Source: a virus
Reading direction: 5' to 3' (one strand)
Length of the DNA stretch: 64,000 nt
IMG/VR virus record: IMGVR_UViG_3300009149_000032
Coordinates: 1 to 64,000 of that record
This document shows, one piece after another, positions 1 through 64,000 of the stretch. A program made the translations under genes and the position numbers. Within the stretch, counting starts at the first letter, position 1, and each line of letters starts with the position of its first letter. A model generated the notes under the pieces. That model searched no databases, was not told where the DNA came from, and saw only the letters and a program-made list of their open reading frames with translations.

Positions 1-2
1 AT

Positions 3-914
3 ATGTCCTACGATACAGAGGTAAGGTCTAGGACTAGAGAGAATCAACCTTGGTATAGACTCTACGATACCGATGGTGAGTTAATTATTGATGAAGAAGT
101 ACAGGCAATGAAAGATACACTGGAGATTTATTCTCCTATCAATAGTATACACGATAGTCTTCACGCTCTTATCGACGTTGGATTCACCGGACAGAAGTAT
201 GAGTTAGATTCTAACGTTGATGACTATCCAGTTTCATTTCCTAACATTGGTCCTTCAGGCGTTACCAAACAAGCGAAGGAGCAAGCGGCATTGAAACTTC
301 AAGACAGTCTTTTCCTTAGAAGAGATGGAGATCCTGATGATGTGAATTGTGATTGTTCAGCGCAGAGAGAACTTCTATTTGTTTACGACTTCATTCCAAT
401 GACTCTGTTCTATGATTTAGAGACATTGACAGCAGATCCAGATGTAACCGGATATCCTGCTAAGGTTAGAATCAATCGAGTAGGATTACAAAATGATATC
501 TTCTCAGGATTCGAAGACGTTTGTAGATTCGAGAGTGATTACTTCTACTACAGTTACGATGATGGTGTCTCTACTGCTCCTATAGTTGTAAGGCATACAA
601 TTCGTTTGAACCTTTACTCACAGTATCAATCATTCATTCCTTGGTGTAGTAGTAGTGCATTGAGATTCAACTGGGGAATGCATCATTACATTGAGTACCT
701 CAACGATGATCCTTCAACAACTATCGAAGAGTGGACCGTAGCGATGGATGAAGAAATTTATATGCCAATACAATTGTACAACGAATGTAATCCGGTTGGG
801 ATTTACTATACGACTAATGTTGTAGATGATGGTTCTACAATTGGTTGTCCAACTGCTCTTAAGTCACCTTGGAATGTTTATGATATTCCTGCTGCAAAAA
901 TATCACTTGTATAG
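3..914 (+). CDS. Virion-region protein of unknown function (possibly 5'-truncated)
   Basis: This 303-residue ORF opens at an ATG only two bases from the window edge, so no ribosome binding site can be seen and the true start may lie upstream. I recognise no domain. The protein is acidic and rich in Tyr, Asp and beta-branched residues, with a short cysteine cluster (NCDCS) near residue 117, and looks like a beta-rich structural protein. It heads a run of six same-strand tail-fibre and tailspike-type genes separated by 8-25 bases, so a baseplate, fibre or adsorption role is likely. A late-promoter-like GATAAATA follows just after its stop. Confidence 0.6.
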   Translation: MSYDTEVRSRTRENQPWYRLYDTDGELIIDEEVQAMKDTLEIYSPINSIHDSLHALIDVGFTGQKYELDSNVDDYPVSFPNIGPSGVTKQAKEQAALKLQDSLFLRRDGDPDDVNCDCSAQRELLFVYDFIPMTLFYDLETLTADPDVTGYPAKVRINRVGLQNDIFSGFEDVCRFESDYFYYSYDDGVSTAPIVVRHTIRLNLYSQYQSFIPWCSSSALRFNWGMHHYIEYLNDDPSTTIEEWTVAMDEEIYMPIQLYNECNPVGIYYTTNVVDDGSTIGCPTALKSPWNVYDIPAAKISLV

Positions 915-921
915 ATAAATA
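914..921 (+). promoter_or_regulatory. Candidate T4-type late promoter box (GATAAATA)
   Basis: GATAAATA differs by one base from the T4 late consensus TATAAATA. It lies 18 bases before the next start codon, with an AGAGGG Shine-Dalgarno between them. Its position before virion genes, in a phage encoding a gp55-like late sigma factor, fits late transcription. It is a short motif and could be chance. Confidence 0.35.
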
Positions 922-938
922 CCTAGAGGGATTCTTTA

Positions 939-2291
939 ATGTCAAATCTAACAGAAAAAGCTCAATTTTTTGCTAAGGGTCAATTGAGACTCTATGACAA
1001 GGCAACTGGTAAAGAACTTGCCAAGAAGAATCTTGTCGTGAAGGACTCTGCTCATATTGCAGTGGTTGCCTTAGGTGGAGATATCACAGAGAATACAATC
1101 AAGGTTGCCTCTTGGGGCGACTTGTATCCTGAGACTCCCGGACAAACTGGTTACAACTGGATTAAGTTTGAATCGCTAGAAGGTTATCATGCAATCAGTG
1201 GCAACCATACTCACAAATCTTTCAATGTTTCAGGTCATTCATACCCCGCACATAAGTCTATCAAGTTCACATTTGAGTTTGATAGAAACAATGCTTCAGA
1301 GTTCTACGGTAAGAACCTTTTGGAATGGGGTCTGTTCTTCAATGACGTAATGTTTTCCAGAGTTGCACTTGACGAAGATTTTTATTTCCAGAGTTGGATG
1401 ACAGTTGTAGGTGAGTGGACAATCATATTCTCAACTTGTGCCGGTGGGTTCAGTAACTTCCTTCTTAATCAATATGGTATCGGTGCGTTGTGGGGATTCA
1501 ATAGTGTTGATGATTCCACATACCTTCTCGAAGACTACGTTGGTAAGAATCATTTGACCGGCGTTCTACAACCTCCACTACTTACTACAAATCTATTAGG
1601 TGTGGACGGTATTGGTAATGATGATTTTAAGAATCAAGACGCTCTCCCTGTATCGTATGGTGTAGGTGGAGAGAATAACGTAGCATACATTACAGATGAT
1701 GATCAGGACGGTGCATTAAATCTACAAGACGGTAAGTTTACAATGTGGCAGTGGTTCAAAATTATAGACGGAGATGAGTTAGACGTAAATGAAGAATGGG
1801 TTCTGCTTTCTAAATGGGCAGAGGATGGATTGACAGCAGATAAATCTTATAGGTTGTATCTCCGCAGGGAAGATCCAACTTCAACTCTATCCGAATTGTT
1901 CAATATGGTATTTGAGATTAATGACGGAGGTACAATACGTACATTAATTTCCGATAACCTTGACTTCAGTTCTAACAGTACAATATCATTGGCAGAATTG
2001 TGGTGCTTGGTTGTGATACAATTAGACCAATCGACTCAAGAGTTGACTATGTATATAAATGATGTGGACGTTGGTTCTATTACACTAACAAACAACGGTG
2101 TAACCCCTACTAACGATTCATCATTCTTTATCGGTACGCAACAAAAGCTAAAAGCAGATACAACTTCTTATAATAAGAAGGTTGTGCCTTGGGCATTCAT
2201 AGACGAGACTGCAATCACTGGCGATCAATTGAGTAGAACTGCAATTTCATTACTCTGGTTTGACGGTGTTGGTGATTTCTACACTCCATAG
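939..2291 (+). CDS. Virion or tail-fibre protein with C-terminal LamG/concanavalin-like domain
   Basis: The 450-residue product has an N-terminal part (about 1-150) of unknown fold and a C-terminal part (about 195-445) with the pattern of LamG/concanavalin A-like lectin domains. That pattern includes a 'TMWQWFKI' strand, 'LLSKW', 'YRLYLRRE', 'WCLVVIQLDQST..LTMYIND' and a final 'DGVGDFY'. Such domains bind sugars on phage tail fibres and on host surface proteins, so a receptor-binding or fibre role is inferred. An AGAGGG sequence precedes the ATG. It sits between other virion-type genes and is probably co-expressed with them late. Confidence 0.65.
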   Translation: MSNLTEKAQFFAKGQLRLYDKATGKELAKKNLVVKDSAHIAVVALGGDITENTIKVASWGDLYPETPGQTGYNWIKFESLEGYHAISGNHTHKSFNVSGHSYPAHKSIKFTFEFDRNNASEFYGKNLLEWGLFFNDVMFSRVALDEDFYFQSWMTVVGEWTIIFSTCAGGFSNFLLNQYGIGALWGFNSVDDSTYLLEDYVGKNHLTGVLQPPLLTTNLLGVDGIGNDDFKNQDALPVSYGVGGENNVAYITDDDQDGALNLQDGKFTMWQWFKIIDGDELDVNEEWVLLSKWAEDGLTADKSYRLYLRREDPTSTLSELFNMVFEINDGGTIRTLISDNLDFSSNSTISLAELWCLVVIQLDQSTQELTMYINDVDVGSITLTNNGVTPTNDSSFFIGTQQKLKADTTSYNKKVVPWAFIDETAITGDQLSRTAISLLWFDGVGDFYTP

Positions 2292-2300
2292 GAATATAAA

Positions 2301-2927
2301 ATGGGTAATCCAAACGACACAGCAATGTATCTTCCAAGACCTTATCCAACTGCGCTGACTGCAGAGTGGAAGAAGTATATCATTCAGGGTTCAACTCCTA
2401 ACGATACTAGGTTAGACTTTGATATGAATCAGAAGTCTAGAATACCAAGAGCGAATATGACAAGTTATGCATTCGCTTCGTATCCAAAACCTAACACTGG
2501 TAGTCTAGATGAGAATACTGACTTGGCTTTTATGAGAATCACCTCACCTAAGTTCCCAATGTGGATTGAGAAGATTAAGATTTGTCTCCATCAAGAAACA
2601 ACTTACGGTTGTATCAAAGTAAACCTATGGGATTTCGGAGACGACGAATCAAACGTTCCGGTAAATTTATTAGGACTAAATATTTCAACCCCTACAACTC
2701 AACACATACCATTAACTATCTTCTCTGATGAGAAGTTGGTTAGCAATGCACTGGCAACCCCGGACTTGTATATGGTAGATACTGTTCAAGAGTGTACATA
2801 CGATCCATTCGAGTATACAATAGCGGCAGATTCTATACTTCGTTTTGGTGTACAGTATGCTGAAGGTAATGGATACGGTTTGAAAGTATTTCTTATTGGT
2901 TGGATGTTGGAGTGTGATACAGTTTAA
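2301..2927 (+). CDS. Virion-region protein of unknown function
   Basis: I recognise no family in this 208-residue protein. It begins 10 bases after the previous stop with an AGGA-type ribosome site and is followed 13 bases later by a tail-fibre protein gene. The sequence alternates short hydrophobic and polar stretches with many Thr, Asn and Tyr residues, and has no signal peptide or membrane segment. Composition and gene context suggest a small beta-sandwich virion component, perhaps a fibre or fibre-attachment subunit. That role is inference from position only. Confidence 0.6.
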   Translation: MGNPNDTAMYLPRPYPTALTAEWKKYIIQGSTPNDTRLDFDMNQKSRIPRANMTSYAFASYPKPNTGSLDENTDLAFMRITSPKFPMWIEKIKICLHQETTYGCIKVNLWDFGDDESNVPVNLLGLNISTPTTQHIPLTIFSDEKLVSNALATPDLYMVDTVQECTYDPFEYTIAADSILRFGVQYAEGNGYGLKVFLIGWMLECDTV

Positions 2928-2939
2928 ATAAGGACAGAT

Positions 2940-4463
2940 ATGTCGGCACAGGTAGAAGATCTAGATACAATCCAACCTTGGAGAGTAGGTAATTCTTTCT
3001 CTGTGACTCTTCGTGGTCACTGGCAGAAGATTCCTACAGAAGAAAGCACAACTACTCTTGCTTCAGATTACGATCCGTATGCTGCTGCAAGTACATATGA
3101 TTCTGATATAAGAGAAGTTGTAGGTACAACAAACTACAATACTGTCTATGATAGTTTCTATGCTCCTGTAGATTTCAGATTGAGTGGAGTGACATTACGA
3201 TTGCCGGTTCCTCTTGCTCAGAAAGCACAGTATGATATACAATTGAAGATTAATGGTGGTTTAATTGAGAAGATTCAAATTCCTGAGTTCGAAGATCACA
3301 ACATGAAAAAGTATACTCTCGATTGTGACTTCTTGATTTACGAGGATGATTTCATAGAAGTTTCAATTACCATAAACAATGTTGACTTGGTTACGTTCAA
3401 CGAGAACAACCTTACTTGTGCAATCTCCGGTTGTGTTTCATATATCAACTACAAAGAATTATGGGCAGATGAGTTTGCAAGAGTAGCAACCACTGCAAAT
3501 ATTATCCTTGCAGGACCGCAAACTATTGATGGAGTTGCTACTATTGCAGGTGATGTAGTTCTAGTAAAAAATCAAACGATTGGTACTGATGATGGATTGT
3601 ATGTAGTTGCTGCAGGTGCTTGGGCGAGAGATGCATCATATCCAACTCTTGCTTCCTTGGAAGATGTAATCATTCATGTTACTGAGGGTACAACAAATAT
3701 ATCAGACGATAGCACAAACTACACAGCAGTCGATGATGGTACAGGAACTTTCTTTATAGGTTATCCATTGATTGAATGGGAAACCGGAGACAACTGGTAC
3801 AAGACAAATATTCATCTTCAGAACAGAAGTGGTAACGATACTCTTCAAGATAGAATTTACTTGGATATGGTTAAGAGTCCAATGAACTTCTTGTTCCAAG
3901 GTATTAGACTTTCACTGTTTGAAGATCACTTGATGGTTGTTGAACAGATTAGAGAAAGAATAGTCTGTCTCTATATTGATATACTTGTCAATGGTCGAAG
4001 TCTTCTTACGTATACAGACTTCCCTAGACCTATGCAGATTGATACTTCGCAAGTTCACAAGACTTACGATATGGCTTTGTTCAACAATGAAGCAGGTTTC
4101 GCAATTCGATTTGGAGATAGTATCGACGTAAGAGTATATTTGAGAAATCCACACACAAAGTACAATGGAAAACTCTTGAATGTATCTCTTTATGGTTGCT
4201 CTCCTGATTGTGCTGTATTTGATTCACCCACTATTGCAGTTTACGAACCTTGTGATGATGAACCTTGTGAATGGAAGTTCAGCATCGTTCAACGTTGTGA
4301 ACCTGAGAAACTTAGAACTACCGATGCAGCAGGTAATACTATTGCTCCTACTCCATACAATCCTAGTGTTGCTCCTATTGTTGCTCCTGTACCTTCTGAT
4401 AATGATTATGTAGTTGTGAACGGAGTTTATGTGACGGTTGATGGTACGAAGATCTACGTATAG
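2940..4463 (+). CDS. Tail fibre/adhesin protein with common phage fibre repeat domain
   Basis: The 507-residue protein carries, at about residues 178-285, a domain I recognise from many phage tail fibres. It reads roughly VATTANI.L.GPQTIDGV, then GDVVLVKNQT, then GLYVVAAGAWARD. The flanks (20-175 and 285-430) are beta-rich and unassigned. The C-terminus holds a Cys-containing stretch (CDDEPCEWKF) and ends in a Pro/Val-rich tail. It is likely a structural or receptor-contact part of the tail fibre apparatus. It lies in the virion cluster, with an AAGGA ribosome site before the ATG. Confidence 0.7.
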   Translation: MSAQVEDLDTIQPWRVGNSFSVTLRGHWQKIPTEESTTTLASDYDPYAAASTYDSDIREVVGTTNYNTVYDSFYAPVDFRLSGVTLRLPVPLAQKAQYDIQLKINGGLIEKIQIPEFEDHNMKKYTLDCDFLIYEDDFIEVSITINNVDLVTFNENNLTCAISGCVSYINYKELWADEFARVATTANIILAGPQTIDGVATIAGDVVLVKNQTIGTDDGLYVVAAGAWARDASYPTLASLEDVIIHVTEGTTNISDDSTNYTAVDDGTGTFFIGYPLIEWETGDNWYKTNIHLQNRSGNDTLQDRIYLDMVKSPMNFLFQGIRLSLFEDHLMVVEQIRERIVCLYIDILVNGRSLLTYTDFPRPMQIDTSQVHKTYDMALFNNEAGFAIRFGDSIDVRVYLRNPHTKYNGKLLNVSLYGCSPDCAVFDSPTIAVYEPCDDEPCEWKFSIVQRCEPEKLRTTDAAGNTIAPTPYNPSVAPIVAPVPSDNDYVVVNGVYVTVDGTKIYV

Positions 4464-4474
4464 AAGGAATTAAA

Positions 4475-4876
4475 ATGTCAGAGCGAGAACTTATTACAGT
4501 AGAAGGTGCGAATTTCCACCCAGAAGTTGCAAGGGAGGCAGATTTAGATGCTCATACAAGCAACCTATCTAATCCTCACGCAGTAACCGCTGCACAAGTT
4601 GGTGTGTCTTGTTGTTCTTATGTAGCAAAGACCGGAGCATACACTCTAACAGAATCAGACCAAACAGTAGATTGCACAGCAAATACATTTACGATATCAC
4701 TTCCTAGTGCTGTAGGAATAAGAGCGAAGATATACAATATCAAAAATACAGGTACAGGAGTTATCACAGTTGATGGTAATGGTACAGAAACTATTGATGG
4801 CGAATTAACACAAGAGGTACAACAATGGGATAATATATCCATACAGAGTACCGGAAGTAATTGGATAATATTATAG
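4475..4876 (+). CDS. Small tail fibre protein
   Basis: This 133-residue protein combines two typical fibre motifs. The first is a 'LSNPHAVTAAQVG' element (residues about 32-44), the NPHxVTxxQVG motif found near trimerisation regions of phage fibres. The second is a beta-rich block, 'IKNTGTGVITVDGNG.ETIDG' (about 88-108), seen in tail proteins and adhesins. It starts 12 bases after the previous stop behind AGAAGGAA. It may be a fibre tip, adaptor or trimerising subunit working with its two larger neighbours. Confidence 0.7.
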   Translation: MSERELITVEGANFHPEVAREADLDAHTSNLSNPHAVTAAQVGVSCCSYVAKTGAYTLTESDQTVDCTANTFTISLPSAVGIRAKIYNIKNTGTGVITVDGNGTETIDGELTQEVQQWDNISIQSTGSNWIIL

Positions 4877-4885
4877 GAGGATTCA

Positions 4886-6793
4886 ATGAGTTATTTTGAT
4901 CATACAACACGTATAAAAAAGTTTGGTGGAGTTCTTTGGTATGTTAATGCCGCTGTAACCGCAAGTGGTGATGGTACGAAACCAGAAACAGCATTTAAAA
5001 CAATTGGTGAAGCTATTACAGCTTGCTCGTCTGGTGATGGTATTACGATAATGGCGGGAACATATACTGAGGTCGGAATAGATCTTAATGAAAGTGGAGT
5101 TGAGTTGTGGTTTGAGATTGGAGCTATACTTGATCCTGCTAGTGGAACAGGTTTAACTGTTAGTGGGAATTATTGTTGGGTTGGTTGTCATAATGGATCT
5201 TTACTCATTACTCCTGCGGCAAATGAAACTGGTATTGAGTCTACTGGAAATTTCAATTATTTTCAAGATATTCGTATCTCATGTTCTTCTACAGCAGATA
5301 TAGGATATGATATAACTGGTAATGGAAATGATTTGAGATTATGTCGATGTGCTTCACCATTAATTGCTGCGTTTAAAATCCAAGGGGATAATACCTCTCT
5401 TAGGGATTGTTGTACTGGTGGAGAGATAGCAGACATTTCAATTGGCTTTTGGGCAACAAATTCTTGTGATAAAACTAGATTAAGAAATTGTGGTTCTCAA
5501 GGACATGCAACAGCAGGTTATCAGGTTGATGCAGGATGTACAAATTCAGTCATTGGAAATTGTAGTTCTGGAGGTGGTGATGGAGCAAGAATTGATAATG
5601 GAACTTATACTACTTTTCCAAGTTATCAACCAGACAATCATGTAAAAAAGTTTGGTGGAGATATTTGGTATGTAGACAAAGTATATGGTTCAGATATTAA
5701 TTCAGGAGGAACTCCCTCAGAATCACTTGAGACTATTGGAGAAGCATTGAGTCGGTGTGCAGCCGGGGACGCAATTAATGTTAAAGCAGGAACTTACACC
5801 GAAACAGGATTAGAATTAGATAAAGATGCTACTGAGTTGTGGTGTGAGATAGGTGTTTTGATTGACCCTGCTACTGGTACAGCATTAACAATTAGTGGTA
5901 ACAGTTGTAAACTAACAGGTATGCACAAGATCACACCCGCCGCAGGTGAGACTGGTCTACTAATCAGCGGCATTGAGTGTCATGTTAGTGACGGTAAAGT
6001 ATCAACTGGTGCTATTGGTATCCAGATCACTGGATCAGGCACTGTGATTGATAATTATGCTTCTGGCAATCAGACTAGTATAGCTTACGACATACAAGGT
6101 GGGCAATCTAGGCTTAATAATTGTAAGACTGTAGGCATTGGTGCTTCTATCGGTTATAAGATCAACGGTGGAGCTGATACAGGTACAATTATTGGCTGTA
6201 CATCTGTAGGATATGAAACTAGTGGATACTCTATTGCAACAGGTTCAGCAGATTGGACAATACTTAACTGTTCAAGTGGTGCAGGTGATGGGCGTTGGGT
6301 TGATGTTGATCACGCTAACGTTTGGAGTAACTTCTCGTTTCAGGATGAGGTGTATCACGAAACAGATTTTTCAGTAGTTGGTGGTGGGGCAGGAAGTGAT
6401 AATTTATTCAAAGTAACTGGTGCTGTTCAGATACTTGGAATACGAGGTCATGTTGAAACTGCATTACATGCTGATATCGACAATGTTAAGTTTACATTAT
6501 ACGATGGAGCGTCCACAGATATTACGGATGTGGTGGATAGTGCTTCCGCACCGGCAGGATCATTATTCGTGAGAGAGAAAAAGGCGGCAGATGCTTTAGT
6601 ATTATATTCTTCCGCAAGTGCTAAACTCATGCAAGAGGTCGATCTTAAAAAGGCAGTTTTTGGAATTGTAGCAAAAGAATCAGTTGATACGTATGTACGT
6701 TTCACATGGAGCGGTACTGGTGCGACAGGAAAGATACATTTCCATATTCGATGGAAACCGCTTACAGAACATGGGTTCGTAGAAGTAGTTTAA
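4886..6793 (+). CDS. Tailspike-like protein with tandemly duplicated right-handed beta-helix
   Basis: The 635-residue product contains two homologous beta-helix modules. The first starts near residue 11 (KKFGG.LWYV) and the second near residue 252 (KKFGG.IWYV). Each continues with the same order of motifs: TIGEA, then a GDGI/GDAI turn, then AGTYTE, then a pectate-lyase-type ladder of short Gly/Asn/Cys-rich strands. A C-terminal domain (about 490-635) resembles the terminal beta domain of phage tail proteins. Such proteins bind or cut host surface polysaccharide, but no catalytic residues can be assigned. The ribosome site is AGGAGG. It is the last gene of the plus-strand virion run and its end overlaps the convergent gp47-like gene by four bases. 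Confidence 0.75.
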   Translation: MSYFDHTTRIKKFGGVLWYVNAAVTASGDGTKPETAFKTIGEAITACSSGDGITIMAGTYTEVGIDLNESGVELWFEIGAILDPASGTGLTVSGNYCWVGCHNGSLLITPAANETGIESTGNFNYFQDIRISCSSTADIGYDITGNGNDLRLCRCASPLIAAFKIQGDNTSLRDCCTGGEIADISIGFWATNSCDKTRLRNCGSQGHATAGYQVDAGCTNSVIGNCSSGGGDGARIDNGTYTTFPSYQPDNHVKKFGGDIWYVDKVYGSDINSGGTPSESLETIGEALSRCAAGDAINVKAGTYTETGLELDKDATELWCEIGVLIDPATGTALTISGNSCKLTGMHKITPAAGETGLLISGIECHVSDGKVSTGAIGIQITGSGTVIDNYASGNQTSIAYDIQGGQSRLNNCKTVGIGASIGYKINGGADTGTIIGCTSVGYETSGYSIATGSADWTILNCSSGAGDGRWVDVDHANVWSNFSFQDEVYHETDFSVVGGGAGSDNLFKVTGAVQILGIRGHVETALHADIDNVKFTLYDGASTDITDVVDSASAPAGSLFVREKKAADALVLYSSASAKLMQEVDLKKAVFGIVAKESVDTYVRFTWSGTGATGKIHFHIRWKPLTEHGFVEVV

Positions 6794-7893
6794 CTCGCTT
6801 GATCTATCTTGAATTCTTGGTGCTTCTTTGCTACAAGTAATTTTATATCATCAGGATTTATATTATCTGGAAGTTTGTCCTGAACTTTCTCGATATACTT
6901 GTGAATGATATCTTGAATATCAGAACGAGAATCGAATCCTTCAAATTCCTCTCCCTCATCCCCGTTGTCAAAACTAACACGATTGTAGCTGACTGTTAGT
7001 TCCAACGGGGTCATACCCTTTATAAACTTAAATACCTTCTCGTTGTCAGTACCATATTCATTCATAATGAGTTTTATGATATTACCATTGACTCTCTGTT
7101 TAATATTATCAAGCTGTTCTGGAGAAGCAGATTCTATAGCAGTCAAAAATCCTGTTGGATTATCAATAGTGATATATTCAAATACTGGACTCTTCCCTGC
7201 TACAAATTCTACTTTACTCTTCTTGATTAAATGAATTCCCTTTGTCTCTCCTACATCATTGAATGTAGAGTTGATTAGCGAACCAACATATTGTATCTTT
7301 CCCTTTTGTGAGCGGTTGTGATAATGCCCAGAGAGGATTACTGTATCGTTTGGAAAGTCTTCATTCTCAAACATTGTTCTTTCATCAATAGCATGTTGCC
7401 CGTACAATCCTATAATCTCGAAGTGACCAAAGATTACATCATACTCACCTAACATTGCATCGACTGCTCTACTTTTCATTTCATTAGAGTCAACCCACGG
7501 AATGAAAAGACATTTCTTCCCTGCTATCTTTGCTTCTGTAATATCATTGACGATATGAACTGGTGCAACTTTTGAATCCGCTCCGGGTTCGAATCGAAGG
7601 AATCTGCAATTTACAAACTCTGCTTTGTTCTCTCGGTAGTAGAGGTCGTGATTTCCGGCGAGGATGAAGATCTCTTTGCAGGATCTAGATAGTTTAATAA
7701 AGAAATCCCACGCATCATTCAATACTTTGAAGTCAACGGAGGATCTGCTATCGAATATGTCACCTAATATAACAACGGAATCTTTTTTAGTAACTCTCTT
7801 TAAGATTGCTTCGAGTTCTTTGAATAGAATATCGTGAAAGACCTTGTTATTCCTACGTAATCCCACATGAAGATCGCCTAATACTATAATCAT
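6790..7893 (-). CDS. 47: gp47-like (SbcD/Mre11) recombination nuclease subunit
   Basis: This is the nuclease partner of the gp46/gp47 complex that resects DNA ends for recombination-dependent replication. Calcineurin-type phosphoesterase motifs are in order: GDLHVG near residue 5, GDIFDSR near 43, GNHD near 77, and a GHYH motif near 200. I chose the ATG at 7893 (367 aa) because AGGATAGG precedes it and it follows the sigma gene's TAG stop with one base between. A TTG eight codons upstream lacks such a signal. Its partner gp46 is 12 kb away on the other strand, whereas the two are neighbours in T4. Confidence 0.85.
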   Translation of the reverse strand: MIIVLGDLHVGLRRNNKVFHDILFKELEAILKRVTKKDSVVILGDIFDSRSSVDFKVLNDAWDFFIKLSRSCKEIFILAGNHDLYYRENKAEFVNCRFLRFEPGADSKVAPVHIVNDITEAKIAGKKCLFIPWVDSNEMKSRAVDAMLGEYDVIFGHFEIIGLYGQHAIDERTMFENEDFPNDTVILSGHYHNRSQKGKIQYVGSLINSTFNDVGETKGIHLIKKSKVEFVAGKSPVFEYITIDNPTGFLTAIESASPEQLDNIKQRVNGNIIKLIMNEYGTDNEKVFKFIKGMTPLELTVSYNRVSFDNGDEGEEFEGFDSRSDIQDIIHKYIEKVQDKLPDNINPDDIKLLVAKKHQEFKIDQAS

Positions 7894-7894
7894 C

Positions 7895-8308
7895 CTATCC
7901 TCTCTCGTGTTTTTCAATAAACCTTCTGGCTGTTTGGGTCATATGGTTGATTTTTTCTTTTCTGGTTTTCTCTCTTGATACCTTATACATCATTTGATGA
8001 TACACAATAGTCGTTAAGAAAGCAAAGGGAGAAGTCTTTTGTCCTGTAGTCTTGCTTCTCCGCTCTGGATCGTAATTATTATACTTCTGAAGGAGGAGTA
8101 CGAGGCAGTCTTGCTTCACATCATCCATAACTCCATAGTATTCTAAGTTATTAAACCTCAATCCAACGCCATCTACAATTTTTATAAACATATCTGCCAA
8201 CTTATCAGACACTTTTCCTTCTTTAGTACACTGGATTATTTCTGCTCTTAGTTCTTTCTTGTCTACGTAATGTTTTTTAGTGTCATTACATACCTTACGG
8301 TTTCCCAT
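7895..8308 (-). CDS. 55: gp55-like late transcription sigma factor
   Basis: The 137-residue protein matches the pattern of T4 gp55. Shared features are a 'YVDKKELRAEII' N-terminus, a 'GLRFNN..YYG..DDVKQDCL' region-2 core, 'YDPERRS.....PFAFLTTIVYHQMM' and a basic 'SREKTRKEK' segment. gp55 redirects host RNA polymerase to TATAAATA late promoters, and such boxes are visible elsewhere in the window. Two in-frame ATGs lie two codons apart. The second (8308) is preferred because AGGAG abuts the first but lies six bases from the second. It overlaps the uvsX 3' end by 14 bases. Confidence 0.75.
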   Translation of the reverse strand: MGNRKVCNDTKKHYVDKKELRAEIIQCTKEGKVSDKLADMFIKIVDGVGLRFNNLEYYGVMDDVKQDCLVLLLQKYNNYDPERRSKTTGQKTSPFAFLTTIVYHQMMYKVSREKTRKEKINHMTQTARRFIEKHERG

Positions 8309-9377
8309 CTCCATCTCCTAATGCTTTAGCAACATCTTCAGAGAAAATATCAGCGAGAGAAGAATATCCGTTTTTACCTAACCATTCATTTATCTTAGCA
8401 AGTGCTGCTTCATCGTATATTTCAGGTGTGTTAAGATTTTTCTCGTAGACTGTTTTACCTGTTGCTGTGACTAAATAGCCTTTTGGCTTATTCTCTAAGA
8501 CTCCTGCCCTAATAGCGAATTGTAACATACCTGAGAAAGGATTCATACCCTCATCATATCTCAGGTCAAGATACACAGTGTTCTCTTCTGGGTATTCTCG
8601 GTTCTTTACTGTGGTTGCTTTAATTCTTATACCAACGTGTGTCTTCTTTTTCTTACCAAGAGCATCTTCTACTTCTTCTTTATTGACAAGACGCTCAACG
8701 TAAATTATTATATGACTGTTATATACTGCTTTGCTACCACCAGAGATTATTTCTCTTGTAGCAAACATATCACCAATAGCAGCATATGTGTGATTCGTAA
8801 AGACAAGCGGGAAATCATACTCAGTGGCAAGTGAGGCAATGATTCTAAAAGCAGAGTTCTGGTCCTTTGCCCCGGAACCTTGATCTGCTACTGCTTTACC
8901 CTTCTCTACGTCTGCCATTTCTTTTTGAGTTGCAAGATTACCCATAGAATCTACTGCCACGTACAGTTTATCCTTCTCTTCTGCACGTTCATAAAATTCC
9001 TGAATCTTCTCGTATGCTTGTATCTTTAGATTAGAAACACTACCAACAGGGATTCTGAAAATCTTACTGGTATCACAACCCAACGATTCGTAAAATTCTG
9101 GTCTTACTGCTCTCTCACTATCAAATATAAGAACTTCGTAACCATTTTCAATTGCACCTCTGATCATATGTGCCATGAGGAATGATTTACCGGAGTTTGA
9201 TTTTCCAACTAGTGCGGTAATTGTGTTTTCTGGAACGCCTTTGTAAACGTCACCAGACAAGATTCCGTTCAACGCAAAAGAACCCGTAGAAATATATCCG
9301 GGGGACTTGATATCTTTTACACATTGTATAGAATCTTTGAATGCTTTTTCTTTTGACATTTTTGATAGTATACCCAA
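8295..9377 (-). CDS. uvsX: UvsX-like RecA-family recombinase
   Basis: This 360-residue protein is a phage RecA/UvsX strand-exchange ATPase. The Walker A motif is GKSNSGKS (about 58-65). A Walker B-like 'YVAVDSMGNLA' (about 139-149) and 'FTNHTYA' with 'ISGGSKAVYNS' match the order in T4 UvsX. It forms filaments on SSB-coated single-stranded DNA for repair and replication restart. The start is a TTG at 9377, five bases after AAGGAG; the first ATG (9359) has no ribosome site. The 68-base gap to the upstream ssb gene holds a strong RNA hairpin. Confidence 0.88.
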   Translation of the reverse strand: MGILSKMSKEKAFKDSIQCVKDIKSPGYISTGSFALNGILSGDVYKGVPENTITALVGKSNSGKSFLMAHMIRGAIENGYEVLIFDSERAVRPEFYESLGCDTSKIFRIPVGSVSNLKIQAYEKIQEFYERAEEKDKLYVAVDSMGNLATQKEMADVEKGKAVADQGSGAKDQNSAFRIIASLATEYDFPLVFTNHTYAAIGDMFATREIISGGSKAVYNSHIIIYVERLVNKEEVEDALGKKKKTHVGIRIKATTVKNREYPEENTVYLDLRYDEGMNPFSGMLQFAIRAGVLENKPKGYLVTATGKTVYEKNLNTPEIYDEAALAKINEWLGKNGYSSLADIFSEDVAKALGDGDGKP

Positions 9378-9397
9378 TGTCTCTCCTTAATTGATAC

Positions 9398-9433
9398 AAC
9401 CCCTCGGGACACAATTAAGCATCCCGAAAGGTT
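9398..9433 (-). promoter_or_regulatory. 12-bp RNA hairpin in the ssb-uvsX leader
   Basis: Read on the minus strand, AACCTTTCGGGA and TCCCGAGGGGTT can pair over 12 positions around a 12-base loop. Two of the pairs are U-G wobbles, so the plus-strand RNA could not form the full stem. It ends just before the uvsX AAGGAG signal and lacks a following U run, so it is unlikely to be a simple terminator. A translational control element, processing site or attenuator is inferred. Confidence 0.55.
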
Positions 9434-9445
9434 TGGTGATTGTTA

Positions 9446-10369
9446 CTAGGAAGTTGGTGCGTTTGGAGTACCGAAGATTGCCTCAAAGTCCTCACCGTCT
9501 GGTGCTGCTTGTGCTTGTGGAACTGGTTGCGCTACTGGTTGCTGCGCACCCACTGGTTGTGGAACTGTGGGTGCTGACTCAAAAGGGATTTGGTTCGGGT
9601 CAACCGGAGTTGCCGTTGGTTGTACTGCTACTGGTTGAGGAACCGCTGTAGGAACTGGTGCTGCTACCGGAGTTGCCATAGGTACAGGTTGTGCTGCTAC
9701 TGGTGCTGCTACTGGTGCTGTCTGTACTACAGGTTGCGTTGCTACCTGACCCGCTCCGTAGGCAGAAGGAGGAGTTGTTGCTTGAGGACTAACCTGACCT
9801 TGATATGAACCTGAGGCAGGTTGGGAATTCTTCTTCAAGAAGTAGTCATTCAACTTCTTTACAAACTCAGCAAAGTCTGTAATTCCCATCTCATTCAACT
9901 TCTCCATAATATATGCAGTGTTGATCTGAGTAGGTGAAGTATCAAATCCAGACCTACCATAGTTCGGGAACCACTGAGTCTTGTCCTTGCTCTGTTGCAA
10001 TTCAACTACAACATTGAAATTGAAACCGGCGTTAGGGTCAAAGTAGTTAGGTGGAGTATTCTGACCAACAATTGCATTACGCAACGTCTTAGAAATATCC
10101 ATAACCTTAACTTGACCATTCATCTCAGGATGAAGAGGATCGCTGAGAACCATAACAGGAAGCAACCACTTCTTGCTGTTAGGATACATCGACGTTGAAG
10201 TATCTTTTTCAAATACCGCTTCATACATCATTCCTGCATTGAACCCCGGAAGGATACGAATCTGAATGGTTACAATCCCAATCTGACTGATCGCTTGATA
10301 GTCAGACTGCTTTACAGGCTTGTACCAAATGTCCTTCTTGTTTCCATCATTTCCTGCTTGTGCTGTCAT
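9446..10369 (-). CDS. 32: gp32-like single-stranded DNA-binding protein
   Basis: The 307-residue protein has a globular N-terminal part (1-170) that follows the T4 gp32 order. Its core is a 'PVMVLSDPLHPEMNGQVKV' strand, a 'FDPNAGFNFNVVV' strand and a 'WFPNYGRSGFD' loop. The zinc finger of T4 gp32 is not evident. Residues about 185-290 are a Pro/Ala/Gln/Val linker of low complexity, ending in an acidic tip (DGEDFEAIFG) like those that recruit partners in SSB proteins. It precedes uvsX and has its own consensus promoter, as expected for a protein needed in large amounts. The start is ATG after AAGGAG. Confidence 0.7.
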   Translation of the reverse strand: MTAQAGNDGNKKDIWYKPVKQSDYQAISQIGIVTIQIRILPGFNAGMMYEAVFEKDTSTSMYPNSKKWLLPVMVLSDPLHPEMNGQVKVMDISKTLRNAIVGQNTPPNYFDPNAGFNFNVVVELQQSKDKTQWFPNYGRSGFDTSPTQINTAYIMEKLNEMGITDFAEFVKKLNDYFLKKNSQPASGSYQGQVSPQATTPPSAYGAGQVATQPVVQTAPVAAPVAAQPVPMATPVAAPVPTAVPQPVAVQPTATPVDPNQIPFESAPTVPQPVGAQQPVAQPVPQAQAAPDGEDFEAIFGTPNAPTS

Positions 10370-10413
10370 CTCGTTTCTCCTTATGACTAATTGAAAATTT
10401 ACTCTACAAAAAC

Positions 10414-10442
10414 ATTATACCATAATCTTAGTTACGTGTCAA
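10414..10442 (-). promoter_or_regulatory. Consensus sigma70 promoter for the gp32-like ssb gene
   Basis: On the minus strand TTGACA (10442-10437) is separated by exactly 17 bases from TATAAT (10419-10414), and TGG before the -10 forms an extended -10. It overlaps the end of the upstream VWA gene and lies 45 bases from the ssb start codon. It would boost ssb, uvsX, sigma and gp47 transcription independently of thyX. Confidence 0.85.
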
Positions 10443-11050
10443 GTTATATCTTTGTCAATCTCAACTACTTTACCAGAACACCTTGAAGTTGCGACTGCTT
10501 CACTCACACAGGAGTACATTGCACGAGCGTCATTCTTATCATATCTCGTGCTGTTTGCAAATCCAAGTTGCTGACCTGCTTTGAATCCTGCTTCATCTGC
10601 TGCAAGGTATACGAAATCCCACTTGTGAGTTTCCTGTTGCTCCTTGATCATTTCAGAAATCTTTGTGCTGTTAAATTCCTTACTTGCGTTCTCAGCACCG
10701 TCTGTAAGAATTACAAGGATGACCTTCTCTGGTTTCTTCTTCTCTGGAAGTTCATCAATTTCTTTATTCACGTTGTTGATTGTCTTACCAATTGCATCAA
10801 GTAGAGCAGTACAACCTCTAGGACAGTATGATGTATTAGTGAATGGTTCAACCTTCTTGATTGATTCATTGTTATACTTGAGTTCGTACTTGTCGTCAAA
10901 CATCGCAACGGTCATATTGCATTTACCCTTGACCTTCTGTTGCTCTTCAAGGAACGTATTAAATCCTCCGACAGCATCGTCAAGGATTGTCGACATTGAT
11001 CCCGACCTGTCTAAAACACAAACGATTAGTGTACTATTCTTCTTAGACAT
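10439..11050 (-). CDS. VWA-domain protein with intact MIDAS
   Basis: The 203-residue protein is essentially one von Willebrand factor A domain. It has the metal-binding DxSxS motif (DRSGSMS, residues 14-20), a 'CPRGCTALLDAI' segment that supplies the MIDAS Thr, and 'VILVILTDGAEN'. VWA domains mediate metal-dependent protein contacts; the partner is unknown. I chose ATG 11050, which has AAAGG six bases upstream and overlaps the zinc-ribbon gene by eight bases. It lies in the early operon between thyX and ssb. It may work with the preceding zinc-ribbon and macro-like proteins, but this is inference from the operon. Confidence 0.75.
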   Translation of the reverse strand: MSKKNSTLIVCVLDRSGSMSTILDDAVGGFNTFLEEQQKVKGKCNMTVAMFDDKYELKYNNESIKKVEPFTNTSYCPRGCTALLDAIGKTINNVNKEIDELPEKKKPEKVILVILTDGAENASKEFNSTKISEMIKEQQETHKWDFVYLAADEAGFKAGQQLGFANSTRYDKNDARAMYSCVSEAVATSRCSGKVVEIDKDIT

Positions 11051-11240
11051 TCTCTTTCCTTTTCGATCCAAAACCATAATTAAGAGTGAAACCACATTCA
11101 TCACATACTACTTGAAAGTATGGATACGGTTTTCCTAACTTCTTACACTGCTTTCCATCCTGAACTGTATCAATCTCAGAGTACGAGACTACTACACTGA
11201 ACCTCAACCTTGAACAAACAGGACAAGTCTCACTAACCAC
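11043..11240 (-). CDS. Small zinc-ribbon protein
   Basis: This 65-residue protein has two CxxC knuckles, CPVC near residue 6 and CDEC near residue 45, the layout of a small zinc ribbon. The start is taken as GTG at 11240, placed six bases after GGGAG and immediately after the upstream TGA. A TTG six codons earlier has no usable ribosome site. Zinc ribbons of this size often bind nucleic acid or transcription proteins; no specific role can be given. It is translationally coupled to the genes on both sides. Confidence 0.6.
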   Translation of the reverse strand: MVSETCPVCSRLRFSVVVSYSEIDTVQDGKQCKKLGKPYPYFQVVCDECGFTLNYGFGSKRKENV

Positions 11241-11241
11241 T

Positions 11242-11856
11242 TCATTCTCCCTCTTCAAAATAAACTTGTGAACTTGCAGTAGTCTGGACCGTACCTTGTA
11301 CTGCTTCCTTAGGACGCTTTACTAAAAGTAAACTCTCTGTGATAATCCTTTCAATAATATGAAGGACTCTATCTGAATGTTCCTTGTCCTCTTCATCGAA
11401 ATTAAACATATCATAAGGTAGAGCAACCACATCAAGTTTGTAGTACCTGATAATCTCAAGCAACTTGATTGCCGAGAACTCTACAACGTCACTTCTTGGA
11501 GCAACTGCCCAACCGGGGATCAAAGAATACTTCTTGAACTTTCCCTTGAGTCGATTGAATACATAGTCGTCTGGATTCTCTGCTCTAAGGTTACTTGGAG
11601 TCACTGGGAATGTTGCAAACTTTGTAGGCTTTGGTGTATTAGGAATATGACTAAGGATAGAAGGGCAACCTCCGTACACCTCCACTGCTTTTCCAATTTG
11701 CTCTGGAAGACTTGGACACTTCGCTACAATCTCCTCAAGCATACCACCACCCATAACCGGAGAAGTTCCATTCTTTTTCTGATAAACAGATACGGGAATG
11801 AGGATGATGTCGAATTTCGTAGGATCTGCTAAGATGTTATGGTTGATTGTTTTCAT
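11242..11856 (-). CDS. Macro-domain-like protein (putative ADP-ribose binding)
   Basis: The 204-residue protein resembles macro domains. It begins with 'IILIPVSVY' in place of the IVNAAN strand, has a Gly-rich 'PVMGGGMLEEI' segment near residues 33-43, and ends with 'LDVVALPYDMF' corresponding to the final IALP strand. Macro domains bind or remove ADP-ribose and its derivatives. Because this phage also encodes a PARP, an eraser or reader role is attractive but unproven. ATG 11856 is used (GGAG eight bases upstream, ATGA overlap with thyX). The catalytic residues of known hydrolases cannot be assigned by eye. Confidence 0.5.
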   Translation of the reverse strand: MKTINHNILADPTKFDIILIPVSVYQKKNGTSPVMGGGMLEEIVAKCPSLPEQIGKAVEVYGGCPSILSHIPNTPKPTKFATFPVTPSNLRAENPDDYVFNRLKGKFKKYSLIPGWAVAPRSDVVEFSAIKLLEIIRYYKLDVVALPYDMFNFDEEDKEHSDRVLHIIERIITESLLLVKRPKEAVQGTVQTTASSQVYFEEGE

Positions 11857-12467
11857 CGTAATGTCTCCAATGAGAATACCGAAGGAGCGATAGTCCATAA
11901 CTGTTTCCATATTTCTTCTGCAATGATTCTGATATCCGGGTGTGCTGCTACCGGCATTCTAAGTTTAAGAAAATGTCTCCACTCTCTGAAGTTGCAGGTC
12001 ATAACTAATTCTGTTTTGAGACAGGTAGGAAGAACTGATCTCGCTTGCTGTGGTGAACACCCCCTTTCGAGAAGTTCAAAATAATTCTTCTCTGCTTCCA
12101 TTATAGAGACAGTCCATATTGCTTCATCACCTCCTTCAATTCCCGAAGGTTTGATTACAGTAATCTCTTTTCCAAATTTCTCTTTACTATAATTGCAATA
12201 ACGTGTAGACTCCTGACTGTAGGAAGCAAGTCTATGTCTCACAATTTCATGTGAGATTCCTCTGTCAGTAATTATTCGGAATGAAGCGGAGGCATGTTCC
12301 AGAACTGATTCGTGACCACGTTTGATAATCATTCTGATAAATTCTTCAGCAGTTCCTTCAGTAATATCATCCTCAGACTTGTAGCAAGTTCTCCCTGCTG
12401 ATTCGATCTCGCATTCTGGCGCAAACGTGTTCCAGAGTAGTTTCGCTGATGGTTCTACAATCTTCAA
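11853..12467 (-). CDS. thyX: FAD-dependent thymidylate synthase ThyX
   Basis: The 204-residue protein carries the ThyX signature RHRxxSxxxxSxRY at residues 77-90 (RHRLASYSQESTRY). It makes dTMP from dUMP using methylene-tetrahydrofolate and reduced flavin, supplying thymidine nucleotides for phage replication. The start is TTG at 12467, six bases after AGGAG. It is first in the minus-strand early operon, downstream of a weak promoter-like TTGACT/TAGACT pair. Together with the class II ribonucleotide reductase it gives the phage its own route to dTTP. Confidence 0.95.
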   Translation of the reverse strand: MKIVEPSAKLLWNTFAPECEIESAGRTCYKSEDDITEGTAEEFIRMIIKRGHESVLEHASASFRIITDRGISHEIVRHRLASYSQESTRYCNYSKEKFGKEITVIKPSGIEGGDEAIWTVSIMEAEKNYFELLERGCSPQQARSVLPTCLKTELVMTCNFREWRHFLKLRMPVAAHPDIRIIAEEIWKQLWTIAPSVFSLETLR

Positions 12468-12498
12468 GTTTCTCTCCTGTGGGAATTGGTTTGAGCCA

Positions 12499-12526
12499 AG
12501 TCTATCATAAATTTCTCGGAAGTCAA
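12499..12526 (-). promoter_or_regulatory. Possible promoter for the thyX operon
   Basis: On the minus strand TTGACT (12526-12521) lies 16 bases before TAGACT (12504-12499). Both boxes deviate from consensus, but the position, 32 bases upstream of the thyX start, is right for the first gene of the operon. Confidence 0.4.
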
Positions 12527-12587
12527 GATCTTTCTTCGATTTTCTTCAAAGAATAATCTCTTGCTACAATTTCCTGAATTATCTTAC

Positions 12588-12662
12588 TTGTAACAGAATA
12601 CAAATATGCTACGTTTGTAACAACCGCAATATTCACTTGTATCTTTTGTAACAATTGTAACT
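12588..12662 (+). repeat. Direct repeats TTGTAAC(A)
   Basis: Four exact TTGTAAC copies (12588, 12615, 12646, 12655) and one TTGTATC (12637) occur within 75 bases. Start-to-start distances between exact copies are 27, 31 and 9 bases. They could be binding sites for an initiator or a regulator. Confidence 0.6.
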
Positions 12663-12705
12663 TCTATTGAATAGTAGTTATAAGAATCTTGGCGGGATTT
12701 TTTCC

Positions 12706-12734
12706 TTGACAACCTATCCGGGTTCTGATAGAAT
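12706..12734 (+). promoter_or_regulatory. Near-consensus promoter for the RuvC-like gene and replication operon
   Basis: TTGACA (12706-12711) is followed after 17 bases by TAGAAT (12729-12734), with TGA before the -10 as an extended element. The next start codon is 18 bases further on, behind AAGGAG. Confidence 0.75.
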
Positions 12735-12752
12735 CTCCCACAAGGAGAATTT

Positions 12753-13565
12753 ATGCAAGGAACTTTTACAATCTGTGGGATCGATGCTTCCCTATCATCT
12801 ACGGGAATTTGTGTCGCTAAGTGTAAATTTGATAGGTTAGATAGAGCAGGACTTCTGGATTTACTCATTAACCTCGAATCCGATGTAGACCGCACAGGGA
12901 TAGACTCTGTGTTTGAAGTTGTACACGAAGATGAGATCAAATGTCCGAAACAACTAACCAAAGACCTTGCAGCATGTCGTAAGAAGCAAAGAGATATGAT
13001 TGCAGAGGGAGATCATACTTACCTCTCGGATACTGCTATGGAAGAGCATTTGTTTATGAGGAAGATTGAGAACATTGTCTTCAACGCAATGACGCTTATC
13101 AAGTTACACCAACCAGATGTAGTCATTGTTGAAGACTATTCATATCATTCACAGGGTTCTACCACACAACTAGCAGAACTTAAAGGTGCATTGAAGTCTG
13201 CCCTCAGAAGTTCCTTGTGGCGAGATGCTGACCCTTACTTCTACACAGCACCAGTTCCTAGCGTTAAGAAGATCGCCTCGACAATGGGGAATGCAACTAA
13301 GGAACTTATCTGTGAGAATATGAAACGGTATGGATTTGAGGGATATGAAGAGAAGAATGACCAACTCGACGCAATTGGTATAGCACTGTCTCTGTTCTAT
13401 TCCATATACTACAGAATATACGGATTCGACTTCCCTGAACCTACCGGTAAGACTTCTAAAGAGAAAACCAAAATGAGGAACCATATCAAGTCTTGGAAGA
13501 AATGCCTAGAGACTTTTGCTAATCGTATTGGTTCTAGAGATGAATTGATCAAATGGGTTATGTAA
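12753..13565 (+). CDS. RuvC-like Holliday junction resolvase
   Basis: The 270-residue protein has the RNase H-fold pattern of RuvC-type nucleases. The first Asp is in 'GIDASLSSTGICV' (D11), a Glu in 'VVIVEDYSY' (near 127) is followed by a helix 'QLAELKGALKSAL', and a late 'NDQLDAIGIAL' (about 202-212) supplies the last acids. It also has the 'SVKKIASTMGNATKE' loop typical of the family. It would cut branched recombination intermediates before packaging, a role filled by the unrelated endonuclease VII (gp49) in T4. It starts at ATG after AAGGAG, and its end overlaps the next gene by 13 bases. Confidence 0.7.
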   Translation: MQGTFTICGIDASLSSTGICVAKCKFDRLDRAGLLDLLINLESDVDRTGIDSVFEVVHEDEIKCPKQLTKDLAACRKKQRDMIAEGDHTYLSDTAMEEHLFMRKIENIVFNAMTLIKLHQPDVVIVEDYSYHSQGSTTQLAELKGALKSALRSSLWRDADPYFYTAPVPSVKKIASTMGNATKELICENMKRYGFEGYEEKNDQLDAIGIALSLFYSIYYRIYGFDFPEPTGKTSKEKTKMRNHIKSWKKCLETFANRIGSRDELIKWVM

Positions 13566-14233
13566 AAGTAGATCTTGACAATCTCAAAACGCTAAAACTC
13601 AACAATGAGCAGTTCAAACTATTCCTCAACCAAATATCAAAAATAGAATTGATCCTGCGGGACTTTGATATGAATGTTGATAAGAATCCCCACCTCTGCC
13701 CTGTCTGTGACCTCAGGAAGTATGTCAAGTTAGCATTGGATTGGCAAAAGGTTCTGCGGTGTGTGGAGACATTGAAGAATCACATGGGGGATGTGAAGTT
13801 ACCTATGGAGGAATTTCTTCTCTGTTCATATTATACCCTAGCAGCAGATCTTGAGAGTTCAATTCTCATCGAATTTGGCAACGAAGAGATAGCATGTAAG
13901 GGGATTAAGGACAAAAACATCGACGTTCTTAGAGTTTATGGTATGATGATGAACCTGTTTATGAAAGAAAGTCTAAAGAAAGTCCTTGACAATTACACCA
14001 AGTTGATGTATTATATGAAGGTAAAGCCAGAACAAGTTTATCTTCTGATGAACATTCTTCTGGAAAGTATAATGACCTTGGTTGGACGGTTCGTTCATAT
14101 TTACGATGAGAAAACTCATACCGGGGTTATCCATATTTTCAAAACTAGAGAACATAAAGGCGAGGGTCTTTCTTGTGGAGAACCTCTGACATTAGAATAC
14201 ACCGTAGATAAGAAAGGTACAACTCATGGATGA
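13553..14233 (+). CDS. Unknown protein with a CPVC motif
   Basis: I recognise no family in these 226 residues. The protein is helix-rich, with a single CxxC (LCPVCDLRK, about 48-56) and a Lys/Glu-rich amphipathic central part. It starts inside the end of the resolvase gene (13-base overlap) with only a weak ribosome site, so translational coupling is likely. Its position between the resolvase and DNA polymerase suggests a role in DNA metabolism, but nothing in the sequence proves this. Confidence 0.65.
   Translation: MGYVKVDLDNLKTLKLNNEQFKLFLNQISKIELILRDFDMNVDKNPHLCPVCDLRKYVKLALDWQKVLRCVETLKNHMGDVKLPMEEFLLCSYYTLAADLESSILIEFGNEEIACKGIKDKNIDVLRVYGMMMNLFMKESLKKVLDNYTKLMYYMKVKPEQVYLLMNILLESIMTLVGRFVHIYDEKTHTGVIHIFKTREHKGEGLSCGEPLTLEYTVDKKGTTHG
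13986..14014 (+). promoter_or_regulatory. Possible internal promoter
   Basis: TTGACA (13986-13991), a 17-base spacer and TATTAT (14009-14014) lie inside the previous coding sequence, about 210 bases before the next gene. The match is good but the coding context makes chance plausible. Confidence 0.3.
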
Positions 14234-14756
14234 TACATTGAGCAATTTGGAAAGTGTAGTGAGGTTTACACCTTCATCAAGTATCAGATTCGTCGCTGAG
14301 GAATTACGCAGATATGGAATCAAGACCAACAAGAAGAATGAGAAGGGTAAGACTCTTTTCTATCAGAGCGCACATATCATACAGGTATTTGATAAAGAGA
14401 GTGACAATGATGTTCTGTATCCTTCTTATGCGCTTGTGAGTTTCAAAGACCTCTTCAAACTCATTGGTAAGAACGAAGCAGGAGTTGATGACCAAGACGT
14501 AGTTCGTGTCTGGGTTATTGCTGAGAAACTTGAGAAGCGAAAGATTGTACAGATTATTGGAACTGCCAAAGAGAATCTTGGTGAAGATGACAAACCTACT
14601 CTTCCAGATTGTTATGCGAACCTCCATCACATTCACAGAAACGATGAAGAGCGTGAGAACTATTCTTACAAAAGTAAGTTCGCAACTAACAAAGCATACA
14701 AGACTACAGATGGTAAAACTTTACTTGGTGTGTCTGACCACTTCGTATTGGTGTAG
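14226..14756 (+). CDS. Unknown protein in the replication operon
   Basis: The 176-residue product has no recognised domain. It is mixed alpha/beta by appearance, with a basic 'RRYGIKTNKKNEKGK' stretch near residues 28-42 and a His/Asp/Glu-rich part near 135-145. It overlaps the previous gene by eight bases and has an AAAGGT ribosome-site-like sequence. It sits between two other unknown early genes upstream of DNA polymerase, so a DNA-related or host-takeover role is possible but not shown. Confidence 0.6.
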   Translation: MDDTLSNLESVVRFTPSSSIRFVAEELRRYGIKTNKKNEKGKTLFYQSAHIIQVFDKESDNDVLYPSYALVSFKDLFKLIGKNEAGVDDQDVVRVWVIAEKLEKRKIVQIIGTAKENLGEDDKPTLPDCYANLHHIHRNDEERENYSYKSKFATNKAYKTTDGKTLLGVSDHFVLV

Positions 14757-14764
14757 GAGAAGTT

Positions 14765-14977
14765 ATGATTGAAGGATTTAAAACGACGAAACCTAAACCA
14801 GAACCAATTCACCACTCAAGATCGTTCACTGAAGGTGAAATAATATCTGCTCTAACTCTTTATATGGAGCGAAATGGTATTGAGGTTCCAAAGGGTAAGG
14901 TTCTCCTCTATGGTTTGATGGATGATTATCCTCGTACTAAAATGTTAACCCTAAGGATTGATGAGGAAGTAGAATGA
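14765..14977 (+). CDS. Small unknown protein
   Basis: This 70-residue protein starts after AGGAG with five-base spacing and overlaps the next gene by ATGA. It begins with a Lys/Pro/His-rich disordered stretch (to about residue 20), followed by a predicted helix 'EGEIISALTLYMER' and a short beta segment. No family is recognised. The good ribosome site and tight coupling support a real gene. Confidence 0.6.
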   Translation: MIEGFKTTKPKPEPIHHSRSFTEGEIISALTLYMERNGIEVPKGKVLLYGLMDDYPRTKMLTLRIDEEVE

Positions 14978-15348
14978 GTCTCGACCCTAAAATGGAAAAC
15001 CTCTTGAAGTCATTTGTTCAACTCTGTGACACTATGGTTGAAGAGGCGTTTGTTATAACAAATGGTTTAGAGATTGCCGGGATTGTTCTTCAAGAGGAAC
15101 TTGCCCAACATATCTGCCGGAAGGTTATCAATACATACAAAGATCCAAAGCAAGCAGCGGAAGAATGGACAGTATGTAATTTTGCAAATGCTATGAAGTA
15201 TTCATTCGAAAGAGGTTATAGAAGTGGCATAGTGAACACATTGAAAACTATTCGTGAGGAAGTCCCTGAAGGGCAACTAGCACGAGACGAAACTAAGGAG
15301 ACTGATAATGTCGGACAAGATACACAACTACGGGATGGTGAACTATAA
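14974..15348 (+). CDS. Unknown helical protein upstream of DNA polymerase
   Basis: The 124-residue protein looks largely alpha-helical and acidic, without recognised motifs. It is coupled to the previous gene by ATGA and has GAGGAA upstream. Its last 41 bases overlap the start of the DNA polymerase gene in another frame, so its C-terminal 13 residues and the polymerase N-terminus share sequence. Function is unknown. Confidence 0.6.
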   Translation: MSLDPKMENLLKSFVQLCDTMVEEAFVITNGLEIAGIVLQEELAQHICRKVINTYKDPKQAAEEWTVCNFANAMKYSFERGYRSGIVNTLKTIREEVPEGQLARDETKETDNVGQDTQLRDGEL

Positions 15349-18103
15349 TAAGTTTAAGAAGCAAATTGAATATACCTATTTCGAAAAAGACGATAACGAT
15401 GAATGGGTAAAGCAGTACGGTCAGAAGACTGTAGAGAATGAAATCTTTGTCCCTAACGGTGATGCTGTTGTCAAGCAGACAATCGGCACTACTCCTGATC
15501 TCAGAAAAGATCTCTTCGGTAATCCAATCCTCACAGGTATCTCCTGTGAATATTTCGATAAGAAACTTCCTTCAGCAATTAGAACCTGCCCTTGTAGATT
15601 CTCCTACGATGTTAACCCTATCATAAAATTCCTCGCTGATGAATTTGAATTCGACGCAGAGAAGGATGAAGTTCCTCCCCTCCGTGTTCAGTTTATGGAT
15701 ATCGAAACACAGATGGATGATAAGGGATTCTTGCAAGCGTGGGATGTTGGACCAGATAGACAAGGTGCAAGAAGAGGTGGAGTCACTCTGATCTCTTCTT
15801 ACGATTCATCTTCAGATAAAACGATGCTCTTCGGGATTCATCCTTACAATGATACTGTTCACGCACTCGAAGATAACATTGAGTATATAGATTGTGGTGA
15901 TGAGTGTGGAGTTCTGAGAGAGTACATGAAGTATCTCAAAGATACCGACCCTGAAATCATTACAGGTTGGAACGTTGCTGATTATGACATACCTTACATT
16001 CTTAATAGAATGCTTCTACTCTTTGGTGACAAATCTCTCAGGCATTTCGGAAACGGATCTGCTTGGATTAAGAATGAAGCAAGAAGATTCCTTACCAACG
16101 GAATCAACATTGTAGATTATATGATTCTCTATAAGAAGTTTGAGTTGACTCCGAGACGTTCCTATGCTCTTGCTGCTATCGTAGAAGAAGAAGAGGTAGA
16201 GATTGGTGGGGAAGGTAAGATCAAGTATGAAGGTTCACTCAGGGACTTTTACGAAAATGATTGGAACGGTTTTGTAAGATACTGTATCCAAGACTCAAAG
16301 TTGGTTTACGAACTTGACAACAAGAAAAAACTTATGGAAACATTTGTTATGTGTTGTTATATGTCGGGGATTAGTTTCGATAAGGCAATCGGTCTTGACG
16401 TATCGTGGTTGAGAATTCATGACGCTGCAATCTATCGCTACTGTCAAGAGCAAGATATTCAACTTCCAGAGACAAAGGAAGCACCAGAAGACACTGCCAA
16501 GTTTCTCGGAGCATACGTTATGACTCCCGAACCGGGACTGTACGACTATGTGACAGTATTTGATGTTGCTAGTCTGTATCCTTCCTGTATCCGTGCTTTG
16601 AATATATCTATTGATGCATACAGAGGTAAAATTCAGAGTGGCGATATACCAAGTCAGCAAGGTCCGTACATTGTAGAATTCTATTCTCCTCTGTGGTTGT
16701 CTCTAGGGGATTACCAAGAGAAGATTCTTGAGTCATACAACAAGTACAATAAGAAAAAGATCAATACAGTTCAGGGTAGACCTGAGGTTGTTCAGTTCAA
16801 TACATTTGAAGAACTCAGAACTTATCTACAAAGTAGAAACCTTTGTGTTGGAGCAAACGGTACAATCTTCACAAAGGATTTCCGTGGTGTTATCCCTGCT
16901 CTCCTTGACCAGTGGATTGCCATTCGTAAAAAGAATAAGAAGTTGTACTTCGATTACAAGTTGAAGTATCAGAAGTCTGGGAATCTTGAGGATAAGCAAC
17001 TTTCTGACAGGTATAATACCATTCAGCAGGTTTATAAGATTAGACTTAACTCCCTGTATGGATTCATCGGAACTAAGTGGAGTAGATTCTATCATACAGA
17101 TCTCGCTGAGGCAGTTACAGCAACCGGTCAGTACGTTATCAAGTCCACAATGGAATACCTGAAGCGTAAGAATCCATTCTTCGACGCTATGTACTGTGAT
17201 ACAGATTCAGTCTTCATTAACTACGGGAAGATTCTTCAGTACAAAGGTATTGTGATCTCAGAAGAGAACCGGGAAGAGTGTGTCAAAGCCTGTCTTGAGA
17301 TTGATAAAGAGATTAAGGCAGCAATCAAAGAGAACTTGGATAGTGTATGTAAGAATATTATGCTCACAGACAATGAGTATCAGTTTGAGACTGAGGAAGT
17401 CATATCGAAACTCTTGATTACATCTAAGAAGAAATATATCGCCAAGGTTGTTTATGATAAAACGACGAGTCAGTATCCACCAGAGGACTACACGATTAAG
17501 GGAATGGAATTTAAGAAGTCCAACCTCTCGAAACCTATCAAGAAGTTCCTCCATGAAACTACAATCAAACTTATGAATGGTTTGACTCAGAGAGAACTCC
17601 AAGTAATCCTTCGTAACAAGTTTGATGAACTTCCTAATATGCCTATTGATGACATTTCTTATGTACAAGGTGTTAGGAATATCTGGAAGTACAAAGACGG
17701 ATCGAATATAGTGATACAGAGTGAGAAGAGTGCGGTAGTTTACTTTGCCAAGAAGACTCCGTATCATATTGCAGGAGCAATGGCATACAACGCACTGATT
17801 GATCACGACCCCGAACTCAGAGGTTTATCGAAGATCCAAGAGGGTGAGAAGGGTAAGATAGTTTTTATATGTCCTTCAAATGCTCTCGGGATCAAAGCGA
17901 TCACACTTCCGATAGGTTCCGATTGGCACCCTGTCCTATATAAGTATTTTAAACTTGATGTAGAGTATATGTTTAACAGGCTTATATTAAATCCTCTAAA
18001 TCCTACATTGGAAGCATTGCGTTTTAATATAACATTAGATAGCATTCTGGGATTCAAATTTTTAGACTCTGACAATAAGTTTGTCCAGACATTACTATTC
18101 TAG
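15308..18103 (+). CDS. 43: Family B DNA polymerase (gp43-like)
   Basis: The 931-residue enzyme is close in length to T4 gp43 (898). Proofreading motifs are Exo I 'DIET' (131-134), Exo II 'GWNVADYDIPYI' (about 220) and Exo III 'YCIQDSKLV' (about 324). Polymerase motifs are A 'FDVASLYPS' (about 417), B 'RLNSLYG' (about 578) and C 'YCDTDSVF' (about 629). All catalytic acids appear present. The C-terminal end is hydrophobic (FVQTLLF) and could be a sliding-clamp-binding peptide, as in T4. The start ATG follows AAGGAG inside the upstream gene. It replicates the phage genome together with the helicase and primase encoded downstream. Confidence 0.95.
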   Translation: MSDKIHNYGMVNYNKFKKQIEYTYFEKDDNDEWVKQYGQKTVENEIFVPNGDAVVKQTIGTTPDLRKDLFGNPILTGISCEYFDKKLPSAIRTCPCRFSYDVNPIIKFLADEFEFDAEKDEVPPLRVQFMDIETQMDDKGFLQAWDVGPDRQGARRGGVTLISSYDSSSDKTMLFGIHPYNDTVHALEDNIEYIDCGDECGVLREYMKYLKDTDPEIITGWNVADYDIPYILNRMLLLFGDKSLRHFGNGSAWIKNEARRFLTNGINIVDYMILYKKFELTPRRSYALAAIVEEEEVEIGGEGKIKYEGSLRDFYENDWNGFVRYCIQDSKLVYELDNKKKLMETFVMCCYMSGISFDKAIGLDVSWLRIHDAAIYRYCQEQDIQLPETKEAPEDTAKFLGAYVMTPEPGLYDYVTVFDVASLYPSCIRALNISIDAYRGKIQSGDIPSQQGPYIVEFYSPLWLSLGDYQEKILESYNKYNKKKINTVQGRPEVVQFNTFEELRTYLQSRNLCVGANGTIFTKDFRGVIPALLDQWIAIRKKNKKLYFDYKLKYQKSGNLEDKQLSDRYNTIQQVYKIRLNSLYGFIGTKWSRFYHTDLAEAVTATGQYVIKSTMEYLKRKNPFFDAMYCDTDSVFINYGKILQYKGIVISEENREECVKACLEIDKEIKAAIKENLDSVCKNIMLTDNEYQFETEEVISKLLITSKKKYIAKVVYDKTTSQYPPEDYTIKGMEFKKSNLSKPIKKFLHETTIKLMNGLTQRELQVILRNKFDELPNMPIDDISYVQGVRNIWKYKDGSNIVIQSEKSAVVYFAKKTPYHIAGAMAYNALIDHDPELRGLSKIQEGEKGKIVFICPSNALGIKAITLPIGSDWHPVLYKYFKLDVEYMFNRLILNPLNPTLEALRFNITLDSILGFKFLDSDNKFVQTLLF

Positions 18104-18105
18104 TA

Positions 18106-18134
18106 TTGACAATAGTCTATGTATGTGGTATAAT
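18106..18134 (+). promoter_or_regulatory. Perfect-consensus promoter for the helicase operon
   Basis: TTGACA (18106-18111), a 17-base spacer and TATAAT (18129-18134), with an extended TGG, lie between the polymerase stop and the helicase start. An AAGGAG ribosome site follows. Confidence 0.88.
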
Positions 18135-18163
18135 ATATAGACGGATCTTAAGGAGAACTGAAT

Positions 18164-19501
18164 ATGCCACAGGAAAAGAACATAACAGAACTGGATTTAA
18201 TCACTGTACTATTCTTTCACGCTTCAAGTTTTCATGCATACATGCTACGTCTGGAATCGGAATTCTTCTCGGAGAAGTATCAATGCTTCTTTGAGGTTAT
18301 GCAGAAGCATTACAAAGCATACGGTAAGGTTCCTGCCCAGTCTGTTTACAAAATAGAGTTAGATCCTGAAGACAAGAAAGAGGCGTTGGTAACTTGGGAT
18401 GAAGTCTATGCGAACTATGAGAAAACAAAACACCTTTCACACGATTACCTTCTCGACAAATTTGATAACTTCTCTCAGGGTTGTTTCTTGAAGCGATTCC
18501 TTGTGAACAGTTATGATCTATATGCGAGGGGTGACTATAAGAAAATAAGAAACCAAATCTCCCGGTTGAATGATGCAATCATTGACAACAATCTCGGACA
18601 GGAGTTTCATGAAGATTCTTTTATTGACAAGAGATACGGACCTAGCAGTTTTGGTTCCTATGTCAATACAGGATTCTCAACGTTTGATGATGTGTTTGGT
18701 GGTTGGTATCGTAAAGCACTTCACGTTATCGCCGGTCCCTCCAACTCAGGTAAGACTCTTTGGTTGATTAACTTCGTAGCAAACCTCCTACTCAATCAAG
18801 AGCAGACAGGTTTGAAGATTCTTTATATCACTTTGGAAATTGACGAAGAGCAGGTTGGTAGAAGACTTGACGCTTGTCTTCTTGAAACCCCAATGACTGA
18901 AGTTGCACAATTCAGAGATCAGAAACTACGAGAGTTGATTTCTGAATCAAAAGAGACAAAGGGTAATCGTCTCATCATAAAAGAAATGCCGGGATACAAG
19001 ACAACTCCTGCAGACATTGAAGCAATGATGAGGAATCTCGATATCACAAGTGAAGGTGAACTGAAACCTGATATTGTTATTGTAGATTACATCGGACTCC
19101 TATCTCCGTCTGTTGTTCATAAGAATATGGGATTGTACGAGAAGGGTCTTTCGCTTGCTGTTGAATTGAGATCTATTGCACAGAGATATGATATTCCTAT
19201 GATTGTAGCAGCACAGACAAACCGTGATAGTTTCTCTGATAGAGTTGGACAGGATAAGATATCAGACTCTATTGGTATTGCTCAGACCTGTGATATGCTT
19301 CTAACAATTAATCGTAATGATGAATTGGATGCAAAAGATCAGGCTAACATTTATATGGCTAAGTCAAGGTTCTGTAAGAATGGAGATATCTATCTCTTCC
19401 AAGTTCTATACGACTGCATGAGAGTTGATGAAATTGTAGGTGGTACTGCGTCCGGTGAAACCGAAACTGGTGAAGAAGATAAAGATAACAAGGAGAATTA
19501 A
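18164..19501 (+). CDS. 41: DnaB-family replicative helicase (gp41-like)
   Basis: The 445-residue protein has a DnaB/gp41 layout. An N-terminal helical domain is followed from about residue 165 by the RecA-like motor with Walker A 'GPSNSGKT' (about 191-198), Walker B 'IVIVDYIGLLSP' (about 305-316) and 'IVAAQTNR' (about 345). It would unwind DNA at the fork and associate with the primase encoded downstream. The ribosome site is AAGGAG with eight-base spacing. Its TAA stop is followed directly by the TTG start of gp46. Confidence 0.9.
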   Translation: MPQEKNITELDLITVLFFHASSFHAYMLRLESEFFSEKYQCFFEVMQKHYKAYGKVPAQSVYKIELDPEDKKEALVTWDEVYANYEKTKHLSHDYLLDKFDNFSQGCFLKRFLVNSYDLYARGDYKKIRNQISRLNDAIIDNNLGQEFHEDSFIDKRYGPSSFGSYVNTGFSTFDDVFGGWYRKALHVIAGPSNSGKTLWLINFVANLLLNQEQTGLKILYITLEIDEEQVGRRLDACLLETPMTEVAQFRDQKLRELISESKETKGNRLIIKEMPGYKTTPADIEAMMRNLDITSEGELKPDIVIVDYIGLLSPSVVHKNMGLYEKGLSLAVELRSIAQRYDIPMIVAAQTNRDSFSDRVGQDKISDSIGIAQTCDMLLTINRNDELDAKDQANIYMAKSRFCKNGDIYLFQVLYDCMRVDEIVGGTASGETETGEEDKDNKEN

Positions 19502-21316
19502 TTGATCACTTTCTTAAACATCGAGATACGCAACTTCATGAGCATCGGAAATGAGTGGTTGCACTTTGATTACAAGACCGGTCTTTCTTATGTGTATGGT
19601 GAGAACTATGATGTAACTGAAGAAGAAAACCTTTCTGTTATATCTAACGGTTCTGGTAAGACTGTAGTTCTGGTTGACGCTCCTCTGTTTGCTCTTTACG
19701 GTAGGACACAACGCAGGATCAAAAAGGCAGAGGCAATAAACATTCAGAATGGTTGTGACTGTGAGGTTCGTCTGAGTTTCAAAAAGGACGATGACGTTTA
19801 TATTATTGAACGTGGTATGAAACCTGATAAGATTATTATCATTAAGAATGGTGTCGCTGAGAGTGAGGAAGCAAAGAAGCGTCAGGCGAACAAAGTTATT
19901 GAGGAAGAGATTCTTGATGGGATATCTTTTGAAGTCTTCAAGAATCTTATTGTGCTTAATGGAACTTCTAGTAAGCATTTCTTTGAGTATGGTAAGAATG
20001 AGAAGAGAACATTTATTAATGAAGTCTTCCGTCTTGGATTTCTCGATTACCTTCAGGTACAACTCACTGAGTCTGTCAAGTCTAAGAGATTAGAGTTGGA
20101 CAAGTTCGAGATCCAGAAGGTTGCCAAGGAAGAAGAGATAGAGCGTTTGAAGTCTCTGGTTGAGGCAGCAGAGAGCGGAGAGGTAGTAGACACTTCTGGT
20201 GATCTGAATCATAAGATACTTCAAGAAGAAACCAAGATAGAAGCAGCACAGACAATCCTTAACGGAATTGAGTCGGAGGTATTTGGTGGAACCAAAGAGG
20301 AACACACTAGAAAACATGAGTTTGCAGTTGCTAAGATCAATGAAACCAATGAAGAAATCATTCGCCTTGACGCTTCTATTGATTCTCTCCGCAAAGAATA
20401 TCAGAGATTGAAGACTGATTACGAATACATTTCAACTCAAAGTAACTGTCCACAATGCACTCAACCAATTTCTCAGGAACTTCGCACCGGTCTTAACAAG
20501 CGTCTTGCTGATGAAGGTTTAGATGTACAAGTCTCCGCAACCAAAGTCAAGGAAGAAAAAGCGACTCTTGAAGATAAGATTCAAAAGATGCGTGATTGGA
20601 TGAACCTTGCCAACGCTTCTATGAATACTTATCAGACTAATGCAAACATAGTCACTCACTCCACCTCTCTCCTAACAGAGTATAAGAATCAACTAAATGC
20701 AAAGCCTGAGGGTGGTGTAAGTATCGAAGCAATCAATGAGGAGATTAAAACACTTGATCAGAACTTCCAAGATTTTAATGTAGAGTTAGAAGAAGTGAAG
20801 CGTGATTATCAAATCCATAAAGTCTGCCGGGATCTAGTCGGCGGTAAGAACTTCTATGGTTTCTATATCAGCATCTTCCGCAACTACCTTAACAAGGCGA
20901 TCAATGAGTACCTTGAGAAGATGGTCAGTCCTCACAGGATTAAGTTTAACAATGATCTTGAGGCAGATGTATATGACGGTAATCTTAAAGCACACTCTTA
21001 TGACAATCTATCAACAGGAGAAAAGGCAAAGATCAATCTTGCACTTCTGCTTTCATTCTTTGACGTACTCCATGCATTTCATAGAATGGAAACTTCTCTG
21101 TTGGTACTGGATGAGATTCTGGATTCAGGTTTGGATTCACCAAGTATCGTTTTGCTTCACGAGATTCTTAAAGAGAAAGCAAAAGCAAATCCTCATCTTG
21201 GTATCTACGTAGTATCTCACAAAGATTCAAAGGGTGTGTGGTCAGCGCAAGAAGAATGTTCAAAGGTTGTCTTCTGTAAGAAGATGGGATTCACAACCGT
21301 AAAGGAGGATGAGTGA
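19502..21316 (+). CDS. 46: gp46-like (SbcC/Rad50) recombination ATPase
   Basis: The 604-residue SMC-like protein has Walker A 'SNGSGKT' (48-54), coiled coils on both sides of a zinc hook 'CPQC' (about 316-319), the ABC signature 'LSTGEKAK' (about 504) and Walker B 'LLVLDEIL' (about 536). With gp47 it processes DNA ends for recombination-dependent replication. The start is TTG, six bases after AAGGAG, immediately following the helicase stop. Its nuclease partner gene is on the opposite strand near 7.9 kb. Confidence 0.9.
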   Translation: MITFLNIEIRNFMSIGNEWLHFDYKTGLSYVYGENYDVTEEENLSVISNGSGKTVVLVDAPLFALYGRTQRRIKKAEAINIQNGCDCEVRLSFKKDDDVYIIERGMKPDKIIIIKNGVAESEEAKKRQANKVIEEEILDGISFEVFKNLIVLNGTSSKHFFEYGKNEKRTFINEVFRLGFLDYLQVQLTESVKSKRLELDKFEIQKVAKEEEIERLKSLVEAAESGEVVDTSGDLNHKILQEETKIEAAQTILNGIESEVFGGTKEEHTRKHEFAVAKINETNEEIIRLDASIDSLRKEYQRLKTDYEYISTQSNCPQCTQPISQELRTGLNKRLADEGLDVQVSATKVKEEKATLEDKIQKMRDWMNLANASMNTYQTNANIVTHSTSLLTEYKNQLNAKPEGGVSIEAINEEIKTLDQNFQDFNVELEEVKRDYQIHKVCRDLVGGKNFYGFYISIFRNYLNKAINEYLEKMVSPHRIKFNNDLEADVYDGNLKAHSYDNLSTGEKAKINLALLLSFFDVLHAFHRMETSLLVLDEILDSGLDSPSIVLLHEILKEKAKANPHLGIYVVSHKDSKGVWSAQEECSKVVFCKKMGFTTVKEDE

Positions 21317-21498
21317 TGTTAGATATTGTAGAGCGTATGCAGATATTAGTGGATACAACGTTTGAAGATTATCCTCTATCGTCTATTGAATTCGAATATA
21401 AAGAAGCAATAAAAGAAATGACAAGATTAAGAGCATTAGTTGAATCTCTGAAACAAGAAAGAGATTACTGGGAAGGCATAGCACAGAGAGGAACATAA
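21316..21498 (+). CDS. Small coiled-coil protein
   Basis: This 60-residue protein starts at the ATG overlapping the gp46 stop (TGATG), seven bases after GGAGG. Its second half is a Leu/Glu/Arg-rich predicted coiled coil ('MTRLRALVESLKQERDYW'). No family is recognised. Its overlaps with both neighbours indicate translational coupling. Confidence 0.55.
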   Translation: MLDIVERMQILVDTTFEDYPLSSIEFEYKEAIKEMTRLRALVESLKQERDYWEGIAQRGT

Positions 21499-21722
21499 TG
21501 AAAGTTACATTTGAATGTGAAGTAGATTTGAAGGGTGATGAAAGAATCTCTGCAATCGAATTGAGAGTAAAACGTTTCGACGAAAATGCTGATGTATTCG
21601 ATGAACATTTTGAACAGGAATTGTATTTTGTATTTCCTAGACCGACTAAAGTTAGAGAGGGTAAGCATTTACGTATTAATAGAGGCTATTGTGAGGTTGT
21701 AGAAGTTGGAGAAACCACTTGA
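21498..21722 (+). CDS. Small unknown protein
   Basis: The 74-residue product is acidic and appears beta-rich with alternating hydrophobic residues. Its ATG shares one base with the previous TAA stop. No domain is recognised. The 3' end overlaps the -35 box of the next promoter. Confidence 0.5.
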   Translation: MKVTFECEVDLKGDERISAIELRVKRFDENADVFDEHFEQELYFVFPRPTKVREGKHLRINRGYCEVVEVGETT

Positions 21723-21747
21723 CATAAGGGGCGTTTTCTGGTACAAT
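21719..21747 (+). promoter_or_regulatory. Near-consensus promoter
   Basis: TTGACA (21719-21724) is followed after 17 bases by TACAAT (21742-21747), with TGG before the -10. It starts inside the preceding stop region and serves the DUF6899-like gene. Confidence 0.75.
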
Positions 21748-21766
21748 TATTAACAAAGGAGAAATG

Positions 21767-22018
21767 ATGCCGTATATTAAGCAAGAACGTAGAGATGAAG
21801 TAGATCCAATTGTGGAAGTTATGGTTGCTGCCCAAGTTCAAGCAGACGGAGATTTGAATTATATCCTTTATAAGTTCTGTAAAGAGAACGTCAAACCTTC
21901 ATATAACAACTATAAAAATTTCTGTGGTGAACTGAGACAGTGTGCTACAGAAATTGAACGCAGAATCCTCGCAAAGTATGAGGATGAAAAGATTGAAGAG
22001 AACGGAGATGTAATATGA
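21767..22018 (+). CDS. DUF6899-like small protein
   Basis: The 83-residue protein matches a small family widespread in phages and bacteria. Its ends read 'MPYIKQERRDEVDPIVE' and 'YEDEKIEENGDV', with 'GDLNYILYK' and 'ELRQCATEIERRI' between. The family's function is not known to me. Two adjacent ATGs exist; the second (21767) fits both the family start and the AAGGAG spacing. It overlaps the next gene by ATGA. Confidence 0.65.
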   Translation: MPYIKQERRDEVDPIVEVMVAAQVQADGDLNYILYKFCKENVKPSYNNYKNFCGELRQCATEIERRILAKYEDEKIEENGDVI

Positions 22019-22623
22019 ATGAGAAAGAACCAGTATCAATTTTGAATTGCCTTTACAAGACATATCTTATCGGCAGCATGGAAGCACCGGGAAAAGACGA
22101 TGCAGGAGTGGGTTGGAGACAGATACTAACTCCTCTCATTAATCAGAGAGGGATCTACGCTTTCGATCCGACTAGAGAAGAAGCACAGAAGGTTGGTTGT
22201 TCTGCAAAGGAAATTGGTGAGAAGTTAACTGGTTGGCAACTTGGAGGTCACTGGGACCAATTCATGACCACTATGTCTGCAATCTGGAGAGGTGTAACCA
22301 AGATTGAGGAAGACGAAGAAACAAAAGAACCTCGTACTATTCATATCATGGGAGACATTGACTACGTAGAGAATTCTGATTTCCTGATCTGGCATTTTGA
22401 TGAGCAGGATAAACTCGGTGGAACAATCGCTGAACTCGTTATGGCATGGATGAAGGGTATACCTTGCTATCTCGTTACAGCAGCACCGAAGTCAAAGATC
22501 AATAAGAGTGTTCTGTATTTCCTTTTGGACTCAGGACATGGTAGAGGAAGAATCTTCAAGAATGATGGGGAACTTCTTTCATTCCTTGACGGTGAATACA
22601 AACTTATAAAAGTAAACGACTAG
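22015..22623 (+). CDS. Nucleoside 2-deoxyribosyltransferase-like protein
   Basis: The 202-residue protein has the pattern of the nucleoside 2-deoxyribosyltransferase-like fold. It runs 'YLIGSMEAPG' at the N-terminus, then 'WRQILTPLI', 'AFDPTREEAQ', 'DIDYVENSDFLI' and 'GGTIAELVMAWMKGIPCYLV'. Relatives cleave or transfer N-glycosidic bonds of nucleosides or nucleotides, and phage members may clear modified nucleotides or signals. The substrate cannot be predicted. It is coupled to the previous gene and followed by a clear terminator. Confidence 0.5.
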   Translation: MNEKEPVSILNCLYKTYLIGSMEAPGKDDAGVGWRQILTPLINQRGIYAFDPTREEAQKVGCSAKEIGEKLTGWQLGGHWDQFMTTMSAIWRGVTKIEEDEETKEPRTIHIMGDIDYVENSDFLIWHFDEQDKLGGTIAELVMAWMKGIPCYLVTAAPKSKINKSVLYFLLDSGHGRGRIFKNDGELLSFLDGEYKLIKVND

Positions 22624-22648
22624 GGTGGGTGTTAGGGAGATGCACCCG

Positions 22649-22680
22649 GACTCCCCTGAAATATTGGGGAGTCTTTTATT
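22649..22680 (+). terminator. Rho-independent terminator
   Basis: GACTCCCC (22649-22656) and GGGGAGTC (22666-22673) form an eight-base-pair stem with a nine-base loop, followed by TTTTATT. A weaker stem, GGGTG/CACCC (22627-22647), lies just upstream. It ends the transcription unit that begins at the promoter at 21719. Confidence 0.85.
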
Positions 22681-22692
22681 TGGAGGGTAAAC

Positions 22693-23043
22693 ATGTTAGT
22701 GGAGTTAGATGTGAAAGAACTTAAACTTAGTGACTTGAAAGCGGGAGATTGGTTTGTACCTTTTGGTATCAATGTTCATTTCAATCGTAAAGCATCTGTA
22801 TGGATGGTTGTAGATATTCCTACAACTCTTTTTATTGGTAATCAAGTTGCTCGTGGAATGCGTTGTATCGTTAAGGTTGCTCACGTATATATCCCTGAGA
22901 AAGACGAACATAATCATACAGGGAAGAGTGAAATTAAATCTGTTGTACCTATCGGAACTATTGATGAAATGAATTCTGACACTTCCGTCCTTCCACTTGA
23001 CCACGAGAAAGATGTTTTGAAACTTAAGGAAAAGATCCTTTGA
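22693..23043 (+). CDS. Unknown protein upstream of UvsW
   Basis: No family is recognised in these 116 residues. The protein has a beta-rich central part ('VWMVVDIPTTLFIGN', 'RCIVKVAHVYI') and a charged C-terminal helix. The ribosome site is GGAGG six bases from the ATG. Its stop overlaps the UvsW TTG start, suggesting coupling. Since it lies immediately downstream of a terminator, its promoter is not obvious. Confidence 0.55.
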   Translation: MLVELDVKELKLSDLKAGDWFVPFGINVHFNRKASVWMVVDIPTTLFIGNQVARGMRCIVKVAHVYIPEKDEHNHTGKSEIKSVVPIGTIDEMNSDTSVLPLDHEKDVLKLKEKIL

Positions 23044-24617
23044 TAACAATTACTAGAGTTAATGCACAGAAGTATTCCGTATCTGCTGAGAGAGGCAACC
23101 GAGCAGAACGTGATGAAGCATTGAAGCAACTTGTATGGAAGCACTCACATTATGTTGAAGGTTATCAATTCACTCCGAAGTTCAAATCCGGGGCATGGAA
23201 TGGGAAGATTAATACATACTCTCCTGCAAATATTAGAGCAGGGTACTTAGAAGAGACTATTGATCATCTAGAAGCAAACAATATTCCGTGGCAGTGGAAA
23301 GAGAAACCTAAAGACCTTCCGTTCCTGAACCCTGATCAAGATGATTTTACTTATGAAGAGTTTCATAAATTCTGCGCCAAGTTAATTGGTGCTTGCAAAG
23401 AGAAGTTCGATAAGAAATATGATATCGATTTAGCAGTAAGAGACTATCAGATCGAAACTGCCTATAAGATATTAACCCGAAGGTTAGGGGTTGCACTTCA
23501 CGCTACCTCTGCAGGTAAGAGTCTGACTATTGCTTTTGTATTGGGGTTCCTGTTCTATAAGAATCTGATTTCCAAAGCAGTCATTATAGTTCCGCTGCAA
23601 AGTTTGATTACTCAGTTCGTTGGAGATCTCCTCGACTTTGGTTTCAAGCCAGATTTCATTGGCAAGTTGTACGGTAAGGAGAAACAGACTAACAGACCTA
23701 TAACAATTGCTATGACCAACTCGACCCACAACCTTATAGATACCGCAGATGGTAAGAGATTCTTTGCGGATACTGACTTGGTGATATGTGACGAAGTTCA
23801 TAGAGCAGCATCAAAGACTGTAGAGAAATCCATCCTGCAGTTCGGAAACGCAAAATACTTTTTCGGTTGCACTGGCACACTGCCCGAAGATGATTTGAGT
23901 CAGGACACTATCTTCTCCCTCTTTGGATACGTTGTAGATGAGAAGAAGTTGAAACAACTGAGGGAAGAGTACGCAGCAGTCTCCTCGGTCAAGGTTGGAA
24001 TCTTAGACTTCAATTATGCAAAAGGATTTCTTAGCAGAATGAAGCGCAAGTCTTCAGCAATGGATTGGCATGAAGAGGTAGAGTTCCTACAGAAAGATGA
24101 TGAGTTCCGCAATCCTTACATTACTAATATGATTGTTAACAACTTCCAGAGTGGTAGGAACATCGTAGCACTGGTTAAGAACATCGAGTATGGTAGCAAG
24201 ATGTATCATATGATTAAGGAGAAAGCAGAAGCAGAAGATGTATTCAGTATCTTCGGTAGTGGTGACGAGAAGAAAGCACTAGAGGAGAGAGATGAGATAA
24301 TCGAATACTGTAGAAGTTCAAAGAAACCTTATATCATTGTAACCAACTTCCAGATATTTCATGTAGGTATAAATGTACCTAACCTCAACATGGTAGCGAT
24401 GATAGACGCAGGTAAGAGTAAGATTACGGTAGCGCAGACCATCGGTAGAGGTGTAAGAAAGACTAGGAATAAATCTGATGTATACATACTCGATTGCTCC
24501 TGTAATTTAAAATATGGAGCAAGGCACGGAAAGAAAAGGAAGAAACTTTATATAGACGAAGGGTTTACAGTAATGGAGAAAAAAGTCGAAGAAAAAGAGT
24601 TAAAGGTTAAGATATAA
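23040..24617 (+). CDS. uvsW: UvsW-like superfamily 2 DNA helicase
   Basis: The 525-residue protein matches T4 UvsW in layout. An N-terminal substrate-binding region ends with 'GAWNGKI', followed by helicase motifs: Q-like 'LAVRDYQ' (near 143), Walker A 'TSAGKS' (about 156-161), 'CDEVH' (about 249-253), 'GCTGTLP' (about 279), and motif VI 'QTIGRGVRKT' (about 471). UvsW unwinds branched DNA and R-loops and helps the switch to recombination-dependent replication. The start is TTG (AAGGA eight bases upstream), overlapping the previous stop. Confidence 0.85.
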   Translation: MITITRVNAQKYSVSAERGNRAERDEALKQLVWKHSHYVEGYQFTPKFKSGAWNGKINTYSPANIRAGYLEETIDHLEANNIPWQWKEKPKDLPFLNPDQDDFTYEEFHKFCAKLIGACKEKFDKKYDIDLAVRDYQIETAYKILTRRLGVALHATSAGKSLTIAFVLGFLFYKNLISKAVIIVPLQSLITQFVGDLLDFGFKPDFIGKLYGKEKQTNRPITIAMTNSTHNLIDTADGKRFFADTDLVICDEVHRAASKTVEKSILQFGNAKYFFGCTGTLPEDDLSQDTIFSLFGYVVDEKKLKQLREEYAAVSSVKVGILDFNYAKGFLSRMKRKSSAMDWHEEVEFLQKDDEFRNPYITNMIVNNFQSGRNIVALVKNIEYGSKMYHMIKEKAEAEDVFSIFGSGDEKKALEERDEIIEYCRSSKKPYIIVTNFQIFHVGINVPNLNMVAMIDAGKSKITVAQTIGRGVRKTRNKSDVYILDCSCNLKYGARHGKKRKKLYIDEGFTVMEKKVEEKELKVKI

Positions 24618-24654
24618 GAAATACAAGGAACCTAAATAGACAAGGAGAGGAAGA

Positions 24655-24744
24655 ATGCATTCCGTAGCAGTTTCATTAGTATTTGTGAACATAATCGAAA
24701 TGTATAACGAGTGTTGTTTTATTCTGTGGCTTTGTCTGTATTAG
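24655..24744 (+). CDS. Possible 29-residue hydrophobic peptide
   Basis: A short ORF in the gap between UvsW and primase starts at ATG, seven bases after AAGGAG, and encodes a hydrophobic peptide with three Cys residues. The strong ribosome site makes translation plausible and a small membrane peptide is possible. There is no homology support, so the call is tentative. Confidence 0.3.
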   Translation: MHSVAVSLVFVNIIEMYNECCFILWLCLY

Positions 24745-24747
24745 GTC

Positions 24748-24775
24748 TTGACAAGTCACAGTTTTGCATTATAAT
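24748..24775 (+). promoter_or_regulatory. Consensus promoter for the primase gene
   Basis: TTGACA (24748-24753) and TATAAT (24770-24775) are separated by 16 bases. Transcription would begin near 24782, so the ATG at 24787 would be almost leaderless. This supports the downstream start at 24811. Confidence 0.8.
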
Positions 24776-24810
24776 AGGGATATACAATGAGTAACAAAAG
24801 GAAAAAGAGA

Positions 24811-25926
24811 ATGAAAGAACTTACTTTCGAAGAGTACGTAGAGATATTTTATAACGTCTCAGAACGCACAGAGAAGGTCGACAAGCACACTTATCGTGGT
24901 AGGTGTCCTGAATGTGGCGATTCAAAAAAGGTCAAGTCTAAGAAGCGTTTTTATATTATGAGAGAGCGTGGTAGAAAACCTTGTATGATTTACTGTCATA
25001 ACTGTGGACTTGCTAAGACTGCTCTGTACTTCTTTGAGAATAAATGCCCAGAGGAACTTGCCAAAAGAAGTAAGGGTTTAACTGAACGTGATATGAATGA
25101 TATCAAACGTCTCTCTGAAACCAATGAGACTTCCCCGGACATATTTTATAATTCGATTGAGATTGAAGAGGTCACTCCTGAATCGTATGTGAATATCCTA
25201 GAGACAGAGGTTGGGAAAGCAAAAATCCAAGTTGGTAAGTTCTTTTCCACTTGTACATACCCTGTAACAGAAAATCCAGAAGCACACGCATATCTTTCAA
25301 ACAGGAACATACCAGAAGAATGTATCAAAGAAATGGTCTTGCTTCACCCGGACTTTCATGATTCAAAGAAGTTTAGGTTTGCATACTTCCGAGATTACAT
25401 TATAGTTCCATTCTACGATAAGGTAGATAATGTTCCATATTATTTTCATTCGAGAAGATATAAAAATTTGAATACGAGATTCGCTAGATTCCTCTCTTGT
25501 CCTTACCGTCCTGATGATGTGGAGGTGGATTTCTTCTTGAACGAAATGAGAGTTGATAAGAATCATCCGGTGCTGATTGCTGAAGGAACCTTCGACTCAC
25601 TCAATCTCACAAACAGTATTGCAGTTAACGGAGTCAAGAAGATAACTGATGAACAGATTAGTAGATTCGAATATCGCTTCGGTGGTTCTGATAACATTAT
25701 CTACGCTTTGGATAATGAGAATCTGGACTTCGATGCTAATAAGAAAGCAAGAGAACTTCTTAAGAAGGGAAAGAGAGTATTCCTTTGGTCCCTGATGGAA
25801 AAGGATCTACCGGCAGCAGCAGAAATCAAAGACTTCAATACTCTATGTGTCACTGCTAAGAAGTTAATAGTTCCTACAACAGCAATAGAAAAGTATTCAT
25901 CTACCAACCCCGCAATACTTTTATAG
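24811..25926 (+). CDS. 61: DnaG-type DNA primase (gp61-like)
   Basis: The 371-residue protein has an N-terminal zinc-binding region with CPEC (32-35) and CHNC (62-65). A TOPRIM core follows, with the Glu in 'VLIAEGTFDSL' (near 258) and acids in 'IIYALDNENLD' (near 295-305). It makes RNA primers for lagging-strand synthesis with the gp41-like helicase. I chose ATG 24811 because AAAGG lies about nine bases upstream. The ATG at 24787 is only about five bases after the predicted transcription start and has no ribosome site. Confidence 0.78.
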   Translation: MKELTFEEYVEIFYNVSERTEKVDKHTYRGRCPECGDSKKVKSKKRFYIMRERGRKPCMIYCHNCGLAKTALYFFENKCPEELAKRSKGLTERDMNDIKRLSETNETSPDIFYNSIEIEEVTPESYVNILETEVGKAKIQVGKFFSTCTYPVTENPEAHAYLSNRNIPEECIKEMVLLHPDFHDSKKFRFAYFRDYIIVPFYDKVDNVPYYFHSRRYKNLNTRFARFLSCPYRPDDVEVDFFLNEMRVDKNHPVLIAEGTFDSLNLTNSIAVNGVKKITDEQISRFEYRFGGSDNIIYALDNENLDFDANKKARELLKKGKRVFLWSLMEKDLPAAAEIKDFNTLCVTAKKLIVPTTAIEKYSSTNPAILL

Positions 25927-25934
25927 GAGTATCA

Positions 25935-26501
25935 ATGTCAGCAACAGCATTTTATGCCGAGGTAGGTAATCATATGAATCGTAACTTAGACCTTGACATT
26001 TTAGCAAAGGAACAAAGAATGACGAAAGATAAAGAAGATACTGAGAAGAAAGTAAAACTTCTCGTTGCGCTTGCTGAGAGAATGGAAAAGGTAAAGATAA
26101 AGGTACAGAATCTTTCTCAGTCTGATCTCTCCAAGGTTGACAAGAACAATCTCCATACTGAAATGGAAACCGCCATGCTAACACATTCGAAAATTATAGA
26201 CGATGTGTACCAGATGAAAGTTGCCATTGGAGATATGAAAGCAATAAGAAACAGTCTGACTCAGATGCTTCATCATAAACTTAAGTTCAGGAATCAATTG
26301 AATCTGAAGTCTGCGAAAGAGATTCAGACCTATATGGATGCAGACGCTACATTCAATCAAGTAAATATACAAATTAAAAAGTTGGAGGCACTCATTGAAA
26401 AAAGTCAGGAATTCTCATCGCTACTCAGATCAAAGATCGGGTTCATTAGGGATCTCACCAAACTTAAGACTCAGGAACTCTTCGGAGAGCAGAGTGGGTA
26501 A
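25935..26501 (+). CDS. Coiled-coil protein of unknown function
   Basis: The 188-residue product is Lys/Glu/Leu-rich and almost wholly predicted coiled coil, with no recognised domain. It begins after AGGAG eight bases downstream of the primase stop. Its last eight bases overlap the GTG start of the following glycosyltransferase-like gene. Function is unknown. Confidence 0.6.
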   Translation: MSATAFYAEVGNHMNRNLDLDILAKEQRMTKDKEDTEKKVKLLVALAERMEKVKIKVQNLSQSDLSKVDKNNLHTEMETAMLTHSKIIDDVYQMKVAIGDMKAIRNSLTQMLHHKLKFRNQLNLKSAKEIQTYMDADATFNQVNIQIKKLEALIEKSQEFSSLLRSKIGFIRDLTKLKTQELFGEQSG

Positions 26502-27420
26502 TGACATTCCAATCCTTGAGTTTTCCAAAACCCCTTCTGAAGATCCTCTCTGGACGACTTTCATGGGTCATCTGGTGCATCCTGATTATTCTCATCCCGT
26601 TTTCTTTAGGCATAATCTTTCTAACGTTAATCTTTTTAACATTTATGCCGGGGAGACTGTGTATCTTATTGGTCGGGGACCGTCTCTTGGTAGGTTCGTA
26701 GAGAATGCAAAGATCAATAAGATGTTGCAGCACCCAGTTATTACAACCTATGGTATGAATTCCTCGCCAGAAGTTCTCAATAACAATGTGAATCTCTGGT
26801 CAGCGGTTGATAACGTAACGAAATTCCCCAGACAGATTGCTAAGAACCCTAACATAACAAAATTCATTCCGATGAATCGCTTCACAACTTTCGATTTCAA
26901 TTCCCGAACCCAAGACAATAAGAAAATCCTAGCATACAAAGATGGTGAAGAGATGAAGTACAATTGTCTCTGTCCTAATATGTTTGGTGTACAGACGTAC
27001 CTCCTATCAAAAGATAGTGTTAGGAGTGTAACGTTTGGAAATGCATTCCTGAATTGCCCCGCAGTTCTATACGGAATGTTCAAAGGGCATAAGTGTGTGT
27101 TGCTTTATGCTATTAAGATTTGTCTACTCCTTGGATTCAAAAAGATTGTACTGATTGGAGTGGACTTTAGTATGGACCCCAAAGAACCATACTACAAACA
27201 GACAGCAGCAGACCACAACTCTTTTCACGTTCAACATAACAATAGACTCTACGATGCTCTTGCTCCTATGATGCAGGAGATTGTAAGCACACTTCATAAA
27301 AATAAGTCACAGTACAGATGTAAGATTTCAACAGCAGAGAAGATACCTCTGCTACCATTTATACCAAAGGTAGATTTGGCAGCACAACTTGCTGCTGATA
27401 TTGCAAGGAAGACTAAGTAG
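26494..27420 (+). CDS. GT42/DUF115-like glycosyltransferase-fold protein (copy 1)
   Basis: The 308-residue protein shows the pattern of GT42 sialyltransferases and DUF115/MAF-type proteins. The elements are 'VYLIGRGPSLGRF' near residue 56, 'LWSAVDN', and 'AIKICLLLGFKKIVLIGVDFS' near 205-225. A second copy lies at 49327-50619. Such proteins transfer sugars such as sialic or pseudaminic acid, or form pterin diphosphates; the substrate here is unknown. GTG 26494 is chosen (GGAG six bases upstream). A longer reading frame from 26395 would overlap the previous gene by over 100 bases. Confidence 0.55.
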   Translation: MGNDIPILEFSKTPSEDPLWTTFMGHLVHPDYSHPVFFRHNLSNVNLFNIYAGETVYLIGRGPSLGRFVENAKINKMLQHPVITTYGMNSSPEVLNNNVNLWSAVDNVTKFPRQIAKNPNITKFIPMNRFTTFDFNSRTQDNKKILAYKDGEEMKYNCLCPNMFGVQTYLLSKDSVRSVTFGNAFLNCPAVLYGMFKGHKCVLLYAIKICLLLGFKKIVLIGVDFSMDPKEPYYKQTAADHNSFHVQHNNRLYDALAPMMQEIVSTLHKNKSQYRCKISTAEKIPLLPFIPKVDLAAQLAADIARKTK

Positions 27421-27428
27421 GAGAAATT

Positions 27429-27581
27429 ATGTGTGAAGAACAAAAAGAAAAGGAAGAGAATGAGAAGTGTAAGAAAGCAAAAGAAGACAAAAGAAAACTA
27501 GAACCTTACGTTGAGGATGATGGATTTTTCAACCTCACCGACTTCCAGAAGAAAGCCAACGAAGATAAAAAGGACGATTAA
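27429..27581 (+). CDS. Small charged 50-residue protein
   Basis: A short ORF starts at ATG after GGAG (five-base spacing) and its stop shares a base with the ribonucleotide reductase ATG. The product is strongly charged, with a Lys/Glu-rich first half containing two Cys and an acidic middle 'VEDDGFFNLTDFQKK'. The good ribosome site and exact fit between two genes support it. Function is unknown; a link with the reductase is only positional. Confidence 0.6.
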   Translation: MCEEQKEKEENEKCKKAKEDKRKLEPYVEDDGFFNLTDFQKKANEDKKDD

Positions 27582-29779
27582 TGTCAATCAAGTCTTTAGC
27601 AGAATACACCAGAGTATCAAAGTATGCTCGTTATCTTCCAGAAGAGAAGAGACGAGAAACATGGCAAGAACAAATTGATCGTGCGTTTGGTATGCATCTT
27701 GAATATTATAAAGATATCATAGAGCAGAATCCAGAACTTCTAGAGGACATAGAGTTTGCTAAGAAGATGTTACTTCGTAAAAAGGTTTTAGGAAGTCAGA
27801 GAGCATTACAGTTCGGTGGTGATCCAATTCTAAAGAAAAACGAGAGACTGTACAATTGCAGCGGAACTTACGTTGATCGTCCAAGAGTATTCCAAGAGAC
27901 AATGTTTCTCTTACTTTGTGGTTGTGGTGTAGGATTCTCTGTACAGAAACATCACATTGCTAAACTTCCTCATATTGCTAAACGTAATAGAGGGGAAATG
28001 ATTTATGTGATCCCTGATACAATTGAAGGTTGGGGAGATGCTGCAGGAGTTCTTATGTCTTCCTTCTTTGATTCCGATGAAACACCCTTCCCAGAATACA
28101 GAGGTAAGGTAGTTAAGTTTGACTACAGCAAAATCAGACCGAAGGGTTCTCCGTTGTCAAGTGGTTCCAAAGCACCCGGACCTGACGGACTCAGAATAGC
28201 ATTAGAGAATGTTGAGAGATCAGTTGATGCGGTTATCAATTCTGTTATTGATAAACTAAGACCGATCCATACATACGATATTCTTATGTACTTATCAGAT
28301 GCAGTATTGTCTGGTGGTGTGAGAAGGTCTGCAACAATCTGTCTCTTCTCTCCTGACGATGAGGAGATGGTTACAGCGAAGACCGGCGATTGGCTTGCTT
28401 CTAATCCACAGAGAGGAAGATCAAATAACTCTGCTCTTCTTATCCGTAGCGAAACTAAGAAAGAAGATTTTAAAAATCTCATCAAGCACGTTAGAGAATT
28501 TGGCGAACCCGGATTCGTTTGGGCAGACGATAAGGAAGCACTCTTCAATCCTTGTTGTGAGATTGGATTGTACGGTTATGATGATAAGGGGCAGAGTGGT
28601 ATAAGTTTCTGCAACCTATGTGAAATCAATATGAAGAAATGTCCTACAGAGGCAGACTTTTACGACTCCTGTAAGGCAGCAGCAATCCTCGGTACACTTC
28701 AGGCGGGGTATACAAACTTCCCTTACCTCGGAGAGGTCACTGAGAGTATCGTAAGAAGAGAAGCATTGCTCGGCGTTTCTATGACAGGAATGATGGACAG
28801 TCCTGAGATTGCTTTCGATCCTAAGATTCAGAAGCAAGGGGCAAGACTCATCAAGGCAGTCAATGAGAAAATGTCTAAGATCCTCAAGGTCAATGCTGCA
28901 GCAAGACTTACCTGTGTCAAGCCTAGTGGTACGTCAAGTTGTATCTTGGGTTCTGCTAGTGGTATCCATCCTCATCATTCCACACGTTACATACGTAGAA
29001 CGCAAGCGAATAAGATTGAAGCACCTGCTATCCATTTTCAAAAGACGAATCCTATGGCAGTAGAGCAAAGTGTCTGGAAAGATACTGATGTAGTTCTGTC
29101 TTTCGTTTGTGAGATCCCGGCAGGTGCGAAGATAAAAAACAACCTATCTGCTATCGAGATGTTGGAGAACGTCAAGACTACTCAGAGTAATTGGGTAAAG
29201 ACCGGAACAATCACTTCTCGTAGCGTTCAACCTTGGTTGATTCACAACGTATCAAATACCATTACTGTCAGAGAAGATGAGTGGGATGACGTTACGAATT
29301 ATATCTGGAACAACCGGAAACATTTCTCTGGTGTATCTCTGCTTCCTGAAAGTGGAGACAAGGATTATCCGCAAGCACCATTCGTATCTGTACCTTTACC
29401 TCAGGAGATTCTTAGAGAGTATGGAAGTTCTTCATACTATGCTAGTGGGTTGATTGAGAGAGCAATGGTTACGTTCAATAACAATCTCTGGAAAGCATGT
29501 GATTTCTTATTAGGTAATAATGGAATCCCAGAGAAGACAAAGGAGATGTATGACTTCAAAGCAAGTTGTGATAAATTTATAACTCGTTATGTTGATGGGG
29601 ATGTAAGACGTTTCACTTATCTCCTCAAGGATCTTTATAATATAAAATTGTACGAAGACTTATCCAGAGAATACAAAGATGTGGATTGGTCTACTATGAA
29701 AGAAGAGACAGACGATGTGGACTTTGGGGTCGCACCCGCTTGTGCAGGAGGGACTTGCTCACTAACCAGAGACATTTAA
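27581..29779 (+). CDS. nrdJ: Class II (adenosylcobalamin-dependent) ribonucleoside-triphosphate reductase
   Basis: The 732-residue protein is a monomeric class II enzyme of the Lactobacillus RTPR type. The active-site loop is NPCCE, with C325 as the likely thiyl-radical site and E327 as its partner. Reducible cysteines are C93 in 'YNCSGTY' and one in 'SFCNLCE' (344/347). The C-terminal CAGGTC gives C721 and C726, spaced like the RTPR pair 731/736. It converts NTPs to dNTPs with B12 and needs no oxygen or second subunit. B12 must come from the host. The ATG shares a base with the preceding stop. Confidence 0.9.
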   Translation: MSIKSLAEYTRVSKYARYLPEEKRRETWQEQIDRAFGMHLEYYKDIIEQNPELLEDIEFAKKMLLRKKVLGSQRALQFGGDPILKKNERLYNCSGTYVDRPRVFQETMFLLLCGCGVGFSVQKHHIAKLPHIAKRNRGEMIYVIPDTIEGWGDAAGVLMSSFFDSDETPFPEYRGKVVKFDYSKIRPKGSPLSSGSKAPGPDGLRIALENVERSVDAVINSVIDKLRPIHTYDILMYLSDAVLSGGVRRSATICLFSPDDEEMVTAKTGDWLASNPQRGRSNNSALLIRSETKKEDFKNLIKHVREFGEPGFVWADDKEALFNPCCEIGLYGYDDKGQSGISFCNLCEINMKKCPTEADFYDSCKAAAILGTLQAGYTNFPYLGEVTESIVRREALLGVSMTGMMDSPEIAFDPKIQKQGARLIKAVNEKMSKILKVNAAARLTCVKPSGTSSCILGSASGIHPHHSTRYIRRTQANKIEAPAIHFQKTNPMAVEQSVWKDTDVVLSFVCEIPAGAKIKNNLSAIEMLENVKTTQSNWVKTGTITSRSVQPWLIHNVSNTITVREDEWDDVTNYIWNNRKHFSGVSLLPESGDKDYPQAPFVSVPLPQEILREYGSSSYYASGLIERAMVTFNNNLWKACDFLLGNNGIPEKTKEMYDFKASCDKFITRYVDGDVRRFTYLLKDLYNIKLYEDLSREYKDVDWSTMKEETDDVDFGVAPACAGGTCSLTRDI

Positions 29780-29853
29780 TCTAATTTTATTACCTTAGTA
29801 GAGAGTGGATTTTTTATAGTCTGCTCTTTTCTATTATATCCCAGATTTTTATC

Positions 29854-29882
29854 TTGACACATAGAGAAAGATGTGTTAAAAT
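29854..29882 (+). promoter_or_regulatory. Near-consensus promoter for the cell-wall and glycan operon
   Basis: TTGACA (29854-29859), a 17-base spacer and TAAAAT (29877-29882) with a preceding TGT lie in the gap after the reductase gene. An AAAGGAG ribosome site follows. No comparable promoter is seen until 43150, so it may drive about 13 kb. Confidence 0.75.
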
Positions 29883-29896
29883 TTAAAGGAGATACC

Positions 29897-30151
29897 ATGA
29901 AGAATTTAGACTCAACGAGAATCCATCTTGATATAGCAAAGAACCGTCCGTTCTCAGAAGATTCGGTCAAGCGGTTCAACGATTCGCTTAGAGGGTTTAC
30001 TCACGGAATAGAATATATAAAAAGGAAATGGAGGTTTATCAAAGATGGACTCAAAAGAATTAATCAAAACTATAAAGTATTTGTTAGCAACCGGGAACAG
30101 ACTGACAAGTGTGACAGGTACATTGCTCCACGGAAACCTGAGGAGTCTTAA
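29897..30151 (+). CDS. Small basic unknown protein
   Basis: The 84-residue protein starts at the first ATG behind AAAGGAG after the promoter; an earlier in-frame GTG lies inside the -10 region. It is basic and has no recognised domain. Its last 107 bases overlap the next ORF in another frame. It is the first of three successive overlapping ORFs, so not all of them need be real. Confidence 0.5.
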   Translation: MKNLDSTRIHLDIAKNRPFSEDSVKRFNDSLRGFTHGIEYIKRKWRFIKDGLKRINQNYKVFVSNREQTDKCDRYIAPRKPEES

Positions 30152-30482
30152 TCACTTTGTAACTCAAGTTGATGACTCTATCATTGATTGGCACCAAGCG
30201 GTAGTCTCTGTTGAAACTCTTTTGCAAAGGATAGAAAATGAAAGTGACGCAGATAATTCTGATTGTAGTGGTTCTTGTTCTTGCTCTGGTGCATCTGAAT
30301 CTCCAGATACGGTATGCAAATGTAGCAGCGACGAATCAAAACTTGGTCGTGAAGAATTTGAAGATGGAATTGAGTATCCTAAAGACCCAACAAACAAGCC
30401 AGTTACCTACGGTCCAATTGAAAAACCAACAGTCTTCACCAACTGCCGAAAAATCGAAAACACAAATAGAGATGAAGGTTGA
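30045..30482 (+). CDS. Unknown protein overlapping the 3D-domain gene
   Basis: This 145-residue ORF has GGAGG ten bases before its ATG. Residues 1-64 look like a normal helical domain. From about residue 65 it runs in a different frame over the 3D-domain gene for 245 bases and becomes Ser/Cys/Asp-rich ('NSDCSGSCSCSGASES'), which may reflect out-of-frame constraint. Either a true long overlap or a longer-than-real reading frame is possible. Confidence 0.4.
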   Translation: MDSKELIKTIKYLLATGNRLTSVTGTLLHGNLRSLNHFVTQVDDSIIDWHQAVVSVETLLQRIENESDADNSDCSGSCSCSGASESPDTVCKCSSDESKLGREEFEDGIEYPKDPTNKPVTYGPIEKPTVFTNCRKIENTNRDEG

Positions 30483-30756
30483 AGCAACAGCATATTGTCC
30501 TGCTTCTTGCTGCTGTGGCAAGTACGCTGATGGGATAACAGCAACGGGAGCAGATGCTTATACAATGGGAGTTGCAGTAGATCCGAAAGTTATTCCTCTG
30601 GGAAGCACAGTTTGTATTCCCGGTTATGGTACAGTTATTGCCGACGATGTAGGTGGAGCAATTAAGGGAGACAAGATCGATGTCAGATTCAGAACACACC
30701 AAGAAGCAAGGGAATGGGGTAGACAACTCAGGACTATCACAATACTTCGAAAGTAA
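30238..30756 (+). CDS. Membrane-anchored 3D-domain (MltA-like) cell-wall protein
   Basis: The 172-residue protein has an N-terminal hydrophobic segment (about 5-22), a Gln/Ser/Thr-rich linker, and a 3D domain (about 82-170). The domain shows 'VEATAYCP', 'GITATG', 'GVAVDPKVIPLGS', 'VIADDVGGAIKGDKIDV' and 'EAREWG', with the three conserved Asp residues. 3D domains are double-psi beta-barrels related to lytic transglycosylase MltA and are common in Gram-positive bacteria and their phages. It may act on peptidoglycan in lysis or infection. The ribosome site is AAGGA six bases from the ATG. Confidence 0.75.
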   Translation: MKVTQIILIVVVLVLALVHLNLQIRYANVAATNQNLVVKNLKMELSILKTQQTSQLPTVQLKNQQSSPTAEKSKTQIEMKVEATAYCPASCCCGKYADGITATGADAYTMGVAVDPKVIPLGSTVCIPGYGTVIADDVGGAIKGDKIDVRFRTHQEAREWGRQLRTITILRK

Positions 30757-30961
30757 CCCAAGACAAACAGTAGTGTATCAATATCTTTGCTCCTCTTGTA
30801 ATCGAATTACAGAGGAGCGTTTCCCATTTGGAGAACCAGATCCTTCTACTCAATGTCAGAACCCTGAGTGTAAGGGAATGGCAATGAAGATACTTTCTAC
30901 TCCAAATGTCCTCATAGGTATACCAATAAATGAAGCACGTAAAGGAAGGGGTAAAGGATGA
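30680..30961 (+). CDS. FmdB-type zinc-ribbon protein
   Basis: The 93-residue product has a zinc ribbon of the FmdB type in its second half: 'VYQYLCSSC', then about 20 residues, then 'CQNPEC', then 'MAMKILSTPN'. ATG 30680 is preferred because AAGGGAG lies nine bases upstream, although this overlaps the 3D-domain gene by 77 bases. A shorter version starting at the GTG just before 'YQYLC' is also possible. FmdB-like ribbons are proposed regulators but are poorly characterised. Confidence 0.55.
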   Translation: MSDSEHTKKQGNGVDNSGLSQYFESNPRQTVVYQYLCSSCNRITEERFPFGEPDPSTQCQNPECKGMAMKILSTPNVLIGIPINEARKGRGKG

Positions 30962-31716
30962 AACTATCGATAGGTGATATTGGAGTAGCAATTCTTAGTA
31001 CCAATAGACCAGAGTGTACTAAGCGTCTTATCAATTCAATAGAGAAGAGAACGCCGGTTTCAGGATGGAAACTATTTGTAATGGATGATTCAGAACCTCG
31101 ATACAAACCACAGGTTCTCTCTGCTTGTCAAAAGGATTGGGTTCAGTATTGTGATACAGGCGAAAGAATTGGAGTAGCAAAAAATACTAATCAAGCAATG
31201 AGAGCGTTGCAACCATACAAGTATAAGATTATACTTAACAATGACGTTGAAATGATAAAGAGAAATTGGATGTTCCTTTATCCTATCGCAATGATGAGGA
31301 CAGGATTCCACCACTTCTGTTTCCAACAAGAGGGTTTGTGGGGAGCAGCAACCAAGAAACGACCTGAAGAGATCTGGAATCACAAAGGTTGTACCATAAA
31401 AACGATTCAGAATTATCCTCAGGGTGCTGTACTCGCCTATGACCAGACAGCATTTGAGACTGTAGGATACTTCGACGCTAAACTCTTCGAGTCGTATGGA
31501 AAGTCTCACTGGGATTGGTCATTCCGAGTTTCGGATTCAGGAATACAGCCAGAAGGTATCCACGATATAGTTGGTTCAAATGATTATATGAAAGTTCACG
31601 ATGAGTTATGTTGTACCCCCACTGCTCAGAGGTTGGAATCATATACTAGAAATACTGCTATCTTAAATAACCTCCGCACCCGAGCAGGTGAAAGGATCTA
31701 CATTCCATATGGCTAA
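30958..31716 (+). CDS. GT-A family glycosyltransferase
   Basis: The 252-residue protein follows the GT2 pattern. It has an N-terminal 'VAILSTNRPECTKRLINSI', an Asp pair in 'FVMDDSEP' (near 42), a nucleotide-sugar site 'ILNNDVEM' (near 93) and a later 'GYFDAKLFESYGKSHWDWSFR' acceptor-side helix. It would transfer a sugar from a nucleotide donor; acceptor and sugar are unknown. It is the first gene of a 12-kb glycan-decoration run and overlaps the next by eight bases. Confidence 0.7.
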   Translation: MKLSIGDIGVAILSTNRPECTKRLINSIEKRTPVSGWKLFVMDDSEPRYKPQVLSACQKDWVQYCDTGERIGVAKNTNQAMRALQPYKYKIILNNDVEMIKRNWMFLYPIAMMRTGFHHFCFQQEGLWGAATKKRPEEIWNHKGCTIKTIQNYPQGAVLAYDQTAFETVGYFDAKLFESYGKSHWDWSFRVSDSGIQPEGIHDIVGSNDYMKVHDELCCTPTAQRLESYTRNTAILNNLRTRAGERIYIPYG

Positions 31717-32392
31717 GTTTCTAGTATGGGTAAACAGTTACAATCGAAAGGAGATGCTTCTATTCCTTATTGACAGTATCCTTTATCAGCAGAGAAGAGA
31801 TACTGTAGACATTATGGTTATAAATGATAGCAGCGACCAAGATTACTCAGAGGTTAAGTCTCAAGTCGATTACTATTGGAAGACGAATAAGAATTACGGT
31901 AAGGAAGAATACTGGAAACTGATTGCGTTTGGTATCAATAAGATTAAATCCATGCCAAAGTACGACTATTATATCAAAACAGACGACGATATGAGATTAT
32001 CTGTAGGATTTTTTCCTACGATTGAGAGATTAGTTTCTGAAATAAATGACCCAAACTGGGCAACTATTGATATTTTATCCGCTCCGAGACAGAGAGGTAG
32101 GACACTTCGGGGTCATTCTGTCGAAATTCAAGGTGAGCGTGATAAATACTTTAGGACACAATGGGTTGATATGAATTTCGTATTCAATCTGAACACGTTT
32201 CCGTATACTATTGAACGATGCAAGGCAGGTAAAGCGTCTAGTGGTGTAGGGTTATGGTTAACTAGATACCTCACCAAGCACGGATATAACCTATATCAAT
32301 CTGCCAACTCTCTGGTACTTCATGGAGATCACGAATCGATGATGAACGTAGAAGAAAGAAAGAAACATCCAATAATAACCAAGGAGAGGTAG
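31709..32392 (+). CDS. GT-A family glycosyltransferase
   Basis: This 227-residue protein starts 'MAKFLVWVNSYNRK' and has 'VINDSSDQDY' and a metal-binding 'IKTDDDMRL' near residue 90. The same order recurs in the gene at 32997, its likely paralogue ('FVWVNTFNRP', 'VVDDAST', 'KIDDDGRL'). ATG 31709 is preferred over an upstream GTG that lacks a ribosome site, although the AGG upstream of 31709 is rather distant. Donor and acceptor are unknown. Confidence 0.65.
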   Translation: MAKFLVWVNSYNRKEMLLFLIDSILYQQRRDTVDIMVINDSSDQDYSEVKSQVDYYWKTNKNYGKEEYWKLIAFGINKIKSMPKYDYYIKTDDDMRLSVGFFPTIERLVSEINDPNWATIDILSAPRQRGRTLRGHSVEIQGERDKYFRTQWVDMNFVFNLNTFPYTIERCKAGKASSGVGLWLTRYLTKHGYNLYQSANSLVLHGDHESMMNVEERKKHPIITKER

Positions 32393-33000
32393 TGAGTTTC
32401 AGAATCTTTACATACTATACCGAGAACACTCCTTACGAACAAGAAGCAGATAATCTTCAACGAGATTGCGAGAGACTCAAGATAGCATTCGAAAAATTCG
32501 CAGTCCCCTCTACAGGTGAGTGGGTAGAGAACACGATGATTAAACCTACTCAAATCTCCGTAGCGTTGGATTGTTTCAGTTCTAGCAATATCGTATGGAT
32601 AGATGCAGACGCAAGAATAAAATCTTATCCACATATCTTTGACGAGTATGAAAATGATGGTATAGACTTCTCTGTATTCCAAATGGGAAGTCAGAAGCGG
32701 GTAACTTCTGGTACTATCTTTATGAGAAACGTTCCTAAGGTTCGAGAGTTCATACATGATTGGAGATTAGAATGTCGGCAATGCATGGATCGAATCGGAG
32801 ATCAGCATTGTCTTAGGAAGTTAATCAAGCGAGAAGGTTACAAGAAGTACGATATAAAATATAGATCCCTTCCGTATTCTTACTGTTACATCTTCGATGA
32901 TTCGTTAAGGAGACTCGCACCGAACATCCCTCCTCTCGAAGGAGAACCTGTTGTAGTACATACTCAAGCGTCGAGGAAGTATAGGAATAAGAAACTATGA
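32392..33000 (+). CDS. Glycosyltransferase-like protein with DxD
   Basis: The 202-residue protein has a GT-A type core with 'NIVWIDADARI' (near 65-75) as the metal and nucleotide-sugar site and 'TSGTIFMRN' (near 106), a pattern of nucleotide-diphospho-sugar transferases. It starts at GTG behind GGAGAGGTA, sharing a base with the previous TAG, and overlaps the next gene by ATGA. Its substrate is unknown. Confidence 0.6.
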   Translation: MSFRIFTYYTENTPYEQEADNLQRDCERLKIAFEKFAVPSTGEWVENTMIKPTQISVALDCFSSSNIVWIDADARIKSYPHIFDEYENDGIDFSVFQMGSQKRVTSGTIFMRNVPKVREFIHDWRLECRQCMDRIGDQHCLRKLIKREGYKKYDIKYRSLPYSYCYIFDDSLRRLAPNIPPLEGEPVVVHTQASRKYRNKKL

Positions 33001-33914
33001 AGCGCACTAGACCAAAGCGAATGAGAAAAAAAGATAAGTCTGCTTATCTCGTTGATGGTGCAGGAAACCTTGTTAGAGGAAGCGGTCCACTTCCGACTCG
33101 AACAAATTATAGAGTACCTAAAGTAAACATGAAGCAGTTCTCTAAGAAAGATCCAAACCGTTCTATCTTTGTTTGGGTTAATACTTTTAACCGTCCAGAG
33201 GATCTCAAATGTTTACTGGGTGATATTTATAAGAACAAACGAGATCACAAGATAAAAGTTCTGGTTGTTGATGATGCTAGTACAGAAGATTACGATACAA
33301 CTCTGGATTCCTTCGCCGGGAAGTTGAATATCGAATATCATAAAATGGATCAAAACCACGGCAAGAAAAAGTATTGGAAACTCTGCACCTACGCTATGAA
33401 TGAAATCAAAGAGAATTCTGGATACGATTACTACGTTAAGATAGATGACGACGGTAGATTGGTTAATGGATTCTTTGATCGCTGCTGCAATATCTGGGAA
33501 AGTATAACTGATGTACGAAAGGTTTGTTTGAACTTCCGTCTGGATAGTAGAGAGGGTAAAGAGGTTTGGACTAATACCAGACCTGTCCTTGAGCAGCACG
33601 GAGGTATCAGCGTATATAAATCTCAGTGGGTTGATATGGATTTCTTCACAACTATCAATTTCTTCTCAGCACTCAGGTACAGACTCAATAAACCACCAGA
33701 TTCGAGATGGAGAAATCCTTGCGTATCTAGTGGAACCGGAAGTGATATAAGTAGGAGACTCACATCACTTGGCTATCATTTGTTTCTCACAACTCAATCT
33801 CTAGTCAAGCATGACGAGCATAATTCAAAAATGAATCCTAAAGAACGTGCAAAGAATCCTCTCATAACAAAACCTTTCACTGACAAAAATTATGGAGTTC
33901 GTAAAAATGGCTAA
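32997..33914 (+). CDS. GT-A family glycosyltransferase
   Basis: The 305-residue protein has a basic N-terminal extension (1-50), then a GT2-like domain: 'FVWVNTFNRPEDLKC', 'KVLVVDDASTEDYD', 'YYVKIDDDGRL' and 'KSQWVDMDFFTTINFF'. The last element is shared with the gene at 31709 ('TQWVDMNFVF'), so the two are probably paralogues. It is translated from an ATGA overlap. The sugar and acceptor are unknown. Confidence 0.68.
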   Translation: MKRTRPKRMRKKDKSAYLVDGAGNLVRGSGPLPTRTNYRVPKVNMKQFSKKDPNRSIFVWVNTFNRPEDLKCLLGDIYKNKRDHKIKVLVVDDASTEDYDTTLDSFAGKLNIEYHKMDQNHGKKKYWKLCTYAMNEIKENSGYDYYVKIDDDGRLVNGFFDRCCNIWESITDVRKVCLNFRLDSREGKEVWTNTRPVLEQHGGISVYKSQWVDMDFFTTINFFSALRYRLNKPPDSRWRNPCVSSGTGSDISRRLTSLGYHLFLTTQSLVKHDEHNSKMNPKERAKNPLITKPFTDKNYGVRKNG

Positions 33915-34611
33915 AGTTTATTTCGGAATGGCAACGTATCCTCCTCGAAAGAAATGTCTTAAGGAAGTCATTCCTAATATTCTACCGCAGTGTACTAAAC
34001 TTTTTGTATACCTGAATAAGTATACAGACGTTCCTAAGATTCTCATTCATCCAAAGATAAAAGTTATTATGGCAGAGAAGGAAGGTGAGTGTGGAGACAT
34101 TGGTAAGTTTCATTTCGTAGACAAGGTAGACGGATACTACTTTACTGTCGATGACGATCTAGTCTATCCTCCAAATTATGCACAGAGAATGATGAGAGCG
34201 GTTGATCATTACAGGCAACGTGCAGTCATAGGGGTTCATGGTTGTGTTCTCAATACGAGAAACATGTGGAACTACTATCGTTCCCGCAGTCTGACCAATT
34301 ATAGAGCAGCACTTGCTAAGGAAAAGAATGTTCATATCATCGGTACAGGCACAGCAGCATTCCACACTAGCACTCTAAAGATATCTAGAAAGTCTTTCCC
34401 TGTGGAAAACATGGCAGACATTTGGTTTGCAATTGAAGGTCAGAAGCAAAGAGTTCCTTTCATTTTAATATCACGACCTATGCGTTGGGTAAATGATTGT
34501 GCTACTGCCCCGCAGACTACTTCTATCTATCGTAAGAGTAAGAATAAAAGTCACGGTAAATACCAAACGAAAGTCATAAAAGAATATGGAAACTGGAAGA
34601 TCATCTCCTAA
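33907..34611 (+). CDS. Glycosyltransferase with DDD motif
   Basis: The 234-residue protein opens with 'VYFGMATYPPRKKCLKEVI', has 'YYFTVDDDLVYPPNY' (near 78-92) as a metal-binding motif, and ends with an acceptor-side 'IWFAIEGQKQRVPFI' segment. ATG 33907 is chosen because GGAG lies nine bases upstream; another ATG lies five codons earlier. Related proteins are annotated as family 2-like transferases. Substrates are unknown. Confidence 0.65.
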   Translation: MAKVYFGMATYPPRKKCLKEVIPNILPQCTKLFVYLNKYTDVPKILIHPKIKVIMAEKEGECGDIGKFHFVDKVDGYYFTVDDDLVYPPNYAQRMMRAVDHYRQRAVIGVHGCVLNTRNMWNYYRSRSLTNYRAALAKEKNVHIIGTGTAAFHTSTLKISRKSFPVENMADIWFAIEGQKQRVPFILISRPMRWVNDCATAPQTTSIYRKSKNKSHGKYQTKVIKEYGNWKIIS

Positions 34612-35302
34612 GATAGCCATTATGGTTGTCGCTAACAATGTCTCGAAGGATGTCCTTAAACGATTCCTCTGGGCATGTGAGAAGTCTGAAAAGGTTTTAC
34701 CTTTCGATGTTATAGTTGGGAACCATAGAGAACCTGAACAGAAGTTTCACAAGACTGTTATCTTGAATGATATGCTCCGCTCGTATAAAGGTAAGTACGA
34801 AGTATTGGTACAGACTGATATTGATATGCTAGTTCCACCTCGATTGATTACTGATACGTATAGATACTGTCTACGATCCAACGATTGCTACCACTGCAAT
34901 TATTATTTGATTGAACCTAAGGAACTTAAAGATAAACTCTACAAAGATATACCTTGGAATAAAATTCAACAGAGGCAAGTCAGGGCAGCATCGGGATCTT
35001 GGAACGGTCTATGTTCTAGAATGTGGAGCGAGTCTGGTGGATTCTGTGAAGCGATTTCTCTCTTAGGTGGTCCTGACTCAGAGTTCTATATGAGAACAAG
35101 GAAGAAAAATATCAGGTGGTATATCACAAGTAAGTTTGTATTAGATCACGTAAATCATCCGAGAAGAAAGGTTAAGAAGCAAGGTAAGAAGAATTTAAGT
35201 ATTGCTAGAAAGTATCCTCGTGATTACAATTGGCTAAAGAATCGTAACAACAATGTTGGTTCAACTAAGATTAAGATTTATTCTTTTAGGGGTAACAAGT
35301 GA
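34586..35302 (+). CDS. Glycosyltransferase, tandem family copy 1
   Basis: The 238-residue protein shares its layout with the next two genes: 'AIMVVANNVSKD', 'VLVQTDIDMLVPPRLI' (DxD near 93), 'SWNGLCSRMWSESGGF' and 'DSEFYMRTRKKNIRW'. The latter resembles the C-terminal galactosyltransferase domain seen in two-domain GT2/GT7 enzymes. The gene overlaps the previous one by 26 bases. Tandem duplication is evident from the motif order; each copy may add a sugar to a different acceptor. Confidence 0.65.
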   Translation: METGRSSPKIAIMVVANNVSKDVLKRFLWACEKSEKVLPFDVIVGNHREPEQKFHKTVILNDMLRSYKGKYEVLVQTDIDMLVPPRLITDTYRYCLRSNDCYHCNYYLIEPKELKDKLYKDIPWNKIQQRQVRAASGSWNGLCSRMWSESGGFCEAISLLGGPDSEFYMRTRKKNIRWYITSKFVLDHVNHPRRKVKKQGKKNLSIARKYPRDYNWLKNRNNNVGSTKIKIYSFRGNK

Positions 35303-35973
35303 AGAAGAAGAAGAAGAAGAAGAAGAAAGATATAGCCATAATCGTAGCAGCAAAAGGAATCGATCCTGCGTGGGTTGATCGGTTCAAGGATAGCATTGTA
35401 AAGTCTAATCCTAAACACTCAGTCGATATCATGATCGGGCAAGGTAAGGATAAGAAGTTTTACAAGACGAGAATTATAAATCACCTTATCAGAAAATGTA
35501 TGCCGCTATACAAAGTTATTATCCAGACTGATATCGATTTACTAATTCCTCCCCTTCTAATTGACAGAACTTACAGAGCGTTAATGAATCAACCTAACAA
35601 TGGATTCCATCATCACTTGAGATACATTGAACCAGAGGAAGTCAAAGGAAAGGCATATAAAGATTATCCTTGGTACAGGTGGGTTAATCTTAAATCATCC
35701 TTCTGTTCTGGTTGTTGGAATGGTATGTTAAGTAATACTTGGGCAAAGAGTAGAGGGTACAACGAAGATATGTTTGCTTGGGGTAGTGAAGACACGGAGT
35801 TCTACAACCGATCCAGAAGACTTGGTATTCGGTGGATCAACTGCAAAGATCTTGGTCTAGTTCATATCAGTCACCCACGAAGAACAAAGCGCAGAGCGCA
35901 AGAGAATTTTAAACTTGGCAATATGTACTCCGATAAAACAAATTGGTTAACCGGCGATCTTCATAAAAAATAG
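35299..35973 (+). CDS. Glycosyltransferase, tandem family copy 2
   Basis: This 224-residue paralogue has 'AIIVAAKGIDP', 'VIIQTDIDLLIPPLLI' (DxD near 78), 'GCWNGMLSNTWAKSRGYNED' and 'SEDTEFYNRSRRLGIRW'. It begins at GTG (AGGGG upstream, overlapping the previous stop) and its N-terminus is a run of nine lysines encoded by an AAG repeat, which is unusual. Function is as for its neighbours; substrate unknown. Confidence 0.65.
   Translation: MKKKKKKKKKDIAIIVAAKGIDPAWVDRFKDSIVKSNPKHSVDIMIGQGKDKKFYKTRIINHLIRKCMPLYKVIIQTDIDLLIPPLLIDRTYRALMNQPNNGFHHHLRYIEPEEVKGKAYKDYPWYRWVNLKSSFCSGCWNGMLSNTWAKSRGYNEDMFAWGSEDTEFYNRSRRLGIRWINCKDLGLVHISHPRRTKRRAQENFKLGNMYSDKTNWLTGDLHKK
35302..35328 (+). repeat. AAG trinucleotide repeat encoding poly-lysine
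   Basis: Nine consecutive AAG codons follow the GTG start of the copy 2 glycosyltransferase. Length change by whole units would alter the Lys tract without shifting the frame. Confidence 0.8.
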
Positions 35974-35982
35974 GAGTGTAGT

Positions 35983-36645
35983 ATGAAGAAGGTAGCAATA
36001 ATGGCAGTGGCACAAAACATCCCACTGGAAACTAGGAATAGATTCTCAGAAAGTATTCGCTTGTCGAACCCTTCAGTATCATGTGATGTGTATCTTCTTG
36101 GAGCAAAGAAACCTCGGAAGAAGAAACAACCATTTAACAAGTCGAAACTTCTTAACAAGGGAATAAAAAAGTTAGTCCCTTTGGGATACGATGTAATCAT
36201 TCAAGCAGATATTGATCTGATAGTTCCTCCGGGACTTATAGACAAGACATACGAGATTGCAATGAGTAAGCGTATCTGTTTCTATAATTGCCACAGACGT
36301 ATCGACCCTGTAGATCTTCCTAATCTTCCTTCCGATTACAGTTCAATGGATTGGAAGAAGTATATGTCGTTTAAGTGGGAAGCAGCAAACGGTTGTTGGA
36401 ATGGGTTGCAGGGAAAGTATTGGATGGATACTGGTGGATACAACGAAGATATGATTGAATGGGGTAAAGAGGATGACGATTGGAGAAGACGAGCAGCAAA
36501 GTTTGGGAAGATTCCTTTTAAGAACTGGAATAAATTCTGTCTCATACATTACAATCACGAAATAAGAACTAAGGATTTCAGAAAGCGAAACAGACAATGT
36601 GAAATCCGTAGCCTTAATAAGGGGAAGTGGAATTGGCTAACGTAG
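35983..36645 (+). CDS. Glycosyltransferase, tandem family copy 3
   Basis: The 220-residue third copy keeps the same order: 'AIMAVAQNIPLET', 'VIIQADIDLIVPPGLI' (DxD near 76), 'GCWNGLQGKYWMDTGGYNED' and 'GKEDDDWRRRAAKFGKI'. The start is a clear ATG after AGGAG. The three copies differ enough to be old duplications. Substrate unknown. Confidence 0.65.
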   Translation: MKKVAIMAVAQNIPLETRNRFSESIRLSNPSVSCDVYLLGAKKPRKKKQPFNKSKLLNKGIKKLVPLGYDVIIQADIDLIVPPGLIDKTYEIAMSKRICFYNCHRRIDPVDLPNLPSDYSSMDWKKYMSFKWEAANGCWNGLQGKYWMDTGGYNEDMIEWGKEDDDWRRRAAKFGKIPFKNWNKFCLIHYNHEIRTKDFRKRNRQCEIRSLNKGKWNWLT

Positions 36646-37358
36646 TTTTCGGACCATACCTCACGAAGAGACTTAAGTTTCATCAACACGATTCCTCCAA
36701 TGGTGGTAAGGGTGGAGCGAAACCCAATGACTATAACCAAATGAAGAATTGGTATGAGAGTGTTAAGAAATGCAATCTCAACGGAGTTATCTTACACAAT
36801 GAATGCTCCCCGGAATTCATCAAGAAGTTTTCAACAGAGAAGATATCATTCTTTAACTGGGAAAAGAAACACAGACCTTCTTATAATGATGAAAGATTCT
36901 ATGCGTACCACGAGTATCTAGTATGTCATCCTAAGGTTGAGAGAGTATTCTTCACAGACCTTTTCGATGTTAGGTTCTGTGCTAATCCATTTAAACTTAT
37001 GGAGAAGAATCCTGAACATGATTTATTCTTTGGTGAAGAGTTGATGAGTAAGTCAAGTTCGAGATGGATGGTTAGGAAGTGTAGAGAGATGAAGTTGCAA
37101 TTGATTACTGGTGGGTATCATCCCGGTCAAGTAATATACAATGCAGGAATCATCGGAGGTAAGCGAAAGCATATTCTCAATCTCTTGATAGATATGAAAT
37201 CTATTTTCGATAAGATACATCCAAGATATAATGCGAATATGCCTGTCTTCAATTTCGCTGCATCTAGAACTCCGAGTAAAATCTTTAGTGGTCCTCCGCT
37301 GCATAATAAATTCAGGTCCAACAAAGTTCCAGAGGGAACTTATATCAAACATAAGTAG
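36633..37358 (+). CDS. Putative glycosyltransferase
   Basis: The roughly 241-residue protein has a probable metal site in 'RVFFTDLFDVRF' (near 104-115) and 'NAGIIGGKRKHILNLL' (near 168-183), patterns seen in nucleotide-diphospho-sugar transferases. The start is uncertain: TTG 36633 lies eight bases after GGGG, whereas GTG 36627 lies too close to the same signal. It overlaps copy 3 by about 13 bases. Substrate unknown. Confidence 0.55.
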   Translation: MANVVFGPYLTKRLKFHQHDSSNGGKGGAKPNDYNQMKNWYESVKKCNLNGVILHNECSPEFIKKFSTEKISFFNWEKKHRPSYNDERFYAYHEYLVCHPKVERVFFTDLFDVRFCANPFKLMEKNPEHDLFFGEELMSKSSSRWMVRKCREMKLQLITGGYHPGQVIYNAGIIGGKRKHILNLLIDMKSIFDKIHPRYNANMPVFNFAASRTPSKIFSGPPLHNKFRSNKVPEGTYIKHK

Positions 37359-37366
37359 GAGAGCAT

Positions 37367-38167
37367 ATGAATATTGTAAATCTATTACCCAAGCATTTCA
37401 TTGAGCATGAATACTTTAACATTATGTACAAGCACTTCGATCCAAAAGTATTTGAAGGTAAGACTATCTATGCATCTCATAATTATAACGAACTTCCTAG
37501 CTACGGAAGAAACGTTATCGCCATACTGACTGCAGGTAATGAGAGAGCAATCCCTCCGAAGTATAAGGACAAGGTTGGTCTTGTATTCAAACATCATCTG
37601 AACGCTAACAATGTAGGGAATGTCTATCATATTCCTCTCACATACGTACAGGGATTCAATGCAACAGATGCTATACCGATACTCAAGAGAAAATATGATG
37701 TAGTATTCATTGGTAGAACCTGCAAGAGAAAAGATATGTGGACAAACGCTTTGCAGTGGAGAGATAGAAACCCCTCCAAGAATTGTCTCCTGATTGATTC
37801 TGGTCAGAGATTCATGGGAGTTAAGGGTGGTATGGGAATCAAAAAGTATTCAGAGTATATGAAAGACGCTAAGATTGTTTTGAGTCCTAAGGGAATGGTT
37901 CGTGCTGAGTGTCTCCGATTCTCTGAGGCAGTTAAGGTTGCTAGTGCTATTGTCGCTTGCCCTCACCCTATGAAGGTAAGATCATTTAAGAACTGCCCTG
38001 CATCCTACGTAACTAACTGGAATGAACTGGGAGGTATTCTGGATTCTTATACAGATGAGAAGTTACAAAGGGTACACAATAAAATGAAACTCTGTTGGAG
38101 AGACTACTTCTCTCCTGAGTCTATCGGAAAGTATATCTCAAAGGTAACTAAATCGATCCTATGCTAA
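37367..38167 (+). CDS. Exostosin-like/GT-B glycosyltransferase
   Basis: The 266-residue protein resembles the C-terminal donor-binding half of GT-B exostosin-like enzymes. Supporting segments are 'YDVVFIGRTCKRKDMW' (near 110), 'YSEYMKDAKIVLSPKG' and 'RFSEAVKVASAIVACPHP' (near 185-202). It differs in fold from the GT-A neighbours, so it likely adds another linkage to the same glycan. It starts at ATG after AGGAG and its end overlaps the sulfotransferase gene. Confidence 0.6.
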   Translation: MNIVNLLPKHFIEHEYFNIMYKHFDPKVFEGKTIYASHNYNELPSYGRNVIAILTAGNERAIPPKYKDKVGLVFKHHLNANNVGNVYHIPLTYVQGFNATDAIPILKRKYDVVFIGRTCKRKDMWTNALQWRDRNPSKNCLLIDSGQRFMGVKGGMGIKKYSEYMKDAKIVLSPKGMVRAECLRFSEAVKVASAIVACPHPMKVRSFKNCPASYVTNWNELGGILDSYTDEKLQRVHNKMKLCWRDYFSPESIGKYISKVTKSILC

Positions 38168-38745
38168 GAATAATACAAGTACGAATACCAAAGACTGCTA
38201 CGACTTCTATTGAAGCGGCACTTAAGTTTATGAGGAATAAGAATCTCTTAACCCTTAAACCACATGGTCACGACCAAACTCCTGCAATACTTAGACAGTA
38301 CACAGCAGAAGTGAAAAAGAAAGCAATAGTGCTTGCCTCTGTCCGTAATCCTTTTGATAGATTGGTCAGTGCATATCAATACATTGTCCAGTTCAAAAAG
38401 GATAAGAGGAATAAAGAGTTGAAGTATGTTTTCGATTATCCATCCTTCAGGGACTTCGCAATTGATCTCCCCAAGATATTCGAGAAGAATCAATTCTTTC
38501 ATCCTCATACGAGATGGTTGTATAATGGAGAGAAGAAACTCTACAATTTTCTCATTCGATATGAATCACTTGAGGGAGATTGGAATAGATTCCTTAAGGA
38601 ATATAAGTTATCACCTATGCCTCTACCAGTACAGCGGAAGACAAAGAGGAAGAGTTGGAGAAATTATTATGACGATGAGAGTATGAAGGTAGTTCACAAA
38701 GTTTACGAGGAAGACTTTAGGAGGTTAAAATACGATGGCAATTAG
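38161..38745 (+). CDS. PAPS-dependent sulfotransferase (copy 1)
   Basis: The 194-residue protein carries both PAPS-binding elements of family 2 sulfotransferases. The 5'-phosphosulfate loop is 'VRIPKTATTSIEAAL' (7-21) and the 3'-phosphate site is 'LASVRNPFDRLVSAYQY' (about 58-74). It would move sulfate from PAPS to a carbohydrate hydroxyl. PAPS must come from the host. Sulfotransferases are rare in phages, and this one lies among glycosyltransferases. The ribosome site is weak; the ATG overlaps the previous stop. Confidence 0.75.
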   Translation: MLRIIQVRIPKTATTSIEAALKFMRNKNLLTLKPHGHDQTPAILRQYTAEVKKKAIVLASVRNPFDRLVSAYQYIVQFKKDKRNKELKYVFDYPSFRDFAIDLPKIFEKNQFFHPHTRWLYNGEKKLYNFLIRYESLEGDWNRFLKEYKLSPMPLPVQRKTKRKSWRNYYDDESMKVVHKVYEEDFRRLKYDGN

Positions 38746-39319
38746 TCCTGCTAATATAGATCTTATACCACAAGGAGTAAAATTTCTTGGAGTAACGTTC
38801 AAGGATGTTTGGGTTGGTGAACTTGGTAATATAAATATTCGCCAATTAAAATGTACAGCAAAGTCGTGGTTCAAGAAGAAAGGTTCTAAGCATACAAGTT
38901 TTGATATCAATGGTAAGGATGGAGCGATTGCTGTAGATCTATGCAAACCAATCCCTGACAAGTATAAGAACAAGTTCAATATGGTTACGAACTTTGGTAC
39001 AACTGAACACGTTGAAGATCAGACACAGGTATTCAGAAACATACACGATATGACCACAGTGGGTGGAGTTATGATTCATTCTGTTCCCCTTCATGGTTAC
39101 TGGAAAGGTCATTGTCCATTTCGATACACAGCAAAGTTTCCTCCAATGCTTTCAGGATTGAATGGATACTCACTTAAGTTTCAAGAGATAAGGGATAGGT
39201 GGAAAGAAAAGCTATTGAATTTTATCGTACAGAAAACCAGTAATGAATTCGTGGCGATAGATCTTTCTGCTATCACCGTATCAAAAAAATACAAGAAGAA
39301 TACAGACAATTTGTTTTAG
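38735..39319 (+). CDS. Class I methyltransferase-like protein
   Basis: The 194-residue protein has the second half of a type 11 methyltransferase pattern: 'NMVTNFGTTEHVEDQTQVF' (near 89-107) followed by 'VGGVMIHSVPLHGYW'. A normal Gly-rich SAM loop is not clear at the N-terminus, so the enzyme may be divergent or inactive. GGAGG lies ten bases upstream of the ATG. Position suggests methylation of a sugar in the same pathway. Confidence 0.55.
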   Translation: MAISPANIDLIPQGVKFLGVTFKDVWVGELGNINIRQLKCTAKSWFKKKGSKHTSFDINGKDGAIAVDLCKPIPDKYKNKFNMVTNFGTTEHVEDQTQVFRNIHDMTTVGGVMIHSVPLHGYWKGHCPFRYTAKFPPMLSGLNGYSLKFQEIRDRWKEKLLNFIVQKTSNEFVAIDLSAITVSKKYKKNTDNLF

Positions 39320-39327
39320 GATACACC

Positions 39328-40092
39328 ATGATTAATCTTTATGCTGCTAAGTGGATCAAGACTGTCAGAAACTTTGGCGATACTGTAAATCCATTTCTTG
39401 TAACCTCGCTCACTGGGAAACCTTCTCAATTCACATTGAATAGGAAAGTGAAAAGGTATATGGTTTCTGGGAGCGTTCTCCACCACGCAGATAAGAATTG
39501 CGAAGTCTGGGGTTCAGGGTTGATATCATACAACGCCATACCAATCCGCAAGCCAAAAGTATTCTATGCTGTGAGGGGTCCGAGGACTCATCTCATGCTG
39601 AAGGAACATAGGATAGTTACTCCAGAAGTTTACGGAGATCCTGTCTTACTTTTCCCTCGCATATATAATCCTACTGTAGAAAAGAAATATGAGGTAGGAA
39701 TTATCCCACACTATGCTGATAAAGATTCTTTGTGGGTTAAGAAAGTTTCTAAAAACAAAAATGTTAAGGTAATAGATATACAACATAAGAACTTTAAAGA
39801 AATGATTAACGATGTATTGAGTTGTAACATAATCCTATCCAGTTCGCTTCACGGAGTTGTAATTGGAGACGCTTACAATGTTCCTTCACACTGGATAAGT
39901 TTATCAGAGAAGGTTAAGGGTAAGGGTTTTAAGTTCGCTGACTACTATGCTTCTGTAAATAGATTCTGTTTTCTAAGAACTGTATCAGAAGAAACTCGTC
40001 TGAGTAGTATCCTTAACGGTTTTGATAATTACGAAGTCGATATAGATTTAGAACCTCTCATAAAGTCTTGTCCGTTTGGAGAAATCAAATGA
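39328..40092 (+). CDS. Polysaccharide pyruvyltransferase
   Basis: The 254-residue protein matches the CsaB/WcaK-type pyruvyltransferase family. Its segments are 'NFGDTVNPFLV' (N-terminal), 'VWGSGLIS', 'YAVRGPRTHLML', 'VYGDPVLLFP', 'VGIIPHYADKD' and 'IILSSSLHGVVIGDAYNVP' (near 170-190). These enzymes add pyruvate ketals to surface polysaccharides using phosphoenolpyruvate. It gives the island an acidic, non-sugar modification beside sulfate. The stop overlaps the next start by ATGA. Confidence 0.78.
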   Translation: MINLYAAKWIKTVRNFGDTVNPFLVTSLTGKPSQFTLNRKVKRYMVSGSVLHHADKNCEVWGSGLISYNAIPIRKPKVFYAVRGPRTHLMLKEHRIVTPEVYGDPVLLFPRIYNPTVEKKYEVGIIPHYADKDSLWVKKVSKNKNVKVIDIQHKNFKEMINDVLSCNIILSSSLHGVVIGDAYNVPSHWISLSEKVKGKGFKFADYYASVNRFCFLRTVSEETRLSSILNGFDNYEVDIDLEPLIKSCPFGEIK

Positions 40093-41262
40093 AGATAGTA
40101 AGTTTCTATCATGACGTAGCGAGTAAGAAGTATTTTTTATGACCACTCAATAAGATTAACAAAGCAGTGTAAGTCTCTCGGATTAGACTACCACATTGTT
40201 CACAGAGACTTTGGTAAGTCGTGGATAGATAATGTCCGACCAATAGGAAATAGAGTTGTGTCTATACTATACTACGCAAAACCTAAAGGAGTAACTTCGA
40301 GAGCGATCTATGATGAAGTGGTTGGTAGATTTTATAATCCAATCTTCTTGAATGTAACGGGGATAAGAAACATACTCAATGATATCAAACAGTACAGTCC
40401 TGAACAGATATGGGTATCCTCCGACTGTCTAGAAAGTATGTCTCACAAAGCAAGAGTGATTCGAAATATGAAAATCCCCGTTGTCAATCTAAATATAAAG
40501 GAACGGTCACAAAAGAACCACGCTATTTATAAGAGAGTCAATCAGATACTCATTGAAGCAAACCTCCCCTTAACAAAGTACAAGGGTGAGGTAAAGCCAT
40601 TATTCTTTTTAATGATTGACAAATGTATCTCTGAGTATCTAGAAGCGAATGACTCTATAAAAGATATCAACCGCAAGTATCCTCTAGTTGTTATATCGTC
40701 TGGGTTGAACCAAGCAGCAATTGAAAAGCATCTTCCTGAATGTATATTTATTGATTCGAAGAAGAACTCATTTCCACATAAGCTGAAATTATTCCTAGAG
40801 TATATCAACCATAGGAATATAAACTATAACATTGCGTTCAGATTAGATATGGATTGTATTATATTTGATGTTGAGAGATTAATTGAAATGGGTAAGTATA
40901 TTGTGGGGAGAAAAGTTCTGGTTGGTAATCTGAAAAAAGCAACAGGTTCATACGTTATAAAGTGGTTTGGTCGTCACGGAGGATATATTCGTGGTGGATG
41001 CAATATGACAACAAAGGAATCGCTAGATTCTATCAAACAGTTTAACGATGAAGATTTTAAACCGCAAGACTTTGACGCTTGCTATAATATAATTCTAGCT
41101 AGATTTGGTGTGCAACAATTAGGTCTTCCTATATTCGAATTCAATGAGAGATATCAAGGTCAGCATCCGGCATGGCACCCGATCAAGTTGAAAACTGTAG
41201 GAAGGATGGAACTCTTTAAACAGCACAACGATTTGTATAACTCACAGGAGAAAGCATCGTGA
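40089..41262 (+). pseudogene. Glycosyltransferase interrupted by a +1 shift at a T6 run
   Basis: The gene starts at ATG 40089 (ATGA overlap with the pyruvyltransferase). The first 16 codons then hit a TGA just after a T6 run at 40133-40138. Removing one T joins this start to the long frame that runs to 41262 and gives a continuous 390-residue protein. The missing bridge reads 'YFYDHSIRLTKQCKSLGLDY' and continues to 'RVVSILYYAK'. The downstream part has a DxD in 'FRLDMDCIIF' and 'GGYIRGGCNM', typical of nucleotide-sugar transferases. A sequencing error, a real mutation, phase variation or programmed +1 shifting could each explain it. Confidence 0.8.
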
Positions 41263-41891
41263 AGCAACTAAAGGTGGATTCATATAAAGAGTATGTTAAA
41301 CTTCAGACCAAAGGTAATAAAGCGAAGTTGAAGAAGAATAAAAATCTTCACGGTATTAAGAATGAAGAGATTGATTTCGTTACGAAGTATGTTAAAAAGA
41401 ATATCCCAGAGGCAACGTTTGGGATCTGCCACGGTGTACGAAATGGTTGGGAAGTTTGTGAACTTCGAAAATCTCTTGACATAGATATTATCGGGACAGA
41501 CATATCATCGACAGCAGTAGAGTTTGAACATGTTATCCAACACGACTTCCATAAGATTAAACCTGAGTGGTTGGGTAGCGTTGATTTTATTATGACAAAC
41601 TCACTAGATCATTCTTATGACCCTGCAATGGCTATTGACCAGTGGATGAGTTGTGTTAAAGATACAGGAAGGTTATTTCTTATCTGGATGAAAACACACA
41701 ACGAAAGTTTCCTCCGAGAAGGAAGCGATGATCTCTTCGGTGCGAATAGACCTGAGTATAAAGATTTGATTGAGAAGAAGTATTGTCTTGAAGAGATGAA
41801 ACCTATTCGAGTTCTCAACCACGGAGTCCGTTATATATTTATAGTTAAACATAGGAGAGAATCTAATGGCAATGGTATCGAAGTCTCATAA
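41259..41891 (+). CDS. Class I SAM-dependent methyltransferase
   Basis: The 210-residue protein has a SAM-binding pattern: motif I-like 'FGICHGVRNGWEV' (near 54-66), acidic 'DIIGTDISSTAVE' (near 76-88) and 'VDFIMTNSLDHSYDPAMAID' (near 108-127). It probably methylates a small molecule or sugar. It starts at GTG behind AGGAG, overlapping the previous stop, and overlaps the following sulfotransferase gene by 26 bases. Acceptor unknown. Confidence 0.6.
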   Translation: MKQLKVDSYKEYVKLQTKGNKAKLKKNKNLHGIKNEEIDFVTKYVKKNIPEATFGICHGVRNGWEVCELRKSLDIDIIGTDISSTAVEFEHVIQHDFHKIKPEWLGSVDFIMTNSLDHSYDPAMAIDQWMSCVKDTGRLFLIWMKTHNESFLREGSDDLFGANRPEYKDLIEKKYCLEEMKPIRVLNHGVRYIFIVKHRRESNGNGIEVS

Positions 41892-42540
41892 ATTTATCTA
41901 CGTATCCGGTGGTAGGAACGCCACTGGTGCTGTCAAGGGTGCGCTTGTAAAGATCCCCGGTCTTGATTACTTTGAACCTGCCAAGAAGAACAAAGGTGAT
42001 TGGAGAAAGTTTAACAAGCATATGCCTGCAAGACATATCAAACGAGCAATCTCTGCAGATGTTTGGAACAAGTCATTCAAGTTTACCTTTGTGCGTAACA
42101 CATACAGTTGGGTTGTATCCTCATTCTTCTTCTGGGTAAAGATCGGTATGCGACCTATGCCTAAGAATAAAATTATGACAATGGATGATTTCAAGTTCGC
42201 TGTGAAGTATTACAGATCTCCTCAGGGTAGAAGACATGATGAGTGTTCAGACATACGCTCACAGCATTCATTCATCTGTAGTAAGGATGGATATATTCTT
42301 TTGGACTTCGTAGGTCACTTCGAGAACCTCCAGAAAGATTTCGATGAGATATGTACCCACATTGAAATCAAACCGATCCCTCTGACTGTACAGAACTCTT
42401 CTGCTGCGTCTCAACATAAGAAACACTCGACGGGTATTCATTGGAGTGAACACTACAAGAGTAATGCAAATGCTCAAGACTATATCTATAAACATTGGAA
42501 GAGAGATATAGACGCATTCAAATTTAAGTTGGAGAAGTAA
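41866..42540 (+). CDS. Sulfotransferase family protein (copy 2)
   Basis: The 224-residue protein follows the carbohydrate sulfotransferase pattern. The N-terminal loop 'FIYVSGGRNATGAVKGAL' (near 10-27) is divergent from the usual PKTGTTS form, the 3'-phosphate site is 'FTFVRNTYSWVVSSFFFW' (near 69-86), and a late 'DFVGHFENLQKDFDEIC' (near 145-161) is typical of family 2. It is not closely similar to copy 1. It would add a second sulfate or act on another acceptor. Starts after GGAG. Confidence 0.65.
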   Translation: MAMVSKSHKFIYVSGGRNATGAVKGALVKIPGLDYFEPAKKNKGDWRKFNKHMPARHIKRAISADVWNKSFKFTFVRNTYSWVVSSFFFWVKIGMRPMPKNKIMTMDDFKFAVKYYRSPQGRRHDECSDIRSQHSFICSKDGYILLDFVGHFENLQKDFDEICTHIEIKPIPLTVQNSSAASQHKKHSTGIHWSEHYKSNANAQDYIYKHWKRDIDAFKFKLEK

Positions 42541-43127
42541 TGGCAAAGATATTTTTAGATCTCGGTGTCCATAATGGGCAGACATTAGAGATGGGTATCA
42601 AAACTTATCCTCACTTCGATAGGTTCATTGGAATCGAACCTGTAACATCATTATGTGAAAAAGCTATTGGTAGATGTAGTGCATATAAAGATAAGAACAT
42701 AAAGGTTTATAATATAGCTTTGGATAGTCTGAGTGTTCTGAAAAAGACGATAACATTTTATGAGGATACAAGCAAAGGTAATCATCAACTAGGTTCCTCA
42801 CTCTTCTCGGACAAGACTATGAGAACTAATAAGAAAGTGGAAGTAATGTGTTGGGATGTGAATCATTTCTTTAGAACCAACTTCAAGGATAATGATCAGG
42901 TCGTAATGAAGATTGACGTTGAAGGTGCTGAATACAGGATCTTTGATGCACTGATTACCTCAGGACTCCTCAAGAAGCACGTTATAAAAATCTTTGCTGA
43001 GTGGCACTGGAACAAAGTACCCTCAATAAGCAAGGATGAACACAACAGAATTCTTATTGCCCTCAACAAATTAGGCTATAACCTCAAAGGTAAGAGCAAG
43101 TTAGATGAATTTTATAATGGATTTTAA
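42540..43127 (+). CDS. FkbM-family methyltransferase (copy 1)
   Basis: The 195-residue protein has FkbM-type motifs: 'FLDLGVHNGQT' (5-15), 'RFIGIEPVTSLC' (near 28-39) and 'VVMKIDVEGAEYRIFDAL' (near 120-137). FkbM enzymes O-methylate sugars or related hydroxyls. The ATG shares one base with the preceding stop. It closes the 30958-43127 glycan run; a new promoter follows directly. Confidence 0.75.
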   Translation: MAKIFLDLGVHNGQTLEMGIKTYPHFDRFIGIEPVTSLCEKAIGRCSAYKDKNIKVYNIALDSLSVLKKTITFYEDTSKGNHQLGSSLFSDKTMRTNKKVEVMCWDVNHFFRTNFKDNDQVVMKIDVEGAEYRIFDALITSGLLKKHVIKIFAEWHWNKVPSISKDEHNRILIALNKLGYNLKGKSKLDEFYNGF

Positions 43128-43149
43128 CACAATAAAATCTTAAAAACCC

Positions 43150-43178
43150 TTGACAATCCCGCCAGATTCAGATATAAT
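43150..43178 (+). promoter_or_regulatory. Perfect-consensus promoter
   Basis: TTGACA (43150-43155) and TATAAT (43173-43178) are separated by 17 bases in the short gap after the FkbM gene. It opens the RNA ligase/PARP block. Confidence 0.88.
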
Positions 43179-43206
43179 ATAGCAATTAACCTTTATGGGA
43201 GATGAT

Positions 43207-43464
43207 ATGCAAATACGTTGCTATAGGTTCTGGATAACATTACTACCTCTATTCCTCGTGCTTGTACTGGCATTGTCTGCTCTCGGTGGTCATGCCGTGT
43301 ATCAATATGGGTATTTCTCCGGTAGACAAAGGGGATATCCAGAAGGTTGGTTTGACAGGCATATGCGAGATGATTTTGCTAAGAAGATTTTCTGTGGTCA
43401 GTATTGGAAGTATGTAGAATCGCTTTGTCACTCTGACCAAGTTAGGAGAGAAGAGAAATGGTAA
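43207..43464 (+). CDS. Small membrane protein
   Basis: The 85-residue protein has one strong hydrophobic segment near the N-terminus (about residues 8-28, rich in Leu and Val) and a charged, aromatic C-terminal part. ATG 43207 is chosen because GGGAG lies five bases upstream; an ATG at 43195 has no ribosome site. It overlaps the RNA ligase start by seven bases. Function is unknown; an inner-membrane position is inferred. Confidence 0.6.
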   Translation: MQIRCYRFWITLLPLFLVLVLALSALGGHAVYQYGYFSGRQRGYPEGWFDRHMRDDFAKKIFCGQYWKYVESLCHSDQVRREEKW

Positions 43465-44501
43465 TCGAATTCAAAAAGTATAGTTCAATTGAAAATGTCA
43501 GTCGTACTAAAACTATTAATGCTATCACTGAGCAAGGTCTTAATGACGCTCACACAGTTTGGACAGTATCCGAAAAGATTCACTGTTCAAACTTCTCACT
43601 CTACATAACCTCATCCGAAATCAAAGCAGCAAAGAGATCAAGTTTCCTCGGCGTTGGTCAGAACTTCTTCAACTTCGAAGATGTTCTCGACGAGCATCTT
43701 GATCGGTTGAAACTTCTTTTCGTATTCACTACAGAACTATATGACATTGAACCTGACAAGTTGGAGATAATTCTCTACGGAGAACTCTTCGGAGGTACGT
43801 ATCCACACGATGATGTTGCGCCTGTAGCAGGAGCAACAAAGGTACAGAGGGGTGTATACTATTCCCCATTCAATACTTTCTATGCGTTTGATATGAAAGT
43901 GAATGGTGGAATCATTAATATAGAAGTCTTTGAAGAGTTGATGGAGCAGGTTGGTTTCATCCATGCAAAGAGTCTTTTCAGAGGTATACTTGAAGAATGT
44001 CTCGCATACCCTAACGAATTCCAAACAACCCTCCCGGCAGCATTCGGACTCCCAAAGATTGAGAATAACATTTGCGAGGGAGTTGTAATCAAACCCATAG
44101 TCGCAAAGTATTTCGGATCTGGTAGTCGTGTGATTCTCAAGAATAAGAATGAGAAGTTCGCAGAGATTGCAAACGAGAGCAGACCTAAGAAGGAAAGGGT
44201 TCCAGTTGATATCTCTATGTCTGAAGAGGAAGACGCTCTCTACCAGACTGCTCTTGCTTACGTGACTAAGAATAGACTCTGTAATGTTATCTCAAAGATA
44301 GGAGAGATTACAGATAAGATGTTTGGTAAGTTGCAGGGAATGTTTATGAAGGATGTAATGGAAGACTTTAGAAAGGATCATGGAGAAGCGTGGGATGCTC
44401 TTGAGAAGAAGAGAGCAAAAGTTATTCAGGTCAATCTTAATAATCACGTTAAGGAATTGGTTCGTGAAAACTTCCTTGACATTATTGACGGAACATTTTA
44501 G
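43458..44501 (+). CDS. rnlB: RNA ligase 2 (Rnl2-type)
   Basis: The 347-residue protein aligns in pattern with T4 Rnl2: 'FKKYSSIEN' at the start, motif I 'SEKIHCSNFSL' with nucleotidyl Lys40, 'ILYGELFGG' (near 105), 'EGVVIKP' (near 210) and 'ILKNKNEKFAE' (near 227). The C-terminal helical domain includes 'NRLCNVISKIGEI', almost as in T4. It seals nicks in double-stranded RNA or RNA-DNA hybrids, probably repairing RNAs cut by host defences. Motif I has HC where T4 has HG. Confidence 0.9.
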   Translation: MVIEFKKYSSIENVSRTKTINAITEQGLNDAHTVWTVSEKIHCSNFSLYITSSEIKAAKRSSFLGVGQNFFNFEDVLDEHLDRLKLLFVFTTELYDIEPDKLEIILYGELFGGTYPHDDVAPVAGATKVQRGVYYSPFNTFYAFDMKVNGGIINIEVFEELMEQVGFIHAKSLFRGILEECLAYPNEFQTTLPAAFGLPKIENNICEGVVIKPIVAKYFGSGSRVILKNKNEKFAEIANESRPKKERVPVDISMSEEEDALYQTALAYVTKNRLCNVISKIGEITDKMFGKLQGMFMKDVMEDFRKDHGEAWDALEKKRAKVIQVNLNNHVKELVRENFLDIIDGTF

Positions 44502-44510
44502 GAGAACCAA

Positions 44511-44873
44511 GTGGACAAATTTGGATGGGTGATATCAACGCTTTTCGTATTTATAGTTATGTCGTGTTGTGGTGCTATGTTTTACGAGACATATTATCCC
44601 GACCCAGTTGTGGGAAGTAATCAGTATATTGAAGTATATGCAAATGATAATCATCTAGGCACAGTTGGTTATGTCAAAAATATATCATGCAAGCAGATCA
44701 GAGTTAAATGTATTTCGATAGGTAAAGGAGAATTCACCGAGTGGATTAAAGTTCTCGAACCAAATAAGACAATAACAACAACTGTAAAATCTAGTTATGG
44801 ATATTACATATACAATCTTGAAGGTATAGAACTTTCATACCTTCATGCAACCAAAGGGGAAAGAAATGAATGA
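44511..44873 (+). CDS. Small membrane-anchored protein
   Basis: The 120-residue protein has an N-terminal hydrophobic segment (about 5-23) containing CC, followed by a polar beta-rich domain without recognised family. It starts at GTG, seven bases after AGGAG. An anchored or periplasmic/extracytoplasmic location is likely. A lipoprotein is possible but the lipobox is poor. Confidence 0.55.
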   Translation: MDKFGWVISTLFVFIVMSCCGAMFYETYYPDPVVGSNQYIEVYANDNHLGTVGYVKNISCKQIRVKCISIGKGEFTEWIKVLEPNKTITTTVKSSYGYYIYNLEGIELSYLHATKGERNE

Positions 44874-45183
44874 AGCAGAAGTAGTTGTTAAAGAAGTTAC
44901 TGAGGAAGAGGAAGAAGAAAAGAATCGTAACGATCCTCTTCGTGACCGTATGGGATTTTATAATCTCTGTCGCTCAAGAAACAAACCTTCGAAGGGTGAA
45001 CTAAAGCAGATTGTTTTCCCTAAGATGGAGAAGGATGAACCGACTGGAGACTATATCAAACGTGCTGAGAAGGAACTTGGTGTAAAGATTTCTTCTGTAG
45101 GTCTTATGAAGAAACCTAAAAGAAATGCTCCCTGTCCTTGTAAGTCCGGGGAGAAGTCTAAGAAATGTTGCTACAGGGGATAA
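44866..45183 (+). CDS. SEC-C motif protein
   Basis: The 105-residue product ends in a SEC-C zinc motif, 'APCPCKSGEKSKKCC' (about 90-104), as found at the C-terminus of SecA and in many standalone proteins. The N-terminus holds a run of glutamates. ATG 44866 (AAGGGG upstream) is preferred over an upstream in-frame codon. The motif binds zinc and may mediate protein or ribosome contacts; its role in a phage is unknown. Confidence 0.6.
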   Translation: MNEAEVVVKEVTEEEEEEKNRNDPLRDRMGFYNLCRSRNKPSKGELKQIVFPKMEKDEPTGDYIKRAEKELGVKISSVGLMKKPKRNAPCPCKSGEKSKKCCYRG

Positions 45184-45184
45184 A

Positions 45185-45514
45185 ATGATTCGCAAGCAAA
45201 CGGTATATACAGAAACGGTTGGTGAAGGTGAGGAGATGGAAATCCGTATGGTCACAGCAGACGAAGCGATTGATATCGAAGATTCAAGTATGTTCGCCGG
45301 TCATGCGCTCATAGGAATCCAAACTCCTCAAGGTACAATTGAACAACCGATTCGTTTCGGAATCTTTGGTGCAGTTGATATTCGAGATGCATTTGCTAAG
45401 TTCGAAGAGGCAAGAGCAACGGAAGCACCGAAGGAAGCAAAGAAGATTGTCGATGCTATAAAAGAGCAGTTTGAAGCAGAGCAGAAAAAGATCTTGGTTC
45501 CCGGCAGGAGATAA
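45185..45514 (+). CDS. Unknown small protein
   Basis: The 109-residue protein starts at ATG 45185 behind AGGGG, just after the SEC-C gene stop. It has a beta-rich first half and a charged helical C-terminal half (Glu/Ala/Lys-rich). No family is recognised. It lies directly before the PARP gene. Confidence 0.55.
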   Translation: MIRKQTVYTETVGEGEEMEIRMVTADEAIDIEDSSMFAGHALIGIQTPQGTIEQPIRFGIFGAVDIRDAFAKFEEARATEAPKEAKKIVDAIKEQFEAEQKKILVPGRR

Positions 45515-45517
45515 AGA

Positions 45518-46825
45518 ATGTCAGATATTGTTCTTGATAAAATGTTTGTTTGTACTGACTCAGGGTATGGAAAAATTGGTCACAATAAATATTGGTCTGT
45601 AAAAGTTTTCACCGATGGTAGAATGGAAACCGAGTACGGAAGAGTTGGAGATCCCGGAGCAAGTACAACAAAGGATTTTGGTAATGAAGCTACAGCATTG
45701 AAGAAAGCAAATCAGTTAATCAAGAAAAAAGAAAAAGGTAAAGCGAGGAAGGATGGGAAGGGAAGAGACTCGCAGTACAAAGAGGTAGAGATTATCGGAA
45801 AGGTTTCGTCTTCTAATGGAGCGAAGTCCGTAGGCAGATCAGCTTGGAAGACAATCGCCAAAGGTGATACTGAAGTTGAATCCCTTATCTCACTTCTCGA
45901 CAGAGAGAATATTCATAACATTACCAGTGGTACAACTCTGACATACGATGAGCATACAGGACTCTTCTCTACTCCTCTGGGAGTTGTAGGACAGAATAGT
46001 ATCGACTCAGCCAGAGTTGTGCTTTCAAAAATGAAAGACTTGGTAGAGAAAAAGAAATTTGGTAAGGAGGGTGATAAGATTGCCGAAGAGTTCATGATGA
46101 TCATCCCCCAGAATATAGGTAGGAGAAAAAGACCAACACTTCAAACAATCTGTCCTACTCTTGATAAGTTAGAAGAACATAATTCGATTCTAGATTCACT
46201 TCAAGCTAGTCTTGATATTGTATTGACTCCTAAAGATACTCCTGATGATAAGGATGAGGTGGAAGACTTTGGCGTAACACTGTCTCTTATGAATGATAAA
46301 AAAGAATTTGATAGGCTTGTTAAGTTCTACGGAAGCACTAAGAGATCACAACACGTTTGTCACCACCTTTCGATGCAAAGAATTTTCTCTGTTGAACACA
46401 AAGATATGAATAAACAATTTGAAATCAAAGGTGAGAATATAGGAAATGTTCAAGAGCTTTGGCACGGAACCAGAATTGGTAATATACTTTCAATCCTTGC
46501 AAAGGGAATGCATATCCCACCTTCGTCTGCCTCGCATTGCACTGGAAGACTCTATGGAGATGGTCTTTATTTTAGTGATCAGTCAACCAAGAGTCTAAAT
46601 TATTCTTATGGATACTGGTCAGGCAATAGAAACAATCACTGCTTTATGTTTCTATTCGATGTGGCAATGGGGAAATCTTATACACCGTCTGGAGGTATAA
46701 AAAGTATTCCAAGCGGATATGATTCTTGCTTCGCAAAAGCAGGGAATTCTGGGGTAAGAAACAACGAAATGATTGTATATAAATCGTTTCAATGCCGCCC
46801 GAAATATCTTATAGAATTTAAATAA
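45518..46825 (+). CDS. WGR-domain poly(ADP-ribose) polymerase-like protein
   Basis: The 435-residue protein has an N-terminal WGR domain (about 20-85; 'YWSVKVFTDGRMETEYGRVG'), a helical linker, and a C-terminal PARP catalytic domain (about 300-435). The H-Y-E triad appears intact: His in 'LWHGTRIGNIL' (near 316), Tyr in 'GDGLYFSDQSTKS' (near 350) and Glu in 'NNEMIVYKSFQCRPKYLIEF' (near 416). WGR domains sense DNA breaks in eukaryotic PARP1-3. It would transfer ADP-ribose from NAD to protein or nucleic acid. Zinc fingers and BRCT are absent, as in small PARP2-like enzymes. Starts after AGGAG. Confidence 0.88.
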   Translation: MSDIVLDKMFVCTDSGYGKIGHNKYWSVKVFTDGRMETEYGRVGDPGASTTKDFGNEATALKKANQLIKKKEKGKARKDGKGRDSQYKEVEIIGKVSSSNGAKSVGRSAWKTIAKGDTEVESLISLLDRENIHNITSGTTLTYDEHTGLFSTPLGVVGQNSIDSARVVLSKMKDLVEKKKFGKEGDKIAEEFMMIIPQNIGRRKRPTLQTICPTLDKLEEHNSILDSLQASLDIVLTPKDTPDDKDEVEDFGVTLSLMNDKKEFDRLVKFYGSTKRSQHVCHHLSMQRIFSVEHKDMNKQFEIKGENIGNVQELWHGTRIGNILSILAKGMHIPPSSASHCTGRLYGDGLYFSDQSTKSLNYSYGYWSGNRNNHCFMFLFDVAMGKSYTPSGGIKSIPSGYDSCFAKAGNSGVRNNEMIVYKSFQCRPKYLIEFK

Positions 46826-46829
46826 ACTC

Positions 46830-46858
46830 TTGACATTCTTATAAGGATCAGTTATAAT
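46830..46858 (+). promoter_or_regulatory. Perfect-consensus promoter
   Basis: TTGACA (46830-46835) and TATAAT (46853-46858) are separated by 17 bases immediately after the PARP stop. The ATG overlapping the -10 cannot be used from this transcript, which leaves a leader of about 90 bases. Confidence 0.85.
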
Positions 46859-46952
46859 GTATGTAATACTTGATAGATATTATAAACCGAGGATGGTTCA
46901 TAACTTTTTCAGCATTGAACCTTATCCACCAGAAGACACGAAGGAGAATCAA

Positions 46953-47444
46953 ATGGGACTTGGACTTGAATCACTGAAGAACATTGTTAACAAAGAGGTT
47001 GCTTTGAAGATTGCAATGGAAGAACAATTCACAGCATATGATATCACTAAAGCGATTCGTGAGTATATCAAATATGATTTTGCCCACGACGATAGTAGAG
47101 ACTTTGTTCACGCTCTTCTTGACGATAAAGATGGTGTCCTTGTCAAGAACAGTTATGTTAAGACTTCTATGAGACTTCCAACTGGTGTACATGCATTTGT
47201 ATTTCATGACGAATTCACAGACCCAGAAGATTATGTTGCTAACATGAAAGTTGATAATACTTACACTCCTGACTCCACCCTCGCTGCAGACTCACAAGTC
47301 TGTATTGATAACTTGAGAGAAGACTTTGATGACCTCCGCAACATCGCTTTAGAAGTAGTCTCTTGTTATCGTAACGATAGCCTAGAGGAACTTTCAGAAT
47401 CAATCAAGGATCTTGAAAGCACATTGAAGAATATTTGTAATTAA
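46953..47444 (+). CDS. Unknown protein
   Basis: The 163-residue protein has no recognised family. It is acidic, helical at both ends, with a central beta-rich stretch ('RLPTGVHAFVFHDEF'). ATG 46953 follows AAGGAG with six-base spacing. A longer in-frame reading from 46857 would begin inside the -10 box of the promoter. It sits between the PARP and DNA ligase genes. Confidence 0.65.
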   Translation: MGLGLESLKNIVNKEVALKIAMEEQFTAYDITKAIREYIKYDFAHDDSRDFVHALLDDKDGVLVKNSYVKTSMRLPTGVHAFVFHDEFTDPEDYVANMKVDNTYTPDSTLAADSQVCIDNLREDFDDLRNIALEVVSCYRNDSLEELSESIKDLESTLKNICN

Positions 47445-47467
47445 TTTTTGATGAACACAGGGAGAGT

Positions 47468-48607
47468 ATGATGACAAAGACATTTCCAAAGTTGTATAAG
47501 AAATCCTCCACTGGAAAGATTTCTGAGTGGGAACTTATCGTTGAAGAATCTAATAAAGGTTCTGGTGTAATTAAAATCACCCACGGTTATTCTGACGGTA
47601 AGAAACAGGAAGACCTTAAAGTGATTGAAGAAGGTAAGAACGCCGGGAAAGAGAACGAGACTACAGCACTTGAACAGGCAATTGCGCAAGCAGAGAGTAA
47701 GTATAAGAAACAACTCGACAAGGGATACGTCGATTCGATGGATGATGTTGACAAAGTTCTTTATCTTCCTATGCTTGCACACTCCTATGATAAGCGTGGT
47801 AAGGATATTAAGTTCCCTTGTATCGCTCAGAGAAAGTTTGATGGAGTCCGTTGTCTTGCTACTGTTGAGAATGGTAAGGTAGTTCTTAAATCTCGCAAAG
47901 GAAAAGTGTTCCCTCATATGGAACATCTTCACGATCAAGTCAAGACTCTTATTGAATCCACCACCGGAGAACTTATCCTTGATGGTGAACTTTACTCAGA
48001 GACATTGACCTTCCAGAGAACTGTAGGTCTTGTCAAGAGAGTTACCTTGAAGGAAGGTGATGAAGGGGATTCAAGACAGATCATGTTCCGTCTTTACGAT
48101 TGCATCTTCCCAGATAATCCTACCGCTGCTTTCATGACTCGCTACAACTTCCTTGACAATCTTCTCAAGCGTAGAACAAACTTCGCTCACCTCAAGTTGA
48201 CTGAGAACTTCACTGTCAGAGATGAGAAAGCAATGAAAGAGCTTCACGATGTATTTGTTCAAGAGGGGCACGAGGGGATTATTTTAAGAAATATCAAAGG
48301 TATTTATGGAGTTAACAAACGCTCCAAGGATCTCCAGAAGTATAAACATTTTCTCGATGACGAGTTTGAAGTGGTTTCGTTTACCGAAGGAGTGGGTCGA
48401 GCCAAGGGAACAGTTATTTGGACGTGCAAAACTAAAGAAGATAAAGAGTTTAATGTTAGACCTAGAGGAACCGAACAAGAGCGAAGAAATTGGTTTGAAA
48501 ATGGAGAGAAATATATAGGAAAAATGATCACTGTGAGGTATTTTGAAATGACAGATGATAATATTCCTCGCTTCCCAGTCGGTTTAGTTTTTCGAGATTA
48601 TGAATAA
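47468..48607 (+). CDS. ATP-dependent DNA ligase with WGR-like N-terminal domain
   Basis: The 379-residue protein has a WGR-like N-terminal domain (about 8-88; 'WELIVEE', 'IKITHGYSDGKKQ', 'GKNAGKENETT.LEQA'). A nucleotidyltransferase core follows with motif I 'RKFDGVR' (Lys123), 'LDGELY' (near 167), 'EGIILRN' (near 268) and 'LQKYK' (near 288), then an OB domain. It seals nicks in duplex DNA using ATP. The N-terminal domain probably helps locate nicks. Two adjacent ATGs behind GGGAG make the exact start uncertain by one codon. Confidence 0.85.
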   Translation: MMTKTFPKLYKKSSTGKISEWELIVEESNKGSGVIKITHGYSDGKKQEDLKVIEEGKNAGKENETTALEQAIAQAESKYKKQLDKGYVDSMDDVDKVLYLPMLAHSYDKRGKDIKFPCIAQRKFDGVRCLATVENGKVVLKSRKGKVFPHMEHLHDQVKTLIESTTGELILDGELYSETLTFQRTVGLVKRVTLKEGDEGDSRQIMFRLYDCIFPDNPTAAFMTRYNFLDNLLKRRTNFAHLKLTENFTVRDEKAMKELHDVFVQEGHEGIILRNIKGIYGVNKRSKDLQKYKHFLDDEFEVVSFTEGVGRAKGTVIWTCKTKEDKEFNVRPRGTEQERRNWFENGEKYIGKMITVRYFEMTDDNIPRFPVGLVFRDYE

Positions 48608-48657
48608 AGTTAATAATTTCTAATGATTATACCCTAAATATTGTAAAGGAGATTACA

Positions 48658-49326
48658 ATGTTAAAGGTGTGTAAAAAGTGTAACATGAAAAAAGATTTCT
48701 CTGAGTTTAACAAAGATAAGACACGAAAAGACGGACTGTTCCCGTATTGTAAAGAATGTAAAAGTATTTCGGATAGAGAGTCTTATAAGAAACATCGAGA
48801 ATCTCGTTCAAAGAGTTCTATGGAATACTATTATGAACATAAGAATGATGAAGAATATAAAGAATATCGAAGAGAGGCAGTTAAGAGATATTATAAAACT
48901 GATAAAGGTAAACTATATAAAAAAGAATATAGATCCACAGAAGAATATAAAAAGAAGCATCGTGAATATATGAGGGGTTATTTAAATAAACGATATCGTG
49001 AAGATATTAGATTTCGTTTAAACATTTTAATGGGTAATAATATTCTCAAAGCTCTTAAAAAGAATAAGGGTGGAAGACATTGGGAAAGTTTGGTCGGCTA
49101 TACTATTGATGAGTTAAAATCTCATTTAGAGAGTATGTTTACAGATGAAATGAATTGGGAAAATCATGGTAGAGTTTGGCATATTGATCATATAAAACCA
49201 AAGTCGTGGTTTAAATTTAATTCAAATGAAGACGAAGAGTTTCAACAATGTTGGTCCCTAGATAATTTACAACCTCTTCTTACTGAGGATAATCTTAGAA
49301 AAAATAATAAGTGGATAGGAGAATAA
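48658..49326 (+). CDS. HNH endonuclease (probable homing type)
   Basis: The 222-residue protein has an N-terminal zinc-finger-like pair (CKKC near 5-8, CKEC near 31-34), a Lys/Tyr/Glu-rich helical middle, and an HNH core 'WHIDHIKP' (near 173-180) with a later 'NLQPL..EDNLRKNNK'. It probably cuts DNA to promote its own spread. Its codons are visibly more A/T-ending than those of the flanking genes, and it sits as a free-standing insert between DNA ligase and the next gene, consistent with recent arrival. Confidence 0.75.
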   Translation: MLKVCKKCNMKKDFSEFNKDKTRKDGLFPYCKECKSISDRESYKKHRESRSKSSMEYYYEHKNDEEYKEYRREAVKRYYKTDKGKLYKKEYRSTEEYKKKHREYMRGYLNKRYREDIRFRLNILMGNNILKALKKNKGGRHWESLVGYTIDELKSHLESMFTDEMNWENHGRVWHIDHIKPKSWFKFNSNEDEEFQQCWSLDNLQPLLTEDNLRKNNKWIGE

Positions 49327-50619
49327 ATGTCAGAGCGAAAGAAATGGACGCTCGATGATTGGAAGAAAGATAAAGAAGAACTTGAAGAAACTAAAAAGGA
49401 TATACCCTTGAATGTAGTAGGGTTATTACCTGACTCTCCTGTAAATGTATCAGGAGTATTACCTCCCGGATATGATATATCCCCTCCAGTTCAAGGAGAA
49501 GCGTATGAAATAAATGGCGAAGAGTTCATTGGTCAAAGTCCCGCTCCTGAAAAAGATGTGAATGTAGAAGTCAACCTAGATAAGAACGTCTCGGTTGATT
49601 TCGCATTGTCTGACGAAGATGAACCTGTCAGAATCAAATCAAATAAAGAAGACAACAATGACAAGAAGGGGATTCGTCACGGTAGGAGTCAGTACGAAGG
49701 TTTTAATATAGGTCACTATGTACAGACCCCACCCATCCTATTCACAAGAGATAGTCACAATGTATTCATGGGAGACATGTATAGAGGTGCAACTGCATTC
49801 CTAATACTTGGTGGTCCTAGTATGAAGAATCTAAACCTCGACTCTCTCAAACGTCCGGGAATTCTTACTATGGGAGTCAACAACTCTGTTAGAACATTCC
49901 GTCCTAACCTCTGGACATGTGTAGATAATCCATCTCACTTCATAAAATCTATCTGGTTTGATCCTACGATCACAAAGTTAGTTCCTATGGCACATGCAGA
50001 GAAGAAGATCTTCGATAATGTATCTTGGAAAGAGATGGATATGGTTGTAGGTTCTGCTCCTAACGTTTTTTATTACAGACGCAATGAGCATTTCGTACCA
50101 AGTCAATTCCTGTTTGAAGATACAATCAACTGGGGAAATCATTCTAACCTATGCCACTGCGGGTTCTGGCGAGGTAAGAGTGATGAGAAGAAAGTCTCTG
50201 TATGTCCTGATTGTGGAGAGAAAGCGTTTGGTTCTCGAAGTGTCTTCCTCCCCGCAATCCGTCTTCTTTATTATCTAGGAGTGAGAAACATATTCCTTCT
50301 GGGTTGTGACTTCAATATGAAGAAGGGTGAACAGAACTATCACTTTGAACAGGACAGAACATCTAGCTCAGTTAATAACAATAACAATTCATACAGAATG
50401 TTGGCTAAACGTTTCGAGGATTTGAAACCTTACTTCAAAAAGTATGGTCTTCAGATATTCAATTGTAATCCTGACTCTGCTCTTGAAGTTTTTCCAAAGG
50501 TCAGTTTCAAAGATGCAATCGATGCAGCACTCCACCCAATGCCGGATACTGAGAACGAAAGAACCGAAGGATTGTATGACAGAGAAGCGAAACTCAAAGC
50601 ACAAGGGAAATCCAAATGA
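49327..50619 (+). CDS. GT42/DUF115-like glycosyltransferase-fold protein (copy 2)
   Basis: The 430-residue protein has an acidic, Pro-rich N-terminal part (1-125) and a C-terminal domain like that at 26494: 'FLILGGPSMKNLNL' (near 158), 'LWTCVDNPSHF', and 'AIRLLYYLGVRNIFLLGCDFN' (near 312-332). It adds a zinc-ribbon insert with CHC and CPDC (near 278-300), absent from copy 1. The family includes sialyl- and pseudaminyl-type transferases. Substrate unknown. It starts after AGGAG. Confidence 0.55.
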   Translation: MSERKKWTLDDWKKDKEELEETKKDIPLNVVGLLPDSPVNVSGVLPPGYDISPPVQGEAYEINGEEFIGQSPAPEKDVNVEVNLDKNVSVDFALSDEDEPVRIKSNKEDNNDKKGIRHGRSQYEGFNIGHYVQTPPILFTRDSHNVFMGDMYRGATAFLILGGPSMKNLNLDSLKRPGILTMGVNNSVRTFRPNLWTCVDNPSHFIKSIWFDPTITKLVPMAHAEKKIFDNVSWKEMDMVVGSAPNVFYYRRNEHFVPSQFLFEDTINWGNHSNLCHCGFWRGKSDEKKVSVCPDCGEKAFGSRSVFLPAIRLLYYLGVRNIFLLGCDFNMKKGEQNYHFEQDRTSSSVNNNNNSYRMLAKRFEDLKPYFKKYGLQIFNCNPDSALEVFPKVSFKDAIDAALHPMPDTENERTEGLYDREAKLKAQGKSK

Positions 50620-51248
50620 GAAGAAAAACTCCAAGAGGAGACGGACTTAGACCTAAGATTGAATCTCTTATCAACGAAGATACTTACTTTGTGATGATTG
50701 GTGCCAACGATGGATACATTGGCGATCCTCTTTACAATATGATATACGAATTCAATATGCGTGGGATATTCTTTGAACCTATCGAGGAATGTTTTCTGAA
50801 GTTGAAAGAGAACTATAAGAAGCATCCCCGATATGACGAGATGATATTTCATCAAGAGTGCGTCACTGAAACTGATGGCATGATAGATTTCTATATAAAC
50901 AAAAAGGATTCTTCCTGCTCCACCGCTGATAATACAATTGGTGCGTATAAGAAAGAGTTCAGGCAGAAGCGTCTGGTTAAAACTCAATGTCCTTCACAGA
51001 CGTTGGCAACCCTCAATAAGAACCTCACACACCACATAGATCTATTGCAGATTGATACTGAAGGTCTTGATTGGTTAATCATAAAACAGATCCTAGATCT
51101 AAGTAAACTCCCACACATTATTCATTTCGAAAAGAAGAACTTCTCTGATGAGCATCATAAATTCTGCCTCAGGTTCCTAGATGACTACAACTACAAAGTT
51201 GAGAGAGGTGACTCCCGACACGATTATCTGGCGATACGAAAGGGTTAG
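50616..51248 (+). CDS. FkbM-like methyltransferase (copy 2)
   Basis: The 210-residue protein has FkbM-type motifs: 'YFVMIGANDGYIGDP' (near 24-38), 'GIFFEPIEECF' (near 50-60) and 'DLLQIDTEGLDWLIIKQIL' (near 142-160). It would O-methylate a sugar or similar hydroxyl. It starts at an ATGA overlap with the previous gene and opens the second glycan island. Confidence 0.7.
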   Translation: MRRKTPRGDGLRPKIESLINEDTYFVMIGANDGYIGDPLYNMIYEFNMRGIFFEPIEECFLKLKENYKKHPRYDEMIFHQECVTETDGMIDFYINKKDSSCSTADNTIGAYKKEFRQKRLVKTQCPSQTLATLNKNLTHHIDLLQIDTEGLDWLIIKQILDLSKLPHIIHFEKKNFSDEHHKFCLRFLDDYNYKVERGDSRHDYLAIRKG

Positions 51249-51249
51249 T

Positions 51250-52116
51250 ATGTCTCATGGTGTTATATATTATAACAGAGGTACAGGGTGTCTCGCAAGG
51301 TTAGTAGTCTCTATAACAAGTCTACTCAAACATTACGGTGGTCCTATCTGTCTAGTCTCAGCGGGAGAAGATTCACATCCGTATCTAAAAAAGATCGCTG
51401 ACAGATTTAATTTGATGTATAAAGAATTCGACTCCCCAGTAATTCCGGGGAAGGGTCAAATATTTTTAGAGACTACTCTTGCTGCAGAGTTCTCTCCATT
51501 TGATACAACTGTCTGGATAGATTCTGATACTGTAGTAACTGGATCAATAGATGAGTTGTTTAAACTTGCAGTCGATAATGAAATTGCAATGCCTCAATTT
51601 GCTCACTGGACAATGGCGAAGGGAATCATTCGTAAACGTGCCGGTAAGTGGGATCAGTTCTTCCCAGAGCGAGTAGAGAAGTATGTTGGTAGAGCAGATC
51701 TTCCCTCACTCAATTGTGGGGTATATGGGTTCACTAAGGATGCACAGTTCATGAAGAGATGGTATCATTTCGCAGAGGTGGGTAGAAGAAAGTTTATTCC
51801 TAATGAAGTCGCTATGCAACTATCTATTTGGGAATTCCCTCACATAATAGTTGATCAGAAGTTCAACTGCTCATGTAAGTATGCAGACCCTACAGCAGAA
51901 GATGTCAGAGTAGTTCACTACCACGGAAAGAAACATTGTAGATTCAGCGACAAGGGGATTCCTAGATACAATTCCGATATCTGGTTGGATAGGTTTCTCA
52001 AATGTAGAGAAGAAGGATTGTTCCTTGAACTAGGTTTGGATATAATAAACGTAGACTATGGGGATAAGACGTTCAGGAAAAATAAGAAGGAGACGCTCAA
52101 TTGGATTTCACAATAG
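51250..52116 (+). CDS. GT8-like glycosyltransferase
   Basis: The 288-residue protein has a GT-A core with 'TTVWIDSDTVVTGSIDELF' (near 85-103) containing DxD and 'LNCGVYGFTKDAQFM' (near 155-169), both typical of GT8-like enzymes. The ATG at 51250, five bases after AAAGGG, follows the FkbM stop. A longer in-frame reading would overlap that gene by 68 bases. Substrate unknown. Confidence 0.68.
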   Translation: MSHGVIYYNRGTGCLARLVVSITSLLKHYGGPICLVSAGEDSHPYLKKIADRFNLMYKEFDSPVIPGKGQIFLETTLAAEFSPFDTTVWIDSDTVVTGSIDELFKLAVDNEIAMPQFAHWTMAKGIIRKRAGKWDQFFPERVEKYVGRADLPSLNCGVYGFTKDAQFMKRWYHFAEVGRRKFIPNEVAMQLSIWEFPHIIVDQKFNCSCKYADPTAEDVRVVHYHGKKHCRFSDKGIPRYNSDIWLDRFLKCREEGLFLELGLDIINVDYGDKTFRKNKKETLNWISQ

Positions 52117-53342
52117 TCACAGCAGTTACACCAGAGTATGAGAAGTTTCTTTTGTTATCACTCTACAACTGGAAGAAACATCCACAACTTACAGATAAAC
52201 CTCTGATACTTTACACTCACGGTTATCACAGACCAGAAAAGAAGTTTCAGGATCTCTGGAAGGATATAAGAATCATCAAGTGGGATATGGAAAAGTATGA
52301 TACACAACGAGAGTTAATGCTCTCTGCCTTTGTAATAGGAGTTATGCAGAATGTTGGAACAGAATACTCTCTCAAATTAGACTCAGACGTATTAGTTGAT
52401 GAGAATGTTCCGCTGCTTAAGGAAAGTGATTTCGACTATGATATTATTGGACACAGATGGGGATACACCAAACCCAAATCATTTATACTAGACATAGAAG
52501 AGTGGGCAAAAAAGATTGAACTGGTTGGTAATCCTGTCTTTGATAAGAATGCGTTGGCAGAGATTAAGTCTCAGAGAATGAAGAGGGTTGGTTCACGTAG
52601 GTTTGCATCCTTTGTTTGTTTACAGAAGACAGAATTCATAAGAAGATGTTGCCTATGGTTAGAGGAGAGTAGACTTCCAATTCCAAGTCACGATACATTC
52701 CTTTGGTATATGGCAGAGAGATTACCAGATACAAATTGGGGAGCGAGAAGATTCAAACCTTCAGCAATGACTACTTCGAACTTCAAGAAGTTCCAGAAGT
52801 TCTATAATGCAAAGTACAATCCTCTCGAAGAGATTGTCCGAGTACGTTCTGCTAAAAGGAAGAATAGATACCCAGAACTATTCAATCAGTTAGCAGAGGT
52901 AAGCAAAGGTAAGAAGATGCTTTCTTATGGTTGTGGGTTTGAAGAACCTTCTTCTCTTCTGTCTGCTTGTCCTGAGACTACTATCTATGCTACAGATATA
53001 AACCCCAAGGTAATTGAGCAGGGAATAGCAATGAAGAAGAACATAACATTCTTCCCAACCAATAAAAAGAATCTTGAGAAGTATGGGAAGTTTGATATCA
53101 TATTGGCAATGAATATCTTCAAGAGGATTCATTTAACTCCTGAGGAATTAGAAAAACAATACCCTTTATCTAAATTCAATACACAAATGGAACACCTCTG
53201 TCAACACTTAGCACCCGGAGGTATGCTGATACTTTCCGGTACAACGTATAAGTTTACTGATACATCCGAGTTCAAGGAGAACTTTGAACCCGCAATTGAA
53301 TCAACGTCAGGAAGAGTATGTGCATATCAAAAGAGGATGTAA
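52101..53342 (+). CDS. Glycosyltransferase-methyltransferase fusion
   Basis: The 413-residue protein fuses two enzymes. Residues 1-245 form a GT-A-like domain ('FTIVTAVTPEYEKFLLLSL', 'YSLKLDSDVLVDENVP' with DxD near 94, 'SHDTFLWYMAERL'). Residues about 265-413 form a class I methyltransferase ('MLSYGCGFEEPSSL', 'IYATDINPKVIEQ', 'FDIILAMNIFKRI', 'LAPGGMLILSG'). It could add a sugar and methylate it. The start is TTG, eight bases after AAGGAG, overlapping the previous stop. Confidence 0.72.
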   Translation: MDFTIVTAVTPEYEKFLLLSLYNWKKHPQLTDKPLILYTHGYHRPEKKFQDLWKDIRIIKWDMEKYDTQRELMLSAFVIGVMQNVGTEYSLKLDSDVLVDENVPLLKESDFDYDIIGHRWGYTKPKSFILDIEEWAKKIELVGNPVFDKNALAEIKSQRMKRVGSRRFASFVCLQKTEFIRRCCLWLEESRLPIPSHDTFLWYMAERLPDTNWGARRFKPSAMTTSNFKKFQKFYNAKYNPLEEIVRVRSAKRKNRYPELFNQLAEVSKGKKMLSYGCGFEEPSSLLSACPETTIYATDINPKVIEQGIAMKKNITFFPTNKKNLEKYGKFDIILAMNIFKRIHLTPEELEKQYPLSKFNTQMEHLCQHLAPGGMLILSGTTYKFTDTSEFKENFEPAIESTSGRVCAYQKRM

Positions 53343-53791
53343 AGAAGTTTGATATAGGTTACTTCGAAGATGATGCAGAGATTGCAGCAGTACGTCAAAA
53401 GAAGTGGGGATACGGAGTTGAACTTGTTCACCAATACGTTGACCCGGAACTTGCTCTTGTCGCTTGGAATGTAACTAGAACAAAGGCATATGAAGAGAAA
53501 TACATCTATCTTATGGAACCGAGACTACTGAGTAGGTTTATTAAGAGAAGACGTACCAGAAGTAATAGTCTGAAGTCTTGGTTTGAAAAGGACGGTAAGA
53601 TTCTCACCGGAGAAGAGAAGTGGGATTTTTTATATGAGAGTATCAAGACTCACGGTTGGGATACGTATCAACCTGCTTGTCTACAGATACGTAGTGGTAA
53701 GAAGGTTAAGGTCGCTAATGGTCATCACAGAATCGGAATAGCATTCGAACTTGGGTTACAAGTTATCCCGATTTCTTTTTTATATAAATAA
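53318..53791 (+). CDS. ParB/sulfiredoxin-like fold protein
   Basis: The 157-residue protein ends with 'QIRSGKKVKVANGHHRIGIAFELGLQVIPISFLY' split across residues about 122-155, the NGHHR..A...G...VPV pattern of ParB/Srx-like nuclease or NTPase domains. The N-terminal half is unassigned. Phage proteins with this fold include nucleases and modification enzymes. The ATG lies after AGGAAGAG inside the preceding gene. Confidence 0.5.
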   Translation: MCISKEDVKKFDIGYFEDDAEIAAVRQKKWGYGVELVHQYVDPELALVAWNVTRTKAYEEKYIYLMEPRLLSRFIKRRRTRSNSLKSWFEKDGKILTGEEKWDFLYESIKTHGWDTYQPACLQIRSGKKVKVANGHHRIGIAFELGLQVIPISFLYK

Positions 53792-53816
53792 ATGTCAATT
53801 ATAAAATAAAATGTAC

Positions 53817-53844
53817 TTGACAATATTTTAATTTCTGTTACAAT
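53817..53844 (+). promoter_or_regulatory. Near-consensus promoter
   Basis: TTGACA (53817-53822), a 16-base spacer and TACAAT (53839-53844) with TGT before the -10 precede the next gene. A TATAAATA box (53783-53790) overlaps the end of the previous gene and may be a late promoter or chance. Confidence 0.7.
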
Positions 53845-53866
53845 AGTTTAAGAAAAGGAGAATCAA

Positions 53867-54343
53867 ATGCCAAAAGAACTTTCAGACGGTCATGTTCCAA
53901 TCCCCACAGAGTCAGAGATGAGTAAAAGTCCAAGTCATATTCCATTCACGAGCAGTCACGGTCCCACACCTCATGCTGTTCCGAGTTATGAGAATCAGAG
54001 AAGTGTTCCAATGCCTCATGGTATGCTTAAACCTCAGGCAGTTCCAGATGTAAATCTCAATCCATACCAGAAAAAACTCCTTGAAGCACTCAAAGCAGCA
54101 CCAAACGTTATGAAACTTATGGGAGTAATTTTCCATCACTATCCTACTGCCGTAGTCAAAGAGTCGAGGCAGACCGGACCTAACGCTACTGCAAGGCAGA
54201 AACAAGCAGGTAGAGAAACGCAGAAGGTTCGTTTGAATATGGAAGCATTCATTGAAGAAGAGATCGCCAAACTTGCCGGGATTGATGTAGAGAAACTTCT
54301 TGAGGAAGCAAAGGCAGAAGTAGCAGCAGCAAAAGAAAAATAG
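53867..54343 (+). CDS. Unknown protein with disordered N-terminus
   Basis: The 158-residue protein has a Pro/Ser/His-rich, probably disordered N-terminal part (1-60), a helical middle, and an Ala/Glu/Lys-rich C-terminal helix. No family is recognised. It starts after AAGGAG behind its own promoter, so it may be expressed strongly. Confidence 0.6.
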   Translation: MPKELSDGHVPIPTESEMSKSPSHIPFTSSHGPTPHAVPSYENQRSVPMPHGMLKPQAVPDVNLNPYQKKLLEALKAAPNVMKLMGVIFHHYPTAVVKESRQTGPNATARQKQAGRETQKVRLNMEAFIEEEIAKLAGIDVEKLLEEAKAEVAAAKEK

Positions 54344-54387
54344 TCCATGTGGACTTTGTAGTAGTGAATGTAGCAAGGGAGAGAAAT

Positions 54388-54648
54388 ATGGGTAAGTGTA
54401 GCAAGAAGACAAAGAAGACATTTGTTATTCGTAGGACAACCGAAGGATGGGATCGAGCATCATCGAGTTATGTAGTTGAACGCTCACAACCTGTTAACAA
54501 GTCCATCGGTGGAGGTTATCGTTTCGCCAAGACCTCACTTTCAGAAGCAGTTCAGTTTGAACAGACTACTGCTAAGAAAATTCTCACGAGTCTCAAAAGA
54601 AATGATTCACATAAAGGTGAATCGACTTACACTCTTATAGAAGCATAA
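54388..54648 (+). CDS. Small basic unknown protein
   Basis: The 86-residue protein starts at ATG 54388 six bases after AAGGGAG; an in-frame upstream codon lacks a ribosome site. It is basic and begins 'MGKCSKKTKKTFVIRRT', suggesting nucleic-acid or protein binding. No family is recognised. A terminator follows. Confidence 0.55.
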   Translation: MGKCSKKTKKTFVIRRTTEGWDRASSSYVVERSQPVNKSIGGGYRFAKTSLSEAVQFEQTTAKKILTSLKRNDSHKGESTYTLIEA

Positions 54649-54674
54649 AGGGAGCGTAACAGAGGGAGTTGAAG

Positions 54675-54705
54675 TGGGGAGAGTTTACTCTCCCCATTTC
54701 TTATA
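54675..54705 (+). terminator. Rho-independent terminator
   Basis: TGGGGAGAG (54675-54683) and CTCTCCCCA (54688-54696) form a nine-base-pair stem with a TTTA loop, followed by TTTCTTAT. It ends the unit starting at 53817. Confidence 0.85.
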
Positions 54706-54727
54706 GGTAGACTTCTCGTTCCTCCGA

Positions 54728-54735
54728 CATAAATA
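54728..54735 (+). promoter_or_regulatory. Candidate late promoter box (CATAAATA)
   Basis: CATAAATA, one base from the T4 late consensus, lies between a terminator and the next start codon 18 bases on. That is the same spacing as the GATAAATA box at 914 to its gene. Confidence 0.4.
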
Positions 54736-54753
54736 CTTACAGAAGGAGAATTT

Positions 54754-55173
54754 ATGTCAGGACAATTCCACCCACGAGTATCTTTTCCGTTGTACTTTGA
54801 GTGGGCAAAAACTGGTAGAGTCGACATAGAACCTTTCTTCTCTGCCTATGGCTACGGTGTATCTGTAAAGGTTATCTTTCAATTCACTTGGGGTACTGGT
54901 GAAGATAAGTTTGTATATGATAGAGTCCTTCACGAAGATGCAATGGTGCGGAAGTTGGTAACATCTGCCGGGAGTGATGAGACTTGGGAAATGTTCTCAG
55001 AGTATTTCGAGAGTTTCTATCACAACAAGATAGGTCAGGATGTTATCGTACCTATCACCGCTCTGCTTTTGAATACATACTTCCCCGAGATTGTGGAGAG
55101 GTATAACTTGGATCTTACAGAATACGTTACCGAAGTTACATTCGAAGACGATAAAAGGATTGGGTATAAGTGA
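54754..55173 (+). CDS. Unknown protein, possibly late
   Basis: The 139-residue protein has no recognised family. It is acidic and aromatic-rich, with a beta-rich first half ('GVSVKVIFQFTWGTG') and a helical middle. It starts after AAGGAG behind a late-promoter-like box and downstream of a terminator, so it may be a late gene. Its stop overlaps the GTG of the next gene. Confidence 0.6.
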   Translation: MSGQFHPRVSFPLYFEWAKTGRVDIEPFFSAYGYGVSVKVIFQFTWGTGEDKFVYDRVLHEDAMVRKLVTSAGSDETWEMFSEYFESFYHNKIGQDVIVPITALLLNTYFPEIVERYNLDLTEYVTEVTFEDDKRIGYK

Positions 55174-55901
55174 ATCCAACTATAAAAAATATAAAGAGTC
55201 TAGCATCACAACACAAAGTTCTCAGAGGTGTAAACCCATTCACATTAAATGTAGAGACAATCAATAAGATTTGCGACATTTGTATTGATGAGGTTCAATC
55301 CTCAATAGTTTCTAAGAGTGGAATCGATTGGAACTGCTCTTGGAAGAGTCAATCAATTCTCACCAAAGCAGAATTAGAACAGAACTACAAACCCATCCCA
55401 AGACTCGACCGACTTATTCAAACCATCACAGAGAATCTTCAAAGGTCATTCCCTATAAAAGTATCCATGACTAAGAAGTTGGGACCGGAATATGTTTACT
55501 TCTGCTCTGGCGAGAAAAGTAATAACGATTGGGTACACGTTCCACACCTCAATAGATTTTCTAGCAATAAGATATACTACAAGATATTCGTTCACGAACT
55601 TGGTCACGCTGCTTGCTCTCGCAACCGTCTCTGCCTGAAGTTTGGTATGATGGATGAAGAGGAAGTGACTGTGGATTCTGTAGCAATGATCCTCTGCTTT
55701 CTTATGGGTATCAATGTTTGGGAAGATAGTATTGCTTATTCACAGAACAGATCATACGGAGAAAAGAAGAAGAAGAAGAAAGATCATATCTTATATGTGA
55801 AGACAGCAAAGCAGTGGAGAACTATCAAGAACAAGACCAAAAGGATTGTCAAATACTTCTTATCGGGTCGTGAGAAACCTACCGGACTCATATCTCTATA
55901 A
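55170..55901 (+). CDS. ArdC-like zincin metallopeptidase domain protein
   Basis: The 243-residue protein contains a zincin motif 'FVHELGHAAC' (HExxH near 141-145) followed by 'EEEVTVDSVAMILCFLMGI' (near 168-186), the arrangement seen in ArdC-type and related metallopeptidase-like domains. ArdC proteins are anti-restriction factors, but the N-terminal DNA-binding part cannot be confirmed here. The C-terminus is Lys-rich. It starts at GTG overlapping the previous TGA. A bidirectional terminator follows. Confidence 0.55.
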   Translation: MNPTIKNIKSLASQHKVLRGVNPFTLNVETINKICDICIDEVQSSIVSKSGIDWNCSWKSQSILTKAELEQNYKPIPRLDRLIQTITENLQRSFPIKVSMTKKLGPEYVYFCSGEKSNNDWVHVPHLNRFSSNKIYYKIFVHELGHAACSRNRLCLKFGMMDEEEVTVDSVAMILCFLMGINVWEDSIAYSQNRSYGEKKKKKKDHILYVKTAKQWRTIKNKTKRIVKYFLSGREKPTGLISL

Positions 55902-55929
55902 AAAACATACGTCGATTATAAGAATGAAA

Positions 55930-55956
55930 AAAGCCTTAGAGTAGATCTAAGGCTTT
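55930..55956. terminator. Bidirectional terminator between convergent genes
   Basis: AAAGCCTTAGA (55930-55940) and TCTAAGGCTTT (55946-55956) form a perfect 11-base-pair stem with a five-base loop. It is followed by CCTTTC on the plus strand and preceded by an A run that gives TTTT on the minus strand. It can stop both the plus-strand zincin unit and the minus-strand virion unit. Confidence 0.88.
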
Positions 55957-56002
55957 CCTTTCTATAAGAATGTTCTATGACCCTCTAGGATTTTTTATAA
56001 GG

Positions 56003-56722
56003 CTATTTGAAATCCATAGTGACAACCAAGAGGTTCGCTTTCTGATCAAGGAAGGTTGTTATATTTTTAATCCTGTCTTTCTTCTTTCCCATACTCTCAA
56101 GAAGTTTCTCATATGCATCTACGTGAGTAGGATTTGGTTTGAGTTTAACAACCCACGGTGACTTATCTGAGGATAAAGATTTCTTAATGGTCTTCTCTTC
56201 AATCTTATTGCTGAAGTCGCTGATAACCTTCTGGATATTTGGATACATACCTGAGATTTGACGAACTGTTTTACCTCTGTCTACCAATACAACGGTAGGA
56301 TTATTGCGGAACTCAAATCCATTTGCTTGTACATCATTCTTTTCTATCTTATAGAATGATACATTCGCTGCGATCTCTGGTGTAATAGACTTATCAATCA
56401 GACGAAGCATATACTTGCAGGAACTACAACCTTTGAAGTGAGCGATAACATACACAGACATTCCCTTGGCTGAGTGTTTGAGAATATTATAACGTCCGGA
56501 GATTCGAGGAAGCGTATCAATATTCTTTAACTGACTCAAGTCTACCACTCCACCACCAACTGACTTAGAAGTTCTGGGGATGGTCTTTTTCTTAGAGACT
56601 CTTTGCCTTTGTGAATAGTCTAAGAATGAATCAGATATCTTCTTGCCTGTTGCGTCGAGAAGAGGAGCGTCGAACTTCTTTAGATACTTCTTACGTTTGT
56701 TACCACAACTTGAACAACCCAT
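56003..56722 (-). CDS. Thioredoxin-like protein
   Basis: The 239-residue protein has an N-terminal CSSC (3-6) with a basic tail, and a thioredoxin-like domain from about residue 85. That domain shows 'VYVIAHFKGCSSCKYMLR' with CxxC at 99-102 and 'RNNPTVVLVDRG' as the cis-Pro strand. It may form or reduce disulfides in the virion or host. ATG 56722 is chosen (AGGAG six bases upstream); a TTG five codons before lacks such spacing. It is the last gene of the minus-strand virion unit. Confidence 0.65.
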   Translation of the reverse strand: MGCSSCGNKRKKYLKKFDAPLLDATGKKISDSFLDYSQRQRVSKKKTIPRTSKSVGGGVVDLSQLKNIDTLPRISGRYNILKHSAKGMSVYVIAHFKGCSSCKYMLRLIDKSITPEIAANVSFYKIEKNDVQANGFEFRNNPTVVLVDRGKTVRQISGMYPNIQKVISDFSNKIEEKTIKKSLSSDKSPWVVKLKPNPTHVDAYEKLLESMGKKKDRIKNITTFLDQKANLLVVTMDFK

Positions 56723-56730
56723 TGTATCTC

Positions 56731-57705
56731 CTACCAAACTGAAGACAATCCCTCGGAGAACGATTCGAGGATTGCTTTATTGTGAAATGGGAACCAAACT
56801 TCTTCACCCTTTTGTATTCTTCTTGTGTAACCGAATGCGTCTTGGATAAGTTGAAGTTCTCTGAGTTCAATGTTCACTGAGATATCATACTTCTTTTTCC
56901 CATTGACACATAGGAGCAGATCATCTATATCATCCTCAATTCTGTATACTGCTGTATCCATTGTCCAATACTTAATCGTATCTCGTAGTGTACGATACTT
57001 TAACTTGACTGCTTCTCTATCGTCAATGTCGAGTATCTGGTCAGCGATTGGATCGACTATGTTCTCGATCTTCCAATCCATTGCTCTTGTATCATAGACT
57101 AGGATTACTCTATCTTCTGCAGCGGAATCGTCATATGTATTGTATGGTACGTCAATGAAATCAAATACGCTTTGCTGATAGAACTCTGCATAGAATTCCT
57201 CAACAGAGTCCAAGAAGATTACCAACGCTCGAAACGTTTCGTTGAGTAGTTCGTAACTCTTGAAATCGTAATCATACTTCTCAAGATTCTTCAGGATGAT
57301 CTTTCCGTCCTTAATCTTCAGACCTGTTTCAGTAAGAGCGGTTGTACCTGTAGGTAGAACCTCACCTGCTATCTTATAGTCAGGTTCGAGAACGTCTAGA
57401 GTATTCCTATCGTAAGTAGCAGAGACTTGATTGAAAACCATTTCGATAAACTTGGAGTTGGATACAAGATCAAACCCCAGAGTATTCCAGTTCAATACCT
57501 TTTCATTTCCTATAGGAAGAAGTGGTGCAGTCTCGCCGGGGTTAGTAGAGTGTGCTGCGATCCATGCACTCTCTGTTGGTTCGTCTATAAGTACCGCTGC
57601 TTGTTCTTCAAGTATGAGTAAGTCTGTCATCGACTTGTACATTGTATCGATAGCAGTCTTAACTCTTCTGTCTTTAATATTTGTGTCTTTGTATAAAAAT
57701 CCCAC
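56731..57705 (-). CDS. Unknown protein adjacent to the neck gene
   Basis: The 324-residue protein has no recognised family. It is acidic, with long helical stretches at both ends and a beta-rich middle. It starts at GTG (AAAGGA about seven bases upstream), 11 bases after the gp13-like stop. Position beside the neck protein suggests a head-tail joining or baseplate role, but this is inference only. Confidence 0.6.
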   Translation of the reverse strand: MGFLYKDTNIKDRRVKTAIDTMYKSMTDLLILEEQAAVLIDEPTESAWIAAHSTNPGETAPLLPIGNEKVLNWNTLGFDLVSNSKFIEMVFNQVSATYDRNTLDVLEPDYKIAGEVLPTGTTALTETGLKIKDGKIILKNLEKYDYDFKSYELLNETFRALVIFLDSVEEFYAEFYQQSVFDFIDVPYNTYDDSAAEDRVILVYDTRAMDWKIENIVDPIADQILDIDDREAVKLKYRTLRDTIKYWTMDTAVYRIEDDIDDLLLCVNGKKKYDISVNIELRELQLIQDAFGYTRRIQKGEEVWFPFHNKAILESFSEGLSSVW

Positions 57706-57716
57706 AGTAGTTTCCT

Positions 57717-58454
57717 TTAGGCAACAAAGAAGTCAGGTGGAGTTGACCATTCAGTTAGGAGAGACTCTTCAAGTTTCGTAATCATCTCCTCACCTTTATT
57801 GAGATACATATCTGCATTCAAGGTTGCGCCGCCCGGAAGCACCATACCTGCATACTTGCCACGGTTCATTCCAATCTGTACCAGACATTTAGCGAATACA
57901 TAATCTCTTATCCAAGAATGTCTGTAGAGTTGACCCTCTGGTCGCTTCACCCAAACATCAATGAATAATCCACCATTGTATTTGGGGAACGGAAGTATAC
58001 GGGCAATCTGTGCAAACTCATCTATCTCTACTCTGTATTGTCTCCCATACATTGTCTTGAACATATCCAACCACTCATACATTATTTGGAATGTGATAAC
58101 GTCTGGTTGGTATATATTGAACCCCCAACGGTGCAACATCATATTCTCTACGGTGAATAGAGTATTCAGGTTGCTCCATATGTCGGAGTTGTAATCACTG
58201 AGAACTTCATTGACTGCTGTAACCGCAGGGGTTACATCACTGATATCAACCCAACCGGTTCCTGCTGTAACTGGAAGGTAGAGAATTCTTTCCTCTTGAG
58301 CGATACCAATTGCCTGTTCGTAGAATCTATCCAGTGCGAAGTCAATGATATCATCTATCTGTAAATCATGAAGGTCAGAAGTCTTGATACAAGGTGCGCC
58401 AAGTCTTCTGTGGATATATTCGATCAGTTCTGGTCTGCTAGTAATCTTTGCCAT
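57717..58454 (-). CDS. 13: gp13-like neck (head completion) protein
   Basis: The 245-residue protein matches the pattern of T4-type neck protein gp13: 'IEYIHRRLGAPCIKT' at the start, 'IDDIIDFALDRFYEQA', 'LYLPVTAGTGWVDISD', a central 'DMFKTMYG', and the C-terminal 'MVLPGGATLNADMYLNKGEE' followed by 'KLEESLL...PPDFF'. gp13 with gp14 closes the filled head and accepts the tail. An exact TATAAATA late promoter lies about 37 bases upstream. The ATG follows GAGGA. Confidence 0.75.
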   Translation of the reverse strand: MAKITSRPELIEYIHRRLGAPCIKTSDLHDLQIDDIIDFALDRFYEQAIGIAQEERILYLPVTAGTGWVDISDVTPAVTAVNEVLSDYNSDIWSNLNTLFTVENMMLHRWGFNIYQPDVITFQIMYEWLDMFKTMYGRQYRVEIDEFAQIARILPFPKYNGGLFIDVWVKRPEGQLYRHSWIRDYVFAKCLVQIGMNRGKYAGMVLPGGATLNADMYLNKGEEMITKLEESLLTEWSTPPDFFVA

Positions 58455-58490
58455 TATTATTTCCTCTACCTATAAATTGTCCCTCATCTT

Positions 58491-58498
58491 TATTTATA
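58491..58498 (-). promoter_or_regulatory. T4-type late promoter TATAAATA for the neck gene
   Basis: An exact TATAAATA on the minus strand lies 37 bases before the gp13-like ATG. It sits in the loop of an inverted repeat (GTCCCTCATC at 58479-58488, GACGAGGGAC at 58499-58508, one mismatch), which could also act as a terminator for the preceding gene. Confidence 0.65.
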
Positions 58499-58533
58499 GA
58501 CGAGGGACGTAAAGTATGAGAAGAATTTCACTA

Positions 58534-59076
58534 TTAAGCGTCTTGAATGTCAACACACATTTTTATAAGTGTATCTTTCTTTTCTTTCAGGAGAACATAC
58601 TCTTTAAGATCTTCGTTGTTCTCTATAATATATTCAGCGAGTTGACGCTTAGTGTATGCTACAAAGTCTGTATCTTCTTTCTCTTCTTCAACTTCCTCCT
58701 CTTCTTCAACTTCCTCAGTAAGGAGTTCCATAGGAGCATCTTCTTCCTCTTCGATGTCAATCTCTACAACCTGCCCGGAGTTCTCTACGTTAGCAAATGG
58801 ATCAAGTCTGTCTTGCTTCTCAAAGACTTCCTCATCTGATGCAGTAATAACTACAGAGGATTCCTGTTCGACGATCTCTTTGATCTTTCTGACTCTGGAA
58901 TGCTTGCGCTTCTTTACTACGTCATCGAACTGTGCTACCGCTCTGGCATTATTGACTTGAGATGATGGTAAATCTACCAACTCTCCGGGACTGAGTGTGT
59001 AACTATAACATTTTCCCATTGAGGTCCAAGTGATTGTTCTCCGAGCGCACCCCACGTAACGAAGTGTTGTGTACAT
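58534..59076 (-). CDS. Acidic unknown virion-region protein
   Basis: The 180-residue protein has a small N-terminal domain (1-65) and a Glu/Asp/Val-rich tail (about 85-150) before a short helical end. No family is recognised. It starts at ATG after GGGAG. Its acidic character matches the three upstream genes, so they may form one head-related group. Confidence 0.55.
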   Translation of the reverse strand: MYTTLRYVGCARRTITWTSMGKCYSYTLSPGELVDLPSSQVNNARAVAQFDDVVKKRKHSRVRKIKEIVEQESSVVITASDEEVFEKQDRLDPFANVENSGQVVEIDIEEEEDAPMELLTEEVEEEEEVEEEKEDTDFVAYTKRQLAEYIIENNEDLKEYVLLKEKKDTLIKMCVDIQDA

Positions 59077-59078
59077 AA

Positions 59079-62000
59079 TTAATCTCCCTTTTTGTCTTTC
59101 TTACTTTCTTTTTTCTTCTCTAAATCCTTTTTACGTTTCTCTTCAAAGGTTTTGTAAACGATTCTAACGTCACCAATTACTTCTGTTCTTACTTTCCTAC
59201 CGTCTCTAACTGGAAGAGCATTGACTTGTTTGGTTTGAGTGTGGGAAGGTTCTTTCTTTTCTTTCTTATCTTTCTTCTTCTTACTGTCTTTCTCTTTCTT
59301 AAACTTCTCCGCACTACCCTCTTCATCAAGTTCAGAACTCTCTAATAGACTACCATTAGCAAATGCTGATACTGTTGATGTTTCGATAGGATCTTCGTTG
59401 TTCTTAAGTGTAGAGAGGTCGATCACGTAATACTCTTTGTTACCCTTACCCTTTGAAGTCTTCTCAGCAAACTCCTCAGCTTTGTCTTGTGCATCAAACT
59501 CTTTAATGATTCTAGCACCATCATCCATGACAGCAAATTTACCACTCTCTTCTGTCTGAACACTCTGACTCACATGAGCAGAAGCAAGTTTGTAGAATAC
59601 TTTTTCAAGGTTGTGAGCAGAGACACCAAGTTCATCAGCAAATGCATGAACCTCTTTGTCATCTGGATTCTCATGACCCTTTAACCATTCTACAACTTTA
59701 CCTTCAAGATCTTCGCTCTCTTCAGATACAGATGAGATATTTGTGAGAACAGACTTAGCGGAGGATGGTGGAGTAAGTATCTTACCACTCTCTTCAATCG
59801 ATTCATCTTTAGGATACTCAGCAATTACATTACCATAGAATCCATCTGGATTAACCTTAAGGCTTGTAGGTTCTTCTGTGATTCCTTTATCCTTCATCAT
59901 TGCTCTGAATCGCTTCTCTGCTTCTTTAGCAACCCAGTAGATGTAGCGGAAGTCAACTGTAACCTTCTTAGGTTCTGACTTGAACTTGAAAGTATTCTCT
60001 CCGAAGAACTTCTGAAGAACCTTGAAATAATCTTCAAGTGATTGACCTTCTCCTCTTTCTGGATCTTCTTCGGTCATTTCCTTCTCTTCGTGTTGTGGTT
60101 CAATCTTCTGGAGTTTTGAGTAGTAGTTGGGAAGTTCTGCGAGATGATCAAGAGCAATCTCTTTAGCGAGTTTCTTATCCTTAGTGTGTTCCATCTCAAC
60201 CTTAACACCCATTGCTAACTCTTCTGGGTTTACGTCTGCAGCAGTAACGCTTTTCTTATCTGCTTCACCGGTTGTGTCTGGACAATCTTCTGCCTCATCC
60301 ATCCCCTCATTCAATTTGAGAGTGGATAGGAAGTCTGCGAGAATAACTACGTCATCCTCAGTCTTGAATGGATCGCTATCGGTTGTTCTATCTCTATCTA
60401 ACTGATTACTGTTGAAGGTTGATACAGCGGAATAAACAATGTCATTTGTTTGTGGTCTTGGTTTCTTTGTTATCTCAGTCTTATAGTTCTTTCCACTTGA
60501 GTTCCAATCGTAGGTAGCAACATTCTCTGTGCTTACATCTACGTTCTCAAACTTCTTCAGTTCCAGAACTTCCCTTTCCGTAAAAGGGACTGCTTCTTTT
60601 TCGACTGCCTCTGTTACCTGTTGTTCTGTAGACTCGATAAGATTCTTGATATGACTATCAATAATCTCGTCAGTAGATTGCATCTCTTTGAGATTACCCA
60701 TCTGAAGTTCCTGCTCGAATCTTTCTCTCAAAGCATCTGCTGTCTTCAAACGAATTGATCTTGGGAACACAGCATCGGGATTACTTGAACCTGTAACACA
60801 TTTCCTTGCACCCATGTCTGCAAGAGTTTCGAATGCTTTGGCAGCAAGTTTAGGTTCGTAGATACCTTCCTTCTGTTTACGTAGAAGGTTGTTGACTATA
60901 ACTTTGAAACGTCCTTCCTTACCCCCGAGAACTGGATCATTGTCGATACAAGTTATGAGTTGCTTTACTTTACCAACAGGTTGAATGTCCTCTTTGAGTG
61001 CTTTCTGTTCTTGAGTCTCCCCGTCCTCACCAGACTCAGGAAGTGAAAGTTCTCTTTCTTTTGGAGTTTCGTCTACTGCTACACCTTCTACTTCTTTACC
61101 ACAGTAACCTTTAGGTTTCTTTTGCTTCTTATCTTCTGGGTCTTTGTTAATGTCCGTTACTTTAATCTTCTCAGGTTCAGGAATCTCATCGTCATCTGGA
61201 CCCATCTCTTGCGGAGTATGTGCCTTGAGTTCTTTGAGTGGTACGAACTGAGCAACCTCATCAAAGTCTGTAGTGATAAGAATAGAAGTCATCTCTTCAC
61301 CAGACGGAGCGAAGTCTACAACAAACCACGGTTGACCATCCCACAGAACTGGTTGCCCTGCGATCCAATCTTCCGCTGCATAACTGTTAGCACGGTTGTT
61401 ATTAAGTATCTCACCCCACTCACCCTTCTCTGCAGGATGAACTTTGTGACGTACCAACTTCAACTTTGGCACACCGGAACCTTTACCTTCAAGCATATAC
61501 TCACGCTCTTCACTAATGATCTTAGTCATTTTGAAACTGCGTGGTTTAGACTTCTGAAGTTTAAGACGGAACGCTTCAAGTTCTCTGTTGTTAAGACGAA
61601 GGTTATAGACTTGCTTGTTCGTGAGAACACTGTCTACTCTTACTTCGAACTGTGCTTCAAGTTCTTTCCAAGGTTCAAGATCACCATCCTTAGGTCCGAT
61701 GTATTTGATCTGAACATTAGAGAACTGGTAATCATCCAGAGATACTTTCTCTCCGGGAGTACCAGATAGTACAGACTTGATAGAGGTACGAAGTTCCTCA
61801 TCCTTTCTACTCTTTGGATCTCTCAACCAAACCTTGCTACCAGTTTTGAAAAGGTCTGCTGCAATCTCTTTCTTAAGAATCTGTTCTTTTCTATAAGGAA
61901 ACAGATAGTAGTGGACTTTATCTGGTGTAACTTTGGTTGTGATAATCATAGGGGGTTCTGAAGAAGCACCCATGAAGTATCGCTGATTGGGTCCAACGTA

Positions 62001-62249
62001 AACACCGTCAACCACATCACCTTGATTATTAGCAGCAGGAGGGGCAACATCGTCACCCCTTGCTTCTTGTAGATTTATTAGAGTATTGGAAAGAGCAGGA
62101 GTTTTTCTACCTTCATTCTTAACATAAGGTTCGAATTCCTTCTTAACTCCACCTCTATCTCTTTGTACTCCACCGAGAAAGTCACTAAGCGGTTCAATCG
62201 CTTTCTTGGTTTTATTCTCCTGATACGGAGTGTTTTCGAATTCTGGCAT
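59079..62249 (-). CDS. Large charged virion-region protein of unknown function
   Basis: The 1056-residue protein is the largest in the window. Most of it is rich in Lys, Glu, Asp, Ser and Pro. A more ordered beta-rich block lies at about 95-350, and the C-terminus (about 985-1056) is a Lys/Glu-rich stretch. No domain is recognised. Its position between acidic proteins and the neck gene suggests a head component, scaffold or injected protein, unproven. The ATG follows AAAGGG. Confidence 0.6.
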   Translation of the reverse strand: MPEFENTPYQENKTKKAIEPLSDFLGGVQRDRGGVKKEFEPYVKNEGRKTPALSNTLINLQEARGDDVAPPAANNQGDVVDGVYVGPNQRYFMGASSEPPMIITTKVTPDKVHYYLFPYRKEQILKKEIAADLFKTGSKVWLRDPKSRKDEELRTSIKSVLSGTPGEKVSLDDYQFSNVQIKYIGPKDGDLEPWKELEAQFEVRVDSVLTNKQVYNLRLNNRELEAFRLKLQKSKPRSFKMTKIISEEREYMLEGKGSGVPKLKLVRHKVHPAEKGEWGEILNNNRANSYAAEDWIAGQPVLWDGQPWFVVDFAPSGEEMTSILITTDFDEVAQFVPLKELKAHTPQEMGPDDDEIPEPEKIKVTDINKDPEDKKQKKPKGYCGKEVEGVAVDETPKERELSLPESGEDGETQEQKALKEDIQPVGKVKQLITCIDNDPVLGGKEGRFKVIVNNLLRKQKEGIYEPKLAAKAFETLADMGARKCVTGSSNPDAVFPRSIRLKTADALRERFEQELQMGNLKEMQSTDEIIDSHIKNLIESTEQQVTEAVEKEAVPFTEREVLELKKFENVDVSTENVATYDWNSSGKNYKTEITKKPRPQTNDIVYSAVSTFNSNQLDRDRTTDSDPFKTEDDVVILADFLSTLKLNEGMDEAEDCPDTTGEADKKSVTAADVNPEELAMGVKVEMEHTKDKKLAKEIALDHLAELPNYYSKLQKIEPQHEEKEMTEEDPERGEGQSLEDYFKVLQKFFGENTFKFKSEPKKVTVDFRYIYWVAKEAEKRFRAMMKDKGITEEPTSLKVNPDGFYGNVIAEYPKDESIEESGKILTPPSSAKSVLTNISSVSEESEDLEGKVVEWLKGHENPDDKEVHAFADELGVSAHNLEKVFYKLASAHVSQSVQTEESGKFAVMDDGARIIKEFDAQDKAEEFAEKTSKGKGNKEYYVIDLSTLKNNEDPIETSTVSAFANGSLLESSELDEEGSAEKFKKEKDSKKKKDKKEKKEPSHTQTKQVNALPVRDGRKVRTEVIGDVRIVYKTFEEKRKKDLEKKKESKKDKKGD

Positions 62250-62287
62250 ATGCTACCCTTTATAAGTTATACGTTGAAACAAATAGA

Positions 62288-63271
62288 CTATTTAGATTTC
62301 TTCGTGCGAGTCTTTCTTACACGTTTCTTAGTCGTTTCTTTTGTTTCTTCTTTCATAACTTTCTTATTGGTCTTCTTAGTTGCTTTCTTCTTGGTTGCTT
62401 TCTTAGGTTCGATTGCTTCTGATATCATACGGTTAACAAGTTTATCAAGGTCTTCACTCTCTTCTATTTCTTCCTTGCCCTTCTTCTTGTCTTCCTCTTT
62501 CTCTTCTTCTACTTCGTCTTCATCATCTTCTGGTTCTGTGTCAGCGGGTTCTTCTGCAGGTGCTTCTTCTGGCGCAGGTTCTTCGTCACCACCTTCAAGA
62601 TCAGCATCCCCGGCAGAACCTTCTAACTCTTCACCACCTTCTGCATCACCCTCTGGTTCACCTTCTGCTTCTGGTGCAGGTTCGTCTTCAACCTTAACGA
62701 CTGATCCTTGAGGATTGATAACTGCAAACTTCTTGCCGTTCTCGTCTTGGTATTCTGAAGGACTAATCTTTTCAAATTCACCTTCGACACCTGACTCTTC
62801 ACCGAAAGTAAATTTATCACCAACCTCAAGTTCTTCGAAGTTAGTAACCCCTGCTTCACCTTCTGCTTCTTCAACCTCTTCAGGTTCTTCTTCAGGTTCC
62901 TCTTCAGGTTCCTCTTCGGTTTCAGGTTCCTCTTCAGGTTCCTCTTCGGGTTCCTCTTCAACATCACCCTCGTCGTCTACGGGTTCGTCGTCTACAGGTT
63001 CCTCGTCGTCGAGTTCGTCCTCAGGAGCAGGGGCACCTTCTTCAGCGTCCTCTTCGACTTCCTCGTCGTCTCCTTTAGGTTCTCCATCCTCGTCAACATC
63101 TTTCTCTTCTTCAACCTCTTCATCATCCTCATCGTCTTCTTCTTTCATAAGATCTTCGAGGTCGATTGTTTTAAGGTCGAATGATTCTTTGATAGTCTCA
63201 AGGAGAGTTGAACGAATGTCCTCCATCTCTTCCTGCAAACTTTGTAGTCTCTTAAGTACGGTGCGAAGCAT
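62288..63271 (-). CDS. Glu/Asp-rich low-complexity virion-region protein
   Basis: The 327-residue protein has a helical N-terminus (1-45), a long acidic middle of Glu, Asp and Pro repeats (about 45-270), with a short ordered insert near 142-190, and a Lys/Thr-rich basic tail (about 290-327). No family is recognised. The charge separation recalls scaffold or DNA-interacting internal head proteins, but this is only inference. The ATG follows AAAGGAG. Confidence 0.55.
   Translation of the reverse strand: MLRTVLKRLQSLQEEMEDIRSTLLETIKESFDLKTIDLEDLMKEEDDEDDEEVEEEKDVDEDGEPKGDDEEVEEDAEEGAPAPEDELDDEEPVDDEPVDDEGDVEEEPEEEPEEEPETEEEPEEEPEEEPEEVEEAEGEAGVTNFEELEVGDKFTFGEESGVEGEFEKISPSEYQDENGKKFAVINPQGSVVKVEDEPAPEAEGEPEGDAEGGEELEGSAGDADLEGGDEEPAPEEAPAEEPADTEPEDDEDEVEEEKEEDKKKGKEEIEESEDLDKLVNRMISEAIEPKKATKKKATKKTNKKVMKEETKETTKKRVRKTRTKKSK
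62865..62960. repeat. Tandem 12-15 bp repeats encoding Glu-Pro-Glu units
   Basis: Copies of a unit close to GGTTCCTCTTCA repeat through the acidic coding region. They encode repeated EEPEEE units on the minus strand and may vary in number between isolates. Confidence 0.7.
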
Positions 63272-63297
63272 TTGTATCTCCTTTGATCGGTTAAGTA

Positions 63298-63924
63298 TTA
63301 TTCTTCTGATTCTTTATCGGAATCTTCGTCTTCTGGTTCTTCTACTTCTGGTTCTTCGTCTGGGTCATCCTTCTCTACATCATCTGCTCGGAAGTAAACC
63401 GTTTCTCTACCTAAATTCTTATCATCAATATTGGAATCGATTCGCTTCTTGATGATGTTTGCTTCTTGGAAACTTCCTTTACGTCTTGCTGCGAAATATT
63501 CCGATACCCACTTCCTCAAAGTCTCGTCAGTCTCAAGCATCTTCTCAGTCTTGATGATTCGACCTTTGAGTGAACCCTGTTTCTTTTTAGTGAATGTTTC
63601 TTCACTCTCTGCATCTGGATCTGGTTCAACAGTCTCAGCAGGATCTTCGTCACCTGCTACGATAGTTTCTTTGCGTCTCTTAGCATCCTTTGCTTGCTTC
63701 TGATCCTCAGGAGAAAGAATAACACCATCCTTCTTCAACTTACCAGTACGGTCTTGAGATAGGATTGCTTCCTCAATTTTCTTATCCTTTGGATTAGGAT
63801 TCACAGCAACGTCTGCTATACTAACATTTTCCCCAAGAAGAGTACCCAATCCCAATATCAAATCAGAGCATTCTTCCTCAAATTTATCTATCTTCTTGAT
63901 GGTTTTATTAAGAACTTTGAGCAT
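63298..63924 (-). CDS. Acidic unknown protein at the start of the minus-strand virion run
   Basis: The 208-residue protein has a helical N-terminus, a charged middle containing 'LSPEDQKQAKDAKRRKE', a short ordered domain (about 115-185) and an acidic tail ending in Glu/Asp/Ser/Pro. No family is recognised. The ATG follows AAAGGA. It begins 76 bases from the window edge, so the operon may continue upstream. Confidence 0.55.
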   Translation of the reverse strand: MLKVLNKTIKKIDKFEEECSDLILGLGTLLGENVSIADVAVNPNPKDKKIEEAILSQDRTGKLKKDGVILSPEDQKQAKDAKRRKETIVAGDEDPAETVEPDPDAESEETFTKKKQGSLKGRIIKTEKMLETDETLRKWVSEYFAARRKGSFQEANIIKKRIDSNIDDKNLGRETVYFRADDVEKDDPDEEPEVEEPEDEDSDKESEE

Positions 63925-64000
63925 TTGGATTCCTTTATGTAATCGATACTATAATATTTAGTGTGGAAATCTCATAATAAATAGTTTTTCTTGAGTTTAT

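What the first reader, a model, noticed from the sequence alone, without database searches (positions are those of the whole stretch)
30958..43127. A 12-kb phage glycan-decoration island with glycosyltransferases, two sulfotransferases, a pyruvyltransferase and methyltransferases
About fifteen consecutive genes encode sugar transfer (GT-A and GT-B types), PAPS-dependent sulfation, PEP-dependent pyruvylation and O-methylation. They appear to be driven by one strong promoter at 29854. This set could build or remodel a sulfated, pyruvylated, methylated glycan on virions, phage DNA or the host surface. Single glycosyltransferases are known in phages; this combination with sulfate and pyruvate chemistry is, as far as I know, unusual. 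No sugar-nucleotide synthesis genes are visible, so donors and PAPS would come from the host.
Basis: partly seen in the sequence, partly recalled or inferred. Interest (0 to 1): 0.85.

Follow-up and report, generated by a model that had tools for sequence, protein, structure and literature searches.

The report
Phage island building sulfated, pyruvylated glycans
A bacterial virus carries about twenty genes for assembling a sugar chain and capping it with sulfate, pyruvate and methyl groups, most likely to coat its own particles; such clusters recur in large phages, but none has been tested in the laboratory.

Summary
Between 30958 and 43127 lie 17 head-to-tail ORFs. Pfam supports two sulfotransferases (4.9e-14, 2.3e-10), a polysaccharide pyruvyltransferase (1e-10; AlphaFold pLDDT 94.7, best PDB match yeast Pvg1p), three methyltransferases (one weak) and about ten glycosyltransferases. 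The gene set continues to 53342. The island is one predicted transcription unit between two consensus sigma-70-type promoters. It is syntenic and under purifying selection in three related contigs. The pyruvyltransferase and g14 are absent from the only relative whose whole island can be read, so the cap chemistry is modular. No island protein has a predicted membrane span. No flippase, polymerase, sugar-nucleotide gene or nucleotide hydroxymethylase was found in the window or the 192-kb relative. Two island enzymes match the two halves of a glycosyltransferase of mycobacteriophages with glycosylated virions. Of viral pyruvyltransferase loci, 0 of 81 have a large membrane protein nearby, against 33 of 79 cellular loci. 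I favour cytoplasmic glycosylation of virion proteins with anionic and methyl caps (about 0.5) over host-surface remodelling (0.27) or DNA (0.05). The combination is not unique: a 462-kb phage and seven of 80 IMG/VR loci pair pyruvyl- and sulfotransferase. New variant of a known kind.

The parts
29854..29882 (+). strong sigma-70-type promoter (TTGACA-17-TAAAAT, extended TG) at the head of the island unit
   Evidence: 11/12 match; present at the same place after RNR in L009 and G017/L058
30238..30756 (+). 3D-domain protein with an N-terminal hydrophobic segment, in the same predicted unit, upstream of the island; role unclear
   Evidence: PF06725 4.1e-18; hydrophobic segment
30958..31716 (+). 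g01 GT-A glycosyltransferase; matches the N-half of the mycobacteriophage Myrna gp234 / Zerg gp100 family
   Evidence: PHROG 1579 and 2456; tblastn; profile 5.8e-13 in an 8-sequence set
31709..32392 (+). g02 GT2-like glycosyltransferase with conserved DDD, paralogue of g04
32392..33000 (+). g03 nucleotide-diphospho-sugar transferase
   Evidence: PF03407 5.4e-6, over cut-off
32997..33914 (+). g04 GT2-like glycosyltransferase; fused to g05-like (and g01-like) domains in L074, L096, L117
33892..34611 (+). g05 GT2-like glycosyltransferase; most conserved island gene in L009 (85% aa)
34586..35302 (+). g06 GT7-like (beta-1,4-galactosyltransferase family), DID motif
   Evidence: profile A3 hits B4GalT1 at 4e-7 and chondroitin synthase at 1.1e-5; alignment
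35299..35973 (+). g07 GT7-like, tandem paralogue of g06
   Evidence: PF02709 3e-6
35983..36645 (+). g08 GT7-like, tandem paralogue of g06 and g07
   Evidence: PF02709 5.7e-4, below cut-off
36627..37358 (+). g09 glycosyltransferase; matches the C-half of the Zerg gp100 / Myrna gp234 family
   Evidence: PHROG 1579 3.5e-16; tblastn 7e-8; profile 5e-19 in an 8-sequence set
37367..38167 (+). g10 exostosin / RXYLT1-like glycosyltransferase; 78% aa in G017
   Evidence: PF24785 2.2e-7
38161..38745 (+). g11 PAPS-type sulfotransferase with PKTATTS and VRNPFDRLVSAY motifs
   Evidence: PF03567 4.9e-14; same PKTA-TS motif as HS2ST in 4ndz
38735..39319 (+). g12 methyltransferase
   Evidence: PF13489 1.8e-6, over cut-off
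39328..40092 (+). g13 polysaccharide pyruvyltransferase
   Evidence: PF04230 1e-10; AF2 pLDDT 94.7; top PDB match 5ax7 Pvg1p
40258..41262 (+). g14 putative glycosyltransferase (DMD motif read by eye); no family match; absent from G017
41259..41891 (+). g15 probable methyltransferase; lies between g10 and g11 in G017
   Evidence: PF08241 0.0014, below cut-off
41866..42540 (+). g16 second sulfotransferase; Arg in place of Lys in the 5'-PSB-like loop, kept in G017
   Evidence: PF03567 2.3e-10; alignment
42540..43127 (+). g17 FkbM-family methyltransferase
   Evidence: PF05050 8.3e-11; TIGR01444 1.8e-10 over cut-off
43150..43178 (+). perfect sigma-70-type promoter that opens the next unit
   Evidence: 12/12; conserved in G017/L057
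49327..50619 (+). MptE/DUF115-like protein, possible accessory glycosyltransferase; paralogue of 26395-27420
   Evidence: PF01973 0.0011, below cut-off; AF2 uninformative, pLDDT 53
50616..51248 (+). second FkbM methyltransferase, absent from G017
   Evidence: PF05050 3.7e-12; TIGR01444 5.5e-13
51181..52116 (+). GT8-like glycosyltransferase
   Evidence: PF01501 1.4e-4, just below cut-off
52101..53342 (+). methyltransferase with an unassigned N-terminal domain
   Evidence: PF13489 7.1e-7 at residues 252-389

Best explanation
The island is a phage-encoded cytoplasmic glycan assembly line. Early in infection, host RNA polymerase transcribes it from the promoter at 29854 as one unit. About ten soluble glycosyltransferases use host nucleotide sugars to build an oligosaccharide directly on a cytoplasmic acceptor, most likely Ser/Thr residues of capsid, tail or decoration proteins before or during assembly. 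Two sulfotransferases (host PAPS), one pyruvyltransferase (host PEP) and several SAM-dependent methyltransferases then cap it. The virion would carry an anionic, methylated sugar coat. The caps are exchangeable, since the pyruvyltransferase and g14 are missing at the same locus in a relative. A varying coat fits a role in particle stability, adsorption or escape from recognition. Shown: enzyme families, predicted operon structure, synteny, constraint, modularity, absence of membrane and export genes. Inferred: the acceptor, the order of reactions, the donors, the timing and the benefit.
For: Enzyme families and the g13 fold. g01 and g09 match the two halves of one fused glycosyltransferase of mycobacteriophages (PHROG 1579; tblastn; profiles), including Myrna gp234, which lies four genes from a Che8 gp110 homologue (gp238). 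PMC12363180, citing Freeman 2023, reports glycosylated virion proteins in Che8, Corndog and Myrna and says Che8 gp110 is essential for capsid glycosylation. No predicted membrane span in g01-g17, and no G017 ORF with more than three. In the same pyruvyltransferase family 0/81 viral loci but 33/79 cellular loci have an ORF with 8 or more spans within 6 kb; a cellular homologue sits next to a Wzx-type flippase. Fusions elsewhere join g01-, g04- and g05-like domains beside pyruvyltransferases and GT2-GT2-pyruvyltransferase, supporting one pathway. The closest viral folds to g13 are giant-virus proteins.
Against: No acceptor is identified. Only two of 17 proteins clearly match the mycobacteriophage set, and the proven GT (Che8 gp110) has no clear homologue here. 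Phage genomes in general hold few large membrane proteins, so the 0/81 result partly reflects phage gene content; no general phage control was run. The host could supply flippase and polymerase. The consensus promoters look early rather than late, which is neutral or slightly against a structural role. The related huge-phage cluster LR756500 carries Capsule_synth and Kdo-pathway genes, which points to a surface glycan there.
Confidence: 0.5

Rival explanations
1. Host-surface remodelling: the enzymes alter LPS, capsule or another envelope glycan of the infected cell, using host flippase, polymerase or transporter, to block superinfection or re-adsorption of progeny, as proposed for cyanophage P-SSM2-type clusters.
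For: Published interpretation of comparable jumbo-phage clusters (PMC7824862). LR756500 combines sulfo- and pyruvyltransferase with Capsule_synth, cytidylyltransferase, DAHP-synthetase-family (Kdo8P-synthase-like) and SIS genes. Cellular homologues of g13 sit in surface-polysaccharide loci. Early-type promoters.
Against: No membrane protein, flippase, polymerase or lipid-sugar initiator in the island; no ORF with more than 3 spans in the 192-kb relative. Phages known to remodel capsules can encode such proteins, e.g. a prophage Wzy (PMC9241936). 0/81 viral pyruvyltransferase loci have one.
Confidence: 0.27
2. DNA hypermodification: the glycosyltransferases decorate phage DNA against host nucleases, as in T-even phages.
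For: Cytoplasmic enzymes without membrane spans; virus-encoded GTs hypermodify DNA in other phages (reference cited in PMC12619734).
Against: No thymidylate synthase / nucleotide hydroxymethylase family member in the window, G001, G013 or G017, with 9 of 14 controls positive. Sulfation, pyruvylation and ten GTs far exceed known DNA glycosylation sets (own knowledge). The TET/JBP search was silent in the controls too and is not informative.
Confidence: 0.05
3. The island makes a glycan on another target: a host protein, a secreted or lysate polymer, or a small glycoside.
For: No acceptor is identified; FkbM and Methyltransf_23 enzymes also act on small molecules (own knowledge).
Against: Multi-GT fusions with a pyruvyltransferase and the Pvg1p-like fold of g13 point to oligosaccharide acceptors.
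Confidence: 0.12
4. The genes are decaying cargo without function.
For: Most island proteins diverge faster than DNA polymerase (53-85% against 87% aa identity to the same relative).
Against: No broken ORFs; dN/dS 0.06-0.23 for g01-g07 (dS near saturation); catalytic motifs conserved; order and promoters conserved.
Confidence: 0.02

Closest known systems
Mycobacteriophage virion glycosylation (Che8, Corndog, Myrna; Freeman 2023, read here only through PMC12363180 and PMC11256854)
   Same: Phage-encoded clustered glycosyltransferases; g01 and g09 are homologous to the two halves of the Myrna gp234 / Zerg gp100 enzyme.
   Different: Those cassettes have 2-3 GT genes; here about ten GTs plus sulfo-, pyruvyl- and methyltransferases. 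No clear homologue of the proven GT Che8 gp110. Unrelated T4-like phage.
Cyanophage P-SSM2-type LPS / capsular polysaccharide modification clusters (PMC7824862)
   Same: Large multi-GT cluster in a T4-like phage, variable between relatives, with methyltransferases in some.
   Different: Those include epimerases, isomerases and sugar-nucleotide genes, not found here; the paper mentions no sulfotransferase or pyruvyltransferase.
LR756500.1 huge-phage cluster (L004; also IMG/VR contig L071)
   Same: Sulfotransfer_2, PS_pyruv_trans (42% aa to g13), GTs and methyltransferases close together.
   Different: Adds Capsule_synth and Kdo-pathway-like genes; different gene order; one sulfotransferase.
Bacterial surface-polysaccharide loci with PF04230 (e.g. 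Flavobacterium L172, Odoribacter L206)
   Same: Homologous pyruvyltransferase beside GTs.
   Different: Cellular loci often carry flippase- or polymerase-like membrane proteins (33/79); viral ones do not (0/81).
Yeast Pvg1p galactose pyruvyltransferase
   Same: Best PDB fold match for g13 (E 3.4e-4).
   Different: 12% identity and low TM-score (0.38); whether its PEP-binding residues R217 and R337 (PMC4872226) have counterparts in g13 was not mapped.

Membership tests
PS_pyruv_trans (PF04230) | profile match over the curated cut-off | tested here: met
   42.4 bits against 25.3
PS_pyruv_trans (PF04230) | fold of a solved pyruvyltransferase | tested here: met
   AF2 pLDDT 94.7; top PDB match 5ax7, though TM only 0.38
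PS_pyruv_trans (PF04230) | PEP-dependent ketal transfer | not testable with these tools
   needs enzyme assay; this clade has S-[SE]-L-H-G where many members have R-L-H (own knowledge)
Sulfotransfer_2 (PF03567) | profile match over cut-off | tested here: met
   g11 53.5 and g16 41.5 bits against 22
Sulfotransfer_2 (PF03567) | 5'-PSB lysine motif and 3'-PB RxxxxxxS motif for PAPS | tested here: inconclusive
   g11 has both; g16 has Arg for Lys, kept in G017
Virion glycosylation cassette of mycobacteriophages | homologue of the GT essential for capsid glycosylation (Che8 gp110) | tested here: not met
   no significant match
Virion glycosylation cassette of mycobacteriophages | homologue of the accompanying ~480-aa GT (Myrna gp234 type) | tested here: met
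   g01 and g09 match its two halves
Virion glycosylation cassette of mycobacteriophages | glycan found on capsid or tail tube | not testable with these tools
   no isolate; needs virion mass spectrometry
P-SSM2-type LPS/capsule cluster | sugar-nucleotide synthesis genes (NAD epimerases, nucleotidyltransferases) | tested here: not met
   PF01370 and PF00483 absent in window, G001, G013, G017; controls 14/14
Surface polysaccharide export system (Wzx/Wzy/initiating transferase) | polytopic membrane proteins | tested here: not met
   no spans in g01-g17; no G017 ORF over 3
T-even-type DNA glucosylation | nucleotide hydroxymethylase (PF00303 family) | tested here: not met
   0/4 records; records may be incomplete

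The most novel reading that the evidence does not exclude
A T4-like phage coats its own virions with a complex acidic, sulfated and pyruvylated, O-methylated oligosaccharide built entirely in the cytoplasm, a bacterial-virus analogue of self-glycosylating giant viruses, with caps swapped between relatives as a variable surface.
Probability: 0.35. Interest if true: 0.85.

Novelty: new variant of a known kind. Interest (0 to 1): 0.55.

Why it matters
[quoted passage not shown] This island places two of them, with a pyruvyltransferase, inside one conserved transcription unit together with the glycosyltransferases that could make their acceptor, and so turns an orphan annotation into a testable pathway. 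Sulfated or pyruvylated virion glycans have not, to my knowledge, been reported in phages. If they exist, they would give phage particles a sialic-acid-like anionic coat that could alter adsorption, stability and recognition. The set would also be a source of compact, soluble enzymes for making acidic glycans.

Tried and rejected
DNA hypermodification was tested by looking for PF00303 and Tet_JBP in the window and three relatives: the first is absent with good controls, the second is uninformative because the controls were silent too. A T4 late promoter (TATAAATA) was looked for; it is not clearly enriched (7 against 3.8 expected, 5 of 100 shuffles as high) and none sits at the island head. 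A Maf/DUF115 protein-O-glycosyltransferase reading of 49327 was tried with AlphaFold; the model is poor (pLDDT 53) and no solved relative was found by profile, so it is left open. Host identification was not achieved: no tRNA in the window, and the g13 relatives are spread over many phyla. The g13 tree does not resolve its origin. Literature searches for phage sulfotransferase with FkbM or pyruvyltransferase gave no direct description. The Freeman 2023 paper itself is not held. No record for Corndog was found under two accessions.
Full report
OBSERVATION. The window is 64,000 of 64,291 bases of an IMG/VR virus record. Between 30958 and 43127 there are 17 + strand ORFs of 194-334 aa, overlapping or nearly abutting. 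Pfam places over their cut-offs two Sulfotransfer_2 proteins (38161, 4.9e-14; 41866, 2.3e-10), one PS_pyruv_trans (39328, 1e-10), an FkbM methyltransferase (42540), a Methyltransf_23 (38735), an RXYLT1_C glycosyltransferase (37367), a Nucleotid_trans (32392) and a Glyco_transf_7C (35299). GT2 and GT7 hits to the others are below cut-off, but paralogy, motifs and profiles support them. g06-g08 are a tandem triplicate with a DID motif, and their profile finds beta-1,4-galactosyltransferase at 4e-7 and chondroitin synthase at 1.1e-5 in the PDB. g02 and g04 share a DDD motif. g14 has no family, and g15 is only a weak methyltransferase.

EXTENT. The same kind of genes resumes at 49327-53342: MptE/DUF115-like (weak), a second FkbM methyltransferase, a GT8-like ORF (just below cut-off) and a Methyltransf_23 protein. 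Rnl2 RNA ligase, a WGR-PARP and a DNA ligase lie between.

TRANSCRIPTION UNIT. TTGACA-17-TAAAAT with an extended TG at 29854, and a perfect promoter at 43150, bracket the island. Eleven sites with at least 11 of 12 matches occur in 64 kb, against 0-4 in ten Markov controls; all lie between 8.6 and 53.8 kb, away from the tail-fibre-like and structural-protein region at the left end of the window and from the minus-strand genes beyond 56 kb. The 29854 site is at the same place after the RNR gene in L009 and G017, and the 43150 site is conserved in G017.

RELATIVES. The DNA polymerase places the phage with T4-like phages at about 29% identity. G017 (IMGVR_UViG_3300005077_000004, 191,782 bp, with tail sheath and terminase) is colinear with nearly the whole window. 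Its island keeps g01-g12, g16 and g17 at 45-78% aa identity, has g15 between g10 and g11, and has an unrelated 320-aa ORF between g12 and g16 where the window has g13-g15; g13 and g14 are absent. L009 holds g01-g07 up to its contig end, and L023 holds a variant with different ORFs in place of g02-g04. Among 37 records with a related RNR or polymerase, PF04230 is found in none and PF03567 in three. dN/dS is 0.06-0.23 for g01-g07 against L009, with dS near saturation, compared with 0.07 for DNA polymerase, while amino-acid identity ranges from 53 to 85%. The genes are therefore constrained, but several diverge faster than the replication genes.

ENZYMES. g11 has PKTATTS and VRNPFDRLVSAY, and its first motif aligns with PKTASTS of heparan sulfate 2-O-sulfotransferase. 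g16 has Arg where g11 has Lys, as do its G017 orthologue and the annotated sulfotransferase of Stenotrophomonas phage DLP_6, so it is probably but not certainly active. g13 was modelled from 25 viral homologues with mean pLDDT 94.7; the best PDB match is the pyruvyltransferase Pvg1p (E 3.4e-4, TM 0.38), and the best viral matches are giant-virus pyruvyltransferases at 28-31% identity with TM 0.88-0.89.

ONE PATHWAY. g01 and g09, separate here, match the N and C halves of one phage protein family (PHROG 1579). L074 encodes a g01-g04-g05-like fusion beside two pyruvyltransferases, and L096 and L117 encode g04-g05-like fusions near pyruvyltransferases. L086 encodes a GT2-GT2-pyruvyltransferase protein close to an epimerase and a sulfotransferase. 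These fusions argue that the genes work on one glycan.

TARGET. Three readings were tested. DNA: no member of the hydroxymethylase family in four records, so unlikely. Host surface: no membrane spans in g01-g17 and no ORF over three spans in G017. In the g13 family, 0/81 viral against 33/79 cellular loci have an ORF of eight or more spans within 6 kb, and cellular copies lie in surface-polysaccharide loci, one beside a flippase. Phage genomes are generally poor in such proteins, which weakens this contrast, yet capsule-modifying prophages can carry a Wzy (PMC9241936). Virion: g01 and g09 find mycobacteriophage glycosyltransferases, Myrna gp234 and the F1-cluster enzyme among them. PMC12363180 reports, from Freeman 2023, glycosylated virion proteins in Che8, Corndog and Myrna. 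The enzyme named as essential there, Che8 gp110, has no clear homologue in the island, though its homologue gp238 lies near gp234 in Myrna. I therefore give virion decoration about 0.5, host surface 0.27, DNA 0.05.

NOVELTY. Multi-gene glycan clusters in large phages are known (PMC7824862), as are single phage sulfotransferases (PMC10580990; PHROG 3347). At least 157 IMG/VR stretches encode relatives of g13. Seven of 80 loci pair it with a Sulfotransfer_2 gene within 10 kb, confirmed with the Pfam model in five of those records that were checked and in LR756500. Only one of 39 RNR loci matched the sulfotransferase profile, and that was G017 itself; this is descriptive, not a test of enrichment. 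No nucleotide-level relative is in the phage collection, and g04, g05 and g10 have no protein match there. The combination of two sulfotransferases, a pyruvyltransferase, several methyltransferases and about ten GTs in one conserved unit is a new variant of a known kind.

LIMITS. G017 has no completeness estimate. E-values are for a set of eight sequences. The membrane-span count is a hydropathy threshold, not a trained predictor. Neither acceptor nor product is known.

Noticed in passing
window 45518-46825: WGR + PARP regulatory + PARP catalytic domain protein (PF00644 3.5e-30), 67% identical in G017: a PARP-like ADP-ribosyltransferase in a phage.
   Followed up: no
window 43458-44501 and 47468-48607: T4 Rnl2-type RNA ligase and ATP-dependent DNA ligase on either side of the PARP gene, possibly a nucleic-acid repair module.
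   Followed up: no
window 48658-49326; G017 65065-65346 and 60561-60674; L009 18226-18636: An HNH-like (read by eye) ORF whose relatives are inserted inside the G017 island and next to g07 in L009; possible mobile endonuclease linked to gene exchange.
   Followed up: partly
G017 79182-83399 and 67329-69977: DNA polymerase ORF of 1405 aa (931 in the window) and RNR ORF of 882 aa (732 in the window): in-frame insertions, possibly inteins.
   Followed up: no
L007 (Prevotella phage Lak-B7) 20001-20723: The Lak-phage pyruvyltransferase homologue reads through only with TAG as a sense codon.
   Followed up: partly
L150 and L151: Nearly identical pyruvyltransferase loci in MAGs called Deltaproteobacteria and Aminicenantes, suggesting a shared phage or mis-binned contigs.
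   Followed up: no
window 26395-27420 and 49327-50619: Two paralogous MptE/DUF115-like proteins on either side of the island, both conserved in G017; function unknown.
   Followed up: partly
G017 133001-153000 (L062): 28 tRNA genes in one 20-kb stretch of the relative, plus one more nearby.
   Followed up: no

What the first reader, a model, noticed from the sequence alone, without database searches (positions are those of the whole stretch)
45518..46825. Phage-encoded PARP with a WGR domain and intact H-Y-E triad
WGR plus PARP catalytic domain is the architecture of eukaryotic break-sensing PARPs. T4 uses unrelated-looking Alt and Mod enzymes for ADP-ribosylation. A WGR-PARP here suggests DNA-nick-activated ADP-ribosylation during infection, either to redirect host proteins, mark DNA ends or consume NAD.
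Basis: partly seen in the sequence, partly recalled or inferred. Interest (0 to 1): 0.8.

Follow-up and report, generated by a model that had tools for sequence, protein, structure and literature searches.

The report
Phage PARP with nick-sensing domain
A large uncultured phage carries an apparently intact relative of the human DNA-damage enzymes PARP1/2, a kind already known from phages and bacteria, and across dozens of phages it tends to sit beside a previously unnamed DNA-binding protein, sometimes beside a DNA ligase, in genomes that often encode ADP-ribose erasers.

Summary
Confirmed: window 45518-46825 (+) encodes a 435-aa WGR / PARP regulatory helical (HD) / PARP catalytic protein, the human PARP2/3 core layout. 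H316-Y351-E417 are invariant in 48 of 48 non-redundant phage PARPs, and the WGR residues matching PARP2's 5'-phosphate-nick contacts are largely kept. The architecture is not only eukaryotic: bacterial three-domain PARPs make PAR in a DNA-dependent way (PMC5966428, PMC4245714), and phage PARPs are in print (PMC1266365, PMC4245714, PMC7824862, PMC9503650). So: new member of a known kind.

New here is context. A family absent from Pfam and PHROGs (HYP: winged helix plus AbrB-like domains) lies downstream in 24 of 48 PARP loci and in 0 of 26 PARP-less control phages. A DNA ligase lies within about 4 kb in 8 loci, sometimes non-orthologous; the window's ligase has a divergent WGR-like N-terminus. 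ADP-ribose erasers (macro or ARH) are enriched in PARP phages.

Best reading: a nick-activated ADP-ribosyltransferase acting at DNA ends during infection. Activity, targets and benefit to the phage are untested.

The parts
45518..46825 (+). PARP gene, 435 aa: WGR + helical regulatory domain + catalytic domain
   Evidence: SD AGGAG at 45506-45510
45554..45751 (+). WGR domain (Pfam residues 13-78). PARP2 nick contacts map as N129>N23, K130>K24, W151>Y40, R153>R42, K183>K71, Y201>Y87 (just past the Pfam edge); N127>G21 (Gly in PARP1 too)
   Evidence: PARP2 residues from PMC8190142. The K183 match rests on the multiple alignment; pairwise phmmer places K75 there
45935..46204 (+). PARP regulatory helical domain (residues 140-229)
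   Evidence: PF02877 32.4 bits, cut-off 26.8
46298..46822 (+). PARP catalytic domain (residues 261-435); triad codons H316 46463-46465, Y351 46568-46570, E417 46766-46768
   Evidence: PF00644 3.5e-30; triad invariant in 48/48
46953..47444 (+). HYP gene (likely start; longest ORF 46857-47444). N-terminal winged-helix-like domain; this copy and its sister L110 lack the C-terminal AbrB half present in most of the family
   Evidence: SD GAAGGAG before ATG 46953
47468..48607 (+). ATP-dependent DNA ligase, 379 aa
   Evidence: PF01068 5.6e-24, PF14743 3.6e-13; ortholog next to PARP in L008
47468..47758 (+). ligase N-terminal domain: divergent WGR-like, homologous to the ASFV ligase N-terminal domain
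   Evidence: hhalign to phage WGR 93% probability, E 2.9e-7, HD/ART controls below 0.5%; relatives L108/L090 hit Pfam WGR E 9e-4/3e-3, below cut-off; ASFV ligase 6IMJ E 3e-7
46830..46858 (+). perfect sigma-70 promoter (TTGACA-17-TATAAT) between PARP and HYP
   Evidence: 5 perfect sites in the window, 0.11 expected
43150..43178 (+). perfect sigma-70 promoter at the head of the gene run that ends with PARP
   Evidence: a perfect site also lies upstream in sister L110
43458..44501 (+). T4 RNA ligase 2-like gene in the same run as PARP; also upstream of PARP in sister phage L025/L110
   Evidence: PF18043 1.5e-24, PF09414 1.7e-17

Best explanation
It is a phage-encoded PARP of the PARP1/2/3 (clade 1) type, and most likely works as a DNA-break-activated ADP-ribosyltransferase. 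The WGR domain binds a 5'-phosphorylated nick or end, this relieves the inhibitory helical domain, and the H-Y-E site then transfers ADP-ribose from NAD+ near the break. The first acceptors are probably itself, DNA-bound proteins (HYP is a candidate) or DNA ends. In the phage this most likely marks or organises breaks in phage DNA for repair and ligation, and is reversed by phage macrodomains or ADP-ribosylhydrolases where present. Shown here: architecture, catalytic and nick-contact residues, and gene associations. Inferred: activity, activation by nicks, acceptors, mono versus poly, and the repair role. My split: about 0.85 that it is a DNA-dependent ADP-ribosyltransferase, about 0.45 that it serves phage DNA-end handling.
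For: Three PARP2/3 domains in order. Triad 48/48 and most nick contacts in at least 45/48 (PMC8190142). Bacterial three-domain PARPs of similar size make PAR in a DNA-dependent way (PMC5966428, PMC4245714). DNA ligase within about 4 kb in 8 of 54 loci, including ligases without the WGR-like N-terminus (L007, L020). Of 15 PARP phages with an ATP ligase found without a ligase query, PARP-ligase distances are shorter than random placement (combined p 8e-4; 0.003 without the sister). The window's ligase carries a WGR-like domain. HYP, a predicted DNA-binding protein, lies downstream on the same strand in 24/48 loci, genome-wide proximity p 7e-15, and in 0/26 PARP-less phages. Macro 15/31 versus 1/26 and ARH 8/31 versus 0/26; L013 has PARP, a 97-aa ORF, HYP and macro in a row.
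Against: No activity is shown. Most PARP phages have no ligase next to the PARP, and 15 of 31 lack any PF01068 ligase over cut-off. RNA ligases and Nudix enzymes are also near PARPs, which would fit RNA repair or NAD metabolism. HYP looks like a transcription-factor-type protein, so the pair could be regulatory. Distance tests treat genomes as independent and gene positions as uniform; replication and repair genes cluster in phages. Controls were all ligase-positive and on average smaller genomes; limited to 350 kb the eraser excess is 8/21 versus 1/26, p 0.004. The beta4-beta5 acceptor loop is shorter than in PARP2, so polymer formation is uncertain. The only PARP structure model (single sequence) failed, pLDDT 32.
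Confidence: 0.5

Rival explanations
1. Host-takeover ADP-ribosyltransferase: like T4 Alt/ModA/ModB, it modifies host transcription or translation proteins; the WGR domain makes host-genome degradation the trigger.
For: Iyer and colleagues propose this for jumbo-phage PARPs (PMC7824862). A perfect host-type sigma-70 promoter heads the PARP gene run, compatible with early expression. HYP resembles a transcription factor.
Against: No fusion to a virion protein is seen here. T4 Alt/Mod are RSE-clade ARTs without WGR/HD (PMC9503650). DNA ligase neighbours and ADP-ribose erasers are not predicted by this reading.
Confidence: 0.22
2. DNA-end capping: the enzyme ADP-ribosylates 5'/3' phosphates at breaks or genome ends of phage DNA, shielding them from host exonucleases until macro/ARH enzymes remove the cap.
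For: PARP2 is reported to modify DNA (PMC8190142) and plant PARP1/2 to modify terminal phosphates (PMC7726343). Ligase neighbours and erasers fit a reversible cap.
Against: No sequence feature separates DNA from protein acceptors; capped ends block ligation unless erased, and about 13 of 31 PARP phages show neither macro nor ARH over cut-off.
Confidence: 0.15
3. NAD+ depletion or superinfection exclusion: DNA-triggered NAD+ consumption harms the host or a competing phage, with HYP as an AbrB/MazE-like antidote or regulator.
For: AbrB/MazE-type domains in HYP; tight PARP-HYP linkage.
Against: HYP lies downstream, has its own promoter in the window, and the window's HYP lacks the AbrB half. Lytic-type genome content; erasers are enriched. 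Depleting NAD+ would harm phage production.
Confidence: 0.08
4. Decayed or non-catalytic relic.
For: One relative is split into two ORFs (L132).
Against: Full-length ORF, triad 48/48, strong conservation, good ribosome-binding site.
Confidence: 0.03

Closest known systems
Phage PARPs in print: Cellulophaga phage phi4:1 and Aeromonas phage Aeh1 (PMC4245714, PMC1266365), Xanthomonas phage XacN1 BBA65562.1 (PMC7824862); also Klebsiella phage FBKp34 (GenBank note names all three domains)
   Same: phi4:1, XacN1 and the Klebsiella/Stenotrophomonas proteins: WGR + HD + H-Y-E ART in large phages; 34-36% identity to the window for the full-length matches; phi4:1 also has PARP, one ORF, then DNA ligase
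   Different: Not orthologous neighbourhoods; phi4:1's ligase lacks the WGR-like N-terminus and its intervening ORF is not HYP by profile comparison. Aeh1 was not matched at E<=1e-3
Bacterial PARPs HaPARP (Herpetosiphon aurantiacus) and CdPARP (C. difficile CD160)
   Same: WGR-PARP_reg-PARP_cat, similar size, Tyr commonest at the W of WGR; DNA-dependent PAR synthesis shown (PMC5966428, PMC4245714)
   Different: Cellular, reversed by PARG; PARG_cat_microb was found in only 2 of 31 PARP phages, macro/ARH instead
Human PARP2 / PARP3
   Same: Domain order, triad, nick-contact residues (PMC8190142)
   Different: No N-terminal extension; shorter beta4-beta5 acceptor loop; no HPF1 partner known
T4 Alt/ModA/ModB
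   Same: Phage ADP-ribosyltransferases
   Different: RSE-clade ARTs (PMC9503650) without WGR or HD
ASFV DNA ligase (6IMJ)
   Same: Homologous N-terminal DNA-binding domain in the neighbouring ligase
   Different: That domain was reported as a novel fold (PMC6344480); here it scores as divergent WGR by profile

Membership tests
Clade 1 (PARP1/2/3-type) PARP | PARP catalytic domain with H-Y-E triad | tested here: met
   PF00644 3.5e-30; triad 48/48
Clade 1 (PARP1/2/3-type) PARP | Helical regulatory domain before the catalytic domain | tested here: met
   PF02877 32.4 bits above cut-off 26.8; continuous alignment to PARP2 and PARP1
Clade 1 (PARP1/2/3-type) PARP | WGR domain | tested here: met
   PF05406 6e-11; G41 47/48 and R42 46/48; reads Y-G-R as in most bacterial PARPs
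Clade 1 (PARP1/2/3-type) PARP | Nick-contact residues of PARP2 WGR | tested here: met
   K130, R153, K183, Y201 and N129 equivalents conserved; W151 position Tyr, N127 position Gly (PMC8190142)
Clade 1 (PARP1/2/3-type) PARP | DNA-dependent NAD+ turnover / poly-ADP-ribosylation | not testable with these tools
   no biochemistry; short acceptor loop leaves mono versus poly open
Clade 1 (PARP1/2/3-type) PARP | Predicted fold matches PARP | tested here: inconclusive
   single-sequence AlphaFold2 failed, pLDDT 32; fold rests on sequence homology to solved PARP1/2
WGR domain (for the ligase N-terminus) | Profile match to WGR | tested here: inconclusive
   hhalign 93%, controls under 0.5%; Pfam WGR below cut-off; no structure computed
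T4 Alt/Mod type ART | RSE motif, no WGR/HD | tested here: not met
   H-Y-E triad and WGR/HD present

The most novel reading that the evidence does not exclude
Large phages carry a dedicated, reversible nick-signalling module: a WGR-HD PARP, a PARP-linked winged-helix/AbrB protein (HYP) not in Pfam or PHROGs, frequent macro/ARH erasers and, in several lineages, a DNA ligase, in some with its own divergent WGR domain, so that writer and sealer recognise the same nicks. This would be a phage-borne counterpart of PARP-guided single-strand break repair or end protection.
Probability: 0.3. Interest if true: 0.75.

Novelty: new member of a known kind. Interest (0 to 1): 0.5.

Why it matters
Phage PARPs have been listed since 2005 without a role. 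A conserved partner gene (HYP), ligase neighbours and an eraser excess give a concrete testable hypothesis: break-activated, reversible ADP-ribosylation during infection. If true, PARP-style nick signalling also operates in phages, and such phages would offer simple experimental systems for it. The WGR-like reading of the ligase domain would also link a fold described as novel in a viral ligase (PMC6344480) to a known nick-binding domain.

Tried and rejected
Single-sequence AlphaFold2 of the PARP: pLDDT 32, unusable; the second and last job went to HYP. First viral-contig scan with the window PARP alone found nothing confirmed, and alignments A1 and A9 were too divergent to scan with. phi4:1 gp030 as a HYP homolog: a weak Foldseek match (E 0.065) but hhalign probability 0.7%, so rejected. 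L124 14671-15180 looked macro-like by eye but had no Pfam hit at 0.01 and only a PHROG 'phosphatase' hit; not counted as a macro. HYP-seeded scans found only contigs already known to carry PARP, too few to be an independent test. PARG as the usual eraser: only 2 of 31. PIN-domain hit of the ligase N-terminus (PF08745, E 0.0016) rejected: below cut-off, one member only. Ligase adjacency on the tree: the label table counts only the grouped rows (8 ligase-adjacent against 8 bacterial), so I do not use its change count; the drawn tree puts ligase-adjacent PARPs in several separate supported places.

Full report
What is there. The ORF at 45518-46825 (+) starts at ATG with an AGGAG ribosome-binding site 7 nt upstream. 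Pfam finds WGR (residues 13-78, E 6e-11), PARP_reg (140-229, E 1.2e-7) and the PARP catalytic domain (from 261, E 3.5e-30), each over its curated cut-off. A single phmmer alignment to human PARP2 covers residues 20-386 (E 1.4e-21), and a profile of 12 phage relatives matches solved PARP1 chains through WGR, HD and ART (E about 1e-42).

Key residues. In 48 relatives that differ by more than about 20%, H316, Y351, E417, K358 and Y362 are invariant. PARP2 detects a 5'-phosphorylated nick with K130, W151, K183 and Y201, with R153, N127 and N129 passing the signal to the helical domain (PMC8190142). Using and the multiple alignment, these map to K24, Y40, K71, Y87, R42, G21 and N23. N23, K24, R42, K71 and Y87 are kept in at least 45 of 48 relatives; position 40 is W or Y in 42 of 48, and position 21 is N in 41. 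The K183 match is less certain. The beta4-beta5 loop is about 25 residues against about 58 in PARP2, so polymer formation cannot be assumed.

Relatives. A protein search of phage records found 15, six covering at least 80% of the query at 34-36% identity, in Klebsiella, Stenotrophomonas and Xanthomonas phages; Klebsiella phage FBKp34's GenBank note already lists all three domains. Viral-contig scans raised the set to 54 loci, 48 non-redundant at 80% identity. Bacterial relatives lie in Armatimonadota assemblies and in Variovorax, Defluviimonas, a Pseudomonas plasmid and Nocardia, without HYP or ligase in the DNA held. On the tree the window pairs with L110, a sister phage (100/100), and bacterial rows lie among phage rows.

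HYP. The gene after PARP (ORF 46857-47444, probable start 46953) has no Pfam or PHROG match. Its family is found in 24 of 48 PARP loci, in nearly all cases downstream on the same strand (L130 has a second copy upstream). In 31 PARP phage records it is found in 19; measured against random placement in those 19 genomes its closeness to PARP has combined p 7e-15. In 26 PARP-less phages it is absent. AlphaFold2 of a full-length member gives pLDDT 86 with a three-helix/two-strand winged-helix pattern and two AbrB-like units; Foldseek gives a SpoVT/AbrB-like protein and winged-helix regulators, with modest E-values, and the profile matches B. subtilis AbrB (E 1.7e-4). The window's copy lacks the AbrB half.

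Ligase. Third in the row is an ATP-dependent DNA ligase (47468-48607). A ligase lies within about 4 kb of PARP in window, L110, L008, L007, L020, L117, L062 and L109; the last two were found through the ligase and are not counted in the test. L007 and L020 have ligases without the WGR-like N-terminus, so the pairing is not only shared descent of one block. Among 15 genomes with a ligase, distances are shorter than random (p 8e-4, or 0.003 without L110). This assumes independence and uniform gene order and should be read as moderate evidence. The window ligase's N-terminal 97 residues are homologous to the ASFV ligase N-terminal domain (6IMJ, E 3e-7), reported as a novel fold (PMC6344480). Against the phage WGR profile hhalign gives 93% (E 2.9e-7) with four control segments under 0.5%, and relatives L108/L090 hit Pfam WGR just below cut-off. 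I call it a divergent WGR-like domain, not proven.

Erasers. Macro domains over cut-off occur in 15 of 31 PARP phages and 1 of 26 controls; ADP-ribosylglycohydrolases in 8 of 31 and 0 of 26. The controls were picked by their ligase and are smaller; up to 350 kb the combined figure is 8/21 against 1/26 (p 0.004). The sister phage has a macro domain (G010). L013 has PARP, a 97-aa ORF, HYP and a macro ORF in a row; the huge phage LR756511 has PARP, ligase, HYP and ARH within about 7 kb.

Expression. The window has five perfect TTGACA-(16-18)-TATAAT sites against 0.11 expected. One heads the gene run that ends with PARP, one lies between PARP and HYP. This is compatible with transcription by unmodified host polymerase, so perhaps early; that is inference.

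How it most likely works. Architecture and residues say DNA-break-activated ADP-ribosyltransferase (about 0.85, by homology to PARP1-3 and to HaPARP/CdPARP, whose DNA-dependent PAR synthesis has been shown; PMC5966428, PMC4245714). Its role in the phage is inferred: ligase, DNA-binding partner and erasers point to reversible marking at phage DNA ends (about 0.45). Host takeover (0.22), end capping (0.15) and NAD+ depletion (0.08) remain.

Novelty. Phage PARPs are published (PMC1266365, PMC4245714, PMC7824862, PMC9503650). I found no paper among those searched that describes the HYP partner or the PARP-ligase pairing, but the library lacks most subscription journals. The enzyme is a new member of a known kind; the associations are the new information.

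Noticed in passing
window 10414-10442 (-), 18106-18134, 24748-24775, 43150-43178, 46830-46858 (+): Five perfect sigma-70 consensus promoters, 0.11 expected by chance.
   Followed up: partly
window 47468-47758; L108, L090: Ligase N-terminal domain, shared with the ASFV ligase, looks like a divergent WGR domain; hundreds of viral contigs encode it.
   Followed up: partly
L132 9935-10387 and 10445-11299: A relative's PARP is split into two ORFs; frameshift, fission or assembly error not resolved.
   Followed up: no
L020 6100-7812 and 7931-9988: TROVE/Ro60 protein and a PcfJ-like protein directly upstream of a phage PARP.
   Followed up: no
L021, L023, L120, L123, L126; window 43458-44501; L112: RNA ligases (Rnl1-, Rnl2- and PHA02142-type) recur near phage PARPs.
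   Followed up: partly
L138-L145: WGR-PARP genes in Armatimonadota assemblies, Variovorax, Defluviimonas, a Pseudomonas serbica plasmid and Nocardia, without HYP or ligase in the DNA held.
   Followed up: partly
window 30958-42540: Long run of proteins that by their sequence look like glycosyltransferases, sulfotransferase-like proteins and methyltransferases (only 42540-43127 FkbM was checked).
   Followed up: no
window 6790-29779: T4-like replication and repair set: family B polymerase, DnaB-type helicase, RecA/UvsX-like, UvsW-like, ThyX, class II RNR; polymerase about 29% identical to cyanophage S-CAM3.
   Followed up: partly
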